This document shows, piece after piece, positions 1-64,000 of a stretch of 64,000 nucleotides of DNA (within the stretch, counting starts at the first letter, position 1; each line of letters begins with the position of its first letter). Source of the stretch: Gigantopelta aegis. Its lineage: Eukaryota > Mollusca > Gastropoda > Neomphalida > Peltospiridae. The translations under genes were made by a program, and so were the position numbers. The notes below the pieces were generated by a model, which had not been told where the DNA came from, made no database searches, and was given only the letters and a program-made list of their open reading frames with translations. The stretch covers positions 30,577,118 through 30,641,117 of the forward strand of contig NC_054701.1 of the NCBI RefSeq assembly GCF_016097555.1, given 5' to 3'.

Positions 1-117
1 TTAAACTAGTTATCATCATTGTAAATTTAAAAACAGATTTAGATTATATTTGTTTTGTAGGAAACTTCGAAATCCAATGGCAAATCCTAGTCTAGTATTT
101 TCAACCATTTTTGACAG

Positions 118-3100
118 ATGGAAGAACCACAAGAATCCAGCCTGAACGAAGAGGTGCATCCAAGTCTCACGGTTAGTTAATAAACACTTAGCCAGAATTC
201 GCTCAGTTACCCCATAGCAAGTAAAGATATTGGGCCCATATTTATGAAGCTATCTTAGCGCTTCGAAATCGTAAAACCATTGTAAGCCATGACATCACTA
301 TGGTGTGTGCGGGCGGGACGTAGCCCAGTGGTAAAGTGTTTGCCTCATGTGCGGTCAGTCTAGGATCGCTCCCCGTTAGTGGGCCCATTGGGCTATTTCT
401 TGTTCCAGCCAGTGCACCATGACTGGTATATCAAAGGTCATAGTATGTGCTATCCTGTCTGTGGGATGGTTCATATAAAAGATCCCTTGCTACTAATGGA
501 TAAATGTAGCGGGTTTCCTCTGTCAGAAATTGCTATATGTTTGACACCCAATAGCCAATGATTAATAAATCAATGTGCTCTAGTGGTGTTGGTAAACAAA
601 ACAAGCCATGGTGTGTGCTGTAGTGACATCATAGCCTACAGTGGTTTTACAATTTCATAGCACTAAGATAGCTTCGACAATCCCTAGCCTGAGTTTTATC
701 TTTACTTCCTGAATGTTGCAGATCAGAGGCCTAATTCACAAAGGTCTCTTAGGCTCTCTAGACAACAAAGCATCCTCTTTGCAGGGTGTGAAAACTCCCG
801 TGCCCGGACGCCCGGGGCTACCAGATTTCACGACCAGGCAATCAGTTTCACCCATTACGTAAACCCAGCGGGCTATTGGGAGGGAAAAAAAAAAAAAAAA
901 ATTTTATCAGAATCTGAAATATAAAGCATAGATAATACTGTATAAGAATATTTTGGGGCTACCACATATGCTGGGCTACCACAATTTAGGTACCTGGTAG
1001 CCTGGTGTGCTACCACTAAATTGAAACATTTTTCCAACCCTGCTCTTTGTAAGTCTTTTAGCATTGTATTGCGAGATCGCAAAGTTGTGAGAGTTTAGTG
1101 AATTAGGTCCCAGCATCCTAATTGATAACGCATCATTACGTGATAGGTCTGCAATAATTAGAACATCTTACATGTGATGCATTATGATTTAAAACCAGCT
1201 GGTCATCTGTTGAGAAGACTGGAGCAGTGAATCTGTTCAGGAAAGACATAGCTAGACTGGTAAGAGGTACAACATATGAATTCTGCACTAAAGGCGATGT
1301 CACACAATACAAGTGCTTCATAGGAGAATAGCCGATTGTATCGCAACCGATGAAATTATGTTTGTTTTGTCACAATTCACGTTGCCTGAAATGGATAATC
1401 AGGTCAGATATGAGCCTTGTTTTGAAAAGATGCATACTTGGTCCATCAACACGTATCGGCATGTTAACAAATGACAACGCATAATTTTAGAATTGATTAA
1501 AAAAGACCCATAGTCTATAGAATTTTTGTTACAATATTTTAAAATGAACATTCTAACAATATCATTGTTTGAAAACTTTTGAAACTGAGCATCAGGCCAA
1601 GATGTCTCCCTACATTTTACAATGTATTAATTTGCCAGCATGACGAGACATTAAGAGAATAACACAACATGAATAACAAAGATAGCTTGTGCATTGATCA
1701 ATCTTCCAGTGTTTCACCAAGTAAAACAAGGGAACTAAATAAAGAAACAGTGAAGGAAGAGAGATGTATTTGCTTTAAAGAAAAGCCCTCTGAAAATAAT
1801 AAAAGAAAAAAGTTTTTACCATTTTAAACATAGCACTGAATATGAAATTGTGAAGTATTTTGTAATTTAGATGTTGGATCGACAAAAAGCAGGGAGGGGT
1901 ATTAATTTGGGTGTGAAATATATTGTTTGACTAATTTTGATTAAATTAATCATTGCATTTTTATATGTATTGTGTTTAAGAATTGAGCCATTTTGTTAAT
2001 ATATATTTAAGATACTTGACTCTTAATTACCGTGTATAAAAATAGTTTGTAATAAAATTTTAAAATGTATGTTGTTATTATTTATGATTTATTTTCAGGT
2101 AGAAGCTATTGAGCTTGAACGCGGTGTTTTGAGATTTCAGAAAACTGTTGAAGTTATTCTCAGCAAATATGGAAATGTAGTTTTTTGTTTACAAGCATAC
2201 AAATTACACATGTAACATTTAACTTAAAAGTATACCTTTTCGCTTTCATCGCCTATCCAAAGTTTAGCATTATGCTTATGAATGTGGTCATTGAGAATAT
2301 GTACACAGGGAATTTACCATTAAAATTTACATAACCTTCAAACAGTTGACTTGATAGGCCTATAACTTGCATTTATCAGTTTGAAAGCAGTTATATGCTT
2401 CTTATTGGTTATAGTCCTGGCTCTAGGGGGTAGTCGCATACATTTCTCTTTTAGAGAGTTAACTTAAATTTTCTTGTTCTATATGCCATGGTCTTCAGAA
2501 AAAGTTTGGGTAAGTGTATCAGGTCAATTTGCCCTTGCAGGATGGCTGAGGTCAAATGTTGCAAATTTTGTTGGTGTAAGGAAACATCACTCAATTCCTG
2601 TAAAAAATGTAATTGTCTGATAAGATTAGCTTGAGTTCTGCAGTGTTTTTGTATGTTTGAAACTTTTGCACTAATAAGGTAGTAATCTCACTTGAAATGT
2701 TCTTATGTATGCGAAGTCATGTCTAATTCAGTATTCCGCTGCTATTTTGGACGCCATCTTGGAATTATGTTAATTAGGTCAACTCCAAAAAAATCACAGT
2801 AATGGTACCAATCAATTATTTGGGGTTAAAAACATATTTATAGACACTTTAGCCTTTTGGCAGCCAACCAAAAATTATAAATGCGCTCTACTGAGAAAAT
2901 GTACTTAACCTGGAAGTGTTACCCAAACTTTTTCTAATGGCCTTGGCATATAGAATAAGAAAATGTAAGTTAACTCTCTAAAAGAGAAATGTACGCGAAC
3001 TATAGTAGGGGGTCAAGACTGGTGAACAAAGTTTCTAGGGGGTTTGGGTTATGTTACCCAGAAAATATATCTTTGACCCCTGAACCCACACACCTCCCTC

Positions 3101-3660
3101 TGCAAATCCATCTGAAGCACCACCACAACAGCAAGAAGTATTATTAAAACTAGATCTTGTTTGAATATGCACACAGCTACATTGGTGGTGTGAATATTTC
3201 AGCACCATACGATTTGATGCACTAAATTCATTAAATTAATGTACCAGTACTGTTTATACCACTTATTTCATTGCATATATATTACGTTACTAAAACCAGA
3301 TGTATGGGTTGTGTTTTTTTGTTTGCTTGGGGTTTTATGTCGTTGTTTTTGGGGTGGGGGTGGGGGTTGTATTTTCATTGGGGGGGGGGGGGGGGTGATG
3401 ATGGTGGGGTTTTTTTCTTCTTTGTTTTGTACGGTTCTTTTTTTATTTTTTGAAAATAAATATATGGTTAATTAAAAAATAAAATTAATATAATCACATT
3501 TTTTTAGATTTTTATTTTCTTTTTCTTTCAGAAAATCATTCATGAACAGATGGATTTGAAGAGAATAGCAGATATTGCAATGGACCTTTATGCCATGACA
3601 GCATGCATTGGAAGGTCATCTCGGTTGTATTGCATTGGCTTAAGAAATGCAGATCACGAG
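118..3660 (+). CDS. ACAD9: Acyl-CoA dehydrogenase family member 9 (3' part of gene, three exons)
   Basis: Three phase-0 exons are visible: 118-171, 2099-2176 and 3532-3660. Joined they give 87 residues containing EEVHPSLT, FQKTVEVILSKYGN, KIIHEQMDLKRIADIAMDLY, SRLYCIGLRNADHE. Human ACAD9 has the matching series VHPSL, FGRTVE, EEQLVLKRVA, SRSIRIGLRNHDHE near its C-terminus, and the GLRN-DHE signature separates it from ACADVL. ACAD9 is a mitochondrial FAD enzyme that oxidises long-chain acyl-CoA and is an assembly factor of respiratory complex I. The catalytic part must lie left of the window. The acceptors (tttttgacag, attttcag, tttctttcag) are good; the last exon ends at a weak donor, GTTAAT. 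If not spliced, translation stops three codons later (TAA at 3667-3669) and an AATAAA lies at 3749-3754. The ~50-60 residues that follow DHE in vertebrates were not found before RPL18A. Family assignment is by recalled similarity. Confidence 0.8.
241..679. repeat. Palindromic MITE-like element split by a SINE
   Basis: The left arm (241-297, GAAGCTATCTTAG, then GTAAAACCA and ATGACATCA) is repeated inverted in the right arm (622-679, ending CTAAGATAGCTTCGA). The SINE at 311-607 sits in the middle. A half copy of the same arm lies at 30503-30556, and a related edge (CATAAAACATTGTAGGCCTAG) starts at the window end, 63949-64000. Foldback structure suggests a non-autonomous DNA element. Confidence 0.7.
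311..607 (+). mobile_element. tRNA-derived SINE, family A, tail type 1
   Basis: Near full-length copy: a tRNA-like head (GACGTAGCCCAGTGG resembles an A box), a central body (CCAGTGCACCATGACTGG, then ATAAAAGATCCCTTGC), and a tail ending GGTAAACAAAACAA. It is flanked by an 11-bp duplication ATGGTGTGTGC at 300-310 and 608-618. Confidence 0.85.
728..1110. repeat. ~110-bp MITE interrupted by a hAT-like MITE
   Basis: The outer element has ends GGCCTAATTCAC and GTGAATTAGGTCC and internal CAACAAAGCATCCTC and TGCGAGATCGCAA. Uninterrupted copies are at 4153-4262 and, inverted, at 14543-14653. The inner element 782-1042 begins CAGGGTGTG and ends AACCCTG and is flanked by CTCTTTG at 775-781 and 1043-1049, a 7-8-bp duplication typical of hAT insertions. 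Confidence 0.7.
2432..3005. mobile_element. Non-autonomous DNA transposon with ~80-bp inverted repeats
   Basis: Lies in an ACAD9 intron. The left end AGTCGCATACATTTCTC continues through AGAGAGTTAACTTA and TATATGCCATGG; the right end is its inverse (CCTTGGCATATAG ... GAGAAATGTACGCGAACT). The exact 8-bp repeat TAGGGGGT occurs at 2424-2431 and 3006-3013, consistent with a hAT-type target duplication. No ORF. Confidence 0.75.
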
Positions 3661-4009
3661 GTTAATTAAACATAATTATAGGTAATGGAAATACATCTTA
3701 GACCTGTAATCTAGTCTCCATCATATAACATTGCACACATACAATATTAATAAATTATATACCGATTTGTATTTCAACTGGGTGGAGGACAATGCATAAT
3801 CCTTTCTTAGTAAACTTTGTGTGAATTAATTATCAGTGGATACTGCCAATTGTCTTGATGCAGCAATGCATCACCGTCGTTTTGCTGACCATACAAAGGT
3901 TGCAGATGTGAACCAATCTTCCAATTTTGTTATGGCTTGCAGTAGGAAACAAGAAAAGGAAACATACTTATAGCGTGTAATCATGTCTCGTACTCTACTA
4001 CTACTCTCC

Positions 4010-4110
4010 CGGCGGGATTTAGCTCAGTCGGTTGAGTGCTCGCTCGAGATGCTTGCGTCGCAGGCTTGAACCACCTCGGGAAGATACTCCGAGGTGAAAG
4101 GTTATGATTT
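4010..4110 (+). mobile_element. SINE head fragment (tRNA-like, head type C)
   Basis: GGGATTTAGCTCAGTCGGTT matches an A box (TAGCTCAGTCGG), with a degenerate B box near AGGCTTGAACC. The same head, inverted, occurs at about 8065-8118 joined to a family A body. It is a SINE promoter rather than a tRNA gene: no acceptor stem closes. Confidence 0.6.
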
Positions 4111-4152
4111 GGAATAGAACTCATTTATCCATGAAAGTTTTGTGGCGTTAGG

Positions 4153-4262
4153 AAACATTTGTCCTAATTCATAAAGGTATCTTAGGCTCTGCTAGACAAC
4201 AAAGCATCCTCTTTGCAAGTCTTTTAGCACTGCACTGCGAGATCGCAACGTTGCTAGAGTTT
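4153..4262 (+). repeat. ~110-bp MITE copy
   Basis: Uninterrupted copy of the element split at 728-1110: TCCTAATTCATAAAGG, CAACAAAGCATCCTC, GCACTGCGAGATCGC, then AGAGTTTAGTG. Confidence 0.65.
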
Positions 4263-4564
4263 AGTGCTCCTTGTTAAAATGCAATGGAGTGGAGTGGGAA
4301 CCGGTCAAATTGTTAACAGGTATGCTATATGAATAGTAACCAGTCAAGAATAGCTCTCAGGAAATTGTCAGCACTTCACATACCTGTGATAATCTCCAAA
4401 TGATTGCACAAGGTTACAGTATTTTGCGAGAGCAATAAATGAGTGAAATGAGGATGTGTGATGCAGTGTTATGTATAAATATGACTTATTATATTGGAGT
4501 AAATATTTAAAAGATTATCTCGTGTTTGTCATCTTTTTAAATTAAAAGTCAGCATTCTCCTAAC

Positions 4565-4760
4565 ACTTTTTCTCGTTCCAACCAGTGTTTTCTTGTCTGT
4601 GAGAAAGTGCATATAAAAATTCCCTTGCTGCATTAGAAAAAATGTAGTGGATTTCCTCAGATCACTACGATTCAGAATTACCAAATGTTTGACACCCAGT
4701 AGCAAATGATTAATTAATCGATGTGCTACAGCGGTGTCGCTAAACAAAACAAACTTCCAA
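4565..4760 (+). mobile_element. SINE family A, 5'-truncated and internally deleted
   Basis: TTTTCTCGTTCCAACCAGTG, then GTGCATATAAAAATTCCC, CCAAATGTTTGACACCC and a GCTAAACAAAACAAAC tail. The tRNA head is missing. Confidence 0.75.
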
Positions 4761-5732
4761 CACTCACAAGTTAATGTGCATACTTTTGCTCTGCTCATCT
4801 ACAGCAATGATCCATAGTAGGGCACCATTCATTATGGATGCCTATTTATTAGTCCATTGCCGCTTACCATTTGACCAATCTTATTCAGCTTGGGTGACCC
4901 TACCAGGCTCCAAATTAATAAACGTATGATAAACGTAAGTTTTGTTTAATGACAATAGTAGAGCACAATGATTTATTAATCATGGACTATTGAATGTCAA
5001 GCATTTGGTAATTGCTGTGGGGCAGTTTGGGAGGGGGATAATCTGAGAATGGGTCCACTTGAAGAGTTTGACAGAAAAACACTAGCACCTTAGAATTAGA
5101 TAACTTTTACGTATGTAATAGTATACATTTATGAATATGGAGCAAAAGGCTGAAGATCCTAATGTAATGTAAATGTAGAAATGAAATTTTTTCAAAGTAG
5201 TAAATTAGAAGGAAACCGTACTTAGCAACATTAATCATGCTCATAATGGGAAAACGAATGTGTTAAATCCAAAGTTATATTACTGAGAAAACTTTAAAAT
5301 GTTTTCATGGTGTTCAGCTTTCACCTGTATTTTCTGTTCAACTCAAAATAACATAAATCTTATGGAACGGTCACATTATAGTTATTTGAAATAACTAAAG
5401 GCATTGAGAAAAAAATAATAATGGAAAACTATGTGCGACAGACAGAAGGATGGAGATAAAACCTATAGTTAGACAGGTTGGGGACTAATAACTATAAACC
5501 CATGTACAGGCTCAATATAGTCTGCATTTCTGCCAGAAAGATATTTTTGGGTATGGCGCTGTCGAATTTAATGCAACCAGTCAACAGGAGGCCTCCCCTA
5601 AAAAGAAAGGGGGTTAAGTTTAGGTTTAAGGTTAAGAGAAATTAACTGTCAAAAAATTAACTTTAAAAAAAATAAAATCTGCTAAAACATTTGTGTATGG
5701 CACCATACCCATTTTACTCTATGGCAGAAATC

Positions 5733-6535
5733 CTGAATTACAACTTCAGAACTTTTAAAAGTAACATTTAAGTTTTTTTAAACAGTTTGTTTTGTTTACC
5801 AACAACACTAGAGCACATTGATTATTGGATGTCAAACATTTGGTCATCAGACGAAACCCACTATTTCTGAATTACAACTTCAGAACTTAGAAAAGTAACA
5901 TTTAAGTTTTTTTTAAAGTTTGTTTTGTTTACCAACAACACTAGAGCACATTGATTATTGGATGTCAAACATTTGGTCATCAGACGAAACCCACTATTTC
6001 TGAATTACAACTTCAGAACTTAGAAAAGTAACATTTAAGTTTTTTAAACAGTTTGTTTTGTTTACCAACAACACTAGAGCATTGATTATTGGATGTCAAA
6101 CATTTGGTCATCAGACGAAACCCACTATTTCTGAATTACAACTTCAGAACTTAGAAAAGTAACATTTAAGTTTTTTAAACAGTTTGTTTTGTTTACCAAC
6201 AACACTAGAGCACATTGATTATTGGATGTCAAACATTTGGTCATCAGACGAAACCCACTATTTCTGAATTACAACTTCAGAACTTAGAAAAGTAACATTT
6301 AAGTTTTTTAAACAGTTTGTTTTGTTTACCAACACTACTAGAGCACATTGATTATTGGATGTCAAACATTTGGTCATCAGACGAAAGCCACTATTTCTGA
6401 ATTACTACTTCAGAACTTAGAAAAGTAACATTTAAGTTTTTTAAAGTTTGTTTTGTTTACCAACAACACTAGAGCACATTGATTATTGGATGTCAAACAT
6501 TTGGTCATCAGACAAACCCACTACATTTTCCCTGA
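5733..6535 (-). repeat. Tandem array of ~132-bp units made from a SINE tail
   Basis: About six near-identical units, each with CTGAATTACAACTTCAGAAC (an internal dyad), AAAAGTAACATTTAAG, TTTGTTTACCAACAACAC and GGATGTCAAACATTTGGTC. The second half of each unit is the reverse complement of the SINE family A tail. The rest of that SINE body follows at 6535-6620 (CAGTTGTGGTGCACTGG), so the array grew from the 3' end of an inserted SINE. Confidence 0.85.
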
Positions 6536-7042
6536 TGTATGCACTTCCCCCCCCCAAGACAGGAAAGCATATACCAGTTGTGGTGCACTGGATGAAACAA
6601 GAAAAGACCTAATCAGTTGAATCTTTAACATTTAAGTGACAAACTAAATTTCATCTCACATCGACTTTCAAGGTATAAAAATTTATGTTGAGATTATATA
6701 GTGCCGCAAATTTGATAACATGGTGCAAATAATTTTTTTTAAATTCCTTAACTGTTAACTTTTAAAATAACATAAGCAATATGTACACTTTAACAGCAGT
6801 TGAAACAAAAAGGTAGGAAAAAAGTGAAGTATATGAGGAAAAAATAGGACAAAGACCAAAAATATCACTGGACAGCCTGCCATTAGTATAGCTTTCTGGG
6901 TCACTGCAAGCTACTTGAAGATGTCATGGAATGGAATAAAAAAAATTCTCAAATGGACATTCAGTTGCATTTGCGTAACCAACTTTTATAGACAGCCATG
7001 ATACCTGATAAATTTGTTAGATTCTCTACTATCAGAATAAAA

Positions 7043-7278
7043 AAGAAAGAAAGAAATGTTTTATTTAACGACGCACTCAACACATTATTTTACGGTTATA
7101 TGGCGTCAGACATGTGGTTAAGGACCACACAGATTTTGAGAGGAAACCCACCGTCGCTACTACATGGGCTACTCTTCCGATTAGCAGCAAGGGATCTTTT
7201 ATATAAAAATCCCATTCCTCGACTGGGATCCGAACCCAGTACCTACCAGCCTGTAGACCGATGGCCTACCAACTATCA
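7043..7278 (-). mobile_element. Chimeric SINE: family B head on family A tail type 2
   Basis: Read on the minus strand the tail has GTTAAATAAAACATTTC, GGTCCTTAACCACATG and GGGATCTTTTATAT inverted, the usual type 2 tail. The head (forward CTACCAGCCTGTAGACC, GATCCGAACCCAGTACC) is that of the family B SINEs at 19868 and 32383, not the family A head. Confidence 0.7.
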
Positions 7279-7517
7279 GAATACGGCAAAACAGCCAGAG
7301 TTCAAAATATGTTGATGACCTTTTTTTTTTTTTAAACCTCCCTCGGGTCTGGAAAATCTGCATAAGACAAAATTGTTTCTGGCGGATAATGTGATAATAT
7401 TACTGCTCTCATTTTAAAATGCTGGTACACAAACTAAGTATGCCTCATTTTTCCACAAGTATCCACTTCCCATTGCCACATATAAGAAAAGAAAAAAAAA
7501 AATTCATTCATCAATGT

Positions 7518-7528
7518 TTTATTTTATT
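7518..7528 (-). terminator. Overlapping AATAAA signals for RPL18A
   Basis: Forward TTTATT at 7518-7523 and 7523-7528 gives two overlapping AATAAA hexamers on the minus strand, about 20-30 nt past the RPL18A stop. A very short 3' UTR is usual for ribosomal protein genes. Confidence 0.7.
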
Positions 7529-7547
7529 TGAGTTCTCCACGTTTCGT

Positions 7548-7779
7548 TTAGAAGGTGGTGTGTGGGCGACGCGTGGTGAAGCGCGAGGTGTGCAGTTTCC
7601 TGTCCACGCGGTGAGGCAGCGGGAACTTGATCTTGCTGTTCTGTAATTACAAACAAAAAACAAATTAATTAAATACAATAATTTTTGTGTTACTCTGCCA
7701 TAACATATAATATTTTTATCTGGTTAGAATTTTGTTATTAACATAATAAGTCTTTGAACAGGACTACAGCCTTTGACAT

Positions 7780-7813
<34 letters not shown>

Positions 7814-10800
7814 TGGTTAGGACAGAAATAAAAAAAGAAATTTGTTCAACGACACCACTGGAGCACATTGATTAATTAATCATCAGCTGTTGGATGTCAA
7901 ATGTTTGGCAACTCTGACACGTAGTCATTGGAGAAAACCAGCTACATTTTTTCCTAATACAGCATGGGATCTTTTATGTGCATTTTCCCACAGACAGGAT
8001 AGCACATACCTTTTTCCAGTAGTGGTGCACTGGTTGGAAAGAGAAAAAACCCAATCAGTTGAATGGTGGCTGCAAGCATCTCAAGCGAGCACTCAACCGA
8101 CTGAGCTAAATCCTGCCCCTGCACTGTAGGTGAGCTCTCTACAGACTGAACAAAGTAAAGCACAATAAATGTCCCATTCTGTGACATCTTTCCATTACTC
8201 AAGTATTAATGAATAATTGTTGCATCAAAACACCTTTGATATACATCACTCCTGGTGCATTGGTTGGGAAAACCCAATCAGAGATATGATTCAATCCAAG
8301 CACTTGACCATTTAAGAGTTCTAGATCCTGCCTCATATTCATGCAGAAGTGCACAAGATTTTTTTTAAAAACTATTTGTACAAACTCATAAATTCATTTT
8401 TATGCACCAAGACATTAAAAATAAGTCTGAAAAACTCTTACGTGGAACTGCTGGATGTTGGGTCTCCTGCACTTGTTGGCTTGAATGGACTCCACACGAA
8501 TAATCTGAATGGACGAAGCTCTAGCACGATGTCTAGCGCCCATGTCAACGTCTGAAACATACAAAGTAATCTTTTAGTATGCAAAATCAAAATGTGTGCA
8601 GCTACTAACATTAATGCTCAACCACAAATGTAGTAGATAAACAGACACTGGTATTCTAAATTTTAATATGTAATTTTAGTTGCCTCAAAGACACTATTCG
8701 TCAGAAACATCTAACAATGGCTGCAAACCCAAGACAGACCCTTTGTCTCAATCCTTTTTGAACATATCAGAAGAGCTCTTGCACGTTTCTAGTTGGTTAA
8801 TTCAGTTGTTTTTCTCTCAATTTCCACTGATCAGTGCATCTACCCACACCCTTTCAGGAAGGAAATGATTTATTTAATGACGAACTCAACACTTTATTTA
8901 CGGTTATATGGCGTCAGACATATGGTTAAAAAAACACAGACATTGAGGGTGGAAACCTACTGTCGGACCCTTCATGGGATACTCTTTTTTTTATTAACAG
9001 CAAGGGATTTTTATATGCACCATCCCAAAGACAAGATAGCACATACCACAGCCTTTGACACACCAGTCGTGATGCACTGGCTGGAGCGAGAATACATCCA
9101 CTGACGGGGATCAATCCCCTACTGACCACGCATCAAGCGAGTGCTTTACGGTTACCACTGGGCTACTTGTCAAATACAGCAATAACTAAACTTGTTGATG
9201 TCAAATTTTCTATTGTTGCACCCATAATTCAATTTCATATTGACTATTACAATAAGAAATGCGACTAGCTGCAATTAATCTTGCACTTGTTTCAATAACT
9301 TTCTGAAGAGAATTCAATTAATCTCAAAGAAAGGGGATAAAGTGCAGTGTCAATAATCAAGTTGTTAGGATCCAACACTTAACTGCATTAACAGTTAAAC
9401 TGGCAATACCAATTCCTGATTGGCTATTAACGAAGTCCGGTCTGCCTGATTTCTGCAGCTTCACATTCATTCCACCTGCTGTTCCTTTAAAATACTTGCT
9501 ATGGACATTCAAAATCAGAACCCTAAAGCCATATTAATCACAAACAATTAAATCACTAACAAACTACCCAAATTCTGCTTAAGGATTAATTTTTAAAAAA
9601 GTAAACCCAAAACAAGACTACTTGTAAATTGTAATCAAATAATTAAGACTAAGAGATGACATTACATGTTTTAATTCAATTTTATAAATATAACTTTTAG
9701 CATAGTTATTTTGAAAGACACTTTGCAGCTCTTACATTAAAACATACGTAGCAATATACCGTCTTAGAGTTAATAATTTTATTATAAATTTAACCGTTAA
9801 ACATTTAGATGTAATTATTTGTTGTTGTTGCACCCATAATTCAATTTCATATCAACAATACTGATACAAAATGCGACTGGCTGCAGTTTCTCTAGCACTT
9901 GATTAATGACTTTCACAAGAGAATACCTCTCAAAGAAAGGGGATACAGTGCAGCTTGAGCCTTCGACTTTTGAGTATAGCATTAAAAAAAAAAATTGTTT
10001 AATCAAAGCACATAATAAAATTGAAGAATGAATGAATGAATGAATGAATGAATGTTTAACGACACCCCAGCACGAAAAATACATCGGCTATTGGGTGTCA
10101 AACTATGGTAATGCAAATAAAGTGATAATCAACATCAATATAAAAATTCAAGGTTTAAACAAAAACAGTGTAAAGAACTGTGCCAAAAATACAAATACAA
10201 ATATCACAGAATTTTACGGACACCGAATTTTACTCTAAACTTCAATTTGTGCTGTATTGGCCATTCTCAAAGAGAATATTACACCCCTGCACCACGGTGA
10301 GGTTACAGCACGCGCAGCGGAAAATTGAAGAATGCACAACCCATGCCACATCTATGCATAAATTTGTACACGAACTAAAAAATAAACTAAATCCTAATAA
10401 CATATGAAATCTGAGAACAATTGAATTTCTGAATGGGCGTTTCACAATTATCAATATTGATTTTTTTTTTTTTTTTAAATTTAATATTCAATGCAAAAAA
10501 TTAAGTTGAGCATGAAAAAAAAAAGCGTACATTCTGTAGGTTTGTAGAAATGATGATTAATTATGAATGGCAGCTACGGTAAACAATCCAGCTAGGAATG
10601 AACATCTGAAAAAAACAAAAAAATCATGACTGGCTGTACAATCATGAAACCCTTCCCAATATAATGGAATAACAATGGGTGTGTTTCACGGCCCAACATG
10701 GTTTTTTCCACCAATCAAAGAAAGCTAATGGCAAAACAAAACAACTCTCACAAAAAACCCAAACTAACCCTGATGAACACCAATAGCAAACTACATTCCA

Positions 10801-13800
10801 CAGCAGGGAATCTTAATTGATTAATTAATTAAATATTCACTATCTTTGAAAAAAGGGACACTGGTCAAAATTCTAAAAATAATATGTAACCGGAAAAAAA
10901 CAAGCATTCTGAAAGTACTATTAGCGGGCCCAACAAATTTTATTATCTCCTAAGTTCAAGGGCCATAAATCTGTCAAAAATAGGTAAATTGCCATGATAA
11001 AGCTATACATAAAATTTCATCTCAATATCTGCAAAAAAACTTCAGAAAAATTATATTTGGGACGGACAGAAGGATGGAGATGAAACCCATAGTCCCATCC
11101 AGTTGGACCGGTAGGGGACTAGTAACCTCAGAATGCAGAGATTATGCATGTTTGACTATCCTCTGATCGCCATACTTCCCACACAAAGACTGAAGCAGGC
11201 ATTAGTTCTTCATCTATGGGGTGGTGCATATAAAAGATCCCTTGTTGCTAATTGAAAAGAGTAGTCCATGAAGTGGCGACACCAGGTTTCCTCTCTCAAT
11301 ATCTGTGTGGTCCTTAACCATATGTTCGACGCCATATAAACGTAACTAAAATGTGTTGAGCGTGTCGTTAAATGAAACATTTCCTTCCTTCCTTTCATCA
11401 ACAATGAATTATCAATGACTAAGGATATGTGTATTAAAAATATCTTTATTATCGGACATTATTTCGTAAATATAGTTTACAAGAGGGCAGGCAAAACTGC
11501 AGCTTCGAAAATGTAACTGATGTGGCACCCATAATTCAATTTTATATCAACCATCATAATACAAAATGCGACAGGCTGCAGTTACTCTTGCACTTGATTA
11601 AAAAAACTTTCAAAGAAGAACAGATCTCAAAGAAAGGGGATAAAGTGCAACTTCAAACATGTATGCTGTCTTAAGTATAAGCAGTAATAAAGTGATTTAT
11701 TTCAAAGTATTAAAGATTTTATCCAAATAATGGGATCTCAATTTAAGTGAGGTAACAGGTTACTTGCTATGTGCATATTGAAGGTCCAAGTCTCCACATA
11801 TTAGTATATTTTACATTTTAAAACTATTTACGTGTCAGTTAAACAAGAGCCCTGAACTAAAATGATCTAGGACAAGGGGATTACAGGAAACAGTTTTTTT
11901 TTTTTAATTATGATTGGTGGCAGTTTGTGATCAGTTGAATGTTCAATAGCAACTACTATTTAGCGTTTTAAAATTGTGTAGTGTTCTCCGAAATATGCAT
12001 GGCAAATCACGATCCGATACTGAAAATGTTCCCCAGGTTATATTTTGAGCTATTCCTTTTAAGTAGACTTAAAATAACATGCAATATACTGAGTTTTTAA
12101 AAAAGTATTTTGAAGTATTAAACTCAGGTCTAAATACAATTTCAACTCCAAACATTCTTTCACACAATTCCATGCAACCCTGGCCATTAAAAAAATGGTC
12201 ACAGCAAAACTTATATTGTGGAAAAATAGTCTCCACAGCATATGGCAGTTTTGTGGAATTAGTTTGTAAAAGATTGTCAATTGGCATGGTTAATTAATGG
12301 CCCGATTTGCCATGCATGTTGCACCCATCATTCAATTTCATATCAACAATACTGATACAAAAAGCGACTGGCTGCAGTTCCTCTAGTACATATTGTAAAA
12401 ACTTTCAGTACATATGTGTAAAAACTTTGTAAACAATAGCTAGGAATTAGAGAATACATCTCAGAGAATTTTATTGCGTATATTATGTGCTTTCTCAAAA
12501 ATTGTAACAGAGAAATAATTAAATAAGCCCGCTAAAAGTTGTTCAAAAGACCATACAAAGAATTTAACCACACTGCTTTTAGTCTGGAATATCTGATCAG
12601 AAGCTCTGCTGTACAGTCATAGTACAGTTCCCAATATATAGCAGGCATCTTTTACTGCCAAAAGCTGTTATCAGTATATATTAAAGGCAACAAGTTAATC
12701 AACAACACCATACATAATAGTAATCTTTACACAACAACAAATGAATCATTACATGTATCATTTCCTTGAATGTTTCCATTCCAAGATTGTGTTTTTAATA
12801 ACCTGACACTACTGGATAAACAGTCTAGAAATTATTTATAAGAACAGGTAAATAAACTTAAGCACACATACTGCAAATAGGGGCAGGACGTAGCCCAATG
12901 ATTAAGTGCTCGCCTGATGTGCGTTGTTAAATAAAACATCACCAACTTATCTATTAAACTTCAAAAATTGCAGAAACGCAGTTATTTTCTAACATTATAT
13001 AAATTATTACATGAAATTATTTCATGTTGCACCCATCATTCAATTTCATATCAACAATACTGATACAAAAAGCGACTGGCTGCAGTTCTTCTAGCACGTA
13101 TTATAAAAACTTTCAAAAGAGAATATCTCTCAAAGAAAGGGGATAATGTGCTGTCTGAAACTTTGTAAACAAGCAATTAATAGTTATTTGTTAAAACATT
13201 TTTTTTGTTCACCTACTAAAAACACATACCTGTTACGATTATTTTATTGTGTATTTTATTGTGTATTATTACATTTCAAACAAAGTGCCAAAAATTAAAA
13301 CAGAGAAAGAAATTAAAGAGGCAGGCTACAAGTTGTGCAAAAAACAATGTACAAAGAATTTAACCTTTAGTCTTTTAGTGTGGAATTTTTGGTCAAATAA
13401 ACTTTGCTGTACAGTCATAGTGTAGTTCCCAATATGCCTAAAATGGTTATCAGTATATATACATAAATGATAACAAGTTACTCAACACCACCACACTCCA
13501 TTCCTTAAAAGTAATTTTACATGACAACAAATGAATCATCACATGTATTAGTTTTTTGGAAGTTTCCAAGATTTTTTTTTTATATAAATCTGACACTACT
13601 GGAAAAAATGTCTAGCAATTATAAGAACAGCCAAATAAACTAAAGCATACATATTGCAAACAAGTACAAGGCTATCTCCTGATGACAAGAACATTTTACT
13701 AAATTATCTATTAAAGTTAAAAGTTGTAGAAATAGTCATTTTCCAACAAAATATAAATTATTACATGAAATTATTTCATCATATTAAAATAAAATTCAGC

Positions 13801-16800
13801 ATTATTTCAAAATGTTAAAGTTTGCGAAGTTGTCATGACGTCGGACTATCCTCAGATCTCCATGCCTCCCACTTGGAGACTGGAGCAGGCTAGAGTTATC
13901 TGCACACTGCTGTGGGCAGCAGTTCTTTGAGAGCAAGGATGAATCATCATTGGATATAGAGAATAACTAGTTATTATCTTTATCATGCAAACCATAAAAA
14001 TTACGGGAAAAAGCTATTATTTCTGTTATTTCAGCCACATTGGACCTTGAGGTCAATGGCCAATGGCGAATAAACAAATATGGCGGCCACAATGGGCGCA
14101 GCCATGTTAGATCTAAAGTTGGATCTAAACTCTGGGAATTTTAGGCGGAACGAATGAAAGTTGAAAAGGGGCGGATTTATAAAAAAAAAACATTTAACGC
14201 AACAAAAAGGCGGAATTCCGCCGAAAGGCGGTGAACTTTCATCCGTGCAGTCTGGCTGCCAAATTTTTTCTTAAATTACCCATGTTTCAATCATTTTCCA
14301 AAATTAAATGCCAGTTAGTAAGAATTCCTCGAAATTAAATGTCTCACCTAACAAATGTTGTGGGTGCACTGTGATAAACATCCATAGGTGAAAATATACT
14401 CAAAGTTTCATTGACGTAGGACTTACAATTTGTAAGAAACGGACCTAAACTTTAATGCAAAAGTAATACCTGCATCTCGCATTTGTATTTCACAAAACAG
14501 ACAAAAATTAGAATTAAACATTATTCCAAAGCAAGGAATCTGGGGCCTAATTCACTAAACGTTCGAAACGTTGTTATCTCGCAGTACAATGCTAAAAGAT
14601 TTGCAAAGAGGATGCTTTGTTGCCTAAGAGACTTTTGTGAATTCGGCCCCAGGGCTCTAAAAATTGCAAGAATGACATTTTTGTTAGTGTGCTAGCTTGT
14701 GTAGTTTTCTGTAAAACCATTTTTGGTTCACTCATTAAATTTAGAACATCATTTACATGCTGTTTTCCATGACAGATTACAACTTACAGCACTGAGTGAC
14801 GGCCTTGGCGGCAGTCAGGTCTCTGTATTCTCTGTACATGTTGTGGATTCCACTACGAGACGTGTAACGCAACCAGATTCCAAAGTTCTTCACAGTCATT
14901 GGTCGCTTTTCATAGACCTAAATTAAACAAAAACTCAAATGAAATAACAATTTATAACAGACCTCCTTTCAAAATAAAAATATTCAGTTTGCAGAAATTT
15001 TTTTTGTAATTAAAAACGGCCCAATTCAAAGAATATGTCATGAAACATTTTTTAAAAATGACATACACACCGATCAGTAGGGCTTTAATAAGTAAATTAG
15101 CAGCAGAGACAATTACATTGTTAGTTATCAAGTGTTGTAATTGTTTCCACTGTAAATGGAATAATTGGATGTATACTGTATGTAAAAGGAAATGACGATG
15201 CTGTAATACAGAGGTTTCTAACGAAAATAAATCAGCCCAAAGGAGGTCAGGGGGCGGTTTAATTGGTCAATCACAAACTAATGGTACAGAGCTTCTAGAT
15301 TATGGTAGCCGCACTCCCACTAGTCATTCAATGTTGGGCTAGTAAATAACTACTATTGCCATGCCCGACAGAGTGATTTTTTTTTTTCAAATGTTGCGGA
15401 CCAGTGTTCGAGATTAAATTTTTTGGCCAGTATCCCAGTTGGATACTAACATTTCAAAATCTGGTATCCCACCTGAGAATTTAATATTATATGGTATCCC
15501 AGTGGGATACTGGGTTCTTGAAGTCTGGTATCCAAAATTAAATTCTGGTATCCCCTGGATATCAGGATACCGTTAACCTCAAACACTGCAGACTGTTGTA
15601 GTTAAGTCTACTTTGTAAATATGAATATCCTTCCCCCACTCCAAACCCCCAATGTTAGTGTTTTTAAGCTCTATCAACCTCTTTAAATGAGATGTGCGAT
15701 TATTTTTATTATTTAGTAAAATTGTATTAACTTAATGGAAAGTAGAGCTAGTGAATTTTTAATCATGGCTAGTAAATTTTAATCACCGATCCCATGGCTG
15801 GTGGATTTTATAAAAATTCTATAAGCCCTGTGCTATATTACTGGCAACTTTTTGACATTTTTGGAACCTAACAGTGTTATTTAAAATTGACTATACATGT
15901 ACTACAGAGGATTCAATAAAATGAACTAGAGCTTACTCGAGAACAAAAGATGATCTCTCCATGAGCCTTCTTCAACTTTTTTAGTAAACTGGAGAAATAC
16001 CAGAATCGAGATTTCGCAGTTGCAGGATCCGGTGCAAATATTCTCATCTGATAGATGGGTGGCACGCGGTTCTTGGGACTGGGGATGCCACGCCCAATTA
16101 TTTTATACTCTTTGAGCTGAAAAACAAAAATTCAATTTATGTTTATGTTTAATGTCACAATCATGCATGATGTACGTCTGATGTTTATTCACAGAGAATT
16201 CAGGCCTCTGAAAATTGCTAGTATATTTTTGTTTGGGCGTCACTCGTGAAATCATAGTTTATGTAACCCATTTTTCGTTCGCTTATTGAATTTATGACAT
16301 CATTTACGTGATAATTACGTAAAAACAAGTTGGTTCCATTTTCATTTAGGCCCGTTTTAGCATGGTTCGGTTTTCACCAAGTTTAACCCGTCATTCTGAA
16401 CTGTTTGTTTGAATGGTTTGGAATTCTGGCATGGCCGATGCAGAGTCACTGATTCAATGCAAAAAAAATAAAATAATAACAAAATTATATAAATAAAAAA
16501 AAAAAAAAAATTATAATATAAAAATCAATTAAAAAAAGACTGATCGCCCGTCTGATTAGTAGCTGCATTTTTTAACTCGTCCGTCAGAATTTTTACTCAC
16601 ATTTGGCGAGCGGGCAAGTACTTTCTGCACCCCTGCATAAGGTAAAATTATTAATAGCAGTTTTCTGCCGTCTGCCATTTTACTCTTTTTTTTATGGAAT
16701 ACTCTTCAAACGTGGTGAAAGCTCCAAAGTATCTGACATAACTAATATGAAATCAATGTGCTCTAATTTTTTTTTTTTTAATATGACGTTATCGCGTTTG

Positions 16801-19355
16801 ATTTTATATCATAACATGTTATGACATTGTTAGATTAAGACATTTTTCATAACCCCCTTGGAGAGTATTCCATAAAAAGGCAAAATGGCAGGCGGCACAA
16901 AATTACATGGTTTTTGCCCCATGGACCTGGTATCTCAGCTAAGTCGACATAGGTGACAGTGATCTATTGTCCGAACCAAACTGTTAACAACTACAAAAAA
17001 TTACTCTCCTACCTTTAATTGCCGTTAGATTTCCTCCAAAGTTTGTCCAGACACAAATCGCAAAAAAACCACTACAAATATACAGATTCCACACACGAGA
17101 CTGCAACGATGTCGCCGATATTGTCTTTGCTGAGATTGCATAGGGAAAAATACATGCAGTTTTCTGCCGTCTGCCATGTTGTTTGTTTATGGAATACTCT
17201 TCAAGAGGGGTGAAAGCCTCCAAAGTATGCGACACAATTAATATGAAATCTATGATCTCTAGTGGTATCATTAAAATAATAATAAAAAAATAATACGACG
17301 TCATCACGTTTGCTTTTATATCATAACATGTTATGACGTTGTTAGATTAAGTCCTATCCTTTCACCCCTCTTGAAGAATATTCCATAAAAAGTCAAAATG
17401 GCAGCTGATACAAAATTACATGCTTTTTTCCCTATGCGCTCTCAGCGAAGTCAATATAGATGACATGGTTAGCATCTGGTATGTCAAGTATGACAAATAT
17501 TTTGAAAAGTCACTAGCCACAGGGCTAGTGGGTTTGTGAAAACCACTAGCCCACCAAGATAAAGCACTAGCCCAAATTCCTGATCAATTATAACTGGATT
17601 TTTATATAATTTTTGTAACATTACACATTTACGAGTATAACAGTAAAATAAAACAAACACTTAAATCATGTTGTAACTTTCAGTTTTTTTTGTCGTGTCG
17701 TACGTTTTGTCTTTTGTCAAGTGTGATCCATCGTCATTGTCCCGTTTTTGTTTTTGCCCCCCCCCCCCCCCCCCCGGGAAAATTAATTGAGCAAACTCTT
17801 GGTTGGTATCTAAAAACACTATCAAAATAATTAAATTTAAATGAGGGTACGACAGTGTCGCCAGGAACGGTGATGCCAAATACAGGGCATTATCCCGTGT
17901 CAGACCGATATCAAAAGAATATAACGGCGACATCTAATCCGTTGTTAATTGATGAACAAAAAAGGTATTATCTTGTATCGGCAGCTATGACGTTTTATCC
18001 AAACCGCTACACGTAATAGGCCAAGCCGAGTCATTGCATATGCGGTTACCATTAAAGTAAATTGTTTTCCTGATTGCCGATAACCACGTGTTAGCGAAGT
18101 GTTAAATTAAAAAACAATAGGTAAATAAAACAAACACTGAAATTCAAAGCATGGCTGGGGTTTACTTGATTGAGATTAACCTGTCGTCGCGATTGATGAT
18201 TTCCAAGTTCTTAGCCTAAAACATGTGCGAGATTAACGACCACGTGACGTGTCTAACCAATCAAAACACGCATGTCATTAGACTTTATTTCCTGTGCCAG
18301 AAACTTGAAAGGGAAAGGTAAACAATGCATGCTGTAACTGTGACGATGTAGAGATAGCATGTTACTGCAGTTTGCAGACCTAGCTCAAGTGGATTATTAT
18401 TATATACTCATTGCGTTGTTGATATTATTCGATGACAAACGTCACAATCAAATTTATTAAACGAAATTTCAGCCGAGAGAAAAAGAAAGAAAGAAAACAA
18501 AAAAACCACGATCGAGCGATGACGAGAGGAGGGGGGAAACCACTAGCCCGCAGGGGCTAGTGGTTTTGCGTTTCTCACTAGCCCGAACTTAAAAACCACT
18601 AGCCACGGGCGTCGGGCTAGCGGATTTGTCGAACTCTGCGTATGTGGAATCTGTGTCATTGTAATGGTTTTTTCAAGATATGTGTCTGGACAAACTTTGG
18701 AGGAAATCCAACGGCAATTAAAGGTAGGAGAGTAATTTTTCGTAGTTGTTAACAATTTGGTTCGGACAATAGTATGTGGAATCTGTATCATTATTATTGT
18801 AATGTAAATAAAGGTAGGAGAGCAACTTATCGTAATTGTTAACAATTTGATTGACTTTTATTACCCAGTTCATACATAGAGAATCCAAAATTGGACTAAT
18901 TTTGTACACATCTTGTATTGAATAGATTCTGAACTGGAAACCCTCAAGTTGGGGATTTTTTCAACTTTGTTTTTTATCATTCATTCATTGCTTAATTTTT
19001 TTAAACAAATTAATATACGTTTTTGAAATAGGTTTCACGGACTAACTCTTACCACTTCCTGCCTCCTAAATTAAAGCAAAACTTGCATTGCCATAATACC
19101 TACAGGCTACTGTTACAGTACTGTACCAAAATTAGACTTCCTAAGTCACTTGGTAAAAAGAGCACATGGTGGTTCCGATGACAATATTAAACTCAATATT
19201 TAGTTGCATCAAGCTTCATAAGTGAGGCTCAAACCAATTTTAATTAAAAATTTAGGCGTTCTATAAAACGAAAATATATCAGTTTGTAGGAATTAATGTC
19301 TAGATTAAAGTATTAGAGCCTAATAATATGCACGCACTTCACCACGAGCTTTCAT
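7548..19355 (-). CDS. RPL18A: 60S ribosomal protein L18a (eL20), complete, five exons
   Basis: Minus-strand exons: 19353-19355 back to 19338 (ATG, MKARGE), 16116-15937, 14917-14788, 8551-8442 and 7640-7548 (stop TAA at 7550-7548). All junctions are GT-AG with matching phase; total 531 nt = 176 residues, the length of human RPL18A. Matching blocks include [82 protein letters not shown] and the basic tail RFTTRRP. eL20 is a structural protein of the cytosolic large ribosomal subunit. The first intron (16117-19337) is filled with palindromic and other repeats; the third (8552-14787) carries an H/ACA snoRNA-like cluster. The gene converges with the ACAD9 piece and is head-to-head with the side carrying XPOT, ~8.7 kb away. 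Confidence 0.96.
7833..8120 (-). mobile_element. SINE family A body with head type C
   Basis: In RPL18A intron 4. Forward reading shows the inverted tail (GTTCAACGACACCACTGGAG), GGGATCTTTTATGTGC, AGTGGTGCACTGG, then the inverted head CAACCGACTGAGCTAAATCC, i.e. an A box TAGCTCAGTCGG on the minus strand. A further minus-strand fragment lies at about 8238-8330. Confidence 0.8.
8855..9172 (-). mobile_element. SINE family A, tail type 2
   Basis: Inverted full-length copy in RPL18A intron 3: GGAAGGAAATGATTTATTTAA start (tail), GGTTATATGGCGTCAGAC, AGCAAGGGATTTTTATATGC, then the head GCATCAAGCGAGTGCTTTAC and CCACTGGGCTACTTG. Confidence 0.85.
9211..9346 (-). ncRNA. Box H/ACA snoRNA-like copy 1 in RPL18A intron 3
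   Basis: Minus strand: a 5' hairpin closes with GCACTT and AAGTGC; the H box AGATTA (ANANNA; 9276-9281) follows; the 3' hairpin runs from TTGCAGC to GGGTGCA; then ACA (9214-9216) and three final nt. Similarity to the other copies ends just at the ACA+3 point. About 136 nt, the normal size. Same strand as the host gene, as expected for intron-processed snoRNA. Human RPL18A hosts the H/ACA RNA SNORA68; homology to it is an inference that was not tested. Confidence 0.75.
9823..9953 (-). ncRNA. Box H/ACA snoRNA-like copy 2
   Basis: Minus strand: stem TGCACT with AGTGCT, shared loop element ATCCCCTTTCTTTGAGA, H box AGAGAA, 3' hairpin CTGCAGC to GGGTGCA, ACA at 9826-9828. Has all H/ACA parts. Confidence 0.75.
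10021..10110 (-). mobile_element. Retroposon 3' tail with (TGAA)n
   Basis: (TGAA)n followed by TGTTTAACGACACCCC, AATACATCGGCTATTGG and GTGTCAAACTATGG. A second copy is at 20665-20750. Looks like the end of a SINE or LINE family distinct from families A and B. Confidence 0.5.
10226..10330. repeat. Repeat shared inverted with 25725-25850
   Basis: GTGCTGTATTGGCCATTCTC, then AGAGAATATTACACCCCTGC and GGTGAGGTTACAGCACG recur in reverse orientation in the 24953-26253 element. Unknown family. Confidence 0.6.
11217..11396 (+). mobile_element. SINE family A tail type 2, 5'-truncated
   Basis: GGTGGTGCATATAAAAGATC to GTCGTTAAATGAAACATTTC with the (TTCC)n end. In RPL18A intron 3, antisense to the gene. 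The stretch before it (about 10915-11120) is a low-copy repeat related, inverted, to 32150-32385. Confidence 0.8.
11518..11649 (-). ncRNA. Box H/ACA snoRNA-like copy 3
   Basis: Minus strand: TGCACTT with AAGTGCA stem, ATCCCCTTTCTTTGAGA, H box AGAGTA, 3' hairpin CTGCAGC to GGGTGCC, ACA at 11521-11523. The base before ACA differs (C for A) yet the ACA itself is kept. Confidence 0.75.
12314..12480 (-). ncRNA. Box H/ACA snoRNA-like copy 4, 5' half diverged
   Basis: The 3' hairpin (CTGCAGC to GGGTGCA), H box AGAGGA and ACA (12317-12319) are kept, but the 5' hairpin has been replaced or expanded by AT-rich sequence and lacks the ATCCCCTTTC block. Probably a decayed copy. It starts a ~700-bp unit that is repeated with copy 5. 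Confidence 0.5.
12881..12945 (+). mobile_element. SINE relic: head fused to tail
   Basis: GGGCAGGACGTAGCCCAATG, then GCTCGCCTGATGTGCG runs directly into TTGTTAAATAAAACATC. The whole body has been deleted. Confidence 0.65.
13022..13152 (-). ncRNA. Box H/ACA snoRNA-like copy 5
   Basis: Minus strand: AGCAC with GTGCT stem (differs from the GCACT/AGTGC stem of copy 2 but still pairs), ATCCCCTTTCTTTGAGAG, H box AGAAGA, 3' hairpin CTGCAGC to GGGTGCA, ACA at 13025-13027. Paired changes in the stem support a folded RNA. Confidence 0.75.
14543..14653 (-). repeat. ~110-bp MITE copy, inverted
   Basis: GGGCCTAATTCACTAAACG to TTTTGTGAATTCGGCCCC, inverse of the 4153-4262 copy. The 400 bp to its left include a perfect GGCGGAATTCCGCC palindrome near 14209 in a GCGG-rich repeat. 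Confidence 0.65.
15284..15832 (+). mobile_element. CAGGG-type MITE (family H1) with a second MITE inside
   Basis: In RPL18A intron 2. TTCTAGATTATGGTAGCC at the left, ATCCCATGGCTGGTGG and ATTCTATAAGCCCTG at the right; ends are worn. The inner 15402-15588 element has inverted ends CAGTGTTCGAGATTAA and TTAACCTCAAACACTG and GGTATCCCA-type repeats. Family H1 is defined by the intact copy at 28369-28734. Confidence 0.65.
16630..18860. repeat. Inverted-repeat and palindrome cluster in RPL18A intron 1
   Basis: Two palindromic elements (about 16665-16900 and 17165-17402) have arms reading ATGGAATACTCTTCAA and its inverse, with a central ATAACATGTTAT. A ~140-bp segment at 16966-17105 recurs inverted at 18630-18772 (e.g. 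AACTTTGGAGGAAATCC against GATTTCCTCCAAAGTT), with a shorter third copy at 18780-18855. Between them (about 17512-18640) lies a stretch bounded by CACTAGCC words on both sides, perhaps a larger decayed transposon. No gene-like ORF. Confidence 0.65.
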
Positions 19356-19410
19356 GATGGACACGAGTGGGAAAGGGAAAAACCACGTGACCAACGTCCG
19401 TAGATTGGTT
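19356..19410 (-). promoter_or_regulatory. RPL18A promoter and 5'TOP-like leader
   Basis: Read on the minus strand, a pyrimidine run TTTTTCCCTTTCCC (inside 19367-19384) lies 12-30 nt before the ATG, as expected for a 5'TOP mRNA start controlled by mTOR/LARP1. Just upstream are an E-box CACGTG (19384-19389) and a CCAAT (forward ATTGG, 19404-19408). The transcription start was not mapped. Confidence 0.55.
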
Positions 19411-19596
19411 AATAGTAACTACTCGACATTAGTTAAAAATTACATTATAACTGCGTAACATACCACAAGTCACCAGTGATTGACTTGAAAGGGATTGTGT
19501 TCGAACGTTTCACCCGTAACTACTGTGTATGCTAGCCACGGCATTAAATACAGCATTGAGTCATGGGGTTTATTTAAAAACACTGACAATCGCAAA

Positions 19597-19790
19597 AACA
19601 CACCTTGGAGCTGCCTCTTGCTCACTGGCATTGTCAGAGGCCAAATCCGGGGTGGGCGTGCCCGAACCTAAGTTGGATAGGGGTACGTTAAAAAGTTCCC
19701 GCATTCCGCATCCTGTGAGCTGATTTTTAAAAAAAATATTTATTTCAAGCAATAATAATAATAATGATGGTAATATAAAAAAAAAAATGG
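19597..19790 (+). repeat. Dispersed repeat shared with 23184-23275
   Basis: GTCAGAGGCCAAATCCGGGG, TGGGCGTGCCCGAACC and GGATAGGGGTACGT occur here and, slightly changed, at 23184-23275. Here a TAATAATAATAAT end follows, suggesting a retroposon 3' end. Family unknown. Confidence 0.55.
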
Positions 19791-19867
19791 TTTAAGAGAA
19801 TATCATAAGCGTAGGAGACAGTGATTCAGTAGGTAACCCACACGGGCGTTCGGGTCCTGCTTGGAGT

Positions 19868-20139
19868 TTACCGGCCTCGGTGGCGTCGTTGTTAAGCCAT
19901 TGGACATAAGGCTGGTAGGTACAGGGTTCGCAGCCCGGTACCGACTCCCCCACCCACCCAGACCGAGTTTCAACGACTCAATGGGTAGGTGTATGACCAC
20001 TACACCGTCTTCTCTCTCACTAACAATTAACAACTAACCCACTGTCCTGGACAGACAGCCCAGATAACTGCGGTGTGTGCCCAGGACAGCATGCTTGAAC
20101 TTTAATTGGATATAAGCACGGAAATAAATTGAAATGAAA
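19868..20139 (+). mobile_element. tRNA-derived SINE, family B
   Basis: Head GGCCTCGGTGGCGTCG, GGCTGGTAGGTACAGG and GGTTCGCAGCCCGG (B-box-like), body GGGTAGGTGTATGACCAC and CCAGGACAGCATGCTTG, end AAATTGAAATGAA. Other copies: 32383-32637 and a tail at 59955-60045. Confidence 0.8.
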
Positions 20140-20664
20140 AGGAAAGAAAGAAAGAAATGTTTTATTTAACGACGCAATAAAAAATTGTTTGTGGATTATT
20201 TAGTTATATAGGCTATTTAGTTAGAACCACTCCATGGAACGAGTAGTACCCTTCTTCAAATATATAATAAATGTATTTGACTACGTATATAGTAGAAAAT
20301 AGCTTGACATCGCCGAGGATGTTTACCTTAAATTTATTACTACCATTGTGGATAAATTGGTGAAGGGGAGTGGATGGGGTGTCATCCGAAATTTATTTTC
20401 TCACAAGTTTGTTTTCTATGTTATATTACACTGGCGTAGGAAGCGGCGGGGGGGGGGGGGGGGTGGGCATGTGGCCCCCACTTTTAAAATATTTTGCTTT
20501 ATATTTGCTTTATAATAGTGTAACAGTGTGTAAATATAAAAGTGTGCCCCCCCCCCCCACACTTTTTGGCACCTACCTACGCAACTATTATATTTCTCTA
20601 CACTCACAGTCACAATTTCGTATTTGATATAGTTGGATATGCGCGCCCCTTTTTTTGGCCAACA

Positions 20665-20750
20665 TGAATGAATGAATGTATGTTAAAGACATCTCAGCAC
20701 AAAAATATTCATCGGCCATTGCGTGTCAAACAAAGGGTAAGTACATGAAT
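20665..20750 (-). mobile_element. Retroposon 3' tail with (TGAA)n, copy 2
   Basis: Same tail as 10021-10110: (TGAA)n, GACATCTCAGCAC, ATTCATCGGCCATTG. To its left, 20150-20660 shows only a SINE-tail scrap, a G-run (20448-20462) and a C-run (20547-20558) and no gene. Confidence 0.5.
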
Positions 20751-20776
20751 ATGAAACGGGCCCTGATCACGTATTA

Positions 20777-21010
20777 GGAAGGAAATGTTTTATTTAATGA
20801 CGCACTCAGCACATTTTATTTACGGTTATATGGCGTCAGACATATGGATAAGGACCACACAGATATATAGAGAGGAAACCCGCTGTCGCCACTGGATGGG
20901 CTACTCTTTTCGATTAGCAGCAATGGATCTTTTATATGCACCATCCCACAGACATGATAGTAAATACCACGGCCTTTGTTTCACCTGTTGTGGAGCACTT
21001 GCTGGAACGC
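20777..21010 (-). mobile_element. SINE family A tail type 2
   Basis: Inverted copy lacking most of the head. TGATCACGTA occurs just left (about 20765-20774) and right (about 21012-21021), a 10-bp target duplication. Confidence 0.8.
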
Positions 21011-21036
21011 GTGATCACGTAGGCTATTAGGCCTAT

Positions 21037-21290
21037 GGAAGGAAGAAAATGTTTTATTTAACGACGCACTCAACACATTTTATTTACGGTTATATGGCGT
21101 CAGACATATGGTTAAAGACCACACAGATACTGAGAGAGGAAACCCGCTGTCGCCACTTCATGGGCTACTCTTTTCGATTAGCAGCAAGGGATCTTTTCTA
21201 TGCACCGTCCCATAGACAAGATAGCAAATACCACGACCTTTGATGTACTAGTCGTGGTGCACTGGCTGGAGCGAGAAATAGCGCAATAGG
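21037..21290 (-). mobile_element. SINE family A tail type 2
   Basis: Inverted copy beginning AAGGAAGAAAATGTTTT, with GGTTATATGGCGTCAGAC and AGCAAGGGATCTTTTC. It adjoins the previous copy. Confidence 0.8.
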
Positions 21291-21309
21291 CCTCGACCTA
21301 TGGTTTTGT

Positions 21310-21558
21310 CGTTCAGATTGGATGTTTTAACGTTTGGTGAGTTGGACATTTTTTGTTAGTAGTAGCAAAGGATCTTTTATATACAATATCCCACAAACAG
21401 CATGGTACTGTACATGATACCACGGCCTTTGATATAACACAGTCGTGATGCACTGGTTGGATCGAGAAAAATCCAAATGGGCCCACCGACGGCATTGATC
21501 CCAGATCCAGTGAGACTGACCAGGCATCATGCGAACACTTAACAACTGCCACTGGGTC
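21310..21558 (-). mobile_element. SINE family A, inverted, older copy
   Basis: GGATCTTTTATATACAATAT, AGTCGTGATGCACTGG, GGGCCCACCGACGG and a worn head (CATGCGAACACTTAAC, GCCACTGGGTC). Third SINE in a row here. Confidence 0.75.
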
Positions 21559-21808
21559 AGAGATAAATTACAACATATCCTAATCGATCAAATCGTGACT
21601 AATAGTCGTGCAGCCCGTGCTCGGTGGAAACAGATACACATAAATTACATAGTTCTGTTTTCCTTTCAGATAACTAGCCCGCGTCCGAGTACTTTCGCCT
21701 GTATCATAACATGACGCGAGCAACGCGATGTTATATTTATGCAAACGCGACCCACTGAGTTCAGTAGGCCTATCACATTCCAATTTTGTTTAAGATGAAG
21801 CAGGACCT

Positions 21809-22747
21809 ATGTTCATGCTCTCTGGAGTTACCCCCCCCCCCCACCTGGGGGGACTCATAACAATGTATGGAGTCTTGTTGGAGTACCGCGTCGCATACAC
21901 CGGGTCACGGGCAACCGTGACCTTGGTGTACGGTGACCCAGTAAAGAAACCACCTAGGAGGAGAAGGAGGAGGAAGACGGACGCGCCAGGGGCGGACCGG
22001 GGGAGGTCAAAACCGGTAGCTCAACTACCGGCGGCGACTTTTCCCGTTGTACCCCCCAAGCCCAAGTCAACACCAGTGAGGCCAGCTGTTCCAGCTCTGC
22101 AGGATCCAGTTGACGACTCGCCAGTGGCGGACACGGTCTTTAACCAGGCCCTGATGGAATCGCCACCCACAACTCCGACTACTTCAACCCCCGGGATTCC
22201 AGCGATGCCACCCCCACCCAGGAAGAGTGGCGCTGTAGAGTCCCAGGCCCGTCTTGTGGTCGTTGGAAAACGAAAGGCGATTGTGTCACCAGGCGACCAA
22301 CCAGCCAAGCCAAGTCCGCCGACACAACCGCCCCCACCTACTTCATCTCCAGCGAATGACCAGCCCTCTGAACAACCTTGGTCACTGCAGGCCGGCAAGC
22401 TACCAACACGCTACGCGAGGCTGGTGAAGACCAACATTGGGGATGTCCGTCAGCTCCTTTGTGAACCGAGCCCGGAGTCGTACCAACCTCTGCCACGAAC
22501 CGAAGGAGAGTTCTCGGTGCGTAGGATTACGATAAACGATGGGCGAGGGATCTGCCTTGCCGTCCGCCGGAAGGGACTTTTCCACCAAGGGATGCTTCTC
22601 GATGAAATGGACAACCCGACCATCCACCGCGTCATCAAGACCGTTGCCGGGGAAGATTACCGTCCAATCACCGAGAGCATCGCCAAGTCCGCAAACCGGT
22701 ACGCCCTCAACCATCTGGACTCGTCCCTATTCATCGCCTCTCCGTGA
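21809..22747 (+). CDS. Unrecognised GC-rich Pro/Arg-rich ORF (312 codons)
   Basis: Longest open frame in the window. Composition stands out: GC- and CpG-rich in AT-rich surroundings. From the N-terminus: a short GVTPPP start over a poly-C run (so the true start may be Met19 at 21863), an Arg/Lys run PPRRRRRRK at about 49-57, a long Pro/Ser/Thr-rich disordered middle (about 65-195), and a more structured C-terminal part (about 200-312) with RYARLVKTNIGDVRQLL, EGEFSVRRITINDGRG, MLLDEMDNPTIHRV and SANRYALNHLDSSLF. No catalytic motif, signal peptide or membrane segment is seen, and I do not recognise the family. No clear splice sites. The dispersed repeat at 23184-23275 lies 440 bp downstream, which suggests part of a mobile element, but a lineage-specific gene is possible. 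Confidence 0.45.
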   Translation: MFMLSGVTPPPHLGGLITMYGVLLEYRVAYTGSRATVTLVYGDPVKKPPRRRRRRKTDAPGADRGRSKPVAQLPAATFPVVPPKPKSTPVRPAVPALQDPVDDSPVADTVFNQALMESPPTTPTTSTPGIPAMPPPPRKSGAVESQARLVVVGKRKAIVSPGDQPAKPSPPTQPPPPTSSPANDQPSEQPWSLQAGKLPTRYARLVKTNIGDVRQLLCEPSPESYQPLPRTEGEFSVRRITINDGRGICLAVRRKGLFHQGMLLDEMDNPTIHRVIKTVAGEDYRPITESIAKSANRYALNHLDSSLFIASP

Positions 22748-24940
22748 CGACATCCCCGCTAACAACCTTTCCTAGGACAGGTATCAACCTCTTTTTTTGG
22801 GGTAGTTAGACTTTAAACGTTTTGGAAGCAGTTCAAAATTCTTATGTTTATTTTTTTATAAGTAGTCTAACGCATTTTACTTTGGCGCCCGTTCAATTGC
22901 TCAAAATCACCTTAAAAACCTTTTGGCTGAGCAGTCTTAACTATTTTGGGTTAAATTTTAGAGTCCGGACATGTTTTGGATGCAGTTACTCTTTGTAGAC
23001 TTAGGTAAAATACAGGCTTCACCGAGGAATCGAAATTCAGCCAATCAGAGCACGGCTCCCACTCGGTGTACTTCAAGTTTACGAAGTGTCTGCTATTTGG
23101 TCCGCGTTCGCGTTGACCTTACTAAATGGCTTTCTTCCAAATTCCGCCCACCTCAAACTTACCCCCCCCCCCCCCCCCTGCTCCGGAGTTAGTCACTGGC
23201 GAAGTCAGAGGCTAAATCCGTGGTGGGCGTGCCTGAACCTTCGTGGATAGGGGCACGTAAAATGAGTTGCCCGTTGCAGTAGGCCTATCGGCTATCGAAT
23301 CCAGAGCATGTTAAGATGGCTATTTTCCCGGTAGCCTATAGGCCCATGCACCTTGTAGCGGCTATGTAAATTAATAATTCATCTGTAGAACAATATTACA
23401 AATGTAACACATGGCTTTGGAGACCGGGTCATCACTTTGGAGACACCATCCACAAGTCTATAAAGTCCAACATCTATTGTGTCAACAACCACATTAGCTT
23501 AAAGCTGGGAATCCATTGCGCATGATGCGTATTACGTACTGCGTGTTGACAGTTTCCATGTAGGCGTATATTCATGTGGGTGAAGCTTGTTTGTTCTTTT
23601 GGAGGAAGACTACGAAAATAAATCTAAGTCATTATCTACTCTTTTTTTAACATTACACATAATAAAAATGTAAAATACTTGGAATTATTATTATATAACA
23701 CAAGTAACATAAAACATATAATATAATATATGTGGGGCGGTTGCGTGATTTTTTTTATGACACCTACACTGAGGCAACAGTATTCCAAAGTATACTAAAA
23801 TGCATGATACTTACGCAGTCAATAATGTTAGTTGGATGGGGTTGTGGGTTTTTTTAGCGTGTCTATAATATATATATTTTCCTTTTGCAATGAAGTCATG
23901 CCTGATTTTCCTACTTCCAGTGTCCGTATTGTCTGCGTGATGCGTACTGAAACGAGGAGTTCAAGAATTAACACAATACGCATTACGCACTGCGCTTCAA
24001 TTGATTTCTATATAAATTGTAACACAGTTGTCTACGCACTACGCACACATGGATTACTACCTTTACGTATGTAGTGCACTCGAAATAAATCACTACACCA
24101 GAAAGTTCCAATGTAATACGCTTCATACAACGTAAATATCTTTGACTAAAATGCTGAAAACCAGTTAATAATATGGACGTGAAAGTGGCATGGTGTTTTG
24201 ATGACGAAACGTGGTAAATCAATGTGTAACATTCAACAAAATCATTGTATTTAAATTAAGAGTTGGTCAAATACATAACCATATAGTGTCAACATTATTT
24301 TTGTGAAAATAATGTCATTACCATCTTAACCATAAACGTTTCGGTTGCGCATATGGAGTTGAGGCCAGTTTGGAGTTTGGAATTGATATTTTTAATTTTT
24401 GTTTAGAACTAAGAAAGGAACGTCATAATTTCTTACTTGGTCCTAACATCAGACAATCGAAATAAGTTGTTGTTGCCTGTATAATTATGTGGATATTGTT
24501 TAACATTCATGAATTAAAAATTATTAGAACAGTATCGTGCATTTTTCATGCAAATATTTAAATAAGAACCATTGTCATTGATGCCCCAAATACGGTCAGT
24601 GTTCTGTCAAAAACCAAAATATTCCACATTTTTTAGTTGCACTATGCAGGGATGAGAATTTTACACCACTTTTGATCTCTTGAATTATCTAAAACTGATG
24701 TTAAAGTAAGCTGTCAGTAAAAAGTATAGTTTTTTTCCAAATAATTAAAAGTTAAACATATATCGTCAATGTCCCTGACTGTTCAGTTTGTTTTCTTGCT
24801 CACGGTTCGGTTAAACAACATCTGATTTGTTATTGTCTGCCATTACATTTACTAAATCGTTTTTTGTTTATTTCTTAAAATTACCGATATTGGGTCCACT
24901 TGACTAGTATAAATTGGAGGAAATTGAATTAACATTAGGT
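22748..24940. other. Intergenic, no gene seen
   Basis: Contains a C-run at 23161-23178, the dispersed repeat at 23184-23275, and a stretch with recurring TGCGTATTACG / TACGCATTACGCACTGCG words (23515-24060) that may be a decayed DNA element. Nothing coding. Confidence 0.5.
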
Positions 24941-24952
24941 GTATATCACATG

Positions 24953-26253
24953 CTTTCCAGACAGTTCGTCCACTGGACAATTCGTCCACCGAACGATTCG
25001 TCCACTCACCTCGGACAATTCGTCCACTCGACTGCATTTTTTTCAAACATATTAATAGTTATTTCTTTGACATGGTAATCGTTTCTTAACATTATTTTGT
25101 GGTATACTATAACCAAAAAAGTAAAATAGAGTTAGAATTCAACATTACTATCCAGTTTTTATTAACTGTTTGTATTCATTATCATGCGGATGATTCGTCC
25201 ACGGACGATTCGTCCACTCGCTCGTACAAGATGTGGTAAATAGGTATTGCAAGCCTTCGCGTCGGAAGACTTTATTACCCCCCGCCCCCCCCTCCCGTCA
25301 TGTTCTCCTTCAATGGCGTAAATTCTATCCACTGTACCCTCCCTCGTCACGTTATCCCCATATGCCTAATAACCTCGAAATAAAATTAAAACTGGTTGTC
25401 TTCTATTCCAATTTAATTAAATGTACATTAAAAAACAATTCAACAAAACAACAAATGTCATTCAAAAGTTAACATATTTGACAGTAGTAGAAATGCACAA
25501 GCGAATGTTTTTGGTCAATTAAATCAGTGTAGAATCAATGAATGGTATTTCGTCGTTGTTAACTGCACAAATCACTGTAGGAGATTATCCATTCAGATAT
25601 CACTGGAAGAGAAACGTCCAACAGTCAGCCGACTAATGAATGGATAATCTCGTAACAGCACGAATCAATTCTTTGGCAGTAATTTCGTCATTGGTATAGC
25701 GTCTCCAAATGGCAAAGAATTCTCCCTGCCGGGTCCTATGCTTCAGCCGTTGCATCTGTCCATACACCCCTGAGCGTGCTGTGACCTCACCATGGTGCAG
25801 GGGTGTAACATTCTCTTTGAGAATGGCCAATACAGCACATATTGTACTAAAAACATCCTACGACATGTAGCGTGAAAGGTGTACATTATAGAAACAAACA
25901 ATAACCGAATAAATAGAAACACCAAAGAATTATGTCTGCAGAGCATTGTTACAAAAACATCTACCAAGCGTAATCTAATGCAATATCATTTATTTTCACC
26001 TTTGTAAATTTATGACACAGCAAAAAAAATACGGGGTAAAATATATCATATTATATATATATATAATTTATTTAGCCCCCACGTACATGCAGTACACATT
26101 ATTTAGGCCGTGGACGAAATGTACTGGGGAAATAAAAACCCAGTGGACGAATCGTCCGGAACTGATTTTGTGTAGTGGACGAATCATCTCGAGTTCCTCG
26201 GTGGACAAATTTTCAGTGGACGAATTGTCCAGTGGACGAATCGACTGCATCCC
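24953..26253. mobile_element. 1.3-kb inverted-repeat transposon with iterated GTCCAC motifs
   Basis: Both ends carry many copies of ATTCGTCCAC, facing inward at the left (24958-25035, 25188-25222) and inverted at the right (26110-26243). The end block TTCGTCCACTGGACAATTCG is shared by both termini. A 9-bp direct repeat TATCACATG flanks the element (24944-24952 and 26254-26262), as for Mutator-like or hAT elements. The interior holds the repeat also seen at 10226-10330 and a 65-codon minus-strand ORF (25633-25830) of unknown nature. No transposase. Confidence 0.75.
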
Positions 26254-26262
26254 TATCACATG

Positions 26263-28084
26263 ACCTTACATGCATCAGATCAACAAATTATTTAATTTTT
26301 ATGATTTCTAAGGTTCCTGTTGTTATAATTTATAATTTATTTTCAGTTATTATATTCTATCTGCAAACAGTAAGCTACATTTTTGTGCCTCTACTGTAGT
26401 GAATAGTAGACATAATCTATTCATAACAATTGTAAATAATTTTGAGTATATAAATTGTGTTTTAAAATTAAGAATCTATTCATTAGAAAATTGATATTTT
26501 ACAAACTATTCACTGGTATGAACATAATGCCTATCAGTATTGACATCAAGTGTTAGCGATGGATGTTTGTAAAATGCAGACCGGACCAGAACACTTGAGA
26601 AACTAAATTTTTCCTTTTTAAAAAATATTTTAAAAAACTGTTCGTCAACTGTGCATAGTTAAGAAACATATTTTATCATGTTGTGACATTAAAAATTAAA
26701 AGAGACAAACCATGCATGCGCAGAAAGGTTATTTTTCTAAACACATGTGCCTGAACGCAGTTAGAAACTGCCACCCTTTCCCGCTTACTGTATGGTGTTA
26801 CACTTTTGTTTACTATCTAGAATGGATTCGTTTTATGTCCATGTTGTTAATTGTTTTCGTTAATGATAGGAATATATTTTATCTTATGTACCATAACTAA
26901 AAAAAATTTAATATTCTTTCCGTAAATATCTTGTTTGTGATGTTGATGGTACATACATGTACGTCGTTAGTGACAATCTAATTATAGTATTAGTTGACAT
27001 TGAACATACTAAACTTTATGGTTATAACTTTAATCATGTCATGGATTTGCAGATTTTTAGTCAGCATAAGGTTTTATATTCACTGTGTGTGTGTTCCCTA
27101 GTGCATTTGGTGCCACAACTATTACCTAGTGGATTTTTTGTAAATATTTTATATCTTCCTATTGGTACATCACTTGATGTAAATGATAAGAGTGTAGCAT
27201 TTTAGTAATATGTAGGTTTATACTAAAGTGCTACTTGACAGAATATACCAAAGACTGTAATGGAATTACAGCCCTATTGTATCAGAATTACAAAATGTTG
27301 ACAGCTATGATTTTACTAAGGTGTATCATAAAATATTGTTTGTTTCCGGTTACCCGACCGACCCTAATTTGAACCTGCTGACCCTAAAACTTTTTTTGTA
27401 TATCCAAAAATGTTTTTTTAATATAACAACGATTTCCACGAAAACATTCCAAAACTATCACAAGCACTAATTTGGTGTCATTTAGGGGATAACCCTACTG
27501 TGTTTTCCGATTTGCGGATGTATATCGGTGGTTTTACTGTCGCAAATTTAGTTTTATTGGCGACCCGTTAGCCACGAAATGTTTTCTTCTAACAATTGAT
27601 TGATGTAGTTACTTCCCTTCAAATTGAAGTTCGGTAACTTTTGTGAGATATCGGGCGAAGAGTCAGAAAATTGTTTTTACGAATATATGCGATCTTTTCC
27701 GATTTACTCTACATCTAGCATAGCGAGGTGTTCCGATTAATAATAATAATAATAACTATATTTAATGATTTACTCCAGCGACAAACTGGCCTTGTAGAAA
27801 TTTAGTGACCTGATGATAAACTAGGGGAGGGAATGTTTACTGATACTGATGGAGGTTACTGCCAAATCAAATGATTAAAATTGAAGTAGAGTCCATGGAC
27901 CGTATTAAATCATTGTTTATGGACTTCATTTAAATAACCGTCTCCGCACTGAACACTGTGTAATAAACATGGCCATGAAAAAAGTTCTTAATTAATATTT
28001 TTATTTTTATTTTCTTCTTAGTGTAACCTGACAGTATAAATAATACATGGAAATTACTTTGGTTGAGACGAAGAACCGAGTTAT
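26263..28084. other. XPOT upstream region
   Basis: AT-rich, no coding signal. A low-copy repeat at 27484-27545 (GGATAACCCTACTGTG, GATTTGCGGATGTA) recurs in XPOT intron 7 at 35011-35075. A possible splice acceptor TTTTCTTCTTAG at 28009-28020 hints at an untranslated first exon farther left, but no promoter was identified. Confidence 0.4.
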
Positions 28085-28530
28085 ATGGATGACTTAGCAT
28101 TACAGGGATTGTCCTCCTCATGTGGACTTGGCCAGACTAGGGTAAGTTTTAGCTTTCTACTAACTTTAGTACCAAATTGTGTATTAAACTTCAAAAATTG
28201 CAGAAATCAACAGTTATTTTCTAAAAAACGTCAATTATTGCATGAAATTATTTCGCCAAATTAAAATAAAATTCGCAATTGGCAAATTTGGTGAGTGCCA
28301 GAGCTAGCTCTGTTAATAAACTGGTGTGTTAGGAATTGTACCGTTTTCCAGTTGTAAATGGGAGAATACAGGGATTCTAGATTATGGTAGCCTCACTCCC
28401 ATGGCTAGTGATATTCAGTGTTGGGCTAGTAAATAACTACTATTGCCATGCCCAACGGCTAGTGAAAAAAAGGTCAAAATGCTGCATTTGAGTTTATTTT
28501 GTAAATATCAGTATCCTGCTACCCCTCACC

Positions 28531-28561
<31 letters not shown>

Positions 28562-31500
28562 ATCTAAGGGTTTTTAAGATCTATATCCCTCCTTAGGTGA
28601 CGTATCTAATTATTACTATTAGTAAAATTGTATTTACTTAAAATAGAGCTAGTGAATTTTTAATTGTGGCCAGTAAATGTTTTTAATCAATGATCCCATG
28701 GCTAATGAATTGTTATAAAAATTCTAGAAGCCATGGAGAATATTAAAATGTTTGTGTCTGTTCTAACTTGTTAATAATTAAAGATATCCAGCACTGTTTA
28801 TTAAATGTGTATATCATGTGCAGATTTTACTTCACTCCTTTAATAAAATTTTGTTTGCTCAATAAAATATATCATAAAGAAAATTATGTTTCATCATTCA
28901 AAATGGACTGCTTTGACTGAAAATACCTTATTTTTGTTTATTGTAGGCTGTTGAGTACTTTGAACAGCTCAAAATATCACCAGATGGTTGGAAATTATGT
29001 GCTCAAGCTTTTACAAGTGGAGTGTACCATGGGTAATATATATATTTATTTAAGTACGGTAGTAATTTTTTTTCTTTAGTTTATATCCTTCAACTATGAA
29101 TTAGTGTATGGATTTGTAATTTAAATTACGTTACCTCATGTATTTTTTACAAATCCTTGTACAATGGGTATAAAGTAAGTCTGGATAAGTTATTTAATAT
29201 TACAATAATACATACAAAATTCAGATGATTTGTGCTACAGCTTTCAGTATTATTTAATTAGTTTAGTAAAAGACTGAAAATCTTCACAGAATAGCTTGAC
29301 TTTCAGACATCACTTTAACTAATCTAAAGAAAGATAGGTACTACTGTACAACTCTTTTTAATCATAGTAAAGAATCAGGACTGATAACATGCCTGTTCAA
29401 ATTCTGTAGTGTCAGGATAATTTGTGACATCGTTGACATGTGACTTTTCACTGAAATGTGTCACTGGTATTTTTAAGATACATGTATTTTGTAGCAGATA
29501 TTTTTAACTACATAAATGTACTTTGATTAATAAGAATATACAGTAGAATCCTGTTGGCTCGAACCCTGTCGGTGCTTGCGAAAGTGTTTGACCCATCGGG
29601 TAGTTCGACCAATCTGATTAAAATTAGTTCTACTGGGTCTGCCAGTACATCTAACAGCATTGCATGGACTCCCATGTCCAGGTGACATTCCATCTATAAA
29701 TAACAATTTAAATATCGACCAATTACATTTCGCCTTTTATAGCGTTATTCGGAAGCATGCAAATTCTAAAAATATCGGGTGAGACTATTTATGCAATAGG
29801 CGAACTTTCAACATTGAAAAAAAACCGGTGGAAAAGTGCAGTAATAAACTCTGGATTGTATACTAGTATATACAGATTTTATGGCTATAACATTACGGTT
29901 TTTTTTTCTTGAAACAAATTTTATATAAAATTTTATATTGAAATTAGTTTCCGGCATACTTCGTAATTCACCCGAATCATTTCGTATACCGTCGGCACAA
30001 TCCCGAATTGTTTTCAAATTCTTTTGAAATCACTGGCATGATTTTGCAAGTAAGGTTTTGATTGGTCGAATGAAAGGTCAACTGGACATGAGCTCCAACG
30101 GGCTGCTGTTAGATCCACATGTAATAGTGGAGCTAATTTTAATTAGATTGGTAGTTCGACCTAACCACTCGGTTAACATTGCGTAACTATAACTTCGTGT
30201 AAGTGTAACTCGTTATGTCATTTTTGGTTCAAGCATTGCGGTGTGTTCGACCCTCCTGAGTTCAACCCAGTGAGATTCTACTGTATATTCTAAAGTTACT
30301 TATGTACAGTAATATGTTTGAGGTCTGTTTTAAAATTAAAATAATCTCATGAATTAAAATGCATCTCTTGAAAGTACATGATTGTAATGAATTTTGCTTT
30401 AATTTTTAGAGATGATCACATCGAGTTCTTCTTTCTTCAAGTGGTGGAACACTACCTTAAGACAAGGTTTGTATTCATTTATCATACACTGGCTACTGAT
30501 TTTTAAGCCATCTTAGCACTAAGATATTGTAAAACCTTTGTAAGCTCTGACGTCACTGGATAAAGTGGATTTTCAAACATATATGAATGCCTCTTTACAA
30601 ACTTAGTTGACCAACTACGGCAATTTATGTGTTTTTAGATTTCTCCCTCTATAGTCTTTCCCAGCATTCATGAACATTGTTTTTTGAAAATAATTTCAGT
30701 TTCATTTGACAAAAGAAGTGTTTTGGAAATAACAAAACCCCCACTATTTTTGTGTGCAATTTGAAAAACAATCAGATCAGAAATAAATAGATTGTAGTGT
30801 ATACCATAGTAAGAAAACAATGTTTACTGCTGGTAAAGACCATAGTATAACCATACAAAGAATCTCATTTGATTATACTCTGGACACATGATGTTTTATA
30901 GTTTTTTCCCAAGAAATTTGGCAAGGCATGGTAGACAAAACACTTTGAGGGCAATTTTGACCATTTTCAGGGTACCTTTTTTTACATTAAAGATAAAAAC
31001 AATAATTGAAATAAATGTAATTAATGTTCTTGCTTTAATAAATGAATGGCAAAATATATAACAGAGATATTTTTATTAATTAATAATACATTTTTTGTGT
31101 GTTTTATCAAGGCAATTTTAGAATTAATTATTGAAAAAGGCTTTTTTAATCTCAGTGCAGCATGGTACTGATTAAGGCAATATGGTGCTAGTGAGGCATG
31201 GTGCTGCACCATGCTGAAACAAGCTATGGAAAACACTATTTTAAGTGTCAACACATAGTTCACCAAAACATAATTAATGATACAAAATTAATAAAAACTT
31301 TTAAATTTACAATGTACAGTATTTACGAGACCAAATTAATTTCATAAATATAAGTTGGGTGGGAGGTACATGTACCTTAGTAATAGAGTGATTGGTTTTT
31401 AGATTGATTGTCCTTAGTGAATCTGTTGAGGTTTTCAAATCGCATGCTCCACAATATTGTGGTATATGCTGAGCTGTCTGTCTATTCAGTTGAAGTAACC

Positions 31501-34500
31501 TGTGTGATGGTAGTGAGACTTCTGTCACTGTCTAGACCAAGTGATGTAATAACCATATTTGAGAATGTGCTACGGTGGTGTTAAACTATTCTTTCTTTCC
31601 TAAATAATATATATTCGCCTTGGAACAAAAATAGAAAAATTAAAAGTAAAATGTTTTTGTCTCTTCTTCCTAATAGGCCATTCGGCTATTTCTCGTTCCA
31701 ACCTGTGCACCACGACTGGCATATCAAAGGCTGTGGTATGTGCTATCCTGTTTGTGGGATGGTGCATATAAAAGATCCCTTGCTACATTAGGAAAAATGT
31801 AGCGGGTTTTCTCTGATAATTACATGTCAGAATGACCAAATATTTGACATCCAATAGCCGATGATTAGTTAATCAATGTGCTCCAGTGATATCGTTAAAC
31901 AAAACAAACTTCTCCCAAGTATTTAATAAAAATTTGACTGTTGTGTTACCTATGAAGAATATTTTATCTTAATATTTTAGCTACCCACATTCGAGCAATG
32001 AGGACCATTCGAACATTAAAACCCTGGTGATGGCTTGTCTACAGCTGGAGGTAGGTGTTTAACAAACTTACAAGTCCTAAGCCTTCATTTTGTGAAATGT
32101 TTTTAAGATTTGTACAAGAAAAGATTTGTTTATCTCAGTTTGCGGGTTATTAGTCCCCGACCGTTCCAATCAGAGGAAACTATAGGATTTGTCTCAGTTC
32201 TTCTGTCCATCCGTCTGTCTGTCTATCCAACATATAATTTTTCAGACATTTTTTTCCAGCAGTGCCTCAAGATAAGGAGCTGATATTCTGTATATCATCT
32301 ACAGTTAACTTTTATGGCGATTTACTAATTTTTGACAGGGTTATTCCCCTTGAACTTAGGTGATACAAAACATTTGTTGGCACCGGCCTCGGTGACGCAG
32401 TGGTTAAGCCATCAGACTACAGGCTGGTAGGTACAGGGTTCGCAGCCCCTTACCGGCTCCAACCTTAAGGCAAGTTCTTAAGGGCTCAGTGGGTAGGTGT
32501 AAGACCACTACACCCTCTTCTCTTTCACTAACCACTAACCCACTGTCCAGACAGTCCAGATAGCTGAGGTGTGTGCCTAGGACAGCGTGCTTGAACCTTA
32601 AGTGGATATAAGCATGAATATAAGTTGAAATGAAAAAATGAATTTGTTGGGCTCATTAGGGGACGTAATTATATTGCTTTAGCAGTACTCTCAAAATGCT
32701 TGTTTCTTTTAGGCTTCATTAACTAATTTGCTGGTTTTTATATTTTCTATATTAATACAATTTAATTTTGTTGTAGAACTTTTATCAGTCTATTATTTAC
32801 CATTATTTACTTTAGTAAAATGTTTTATCAATCTATTCATTTCTACTATTACCAAACAAAATTAACCAGGAATATACTAACAAAATATTTTCTTCAAATA
32901 TTTTTCAGGGCAGTGAGGTCAGCAGTAACAAAAGCTTTATTCGGAATAAGGTTGCACAGATTGTCTCCCTTGCATTTATTGTCGACTACCCATACAGATG
33001 GTCTTCATTCTTCTCGGACGTCCTGTCGACCTTGAACCTCGGTCCCACTCGCCGTCGATATGTATCTGCGTATTCTCCTGGCTATCGACGAAGAAGTGGT
33101 GGATCGGGAAATTGTTCACTCTCCAGAAGTAGGTTTCTATTACAAGCAAAGTGGGACGTAGCCTAGAGGGAAAGCGCTCGCTTGATGCACATTCGGTTTC
33201 ATATCAGTCCCCGTCGGTGGGCCCTTTGGGCTATTTCTCGTTACAGCCAGTGCACAATGACTGGTATATCAAAGGCCATGGTATGTGCTGTCCTGTCTGG
33301 GATGGTGCATATAAAAGATCCCTAATGGAAAATATAGCGGGCTTCCTGTCTAAGACTTTTTGTCAAAATTACCAAATGTTTGACATCCAATAGCTGATGA
33401 TTAATAAATCAATGTGTTCTAGTGGTGTTATTAAACAAAACAACCCTTTGAATACAGATCAGTAAAAAAGTTTTAAAAAACCAACCAATGTGACACTAGT
33501 ATATATTTTAAAATCTTTTTTAACTTTTATTATGAAAATATGATTGTTAGGCATTGACTAACTGGACCCTATTTTACTGTACCATGATTCTATTTTACTG
33601 TCCCACCCCAACAGTGTATTTATATGTGTAGCATATTAATTCATTGTTTGTGATTTTGCTAGTGTTTGTTCTTTGTAGGAAAGCCGACGCAATACCCTTA
33701 TTAAGGATGCAATGAGAGATAACTGTGTGTCACAGCTGGCGGACTCTTGGCATCAGATCATGGTAAGTTCACCTCTTGTTAAATCTATGTAGTTTACCCT
33801 CTCATCCAGATCAGAGCTATTGTTTTACATTACACAAAGTATAGGGATTTTTTATACATCCGTCTTATGATGGGTCATATTATGTTATGGCGTTGTACGT
33901 CCATCCATATGTCTGTCTGTTCACTGTAACTTACTTTTCACTGTCTAGTGCACATAACAGCAAATCCTTGTCCGGACCATGTCTTGCATACTTGACCATC
34001 AAACCTCACATGTAGGAACAACCTGGAATGGCGGTGTGTCACATACTATTACTAGGTCACTGTGACCTACTTTTCACGGTCTTCTGCACATAACAGTAAA
34101 TCCTTGTCAGTACCATATCATGCATACAGATGCATACAGGACCATCAAACCTCACATGTAGGAAGAACTTGGTATGGTGGTGTGTCACATATAATTACTA
34201 GGTCTCTGTGATACAAATAAATCAGATAATTTGTCTATATTCTGAACATGATTTTCCGTCAAACTCTTGATGGGTGTGTCATGTACCTCACCGGTACTCT
34301 TGTTTTTATTAACAATGGGAATTGTCAACTTGATAAATGCACTGTAACCTATAGGTTACCAGGCCTGTATTTTATGGTAACCACAAACTATGCTTATTTT
34401 GATGCCTCTCTGTCCCCCAGAATATGAGTTACACACACATACATCTTTTTACTAGTGGTTTGAATGAATTAATAGTAGAACTTGAATATCTTAATCATTA

Positions 34501-37500
34501 TTAATAATAAGTCTAATGAAAATCCAGAAAATTATTACATTCAATTATTTTCTGTTGCTGTTGTCAGTTGCTGGAATGTTTTTGTTTTGTTTTAGACTCG
34601 CTATGAAACATCAAAACCAGAGATCACGTGTCTGTGTTTGGACGTTGTTGGGACGTTTGTGTCATGGATTGACATAAGTCTTATCGCCAATGACAAGTTT
34701 GTGTCACTTCTTCTGCGGTTCCTGTCGATGACACTGCTCCGAGAAAGTGCTTGTGATTGCATTCATGAGATTGTCAGCAAAGGCATGGATCCGGTGGCCA
34801 AGACAACCCTGGTGGAATCCTTCATGTCTGTTCTCGAAAATTCTGGAATTCTTAAACCACCAGAGGTAGGATACACAATCCATTTTACCTTATTTATTTA
34901 TATTTATAAATGTCAGTACAGGTAATGTGTCATGTATAGAGCCCAATTTTAAGTATTATTTAGAGGATAAATGATATCATTTCTTCAACATCAAAGTCAA
35001 AATAAAATGAGAGGATAACCCTAGTACTGTATTTTCTGATTTGCTGATGTAGATTGCTTATTTTACTAGCACAATAAAAACATAATATCAATAACATTTC
35101 TTTTTCATCTCTTAAACAGAACATTTCTTTGTTTTTGTTCCGTGTACATTAACCAATGAAAGATTTTTTAATTTACGTGGTTGAAGTGTTTCAGATTAAC
35201 TTAAGTTGTGTTGGTGACTGTTTCATTTGATATGCAATGAATTGTGGGTTTATCCTTTTGTTATTTTTAACTTCATGATAATTTGTTGAATTGCATGGAT
35301 GAGACCAACGTAATATATTGAAATTATCTATGAATTATTTGTTTGTAGGATGAAGAAGGAGATTTTCTTGCTAAGCTGTCCAAACTTATGAATGGAATCA
35401 GTCTTGCTCTGTTATCGGCATGGCAGAAGTAAGTTTAATATGAGTTGTCACTATATTTGTGTCTTGAAAATATCTGGCATGTATGGTAACAATACAGAGA
35501 TCCCATTTCTGTCAGTATTATCTTGTGATTCTCTGTAATAGTAAAGATTGGTTTATCCATCCAGCCAGCCAACTGACTATCCCATCCATCCTATACATCT
35601 CATCCCATCCCATCCCAGTCCAACTATCCATCCCCTCCGTCCATCCCATCCCGTTTGTCTGTCCATTCCATCCATCCATCTCATCCGTCCATCCCATACA
35701 TCATGTCCGTCCATCCCATCCTGTCTATCCGTCCATTCCATCCATCTCATCCGTCCATCCCATACATCCTGTCCATCCATCCCATCTCGTCTGTCCATCC
35801 ATCCCATACATACATCCCATCCCATCTATCCATCCATGCCATCTCATTCAATTCATCTAATCCCATCCAGTCCTATCCCATCCCATCCCATCCCATCCAT
35901 CTGTCCATCCATCCATCCATCCATCCAACCATTTATTTTTAAAAAGAAATGTTGAAGATGGGAATGGCTTTGCTTTTTGTGTTGTTTAATTTTCACCAGA
36001 TTTTCTTTTCTTTAAAATACCATTTGCTGCTATTCAGCAACAGCTGGATACCTATGTTAATATTCTAAACAAAAGGGTCATAATTACTGTTATATGTCTG
36101 ACATATACCAGTGTGCTGGAGTGTCATACAAACATTCCTTTCTTCTGAACTTTGATACAATGTTGGCAGTTTGACTGGTACTTTCAGACTGGTGAGAATC
36201 GGAGATGAACAGAATGCTAACATCACTCTTAATGCTCTGGAGGCTAAAATACCATACATCCTGCGTTTCCTTGGTGACGAAGACGACGATGTTTCTGGTG
36301 CCGTGGCGATATTTGCTCAGGAGTACATTAACAGTCTTAAACAAGTGTCTAGTCTGAGTCAGCAACAACGGGAAATTATTGAGGTAAGATTAGGCTGGTA
36401 TTTCAGTTTAACAATGGGAAATTTATGAGGTAAAGTTCAGTTGGTATTTCCATTAAACAATGAGAAATTATTACGGTAACATTATGCTGATATTTCCATA
36501 AAATTGGAAATTACTGAGGTAACATTTTGGTAAGCTTGTGACAGTTGAAAATTATTTCACGCTGGACAGAAACATGATATGGGCAGGACGTAGCCCAGTG
36601 GTAAAGTGCTTGCTTGATGTGCGGTCGGTGTGGGATCGATTCCCATAGGTGGGCCCATTGGGCTATTTCACATTCCAGCTAGTGCATCACGACTGGTATA
36701 TTAAAGGATGTGCTATGTTCTATCCTGTCTGTGGGATGGTGCATATAAAAGATCCGTTGCTGCTAATAAAAAAATGTAGTAGGTTTTCTCTCTAAGAATA
36801 TATGTCAAAATTACCAAATGTTTGACATCCAATAGCTGATGATTAATAAGTCAATGTGCTCTTGTGGTGTCGTTAAACAAAACAAACTTCTTTTTTTATA
36901 AACATGATTCGAAATGGAAGCTTGTTTAATATCCTCTAATTGCTAAACAGAAAAGGGTTTAATTTCTTTAACGACACCACTAGTTAATCTTCAGCTGTTG
37001 GATGTCAAACGTTTAATAAATCCGATTCACACAGTTTGTGGATGATTTTTTTTTCATACCGCGATGAACATAAAAGAAATAACAGACAGTCCTTAAATGT
37101 TGATGACCTACACCTCTAAATACATAGTTTGTGATTTCTTTTATACAGGGATTGCTGATTACAGTTGTTAAGAAAATGAAGTACGATGAATCCTACAACT
37201 TTGAGCAAGAGGTACACATAGTAATGATTACAGCTAAAACATCGGTTACGGTTGCTTTAATTTATGCATTTCAGTCTGTATAACAAATTTATATATTATA
37301 AATTGGATTAATATTGTGCCATGCATTTTTTGCACTGTAATGCATATTTGTGATGTGTAAATTTGTGAACAATCATTGGTCAGTGGTAAAGCGTTCGCTT
37401 GATGCACGGTCTGTCCAGGATCGATCACCATCGGAGGACCCATTGGGCTATTTCTCGTACCTGCCAGCGCACCACAACCGGTGTAACAAAGGCTGTGGTA

Positions 37501-40500
37501 TGTACTATCCTGTCTGCGGGATGGTGCATATAAAAGATCCCTTGCTTGTAATCGAAAAAAGAGTAACCCATGAAGTGGCAACAGCGAGTTTCCTCTCTCA
37601 ATATCTGTGTGGTCCTTAACCATATGTCTGACGCCATATAACTGTAAAATAAAATGAGTGCATCGTTAAATAAAACATTTCCTTCCTTCAGTCATTGGTA
37701 TGGACTGCGTATCTACAATGAAAATAATGTGATACGGTTGAGTATGAATGACATGAAATGTAAATGTATTTACGATACTTTTTGTGTAAATGCTATCTTG
37801 TCTATGGTAAATTTAAATATGCTAATATCAAAATAAAATTAATAGGTTTCTTTTTCACAACCATTTCTTTTACACATGACTATATCTCACATTCTACTTA
37901 AAAAGTATTCTATTCTTTTTCTGTTTTAATAGGGTGAAGATGAAGCCATGTTCCAGGACTACCGCAAACAGATGAAGACAATTTTCAACAACTTAGCACA
38001 GTTGGTCAGTTTATTAGTACAAACCAAGGCTTATTTACTAAACTATTACTTAATCATTTTTTAAAGTTCAGTTATAATAAGTATTATACCCTTTTTTCAT
38101 TGTCTTCAAAGACTGGTGAATATAATTTTACTAATCACTTGAAACAATTTTAGTTACAGTTTTAAATTAATATGACAGGACATTTTGATACTGGTTTTTG
38201 CGAGGAATATGGCTGCTTTGTTTTTAGATAAAATTTTAAAATACAGCATGTTAACCTGTTGGTCAACCTCATTGCAGGGATTCTAGATTATGGTAACCCC
38301 ACTCCCATGGCTAGTGATATTCAATGTTGGGCTAGTAAATAACTACTATTGTCATGCCCGATGGCTAATTAATTTGTTTGGGTCAAATGTTGCAGTTAAG
38401 TCTATTTTGTAAATATGAATATCCTGCCCCCACCCCAACCCCCCAATGTTAGTGTTTTTATGCTCTATCTCCCTCTTTAGGTGACATATCTGATTATTAC
38501 TATTACCGTATATTGCCGTGTATTAGCCGACTCCTGGGATAAGCCAACCTTTTAGTTTGACCCTAAATATCTAGTACAAAATCATCGGCCTTGTGTATAA
38601 GCCGAAGTCATCTTTTGTCCAGTTATATATTGTATCAATTTCAATAATACTGTCAACAAATAGACTTGTGCTTTTCTTGTTCATTATATTTGTTTTCCCT
38701 TTAATTATTACAAAAACAGTAATCGCAATCGCAGTCAATGCGGCAATGCTAACATCTACCATGCCGTGAAAAATCATTTAGAACTGATAAAGCATAACAA
38801 AAATAAATAATTCAAGCTGTAACAACATATCACTGAACACAAGTAATTAATTCATTCACTGGACAGCAAAAAGTAAAATCATTGAGGCATGTTTAATCTC
38901 CCACCACACACACACAGAAACAAAAGATCATGCAGCTGTTCACTGTATATGGTATGGTCATGTGACAATTGTGGGAGTAATTATCGTCCTGAAATTCCTG
39001 TTATGTTTTTTCAGTTGGTAATGTTAATAATGAGCTTAATTTATTTATGGCATTACTTTGCACCCTCCCAACAAAACAATAATATTAGAAATATGATACT
39101 TGTTTGAAGAAAAAAACCTGTTTTGTATCTGAAATTTGCGATATGAAAGACTGGTCCCAGCACAGGTCAAACAAAGATGGCGGACAGTTGGAAAGAATAT
39201 GTTTTTACCATTGAAATGACAATAAAACAAGTAATTTTTTATTATTATTCATCAAACTTATAACGCATTCAAGAACAAAAACCTGCATAATATTGCATGA
39301 TGGGGTGTTTTATTTATACTGTGCACAAATTATTGTTACATAATTTGTGAAAGGCTAAGGGTCTGATCAAAATTTATAAGTAGCGGTCGGGAGTATTTGC
39401 GATCGGAATTTTACACTCCCATATTGTTGCCTCCGTGTATAAGACGACTCTCTTCTTTTGGAAAGTGTTTCTAGACTTCAAAAGTCGGCTTATACATGGC
39501 AATATACGGTATTTAGTAAAATTGTATTAACTTAAAGTAAAGTAGGGCAAGTGAATTTTTAATCGTGGCTAGTACATTTTTTTAAATCACTGATCCCATG
39601 GCTAGTGGATTTTATAAAAACTCTAGAATCCCTGCTCATTGGATTTTGCAATAATAAAAATTAATATAATAGTAGATTAAATTTACTGGATGTAATTTTT
39701 CCTGGGCCTGTAGTTCAAGGTATAGAAGAGAAAAAAATGTGTGGTCATTATGCAGCTCTGACACTTCCCCTTCAATAATATAAACTTTGAATAATGAATC
39801 TCGCATATTTTAATTAATTGCAGGATTCACAGCTAATTATTCTGACAGTGCACAACTTTGCCACACAGATATTACCTCAGTGGGAAGCGGCCAGTATTGA
39901 AGATGTCGAAATGGCCGTTACACTTTTGTATATGTTAGGAGAAGCCGTTCCGGTAAGTGGTATAGTCAAACACGTCAGTTTAAAGAAACAGCCTTCATTT
40001 GTGTATTGAAAAAGGACCTTAGTGGCACATTAAACTTAATTGTTTTGGGGTGGTTTTCTTTAGTATACCTTTAAGATTTAATCCACGTATCTTGGTTCTA
40101 ACTTTTTTTGTAAAATTTAATAGGGATCTTAAAAAAGCTTAATATGTAAGATTTTATGGAATATAATATCTAGTAGGTTAGGTGAGGTCGAGGTTCCTTT
40201 ATTTACTCTTCAGAACATATTTTATTTATTGTATTTGATATTTCATTGTAGGCCTCTCATGGTCAACATTTCAGTGGCAATCTAGCCAAGACGTCAGCTC
40301 TGCAAGAGATGATGAGACTGGTAAGTACATATAGATAAAAATGAGGTCAGATTTAACTTTAATCAGATCCTGCATGACCAACAGTAGTGAAAGTCCCTCA
40401 ACAAAGGGGTAGGGGAATTAACAAAAAAACAATAGTGAATGTTTTTGAGATGGATAATTTTTCATAAGAATTCTTTTTTTGTAATTTAATTTTTTGTCTT

Positions 40501-43500
40501 CTGTTAATAAAATCAAAATATGACATACAGGTATTACTTATCGATGACTTCAACATTTACCTTTAGGTCAACTTTAAATTTTTGTGTTTAGCACCATTTT
40601 TTTACTTAATAAAACATGGTTTATATTTGCTTCTGTGAATGTTCATCACAGAGCAGTCAAAAAATATTTTAAATTTTAACTGATTTTTAAAAAATAAAAA
40701 TTTAATTTTGTGATCTTGTATTAATTTTTTTTTAATATATATATAGAACTAGATTAAACATGAATTTTACATTACAAATTCTTCTATAAAATTAATTTTA
40801 TTATTTAAACCTATATTGAGATCAATATCTATTATGCATCTTAGAGCGACACCAAATCAGTAAATGGTACACAAGAATTTTATTCTGTTGGATTCTTGTT
40901 CAAAGAGATGACAATGTTCTATGTAGTTATTTTTTTTACACAAATGGTTTTTTAATTTATTGATAAAAAAACAAAACAAGTCTTACATTAATAACCTTTT
41001 GAGATATTTATTATATGTTGATCTGTTCTAGCTGATTACCAGTCGTGTGAGTTCGAATGGTCACATGATCATCCAGCTTCAGTTCTTTGAAACAGTTGTC
41101 CGATACGACAAGTTCTTCAGCTGTGAACCAGAGCACATTCCTCATGTTGTTGTGAGTACACACTACAGTAGTTGGATATATAAACATGTGCCCTTGTGTA
41201 AACATTCAATTTTAAGAGAATTGTTAAACAAGACTGTGGAAACTTAATGATGTTGATCATACATCCTTTCATCCATATATGTGCCATTGTTTTAGGAGAC
41301 ATTCCTTTAAAACATAATTGAATAATTTTTGCAAGGAAATGATACCAACAGACATTCTGATAAATGGGGATTATTAATAATAAATAATAAACAAATTTCC
41401 TTTTTGTTTGTTAGATGGCATTTCTTGACGAGAGAGGTTTCCGACACAGATCACCAAAAGTGAGAAGTCGAACAGCTTACTTATTTTCCAGATTTGTTAA
41501 AGGATTGAAGTAAGTGTTTTAAGTCTTGTGAAACATGTTTCGTTTACCTGTCAAGCAACTATTTCTTTACCACCTAGTTTATTCTTTATTAGAGAGGTTT
41601 CATTATCCCACCCCGGAACTGTTCCATTGAGAAATAATCAACTTTCATGGTCTACTGGTTTCTTTTCTTTTAGTTGGCTTACAGGAATCTGACTCTGGAT
41701 TTCGGTTTGTCTCGGCATTTTATTATGAAGGACAGGACGTAGCTCAGTGGTACAGCGCTAACTTGATGTGCAGTCGGTCTGGGATCAATCCCTGTCGGTG
41801 GGCCCATTGGGCTGTTTCTCGTTCCAGCCAGTGCACCACAACTGGTATAACAAAGGCTGGGGTATGTGCTATCCTATCTTTGGGATGGTGCATATAAAAG
41901 ATCCTTTGCTGCTAATCATAAAGAGTAGCCCATGAAGTGACGACAGCAGGTTAACTCTCTCAATATAAAAAAATAATCCAAAGCCAAAACCATTAAACTG
42001 ATCACCCTGTTGTTGCAGATCTCACATGCAGAACTACCTGGAAGACATTCTCAAACAGATGCAGGACCTCCTCGTGTTGAATACACCCGACAATGGGTAC
42101 CAGCAGTTCCTGTCGGACGATGACCAGCTCTTCATGTACGAGACGGCTGGCATTCTCATCACATCCAGTGGCCTGTCATCAGAGGTAAGACTTATTAGAT
42201 CACTCTTCATGTACGATACGGCCGGTATTCTCATCACATCCAGTGGCCTGTCATCAGAGGTAAGACTATTGGATGACTCTTCATGTACTAGACGGCTGGC
42301 ATTCTCATCACATCCAGTGGCCTGTCATCAGAGGTAAGACTTATTAGATCACTCTTCATGTACGATACGGCCGGTATTCTCATCACATCCAGTGGCCTGT
42401 CATCAGAGGTAAGACTTATTAGATGACTCTTCATGTACGAGACGGCTGGCATTCTCATCACATCCAGTGACCTGTCATCAGCAGTGCTCTACAATGTGAG
42501 TAAAATACTCGCCATGGCGACTAAAAACATTCCCTGGCGTCTAAAATATAAAATCACATTCGCCAGTTGGCGACTGTCCAGTAATGTTACTTTAATCTGT
42601 AAACAAAACTGGACATCAGAAAACACAGTGGACCAGTAGCAATGTATATTCCATAAAACATATTTTTTATCGGTAGTTTGTTGGGAAAATAAAAGTTTGA
42701 GACAAGTTAATCGGACTGAATAACGGTGACGTTAAGGGAGGTAATACTTCATTATGATGTTATCTCCCTTAACTTGAATTTCAAACATTTGGAAATAATT
42801 CGGCCCCAGTTCAGTTTTGGACCAAGAGCCAGGTTTTAGAATGAGATTGTTGATTCACTGTGTGTCTTTACGTGTCTGTTTCAAACTCAAACGTTAATTA
42901 TTTTAAATGTCGACTTATATACTACTCAAAAGAATTTAAGGGTCAAAAATGTATAACCAAATAAGTTTCAGAGTGTATTAGATTGATGATGTAAACTACA
43001 CCAAATTTTTTATTTATTGTTCCATATTTACCAAAAACCACAAATAAACATCACTGTATACAAGAAAGTCACATGACATGCTGTCAAAGTTGAAGGTTGT
43101 CAAACATGGATTTTACACATTAAAACATTCGTTTAATAGTGTGTGAATCCACCCCTGGTGCGAATACACTCAACACATCGTTGCCTCATGCTGTTGATCG
43201 GACGTCTGAAGAACTCTTGGGGAATGGCCTGCCACTCTGCCATAAGAAGTTGACCCAGATCATGAAGGTTGGCCGGAGGGGCATGGTTATCCCGAACTCT
43301 CCTGCCTAATTCGTCCCAGGCGTGCTCTATTGGGGCCAAGTCAGGCGAATATGCTGGCCAATCCATCCTGGCGATACCTTGTTGTCTGAGAAAGTCCGTT
43401 ACCACCCTAGCGCGGTGGGGTCTGGCATTGTCATCCTGCAGATCTGCCCCGCCGCCAATCTGCTGAAGGCCTGGGAGAACCAAGGGCCGGAAATCTCATT

Positions 43501-46500
43501 CAGATAGCGGATTCCATTCAGATTGCCATCCACCACATAGAGGGGGTGTCCTGTGGTGGATAGAGATGCCGTCCCACACCATGACGCTGCCACCACCGAA
43601 CCGGTGACGTTGTCTAACGTTAACGTCAGCGAAGCGCTCCCCAGGACGTCTGTAGACACGAACCCGACCGTCGTTGAACTGGAGACTAAACCTGGACTCA
43701 TCAGTGAACATCACTCGACCCCACTGAACACGTTGCCACCGCAGATGAAGCATGCACCAGTGACGTCTGGCCGTTCTGTGACGTGGTAGGAGTGGTGGTC
43801 GAACAGCCTGGTGACGGCAGCGTAGATTATTGGCTCTCAGACGATTGCGTATTGTTTGATCAGACACTCGAGTTCCAGTCGCAGTCCGCAGATTGTCACG
43901 TAATCGGCGTGCAGTGTTTGTGCGTTGACGTAGAGCCATATTGGTGATGTAGCGGTCCTCTCTATTTGTAGTGCTTCGGGGTCTTTCCGAACGTGGACGA
44001 TTTCGAACAGAATTCGTTGCTTGGTACTGTTGCCACAGTCGGCCAACGACACTCTGACTGACACCAAGTCTCAGAGCAACATTTCTTTGCGTATTGCCAT
44101 CCTGAAGCCAAGCAATAGCCCTTCCTCGATCTTCGATAGTCAGTTGACGTCGTACCATTGTCGAATTTGGAGTGTGCACCGTACACGAGTGCAAGCTCCA
44201 ATTATATGGAAATTCAGCATTGGGAACATGGAATACACATGCAAAGCGTGCAAATGAAGCGCTTTGTGAAAAAGCAAGTTATGGGCACTTAGCAGACCTT
44301 TCGCTTTCGCCCTAATTTACGTGCAAATGTAAGCATGTTTTCGCCATTAGAACTAGTTGACAGTGTCAATGACAGTGGATTTTAATTCATTTATGGGTTG
44401 CTTAGACCCACTTTCGTCAAAATGGAACAATACCATGCGTGACATTATGGTGTAGCTAATATAACTGACATTCAGAAAATAATGTCGAAAATATCGTCTG
44501 ACCCTTAAATTCTTTTGAGTAGTATATATGCGTTATACTGGGCTCCAATTGTGTTGTGCTTATCGTGATAACGGGTCCTCCCACAATAATGACGTGTCCC
44601 GTCATGAATGTTGTTTTAATCACGTTGGAAGTCGTGTTCATCAGTGGAGGATGAAAACATGTTTATATTTTCATGACGCGACTTTAGATGGCTTTAAAGA
44701 TACAACTATTTACAAAACAGTATTTACAGATTGCCAAGGCAGTATTTGATGAAAATAAATATTATTTAAACCAAAAGTAAGGTAGCCGATTGGTATCTAC
44801 TAGTAACATGTTGAAGCCTGGTAATTATTATCACAATGCTTTTATTTAACTTTTAATGAGTACTACAATTTAAATGCATATCTTAGCAGTGCCATTAAAA
44901 TAGTAATTCGCTTAATTTCATTTAATAAAATTATTGGGTACGGAATTTGATAATGATAGTTAATAATCCTTCAGTTTTAGTGGAACCGGACACAAACAGT
45001 AACTTATAATTAGTATTTAACAACTAGGAATTACCCCTTCACAAGTTCATTCGAATGTGGTCTAATAACAATTTCGGCATTAGTAATGTGCCGTAAAATG
45101 GCAGATGAATCGATTTAATTACAAGAATATATTAGCTGGCTACTAAATATAAGTGGCTGGCGACTAAAATATTATACTTTACTGGCCAGGGAAGAGTAAA
45201 TTTGAACTTGCTTTGTAGAGCACTGATTAGAGATAAGACTTATTAGATGACTCTTCATGTACGAGACGGCTGGCATTCTCATCACATCCAGTGGTCTGTC
45301 ATCAGAGGTAAGACTTATTAGATCACTCTTCATGTACGAGACGGCTGCCATTCTCATCACATCCAGTGGCCTGTCATCAGAGGTAAGTTTTATTAGAAAG
45401 AAAGAAAGAAAAATGTTTTATTTAACGACACACTCAACACATTTTATTTATGGTTATATGGTGTCAGACATATGGTTGAGGACCACACAGATATTGTGAC
45501 AGGGAGCGCTGTCGCCACTTCATGGGCTACTATTTTCGATTAGCAGCAAGGGATCTTTTATATCCACCATCCTACAGACAGGGTAGTACATACCATGGCC
45601 TTTGATATACCAGTCAAGAAATAGCCCAATGAGCCCACCGATGGGGATCGATCCCATACCAACCGCGTATTGAGTGAGCGCTTTACCACTGGGCTATGTC
45701 CCGCCCCAAGTTTTATTAGATTGCTTTCATGCCCAAATCATAAATGTATGCTGAAACCTAAGAAATATTCCCCAGTCTGAAGGATATCATAAAAATATAA
45801 TTTAGGATATTTATATAGCATGCTTCAGTAAGGGCTGTTAAAGAATTAATCATATATGTGGCTGTGGTATGTGCTGTCTGGGAAAGTGCATAAAAAAGAT
45901 CTCTAGCTGCTAACTAAAAAATGTAGCACATTTTCTCCTCACAACTATATATCAGAATTATCAAAAATTTTACATTCTATAGCTGATTATTAATTAAATC
46001 TATGTGCTCTAGTGGTGTCTTTTAACGCACACAAAAAACTTTTTTTTAATTATATGGAGGAGGTGAGAGGCAATCTTTTTTATATACCCACAACCTACAA
46101 AGTAAAATTTTATATAAGCCATGTATTCATGGAGAGAAAACATTACGCCAAACCACCATCCTTCATCCCCATGACATCAGTTATAGATCAGCTCGAATTA
46201 AGTTTCATTATATATCAAATGTTATTTTATGTTCCATGCCTTTCTAGATGAAGCATTTATTTTTGAGAGTAATATTCTTTTCATTTTAGAAAAAGCAACT
46301 GCTCATGAGAAACCTGTTGGCACCAATAGCAACCAAGTACGAAGGTCTTCTCGGAAAGTTTTTCCAGGAAACGAATGAACAGAGGCAGCTGGCTTATGCA
46401 CGCTGCATTACTAGCGCTATGGCACTTGCAAGGTTTGTGCTCATCACTAATTTAGCAATAGTGCATTGCTATGTTTCTTAAACATATGGACAACATCAAG

Positions 46501-49500
46501 AACCATGTTTTGCGGTAACAATATATTAGATACTAAATATCTGTAGTGAGGGATTTTTCCCATCTCAACCAATGCGCCATGACTGGTATGTCAAAGGCCA
46601 TGATTTGTGCCGACTTTTGGGAAAATGCAAGTAAAAGGTCCCTCATTGTTAATGGGAAAATGCAGCATTTGTTCTGAGAAGACTACATGTCGCAGTTGCC
46701 AAATGTTGGACATCCATTAGCTGATAATTAATCAGTGGGGTATAGTTGTGTCATTCTATTAGACATTCCTTTCCTTTTCATGTCTCGCACTAATTATAGC
46801 TTCTTTTAATTATAACTGGTTAAAATTGTAAGTCTGTTAACGTTTTCTTGTCTGGACCATATATTGCATACAGATGCATACAGGACCATCAAACCTCACA
46901 TGTAGGAACAACTTGGGATGGTGATGTGTCAGTACTATTACTAGGTCACTGTAGTTTATCCTACTAAAAATTATATTTGATTTTTTTGTTTTGTTAATTT
47001 ATCTCTACTACTTTTGTATGTATGTAGGAAAAAGTAAATAATGAAAATGTAATTGCTTTTTAATTAACTACTTCATGTAGATTATAAAATCACATCTACT
47101 TTGTTTTCATTCCTGCCAGGGGCGAGACGTAGCTCAGTGGTACAGCACTCGCTTGATGCGCTGTCAGTCTGGGATCGATCTCCGTCGCTAGGTCAATTGG
47201 ACTATTTCTCGTTTCAGCCTGTGCACCACGACTGGTATATCAAAGGCCGTGGTATGTGCTATTCTGTCTGTGGGATAGTGCATATAAAAGATCCATTGCT
47301 GCTAATCGAAAAGAGTAGCCCATGAATTGGCGACATCGGGTTTCCTCTCTCAATATCTGTGTGGTCCTTAACCATATGTCCGAAGCCATATAACTGTAAA
47401 TAAAATGTGTTGAGTGTGTCATTAAATAAAACATTTCTTTCCTTCCTTCAGCCGTGCCAGTAAGTGTTTTTCAAGCCAGCAGACGATGAAGCAGAGCGGG
47501 TGTATCGAGGTGTTCACCGAGCTGCTCAAGCTGTTCCTGGTGGCGCTCAACGCCCCCGCTCACCGCCAGATGCTGCACACGGGGGTGAGGCAGTACCTCC
47601 ACCGCATGGTCGTGTGTCTGGAGAAGGAGATCCTGCCCTTCATCCCCATCATCCTGGAGAACCTCCTCAAACAGCCCGAGGTCAAGGAGCTGTACGACTT
47701 CATACCGCTCCTCAACCAGCTCACCATGAAGTTCAAGGTAAATTACTGTCACGTTCATACTTCATACCGCTCCTCAACCAGCTCACCATGAAGTTCAAGG
47801 TAAAGTACTGTCACGTTCATACTTCATACCGCTCCTCAACCAGCTCACCATGAAGTTCAAGTAAAGTACTGTCACTTTCATACCACTCCTCAACAAGCTC
47901 ACCATGAAGTTCTAGGTAAAGTACTGTCGAGTTCATACTTCATAGCTCTCCTGAACCAGCTCACCATATGAAGTTCACGGTAAAGTAATGTTGAGTTCAT
48001 ACTTCATACTGCTCCTCAACCAGCTCACCATGAAGTTCAAGGTAAAGTACTGTCCGGTTCATACTTCATACCACTCCTCAACCAGCTCACCATGAAGTTC
48101 AAGATAAAGTACTGTCGAGTTCATACTTCATACTGCTCCTTAGTTATGGTATTGTAACGGAAACTTTCGCCTATGTCTCGGTTACCGTTACGGGATATGG
48201 ATGTCATTTCTTCATAGCAGAGCCGCCACAGATCACAGCGGCACGTTTCCCGCCAATATTATCGCACATTTTGTTCAAATAAAGTTGTAGTTGTATACAT
48301 AGTTAAGTTTCTTCACTACTGACACGCATCAGGAGCCATAAAGATGTCTTATGTATTGGTAAGCCCTTAAAATTCGCAATGTACAATGTCATCTGGCTAT
48401 TCTTATCCCTCGACTGCCATGTTGGTTGTAAGTAGTTTCCTCCGCTATCTTCTTCGGAGCACCGCAGAAACTGCATCGAGTAATATATATATATATATTT
48501 TTTTTTTTTACATACACAAAACTATTTATTAACTGTAGGTATTTTAAAACCATATACTGTCCGAGATGAGCTCATGAGGAATATTTGGCAATCACTAATA
48601 GTAATACAGTGTTAATAATAACAACAATAAATTGATTAATTCAAGTCTAAGACTACACTACTAGCTCAAAGTTAACATTTTATTTACAGTTCTTCTTCTG
48701 AGATCTGAGATAACCCACTACAATAATGCACAAAATACACACCAATATTAAAATGACATTCTACCACTACACTATTAGCAAACAGCTAGCACTGTAACTT
48801 AGTGTAAGTACTTTAAAAATGACTACTGTCGACGACGGTCACTTTTCACACCCTTATTTTGGCTTTGCACACAATAAATATCCTACAGTAATGTCACTTG
48901 AAATCTATATTTCGTAGATAGTACATTTTTTTTTAATCACAAGATTTTCTTCAGAGTGAAGTGCATTAGTAATGTTAAAAAACCCCAAAAAAACCCATTC
49001 TATAGCAATTTTGCTTTGAAATGTTTCCAGCGTTCTTAAAACGGAAACGTCATTCACCCAGGTTATTGTTCTTGTAAAGACGTCAGGCAAATTGTTTTTT
49101 TTTTAAAATAAATAAATCTATATTATTGCAATGCTTCGCCACATTAAAATAAAAACTGGTCTACTTACCTTGACCTCTGTCAAAAAAGTTCCGAGAGCAA
49201 ACAATGCAGTTTAAATGTGGGTATGTTTTTATTTTTTATAATTTTAGACGAACTATTAAGTTTAAGTTTTAAAAGATAAAAGAAATAAAAAAAATACATT
49301 TCGTCAAATATATCATAAAACTAAAATTACTCTAGTAGATAGTATATATTTTCATGTATGGATAGGCTATTTCACATTCTCACGAACTTCTCGTATTATC
49401 CGTCATGGCTGCCGAAGAACGCTTTTAGTCTTGATAATTGTTAATCTGCATTGTATTAATTATATTTGCAACAACAATTAATTTAATATATATGAACTAT

Positions 49501-52500
49501 ATCGAGTAAGTGTTTCCAACAAAGTGTGAATGTTTTTTTACACAACACTGAAGTTTGTTTTTGCTACACATGGGGTATATGCCTCATCTCGTAGCGATGT
49601 CAGCGCTACGTTATCGTATCTAACTGCTCCTCAACCAGCTCACCATGAAGTTCAAGGTAAAGTACTGTTGAGTTCATACTTCATACTGCTCCTCAACCAG
49701 CTCACCATGAAGTTCAAGGTAAAGTAATGTCGAGTTCATACTTCATACTGCTCCTCAACCAGCTCACCATGAAGTTCACGGTAAAGTACTGTCCGGTTCA
49801 TACTTCATATTGCTCCTCAACCAGCTCTCCATGAAGTTCAAGGTAAAGTAATGTCGAGTTCATACTTCATACTGCTCCTCAACCAGCTCACCATGAAGTT
49901 CAAGGTAAAGTAATGTCGAGTTCATACTTCATACTGCTCCTCAACCAGCTCTCCATGAAGTTCATGGTAAAGTACTGTCGAGTTCATACTTCATACCGCT
50001 CCTCAACCAGCTCACCATGAAGTTCACGGTAAAGTACTGTCCGGTTCATACTTCATACCGCTCCTCAACCAGCTCACTATGAAGTTCAAGGTAAAGTACT
50101 GTCGAGTTCATACTTCATACTGCTCCTCAACCAGCTCACCATGAAGTTCAAGGTAAAGTACTGTCGAGTTCATACTTCATAGCTCTCGTCAACCAGCTCA
50201 CCATGAAGTTCAAGGTAAAGTGCTGTCAAGTTCATACTTCATACCACTTCTCAACCAGCTCACCATGAAGTTCAAGGTAAAGTACTGTCGAGTTCATACT
50301 TCATACTGCTCCTCAACCAGCTCACCATGAAGTTCAAGGTAAAGTAATGTTGAGTTCATACTTTATACTGCTCCTCAACCAGCTCACCATGAAGTTCAAG
50401 GTAAAGTACTGTCCGGATCATACTTCATACTGCTCCTCAACCAGCTCACCATGAAGTTCACGGTAAAGTACTGTCCGGTTCATACTTCATACTGCTCCTC
50501 AACCAGCTCACCATGAAGTTCAAGGTAAAGTACTGTCGGGTTCATACTTCATACTGTTCCTCAACCAGCTCACCATGAAGTTCAAGGTAAAGTAATGTCG
50601 AGTTCATACTTCATACTGCTGCTCAACCAGCTCACCATGAAGTTCAAGGTAAAGTACTGTCTGGTTCATACTTCATACTGCTCCTCAACCAGCTCTCCAT
50701 GAAGTTCAAGGTAAAGTAATGTCGAGTTCATACTTCATACTGCTCCTCAACCAGCTCACCATGAAGTTCATGGTAAAGTACTGTCTGGTTCATACTTCAT
50801 ACCGCTCCTCAACCAGCTCACCATGAAGTTCACGGTAAAGTACTGTCCGGTTCATACTTCATACCGCTCCTCAACCAGCTCACCATGAAGTTCAAGGTAA
50901 AGTACTGTCGAGTTCATACTTCATACTGCTCCTCAACCAGCTCACCATGAAGTTCAAGGTGAAGTACTGTCGAGTTCATACTTCATACCACTTCTCAACC
51001 AGCTCACCATGAAGTTCAAGGTAAAGTACTGTCGAGTTCATACTTCATACTGCTCCTCAACCAGCTCACCATGAAGTTCAAGGTGAAGTACTGTCGAGTT
51101 CATACTTCATACCACTTCTCAACCAGCTCACCATGAAGTTCAAGGTAAAGTACTGTCGAGTTCATACTTCATACCGCTCCTCAACCAGCTCACAATGAAG
51201 TTCAAGGTAAAGTACTGTCATGTTCATACTTCATACTGCTCCTCAACCAGCTCACCATGAAGTTCAAGGTGAAGTACTGTCGAGTTCATACTTCATACCA
51301 CTTCTCAACCAGCTCACCATGAAGTTCAAGGTAAAGTACTGTCGAGTTCATACTTCATACCGCTCCTCAACCAGCTCACCATGAAGTTCAAGGTAAAGTA
51401 CTGTCGAGTTCATACTTCATACTGCTCCTCAACCAGCTCACCATGAAGTTCAAGGTAAAGTACTGTCGAGTTCATACTTCATACCGCTCCTCAACCAGCT
51501 CACCATGAAGTTCAAGGTAAAGTACTGTCGAGTTCATACTTCATACTGCTCCTCAACCAGCTCACCATGAAGTTCAAGGTGAAGTACTGTCAAGTTCATA
51601 CTTCATACCACTTCTCAACCAGCTCACCATGAAGTTCAAGGTAAAGTACTGTCGAGTTCATACTTCATACTGCTCCTCAACCAGCTCACAATGAAGTTCA
51701 AGGTAAAGTACTGTCATGTTCATACTTCATACTGCTCCTCAACCAGCTCACCATGAAGTTCAAGGTGAAGTACTGTCGAGTTCATACTTCATACTGCTCC
51801 TCAACCAGCTCACCATGAAGTTCAAGGTGAAGTACTGTCGAGTTCATACTTCATACCACTTCTCAACCAGCTCACCATGAAGTTCAAGGTAAAGTACTGT
51901 CGAGTTCATACTTCATACTGCTCCTCAACCAGCTCACCATGAAGTTCAAGGTAAAGTACTGTCGAGTTCATACTTCATACTGCTCCTCAACCAGCTCACC
52001 ATGAAGTTCAAGGTAAAGTACTGTCATGTTCATACTTCATACTGCTCCTCAACCAGCTCACCATGAAGTTCAAGGTAAAGTACTGTCGAGTTCATACTTC
52101 ATACTGCTTCTCAACCAGCTCACAATGAAGTTCAAAGTACTGTTATGTTCAAGGTAAATTATTCTAGGTTAACAAGTCGATATGGTTTGATGCGAGCAAT
52201 TGCTCCTGCTCGCGTGTACTCGCGCAAAAGTATTTCCACTTGGGCCAAAAACCACTCGCCTCGTCACATGCCTATATCATTAATATATTTACTAAAAATT
52301 ACTGTGAATTGATACACTGGGAACATTTGCTCTCCTACATAATTTCAGGAGAGCAGTTTCTTGCTCAACATCGATTTTCAAACCATGAGCACTGGGTAAG
52401 TTATTGACAAGTTCCAGGTAAAGTACTATCAAGTTCAAGGTTAAGTACTATCAAGTTCAAGGTTAAGTACTATCAAGTTCAAGGGAAAATAATATCAAAT

Positions 52501-55500
52501 GCAAAGTAAAGTACTATCAAGTTCACATTAAAGTATTTTGAAGTTAAAAGGTAAAGTAGTATCAAATTGAAGGTAAAATATGAACATGTGTTGCAATAAA
52601 TCATCTGTAGCTGGCCAGCAAAGCACGAAAAACAATAGATTTCTTTTATTATATAGAATTATTATTGGTATAGTGTCTGCCAGTTAAAGTTAATTTTGTG
52701 GTGGTGTATATGACTGTTCTTTCAATACATGTGTACTAGTGTATGGTTGGGTTTTTTGGTTGTCTCTGATCTTAGTAAATTATTTTTCTATTTAATGTGG
52801 CTAATTTTACATGGAGTTTATTTTTCTATTTGTTTCAGAGTGCAATAACCCCATTTTTAAGTGAGATTTTCATGCCGTTTGTGAGTACAATATTCCAGAC
52901 ATTAGCAATACCATCTGACGAACGTGACCAAGTGGCTGCCACAGAGAAAAAGCTACTACAGCGAGGATATTACCAATTTCTGTCGACTATCATTAGCAAT
53001 GATGCCATAGATGTTTTGAAAGTTCAGGGTATGCAGAGTTTATCCAGTTATCTTACTAGATTAATTTAATAATATTCTCCAAACCAAAGATAAGGCTACG
53101 TTGCTTTTTCTATTAAATTTTGAAATTTTGAAATTCTTATTTTGACAGGTTTTGGAATTTTAAAGTTGATCAGTCTCACTTTTCTGAAAAATATTAGTAA
53201 ATTACATAATTAAATTTAACAAGGAGTAAATTAGGACCATTACTTTGCAGTACAGAAATTCATAGTACAAAGGTATGCAATATATTAAGCATTGACATTT
53301 TATTTTCAGATGTTCAGAATTTGAACGAGGTTTTGATGTCTGTTGTACAAGGGGCTGTTGAGTGTCCAGACCCCACTAGTCAAAAAACATGCTTCAGCAT
53401 TCTGAGGAAAATGATTGACATCTGGGGTAAGTCAGAGCTTGTCAAGTTGCATTTCTGATGTATACTGAGAGAAAGAAATAAGGCAGGGTTCGTAGTGGTC
53501 TTTAAATTCCTTGAATGTCTTTGAATTTGAAAAAAATCTTTTTAGGTCTTTGAAAGTCTTTCATTTGTAATAAAAGTCTTAAAAAGTCTTTAAATTCTCA
53601 CAAATCATAGCCAAAGCAATGATGATATCTTTTACAGCTGCATGCACTTGATATTTTGTAGTTACAAGGTTTAACCTGAAAACCCCCCAACAATTTGTTG
53701 CCATGGACAGCAATGTAATCGAACTGATTTGGTATTTTTATCGCATTCTATTGTCTTTGACCGCTGTGTAAAAGTCTTTGAAAGTCTTTGAAAATGGTAG
53801 GTAAAAGTCTTTGAATTTGTTTGGTCTTTAAGGCTGTGAACCCTGTAAGGGAACACTTGGTATTGTAGAGCAAATTTCAGTCACTATTGGCATCGTAATG
53901 TTGGTATAAAGTACAAAGATATAAATGTGGCACTGAATGTCACTAATGTGAGACTGAATGTCGCTAATGTGGGACTGAATGTCACTAATGTGAGACTGAA
54001 TGTCGCTAATGTGAGATTTAATGTTGGTAACATGGTTAACTTCTTGTTTTCACATACATGATGAGGGTTTTTGTTGGGAGTCACCCTCTCTTGTTAATGT
54101 TGGTGTGATCTATTATTTCAGTATATATGTATACAAACAAAAATTAATTAAAACAAAAAATTGAGCAAGAACACATGTTTTTGTTCTTGTTTTTGTTCAA
54201 TTAATTTTTAAAGAATTTATTTCTGTTTGTATACATTTTAGTTTTTTCCCCCACTGATCTCAAAAGCTCTAAATATGAGTTATGCTAAGAGGCTGACGAT
54301 TTTATGAAACCTTCATATGGATTATTACCTGAGGGTATTTAAAATGAAAAAACTAATATACTCTTGGCATTTCTTCTGAATTGTTTTGTAACTGACAAGA
54401 ACCTGCTTCAATAATCTCATGGCAAAGTTATTTTTCATGAAGTCAGACATTGTTCTGTTTCTTTAATTAGGAGGCACAAACAACATCATGGGATTTCTGG
54501 ATTTCATGTATAAGAACGTCATTCCAGCATGCTTTCTGGCTCCTCTCAAACCCACGTTTGACCTGTCGGATGCACAGACAACTCTGGTGAGTTTGAGTTG
54601 AAAATAAAACATGCATAATAATATGGTGGAGTATCTGTGATAGGTTAGAGAATTGATCTTCCTCATTATCTTATTTACATTAGTTCTCCCTACTGGATAT
54701 AAGAAGAAGTTTGTTTTGTTTAATGACACCACTGGAGCACATTGATTAATTAATCATCGGCTATTGTATGTCAAACATTTGGTAATTCTGACATGTAGTC
54801 ATCAGAGAAAACCTGCTACATTTTTCTTAATGCAGTAAGGGATCTTTTATATGCACCATCCCACAGACAGGATAGCACATACCATGGCCTTTGATATACC
54901 AGTCATGGTGCACTGGCTGGAACGAGAAATAGCCCAATGGGTCCACCGACAGGGATCGATCCTAAACTGACTGCACATCAAGCAAGCACTTTACCACTGG
55001 GCTACGTCCCGTCCATAATTTATTATTATTATTTACCTATTTTTCTATTAATATGTGGTACTTATTTGTTCTTTTCTAAAAAACAAACCCAAAAAAAATA
55101 TAAAAAATTCCATAACTGTTTGAAGATTCTTAATTTTAGTTTGCTTTTTATTTCAGGTTTTAGGTGAAAGTGCTATGTGCTTAAAAACTATTCTTGACAA
55201 AAGAGTAAGTATATAATATGGCTATGTATGTTTTAGTACATTGTATTACATGGGTATGTATGTATATAACAGACCTATATGTATTAGTTTATTTAGTAAC
55301 TATAGTTATTGCAGGTAAAATTTTATTAACTCTTTAATTCTATCTGCAAACAAAATTTGGATAAAGCATGCAGTTGATGCAGAAATGTTTGTGTTAACTT
55401 CCATACCAATTAAAAAATAAAAGCAGGAACATGTTAACTGACTAATAAAATTATTAGTAATGCTGTTGAATCCCGTTGGCTCAAACCCTGTCGGTGATAT

Positions 55501-58500
55501 TGATATTTATGTTACCAGAATTAAAAATATTATAAAGCAAGGCTTCTAGAATTTTTATAAAATTCACTAGCCATGGAATCAGTAATTTAAGAAATTTTCT
55601 AGACACAATTAAAAATCCACTAGCCCTACTTTACTTTAAGTAAATAAACTTTTACTAATTAATAGTAATAATCGGATATGTCACCTAAAGAGGGAAATGG
55701 AGCTAAAACACACTAAGATTGGGGGTTTGTGTGGGTGGGAGTGGGTTACAGGATATTCATATTGAAAAAATAAGACTAAAATGCAGCATTTGACAACTTT
55801 TGTTTTTACTAGCCGTTGGGCATGGTAATATTAGTTATTTACTAGCCCAACACTGAATATCACTAGCCATGGCAGTGGGGCTACCATAATCTAGAAATCC
55901 TGTCGGGCATCACAATAGTAGTTATTTACTAGCCCAACACTGAATATACTAGCCATGGCAGTGGGGCTACCATAATCTAGAAGTCCTGTCGGGCATGGCA
56001 ATAGTAGTTATTTACTAGCCCAACATTGAATATCACTAGCCATGGCAGTGGGGCTACCATAATCTAGAAGTCCTGTCGGGCATGGCAATAGTAGTTATTT
56101 ACTAGCCCAACACTGAATATCACTAGCCATGGCAGTGGGGCTACCATAATCTAGAAGTCCTGTCAGGCATCACAATAGTAGTTATTTACTAGCCCAACAC
56201 TGAATATCACTAGCCATGGCAGTGGGGCTACCATAATCTAGAAGTCCTGTCGGGCATGGCAATAGTAGTTATTTACTAGCCCAACACTGAATATCACTAG
56301 CCATGGCAGTGGGGCTACCATAATCTAGAAGTCCTGTCGGGCATGGCAATAGTAGTTATTTACTAGCCCAACACTGAATATCACTAGCCATGGCAGTGGG
56401 GCTACCATAATCTAGAAGTCCTGTCGGGCATGGCAATAGTAGTTATTTACTAGCCCAACACTGAATATCACTAGCCATGGCAGTGGGGCTACCATAATCT
56501 AGAAGTCCTGTCGGGCATGGCAATAGTAGTTATTTACTAGCCCAACACTGAATATCACTAGCCATGGCAGTGGGGCTACCATAATTTAGAAGTCCTGTCG
56601 GGCATCACAATAGTAGTTATTTACTAGCCCAACACTGAATATCACTAGCCATGGCAGTGGGGCTACCATAATCTAGAAGTCCTGTCGGGCATCACAATAG
56701 TAGTTATTTACTAGCCCAACACTGAATATCACTAGCCATGGCAGTGGGGCTACCATAATCTAGAAGTCCTGTCGGGCATCACAATAGTAGTTATTTACTA
56801 GCCCAACACTGAATATCACTAGCCATGGCAGTGGGGCTACCATAATCTAGAAGTCCTGTCGGGCATCACAATAGTAGTTATTTACTAGCCCAACACTGAA
56901 TATCACTAGCCATGGCAGTGGGGCTACCATAATCTAGAAGTCCTGTCGGGCATCACAATAGTAGTTATTTACTAGCCCAACACTGAATATCACTAGCCAT
57001 GGCAGTGGGGCTACCATAATCTAGAAGTCCTGTCGGGCATCACAATAGTAGTTATTTACTAGCCCAACACTGAATATCACTAGCCATGGCAGTGGGGCTA
57101 CCATAATCTAGAAGTCCTGTCGGGCATGGTAATATTAGTTATTTACTAGCCCAACATTGAACATCACTAGCCATGGCAGTGGGGCTACCATAATCTAGAA
57201 GTCCTGTATAAAGACCAGCACTCTTAGAGCTCTATAATGTGTTTGAAAAATATTACTTTAGTTTTCAATATTTGTTTATTCAAGGGTGAAGAAGTGATTG
57301 CCTATCTTCAGGGTGAATATTTACCAACACTCAACTTACCCCCACAACTCACACAGGTAAGTTTTCTTTGTCATTAATATTATAAATTTTAAAATATGAT
57401 ATGCTAAATATATTTTTAAAATGTACTATTATTATCAAGCAAAATCATTACTTTTAATTACCAAATTAACTTTAACATTCATACTTTCTTAATAATTGTT
57501 TTATGCTGGATGTGCTTATGTCAAGTTTTTATTACTAAAATATTTCTTTTAGTCTGTGAGTTTACGTAATTTAAAATCAATTGTTGCGAGATTTACACTT
57601 CGACATGTTAAAATTAAACATGGAAATTGTTGATATAGTATATCTTGTATCTTTCAGGAGTTTTGCCAAGCCATGAAGACGGATCAAAAGACTTTTAGAA
57701 ATTATATGAAAGTGAGTACTGTACGCAGCATGTTTAACAGTTAATCAGACTTACACAAGCCCTGCAATTGACCACGGCAGTCGGCAATGTCGTGGAGAAC
57801 TGTCACATTAAATCACCCATGGTGGTGTAACATAATGAAATGACCTGTTTAACTTCACTTTTTGTTTTTGTGTTACCGTTATTGAACGTCAAGGAGGCAA
57901 CATATATGTTTTCAGGGCTTGCTTGAACTTAACTACGGCACCGACGGCAATTGCCGTCGTTGAGATATAAATTGCAGTAGGTAGAGAGCATCACCAATAG
58001 CACAAAAGTGTCGTCGGTAAAGCTGCTCAACAGTGTCAAAATATATACATCTGGTGTACATTATCTGCCAGTATTTAACATTTGAACATTTGAAATATGT
58101 CTTCATACAGCAAAATAGCCTCACAGTCTTGTTTTATTTGCTGCAAATGTCACTTTTTTAACATTGCCATAGACGGGCTCAAAATTGTCGTCGGTGGGCT
58201 GTTTCACCCATTGCAATTCATTTAAACATTGCTGTGGGAGACATTCTTAAATTCGAGCCCTGTGTTTTATCTTTCAGGGGTAGGAATTCTCCTCGGATCA
58301 GCTGTTTTCCTTTCATGGAACATTGCGTTTCCTTGCATTTTAATCATCCTTTTGTCCAAAAAGTGTCAGATGGCACAGATTTTAACCTAGGATTTCAAGA
58401 ATTTCCGGGACCCCTCTAGATTTCCTCTTTTTTACAGTTCACCAATTCCCACCCCTGATCTTTCCACAAAAAGATCAACATCTCTGTTTAGAATAAACAA

Positions 58501-58914
58501 TAGAACAGGAAACGTCACTAGATAATTTTGTAATGCATATATTAGAGATCCTATTAGACCTACACTCACCAGTGTGGGGGTTTTCTTTTCTTTTTATAGG
58601 CCTGTCTATGATGGGTCGTATTATGGTATGGCCTTGTCCATACGTCCTTATGTCTTGTCTGTTAACTTTTTCTTGTCCGGACCATATCTTGCATAAAGAT
58701 GCAGACAGGACCATCAAACCTCACATGTAGGAACAGCTTGTTTTATAATGAAACATCAATTTTATTGATTTTTGCTCCAACCTGGATAAAGGTCGGACCA
58801 ATTTTAAAACTTAATACTTGTTTTATTTGCATATATTTTGATGCAGTTCAGTAATTTTGTAAAAATTATCTTCTGTTTATTTTACAGACATTTTTTCTGA
58901 AGGCCAAGTCATGA
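28085..58914 (+). CDS. XPOT: Exportin-T (tRNA nuclear export receptor), complete, 25 coding exons
   Basis: Coding exons: 28085-28141, 28947-29032, 30410-30466, 31981-32050, 32909-33128, 33679-33762, 34596-34865, 35349-35428, 36188-36383, 37149-37211, 37933-38004, 39824-39952, 40252-40320, 41032-41151, 41415-41509, 42019-42184, 46290-46432, 47452-47737, 52839-53028, 53310-53426, 54471-54586, 55157-55204, 57285-57356, 57658-57711, 58888-58914 (TGA). All are GT-AG and phases agree. Total 2887 nt; one extra base in exon 5 aside, 961 residues (human 962). Human-like blocks: [151 protein letters not shown] and the TFFLKAKS end. Exportin-T is a HEAT-repeat importin-beta-family protein that carries mature tRNA out of the nucleus with RanGTP. 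Odd points are listed separately. Confidence 0.97.
28185..28280. repeat. Segment shared with the RPL18A intron 3 duplication
   Basis: TATTAAACTTCAAAAATTGC, CAGTTATTTTCTAA and CATGAAATTATTTC match 12950-13021 and, less well, 13710-13795. Confidence 0.65.
28369..28734 (+). mobile_element. hAT-like MITE, family H1 (reference copy)
   Basis: Starts CAGGGATTCTAGATTATGG and ends AAATTCTAGAAGCCAT; exact 8-bp duplication GGAGAATA at 28361-28368 and 28735-28742. 366 bp, no ORF. Other copies: 15284-15832, 38275-39634, 55538-57206. Confidence 0.85.
29542..30283. mobile_element. TA-flanked pogo/Tigger-like MITE
   Basis: In XPOT intron 2. Ends CAGTAGAATC and GATTCTACTG are exact inverses, flanked by TA (29540-29541, 30284-30285), with imperfect inverted repeats running inward (GGCTCGAACCC against GGGTTGAACTC). 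742 bp, no transposase. A fragment of the same family sits at about 55463-55496. Confidence 0.75.
31676..31915 (+). mobile_element. SINE family A tail type 1, head missing
   Basis: In XPOT intron 3, sense: GGCTATTTCTCGTTCCAACC, CATATAAAAGATCCCTTGC, ATCGTTAAACAAAACAAAC. Confidence 0.8.
32150..32385 (+). repeat. Low-copy interspersed repeat
   Basis: TTAGTCCCCGACCG, CTGTCCATCCGTCTG, TTTTTGACAGGG and CCTTGAACTTAGG. Inverted relatives: 10915-11120 and about 5330-5530. Family unknown. Confidence 0.5.
32383..32637 (+). mobile_element. SINE family B, copy 2
   Basis: CACCGGCCTCGGTGACGCAG, GGTTCGCAGCCCC, TGTGTGCCTAGGACAGC, AGTTGAAATGAAAA. In XPOT intron 4, sense. Confidence 0.85.
32909..33128 (+). 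other. XPOT: XPOT exon 5, one base out of frame
   Basis: The exon is 220 nt but both neighbours demand phase 0 (219 nt). The first part reads [20 protein letters not shown] and the last part, one base later, [20 protein letters not shown], both as in exportin-T. The change of frame falls in ACTCGCCGTCG at about 33047-33057 and would be explained by one extra C. Either an assembly error or a real allele defect. Confidence 0.85.
33149..33445 (+). mobile_element. SINE family A tail type 1
   Basis: Near full-length: GGGACGTAGCCTAGAGGG head, CAGTGCACAATGACTGG, GATGGTGCATATAAAAGATC, GTTATTAAACAAAACAA. Sense in XPOT intron 5, starting ~20 bp after the exon. Confidence 0.85.
33860..34290 (+). repeat. 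Duplicated interspersed repeat
   Basis: Two tandem copies of a ~170-bp segment with AACCTCACATGTAGGAA, GGTGTGTCACATA and ATTACTAGGTC. Single copies occur at 46845-46965 and 58605-58740, all in the XPOT gene or intron sense strand. Confidence 0.65.
35560..35932 (+). repeat. CATCC-rich minisatellite
   Basis: ~370 bp of irregular CCATCCCATC/CCATCCAT repeats in XPOT intron 8. The long open frames on both strands here are artefacts of the repeat. Confidence 0.95.
36581..36893 (+). mobile_element. SINE family A tail type 1, full length
   Basis: GGGCAGGACGTAGCCCAGTG head, CCAGCTAGTGCATCACG, GGTGCATATAAAAGATCC, GTCGTTAAACAAAACAAAC. A small inverted tail fragment follows at 36956-37015. Confidence 0.9.
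37381..37691 (+). mobile_element. SINE family A tail type 2, with target duplication
   Basis: Starts at CAGTGGTAAAGCGTTCGC and ends AACATTTCCTTCCTTCAG; TCATTGGT flanks it at 37373-37380 and 37692-37699. This fixes the natural 3' end of the family as (TTCC)nTTCAG, which matters for XPOT exon 18. Confidence 0.9.
38275..39634 (+). mobile_element. Family H1 MITE carrying a ~1-kb inserted element
   Basis: Outer: CAGGGATTCTAGATTATGG to CTCTAGAATCCCTG with CTCATTG duplicated (38268-38274, 39635-39641). Inner 38504-39511 has inverted ends TACCGTATATTGCC and GGCAATATACGGTA, then TAGCCGAC/GTCGGCTTATAC. No transposase in either. Confidence 0.8.
41728..41966 (+). mobile_element. SINE family A, 3'-truncated
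   Basis: AGGACGTAGCTCAGTGG head through GGTGCATATAAAAGATCC to TTAACTCTCTCAATAT, about 50 bp before the XPOT exon 16 acceptor. Confidence 0.85.
42131..42481 (+). repeat. Tandem copies of XPOT exon 16 3' end plus 5' splice site, block 1
   Basis: The last 54 nt of exon 16 (TTCATGTACGAGACGG to CATCAGAG) and the first ~21 nt of the intron (GTAAGACTTATTAGATCA) form a ~75-bp unit repeated about four more times. Each copy keeps CATCAGAG followed by GTAAGA. The first added unit is in frame (25 codons, [20 protein letters not shown]...). Block 2 at 45226-45385 was separated by transposon insertion. Confidence 0.9.
42920..44524 (-). mobile_element. Tc1-like transposon
   Basis: 1605 bp with perfect inverted ends (TACTACTCAAAAGAATTTAA; AGGGTCA follows) and TA at both edges. 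It encodes a transposase on the minus strand (43133-44158) with two length changes. Inserted in the CAGTGCTCTACAA element. Confidence 0.95.
43133..44194 (-). pseudogene. Tc1 transposase, two frame breaks
   Basis: Likely start [13 protein letters not shown] (44158). N-terminal helix-turn-helix ([20 protein letters not shown]), then FTDESRF with the first catalytic Asp, [14 protein letters not shown] with the second Asp, and [16 protein letters not shown] with the Glu; 34 residues separate Asp and Glu, so DD34E as in Tc1. The frame shifts twice by one base, in the C-run near 43545 and near 43487, both in C-rich runs; either decay or sequencing error. Otherwise full-length (~340 aa), so the element is young. 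Confidence 0.92.
45226..45385 (+). repeat. Exon 16 3' end plus 5' splice site copies, block 2
   Basis: Two more units (GACTCTTCATGTACGAGACG ... CATCAGAGGTAAG), continuing the 42131-42481 array after the transposon insertion. Confidence 0.9.
45395..45711 (-). mobile_element. SINE family A tail type 2, full length
   Basis: Inverted: AGAAAGAAAGAAAAATGTTT, GGTTATATGGTGTCAGAC, GATCGATCCCATACC, CCACTGGGCTATGTCCCG. AGTTTTATTAGA precedes and follows it, a 12-bp target duplication lying in an exon-16 repeat unit. Confidence 0.9.
45862..46025 (+). mobile_element. SINE family A tail type 1, fragment
   Basis: GGCTGTGGTATGTGCTGTC, AAAAAATGTAGCACATTTTC and TGTGCTCTAGTGGTGTC; old copy. A second old fragment lies at about 46560-46765 (CCAATGCGCCATGACTGG). 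Confidence 0.65.
47121..47451 (+). mobile_element. SINE family A tail type 2 forming the XPOT exon 18 acceptor
   Basis: GGGCGAGACGTAGCTCAGTG head, GTGCACCACGACTGG, GTGCATATAAAAGATCC, AATAAAACATTTC and the tail TTTCCTTCCTTCAG, directly followed by the first exon base at 47452. TTCCTGCCAG before the element and CCGTGCCAG after it look like a worn target duplication. Confidence 0.85.
47452..47737 (+). other. XPOT: XPOT exon 18, unusually GC-rich
   Basis: 286 nt coding [20 protein letters not shown] through [16 protein letters not shown] to LNQLTMKFK. Third positions are mostly G or C (CTGCTCAAGCTGTTC style), unlike the AT-rich codon use of the other 24 exons. Its acceptor is SINE-derived and its last ~45 nt seed the 62-bp array. 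Confidence 0.9.
47738..48140 (+). repeat. 62-bp array of XPOT exon 18 3' end plus 5' splice site, block 1
   Basis: About seven units of CTTCATACCGCTCC, TCAACCAGCTCACC, ATGAAGTTCAAG and GTAAAGTACTGTC. The exon part codes [13 protein letters not shown] in the real exon; the unit is 62 bp, so extra units shift the frame. Broken at 48140 by an insertion. Confidence 0.95.
48141..49623. mobile_element. hAT-like non-autonomous element inside the 62-bp array
   Basis: 1483 bp, bounded by an exact 8-bp duplication CTGCTCCT (48133-48140, 49624-49631) that is part of the array unit. Ends TAGTTATGGTATTGTAACG and CGTTATCGTATCTAA are weak inverted repeats. No transposase ORF. Confidence 0.75.
49624..52140 (+). 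repeat. 62-bp array of XPOT exon 18 3' end plus 5' splice site, block 2
   Basis: About 40 units. Nearly every unit keeps TTCAAG followed by GTAAAG or GTGAAG, a consensus-like donor. Variant units (CATACTGCTCC with GGTGAAG, then CATACCACTTC with GGTAAAG) recur as pairs, a higher-order pattern. Confidence 0.95.
52408..52585 (+). repeat. ~21-bp minisatellite from the donor core of the 62-bp unit
   Basis: CAAGTTCAAGGTTAAGTACTAT and decayed variants, about eight copies. It is the exon/intron junction part of the 62-bp unit on its own. Confidence 0.75.
53484..53845. mobile_element. hAT-like MITE with CAGGGTTC ends
   Basis: CAGGGTTCGTAGTGG to GGCTGTGAACCCTG, inner GGTCTTTAAATTCC against TTGGTCTTTAAGG, and many GTCTTTGAA words. 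TAAGG occurs on both sides. In XPOT intron 20. Confidence 0.75.
54707..55013 (-). mobile_element. SINE family A tail type 1, full length
   Basis: Inverted: AAGTTTGTTTTGTTTAATG, GGGATCTTTTATATGCACC, AGTCATGGTGCACTGG, GGGATCGATCC, CCACTGGGCTACGTCCCG. XPOT intron 21. Confidence 0.9.
55538..57206 (-). mobile_element. Family H1 MITE with internal 16-fold expansion
   Basis: Inverted H1 copy flanked by TATAAAG (55531-55537, 57207-57213). From about 55811 the end-proximal segment is repeated ~16 times with an 87-bp period (TAGTTATTTACTAGCCCAAC, ACTAGCCATGGCAGTGGGGC, ACCATAATCTAGAAG). Two unit types (GGGCATGGCAATAG and GGGCATCACAATAG) form blocks. Confidence 0.9.
57913..58262. mobile_element. hAT-like MITE with CAGGGCT ends
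   Basis: CAGGGCTTGCTTGAAC to AAATTCGAGCCCTG, 350 bp; TGTTTT on both sides. Contains CCGACGGCAATTGCCGTCG, a near palindrome. Confidence 0.7.
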
Positions 58915-61140
58915 CAAAGGGATGCTTGAAGATGCCGCACTTCCCAGAGTGATCGATCTTGATAGACATTTCTACTGAACTTTTCCCATAATGCTTTGCG
59001 AGAATCCTAGAATGAGTCGTTCATCCGCTAGTATGATGGAAATCGCAATCAATGGACGTATGCAGATATTAAAATCTCATTTGGCCAGATCTCCAGGCAT
59101 AACTTACTATAGAAAGGAGTAGTTATCATACTGCTATCTTTTATACCACAGCGAATCGCTTCGACTACTGTGATGGAAATTCAAGGCAGTCTGTTTTACA
59201 TAGGCTTGCATACACACTAGTTTTGTCATGAAGCTATAATAGTCAGGGCTGGTGTTGTCTTTAATTGGATTACACAGTTACTTAGAGTACCATAATTTGG
59301 GTAACAATGATGTGAACTGTTCATACTAACAGCAGCCCGCTGATTGTTATAAGGGCCACTCCTTTTGAGACTTGCCTTAGTGTGCCAAATATCCTTTGCA
59401 TTCTGCACTGGGGAGCTTCCCATGTCTGCCTAATTGTTTGTTGTGTGATGTGTGAATGAGTTGGTAAAAAGTGAAAACGTTATGACACTTGATACAAGGG
59501 TTATATTTACTTATTAAATTACTGATCAAACTAGGTCAGTAGAATGTTATAAAAAAAACCTTGCTGTTACAATGGAAAATTCTACTTTAGTAGTTAAGAT
59601 TGCTTAAGTCAAAGGATTGAATCTCTCTCCGATACATTTTTTCCTGTTCCAACCAGTGCATCACAACTAGTTTATCCCAGGCTATTGGATGTGCTTTTCT
59701 GTATATGGGAAAATGCATGTAAAAGATGCCTTGCTGCTAATGGAAAAATAAAGCAGATTTTTTCTTAAGATTTTATGTCAGAATTATCAAGTTTGACATC
59801 CACTAGTTGATGATTAATAGATCAAGTTCATCAACGTACTGTAGTGGTTTCATTAAAGAAAACAGACTAACATTTTTAGCTGTTTAACAATCAGCCTTAA
59901 GATGTGTAGTGCTAAATTCATATTGTAGTACAATCTCCAACACAGAGTGAGTTTTAAGAGCTCATTGGAGAGATGGCTGAAATGTGTAACCAGGACAGCA
60001 TGCATGAACCTTGAGTAGAATTAAGCTCCGAAATGAATTAAAAATGAATACGAACAGTGTTAATTAACATCAATTTATTAGTTTGTTACATAGAGAATAC
60101 TGCCATAAGTGACCATTACATACCATTTATCTTGCAATGAGTTGTATATTATATGTTAAGACATATCTAATGAGTGAAAGTTAGCTGGATACATTTTTAA
60201 ACAATGAGTTGTAAGAGAAATGGTATTCAAATGTTCATTAATGTAGTGTAATATTCTTACATTGGTCACAGATCAGTCGGGTTAAGTATTCATAAAAAGA
60301 GAAAATACTCCCAACTTTTCTTTAATTTTAATTTTTCAATATCTGCAACACAGACCTATAAAATTGTAATGAAATAATGTGAAATATTACTGGTGCTGAT
60401 ATTGGATACGAATGCTCATTACATGCACAGATAATTAAAATGAATATTTAATATATTAGTATATTTGGCATTATGGAGTTACATGCTCATCTTGGGCATT
60501 GACAGTTGAAATAAAATCCAGTGGATAATTTCCTCTTTTTTTCTTAATCCTGGCCTCTGGGTAATATAGTGATTGGAAGAGTGAACCCTTGACACAATGG
60601 AAGATTTTGACCAATCAACTGTTGGGAAGTTTGGACCGGTCTGTAGGATGGGAGGGGGGGGGGGGGGGGGGGGGGGGTGAATGCACTGTGTTACTAAGAT
60701 GCCAGGATAAGTAAGTATTCATGAAAAGAAAAAAACTATGAAAATTTTTCTACCTACTGATGTATTGGCCGTGATGGGCACTTGATTCTTAACATGAAGC
60801 AAAGTTTATTACTGGTTTGTTAGCAATGACAGGGTTAACATCGTTTGTTGCTGTTGGTAACAGTTGTGTGAATTGTAAATGTTTGTTTCAGTTGAGTGCT
60901 ACTATAACATTGTGTAATAGTTTTCATGTTAATTGTCAAGTATGTCAAAATTAAAAAGGATAGGTCCAGTTTTCTGTTATAAATGGCAAGGAGGAACCTG
61001 TCAGTAAATTGCTACTAAGTGACATACACGCAGACTACAGAATGGTTGTATGTACATTTTTATGCAATTCGTTACCCTTTGCATTTTATTCAGTTCAATC
61101 TATTTTTTAGTTGCATATTTAAATCTAATTGCAATAAATT
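58915..61140 (+). other. XPOT 3' UTR and flank
   Basis: AATAAA at 60510-60515 and 61133-61138 are possible poly(A) signals; which is used cannot be told. An old SINE family A copy (59620-59875), a family B tail (59955-60045) and a G-run (about 60652-60677) lie here. Confidence 0.45.
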
Positions 61141-61439
61141 TCAATCTGTAACTTATTATCTTTCCTTTACGAATTAAAAAGCGAGATAAAGTTATTGATT
61201 TTCTGATGGCGACGATGTTGATATTTACATTAAAGTTTTACATTTCGATCAGCTTACCACAAACTATAAACCATACATCAATGAAACTTGGTTTATCACT
61301 TGACCGAAAAGGTTTATGATAGGTGAGACGTTTAATTCCACAGAATTCTTGTTGTCTTTGTAAAATTACATATCTGTGAAAAATGAATTTTAGATCATTT
61401 AATGCCACATTAAAATGCTGAAAACCATGTCACTGTGAC

Positions 61440-61476
<37 letters not shown>

Positions 61477-62878
61477 CACTCTGAATCATGTTATTAATAA
61501 TGTTTATAATAGTAGTGTAAAGAAAAAGTCTTTATTTTGATCTAGAAATATGTGTTAAATCAATTATGTTAAAGGTATGGGTAACGTGGTTTGTTTTTTT
61601 AATCTACAGAAAAATATTATCAAATATAACTTGCAATTTACCTGTTAAATTTATAAATATATTGTTGCAATGTAATTCTTCATAACTTGAGATTAGTTTT
61701 TTTTTCTTTATATCATGCATAATGGTACTGACAAGAATTTTGATTAAAAATTTTGAGTGGGCAAAGAAATTTTAATGATTTAATTATTTTAGTAAAACCT
61801 TTCGCACAGAGCAAGGAGTGTATCTTTAAAAAAAAAATTTAACTCACGAAATTTATTTATAAACAAATTTGTTTTGTTTTGTTTTGTTTTATTTTATTTT
61901 TGTTCTGTTGTGATGTCTTTTCTTTTTATGTAGAAGATATGTTTCAGTTTGGGGTTTTTTCAATTCTCAGGACTTGTGTATTTTTTAGTTTTTTTCAAAC
62001 ATGGGCATTAATGGTATATAACAATCACATGTACAGTGTTAGTGAATGTAAAATGTATGCCAGCGATTTTCGTTCCTTGTTATAAGATCATGAGTTTAAG
62101 GAATTTTCAAAATGTACTTTTTCTGATTTATGACAAAATCAAATGTGTTGATGATTATTGGAGAAAAATGTTACTACAAATGTTATTGTAGAAGGCAAAT
62201 TTGTTTATAGTTGTGAGCAATCCTGCACCTGATTATATTACTAATCGGAGCTTATTGCTTATGGAACTTGTGACTTTGAATTTAATGCCATACAAAATGC
62301 ATACATTACTGGTAGTCAGGGATTTATCGAGGTGTTCTGTGGGTCTGAACATAGACTCCTTCCAAACAGTAAGTGGCCCTAAAAAATTCCCAATTTCTAT
62401 ACCAAAAATTCCCAGTATATATATTTAATTACATTGTATATCTGTTCTAATAAATTAATTTAACTGGTGTACTGCATCATTCAGTGGCATGAAAAACTAT
62501 CCGAAGTATGATTTACTTGCGCTAATTTTCCCAATCTCTGAAAATTACCAATTTTTATACTAAAAATTCCCAGTATATATATATATTTAATTATGTATGT
62601 TCTAATAAATTAATTTAACAATTGTGTACTGCATCATTCAGTGGCCTGAAAACATATCCAAAGTATGATTATAACTCATGTTAATTTTCCCAATCCCATC
62701 AGTCGTGGGATCCTGGCCACAAATCCTGGATAAATCCCTGTTAGTGTAAATTAATGCAGTACATTTGAGCTATGAATTCAAAGTTTAATTAAAACAGGCC
62801 AGATTTCAATTTGAATTTCTAAGATTATCTTATTTCACATTGGTTAAAGTTACAGCTAAATATTTGAAGTATATTTAC

Positions 62879-62909
<31 letters not shown>

Positions 62910-64000
62910 AAAAAAAAAAATGAATAAATTAAACAAAACAAAACAAAACAAAAAGCCCCTGCAATATTTTGATGTACTAATATGTCAATAACTACCTCCA
63001 AAATTTTTGAAAATGGCATATTGTATGACAAATATTTCAGATGTCCTTTTATACGAGTAATCTGTTTTAACTTTCAGTTTGAAAACTCTGGCCCAGAAAC
63101 ATAACATACTAACATTTCAGAATAGTGATAGCTCATTTTAAAATGGCATTGCTTTTTGATCTGTTTGCAAAACCACCCTTAAGCACTATGTTTAAAATAA
63201 AATGATTGGACATACATTCTGAGTGCTATAATTGACCTAATGAATTCTTCATGCAAGACTTGATAGTTTCATGAAATCATCATGAAATCATGAAAACAAT
63301 CAGAACTAGTATTTGTACAACCCCTCACCCAGCTCTACATCTTATTTACCCCCCCCCCCCCCCCAAATATGTTATAGCTGAAAAGTATTAATATATCCAT
63401 AAAGTTTGCATTGCCTCAGAACTCTTCCCCCCCCCCCAGCTTCTCTAGGTCTAGATATAAATGGAAAACCTCACCTGTGGAGAAAATGTGGGAAAAGTAT
63501 TAATTTATTTATAAACTTTGAAAAAATCTTTTTTTAATTAAAAGGCAAAGCTTTATTCAAATTTGTTTTGGTAATGATTAGTCAAATTCTAAAAATTTCA
63601 AAGCTAAATAACATCACAAAATAAAAGATGAACTTTGTATATATAGTTACAGAAATAATGAAAGAAAGTTTAAAATTCATTAAATGTTTGTTTTTTCAGT
63701 TACTTCTTCAGAATCTACAATATCTAAAGTTCCCTATAGTATTGGAAGATCCATACACAAAGTACTGTAATTCCATGATTAATACTGTTTAGTACCACAG
63801 ATACCCAAAAATCATGAAGTAATTGTGGTATGTATATGATAAAACCATTGGCAAGGAAACCACCCCAGTACTGTTTGATGAGACAAGTTAACCTGATTAT
63901 TATGGATTTCAGATCATTAAAGTTACTTTTTGCTATACTGGGCCCAATTTCATAAAACATTGTAGGCCTAGTTTTACATGTAAACCTAAATCTACGACTA
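61141..64000. other. Gene-free right end
   Basis: Contains a (TA)n tract (61446-61471), an A-rich run (62879-62920), C-runs (63351-63364, 63427-63438), the MITE at 62317-62740, and the edge of a palindromic element from 63949. No exon recognised. Confidence 0.5.
62317..62740. mobile_element. hAT-like MITE with internal duplication
   Basis: CAGGGATTTATCGAGG and CCTGGATAAATCCCTG ends. Inside, a ~165-bp segment (AAAAATTCCCAGTATATATA, TAATAAATTAATTTAAC, GTGTACTGCATCATTCAGTG) occurs twice in tandem. Confidence 0.75.

Follow-up and report, generated by a model that had tools for sequence, protein, structure and literature searches.

Tandem arrays across three splice donors of an exportin-T gene in the gastropod Gigantopelta aegis

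The exportin-T gene and its donor-spanning arrays

The window analysed here is the whole stretch of 64,000 nucleotides from contig NC_054701.1 of Gigantopelta aegis. An exportin-T gene lies on its plus strand, and 22 exons, numbered x1 to x23, were mapped with the help of bait fragments, open frames and splice sites. The mapping covered the gene from x1 to x23; the small exon x3 was not found between x2 and x4, and its number was kept. Splicing of the 19 exons from x5 to x23 at their first donors yields 790 codons without a stop. The 790-aa protein matched the Pfam families Exportin-T (9.8e-125) and Xpo1 (9.5e-20), as well as the solved exportin-T structure 3ibv (2.3e-92). Judged by these matches the gene is exportin-T, which agrees with the name XPOT given in a preliminary description of this DNA. 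An apparent one-base frame change is present in x4 (32909-33128), where one frame runs through LNLGP and the next from VDMYLRI. This is perhaps a sequence error, and the integrity of the gene copy at x4 is uncertain.

Three arrays spanning a splice donor were found in this gene, differing in unit length and in decay. They are seeded by the ends of exons x8, x15 and x17, and the features concerned are as follows.

28947..57711, plus strand: exportin-T gene, 22 mapped exons (x1 to x23)
36188..36383, plus strand: exon x8, seed of the 46-bp array through its end (GC3 0.41)
36364..36526, plus strand: 46-bp array, decayed; unit with 20 nt from the exon end plus 26 nt of intron; 3.6 copies at 74% matches
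42019..42184, plus strand: exon x15, seed of the 75-bp array through its end (GC3 0.73)
42128..42481, plus strand: 75-bp array; unit of 57 nt exon end and 18 nt intron, about 4.7 copies
42482..45225, no strand assigned: insertion of 2,744 bp in the 75-bp array, with a perfect 13-bp terminal inverted repeat (CAGTGCTCTACAA)
45226..45397, plus strand: continuation of the 75-bp array past the insertion, about 2.3 copies
47452..47737, plus strand: exon x17, seed of the 62-bp array through its end (GC3 0.90)
47697..48140, plus strand: upstream part of the 62-bp array (Tandem Repeats Finder: 7.3 copies, 87% matches)
47738..47743, plus strand: genuine x17 splice donor, GTAAAT after AAG
47789..47791, plus strand: first in-frame stop past the x17 donor, ahead of the second donor
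48141..49622, no strand assigned: insertion of 1,482 bp in the 62-bp array, with a 9-bp flanking duplication (ACTGCTCCT) and imperfect inverted ends
49623..52139, plus strand: downstream part of the 62-bp array (Tandem Repeats Finder: 40.6 copies, 94% matches)
52408..52577, plus strand: 22-bp array, decayed, in which the donor core is present; 7.7 copies at 79% matches

The largest array comprises 48 head-to-tail units of 62 bp each between 47697 and 52139, as determined by wrap-around alignment. The 49 rows of the alignment reduce to 48 units, because the insertion cuts one unit into two parts that each occupy a row; the count takes in the genuine first unit and the truncated last one. Together with the Tandem Repeats Finder output, it bears out the roughly 48 tandem copies previously counted. 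The array opens with the genuine end of x17 and its donor (donor at 47738), so that the repeats do begin from a real exon boundary, as had been proposed. Counted from 47697, the unit takes its first 41 nt from the exon end and the other 21 nt from the start of the intron; the composition given before was right, whereas its split into about 45 and 17 nt was not. The run is also not unbroken, since the 1,482-bp insertion interrupts it. Within 47690-52160 the exact 9-mer AAGGTAAAG (AAG-GTAAAG) occurs 30 times, and the statement that nearly all units keep it was too strong. In the same interval, GGT[A/G]AAG occurs 44 times, and GGT[A/G]AA[G/T] is found at 46 sites, the real donor counted in, all in one intron; AAGGTAAAT occurs twice, as the real x17 donor and as the decayed last copy. 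The 22-bp array further downstream was probably derived from the 62-bp array. The 75-bp, 46-bp and 22-bp arrays and the 1,482-bp insertion were all absent from the preliminary description.

All mapped boundaries were searched for local copies of this kind, the 22 donors against their downstream introns and the 22 acceptors against their upstream introns, with 60 base shuffles for reference. Strong local copies were found at 3 of the 22 donors and at none of the 22 acceptors; the alignment scored 47 at the x8 donor (shuffled maximum 31), 140 at x15 (29) and 125 at x17 (29). Three weaker candidates barely exceeded their shuffles and were not taken as copies: the x21 donor (25 vs 24, z 3.6), the x18 acceptor (28 vs 26, z 3.8) and the x17 acceptor (23 vs 22, z 2.9).

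Nine minisatellite loci with a period of at least 15 start within the gene, after merging of the Tandem Repeats Finder output by hand. Random placement in the gene would put on average 0.23 of the nine across a donor and 0.23 across an acceptor, and at least three donor-spanning loci would be expected with P 0.00115, in a test devised after the pattern had been seen. That all three arrays lie at donors and none at acceptors has a chance of 1 in 8, which is no proof of a donor bias. An 87-bp tandem array at 55827-57207 (15.9 copies, 98% matches) stops shortly before x22 and does not span the exon.

Turnover and insertions within the arrays

Among the 45 complete units of the 62-bp array there are 28 distinct sequences. 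Divergence from the consensus declines along the array: rows 1-9 differ by 0.063, rows 10-29 by 0.040 and rows 30-49 by 0.030. The far end is formed by one decayed truncated unit. A higher-order repeat was not seen in the last 24 complete units, where identity by lag is flat (0.946 to 0.964). Concerted evolution is apparent inside the array and spares the boundary units, clearly so on the exon side. The divergence pattern is consistent with unequal exchange or conversion in an array whose exon side stays stable.

Two of the arrays are split by insertions. The one in the 75-bp array contains a minus-strand open frame of 260 aa (43496-44278), which by eye resembles a Tc1/mariner-type transposase. 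Of the 21 introns measured, the two that hold the large arrays are the longest (5,101 and 4,105 nt); the entry for the x2 intron covers the small exon not found. A short repeat that has a tRNA-like head is dispersed across the window, for example at 36720, 41869, 45559, 47259 and 54848, and copies lie near all three arrays. Twelve approximate matches to its core motif and five to its head motif were counted, both motifs having been picked by eye. Rfam and tRNA scans gave no matches.

These features bear on whether the copies might be produced by the assembly. Misassembly is frequent for long tandem arrays, and the frame change in x4 suggests that small assembly errors are possible; the exact number of units may be wrong. 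Against an artefact, private and shared differences between units are many (28 of 45 distinct), two arrays hold insertions with flanking or terminal repeats, and three unrelated arrays are present. An origin of the copies in the assembly is thus exceedingly improbable.

The variation per column of the 62-bp array was 0.042 for the donor 9-mer; the remaining exon columns vary at 0.028 and the remaining intron columns at 0.065. Selection on the donor copies was considered and rejected, since the donor window is no less variable than other windows: 68% of the 9-column windows have a mean variation at or below that of the donor window. Selection on U1 binding or retention likewise left no sign in the column variation of this array. 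Alternatively, the array could be a regulatory device, in which intronic U1 sites retain U1 snRNP, delay splicing or protect the transcript from premature polyadenylation. The 46 donor-like sites in a single intron would suit such a device. However, its donor columns are as variable as the others, pairing with U1 involves 5 or 6 positions in the majority of copies vs 7 at the real donor, and insertions have broken such arrays twice (62-bp and 75-bp). A regulatory role is accordingly rated as very unlikely. No function is indicated for the copies, because the donor columns are not specially conserved and a stop precedes the second x17 donor.

Donor strength and the effect of later donors

The donors were scored with a weight matrix built from the 19 other donors of the gene. 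The real x17 donor scores 7.2; the commonest copy in the 62-bp array scores 3.1, other variants 1.3 to 2.3, and the last copy (AAGGTAAAT) 7.2. The last copy equals the real donor in score. Use of the low-scoring copies might still occur, because x1, a real donor, scores just 3.0, no better than these copies. In the 46-bp array the copies score 2.0 to 4.9 vs 10.0 for the real x8 donor. The x15 donor has five intact downstream copies, three of them ahead of the insertion; they score 10.0 like the real donor, and the last copy 12.7.

The consequences of using a later donor differ among the arrays. At x17, later donors would be damaging, as previously suggested, because reading on meets the stop at 47789-47791 before the second donor is reached. 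Past the x8 donor a stop is present at 36426, also ahead of the second donor. The second x15 donor ends at 42259 and would lengthen the exon by 75 nt (25 codons) without a frame shift, and read-through from x15 meets its first stop only at 42335; the third donor, 149 nt on, shifts the frame.

The 75-bp copies may be used as donors, judging from their scores, because these equal or exceed that of the real donor. It could be supposed more generally that the extra donors serve in alternative splicing; the 75-bp array, whose second donor keeps the frame, would be the most plausible place for this. A precedent is the minisatellite of human IFI6 (6-16), in which downstream repeat units serve as donors according to PMC4526556; these arrays share with it the presence of splice donors within tandem units. 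However, later units are used in IFI6, whereas at the 62-bp array such use would bring a stop codon. The 46-bp array likewise has a stop ahead of its second donor, the third donor of the 75-bp array shifts the frame, and regular splicing is reported, in PMC3087553, to be undisturbed by comparable repeats in the lancelet Adh3 and globin genes. Regular use of the extra donors therefore appears distinctly unlikely.

Mini-exons within the units were also considered. The 45 sites with AG before CTCACC score -7.6 to -2.7, vs 8.7 to 19.0 in the set of 22 real acceptors from which the acceptor model was built, and mini-exons were rejected.

Relationship to known repeats and possible origin

The preliminary description knew of no described system of this kind; several are in fact on record. 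In lancelets, 'mirages' have been described in Adh3 and the globin genes BflGb6 and BflGb9 (PMC3087553), and in PGBD5 and troponin C (PMC3902484). These reports give units of 10 to 160 bp and a homogenisation that spares the boundary units (PMC3087553, PMC3902484), and mirages at both exon boundaries, donor and acceptor (PMC3087553). In all three exportin-T arrays a tandem unit runs across the exon-intron boundary, and the AG/GT splice signal is carried by many of the repeats, including the 75-bp and 46-bp copies. The 62-bp array also shares with the lancelet mirages a turnover that spares the boundary units (PMC3087553). Mirage traits further include haplotype length differences and somatic instability, and the present sequence represents one haplotype. 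Unlike the lancelet cases, three arrays occur here in one exportin-T gene, at donors only and with up to 48 units, and two of them are split by insertions.

In the human CBS gene, a 31-bp VNTR, c.1444_1467+7(16_21), has 16 to 21 tandem repeats (PMC2630376). As its name indicates, the unit crosses the donor with 24 exonic and 7 intronic nt, which is similar to the arrays here; the CBS unit is shorter, the array is single, and its variation among people is known. Intron gain through tandem duplication of AGGT-containing segments is the subject of PMC4974935 and is discussed in PMC3087553; exon-intron boundary repeats and new introns are also discussed in PMC2812944. A tandem duplication containing AG|GT is common to that model and the present arrays; however, an existing intron appears to have been lengthened here and no new intron is shown. 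A literature search with a few wordings in a limited collection of papers revealed no exportin-T case and no report of three such arrays in one gene. By structure, the exportin-T arrays are mirages, an already described kind, as judged from their sequences; their number in one gene, the copy number, and the position of the large arrays next to the two exons of highest GC3 are unusual.

The reading that accounts best for these data is that the arrays are mirages, donor-spanning tandem duplications tolerated in the intron, with splicing at the first donor and no indicated function of the later ones. This is considered very probable. A short segment across the 3' end of the exon and the donor would have been duplicated in tandem, presumably by slippage, template switching or unequal exchange. 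Further copies would fall in the intron and be tolerated, because the first copy leaves the exon and its donor intact. Later unequal exchange or conversion would enlarge and homogenise the array, and the intron would become longer. The message is likely spliced from the first donor, as the intact reading frame suggests; leakage to a later donor of the 62-bp array would meet the stop codon seen in the sequence and presumably lead to message decay. Arrays of this kind are usually harmless. An intron could in this way lengthen at its 5' end while the exon stays unharmed, here by three independent steps in one housekeeping gene, and such arrays offer natural tests of how the splicing machinery settles on a single donor when dozens share one exon context.

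The exons beside the two large arrays rank first and second among the 19 exons in GC3, x17 with 0.90 and x15 with 0.73, followed by x10 with 0.62 (24 codons); all 17 exons other than x15 and x17 give 0.44 when pooled. Without the repeated part the two values shift only slightly (x17 0.89, x15 0.76). The probability that both large-array exons are the top two of 19 is P 0.006, in a post hoc test. The link is not followed by x8, which has the old small array and an ordinary GC3 of 0.41, and within x15 no rise towards the array is seen (0.72, 0.78, 0.70). The 300 nt upstream of x15 and of x17 are also high in GC, although confounded by copies of the dispersed repeat. A conversion hotspot or another common cause might underlie both the GC3 values and the arrays. 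Exon-donor mirages might accordingly mark narrow recombination or conversion hotspots within genes, the same process raising synonymous GC and seeding or feeding the array; this proposal is rather doubtful. If it were true, exon GC3 would predict mirage sites, which would then be a general feature of animal genes; if the GC3 link held in other genes, mirages would be markers of gene conversion inside genes.

Two further features were observed elsewhere in the window. A proline-rich open frame of 317 aa is located at 21794-22747, and a 133-bp tandem array of 6 copies with 96% matches lies outside the mapped gene at 5733-6523.
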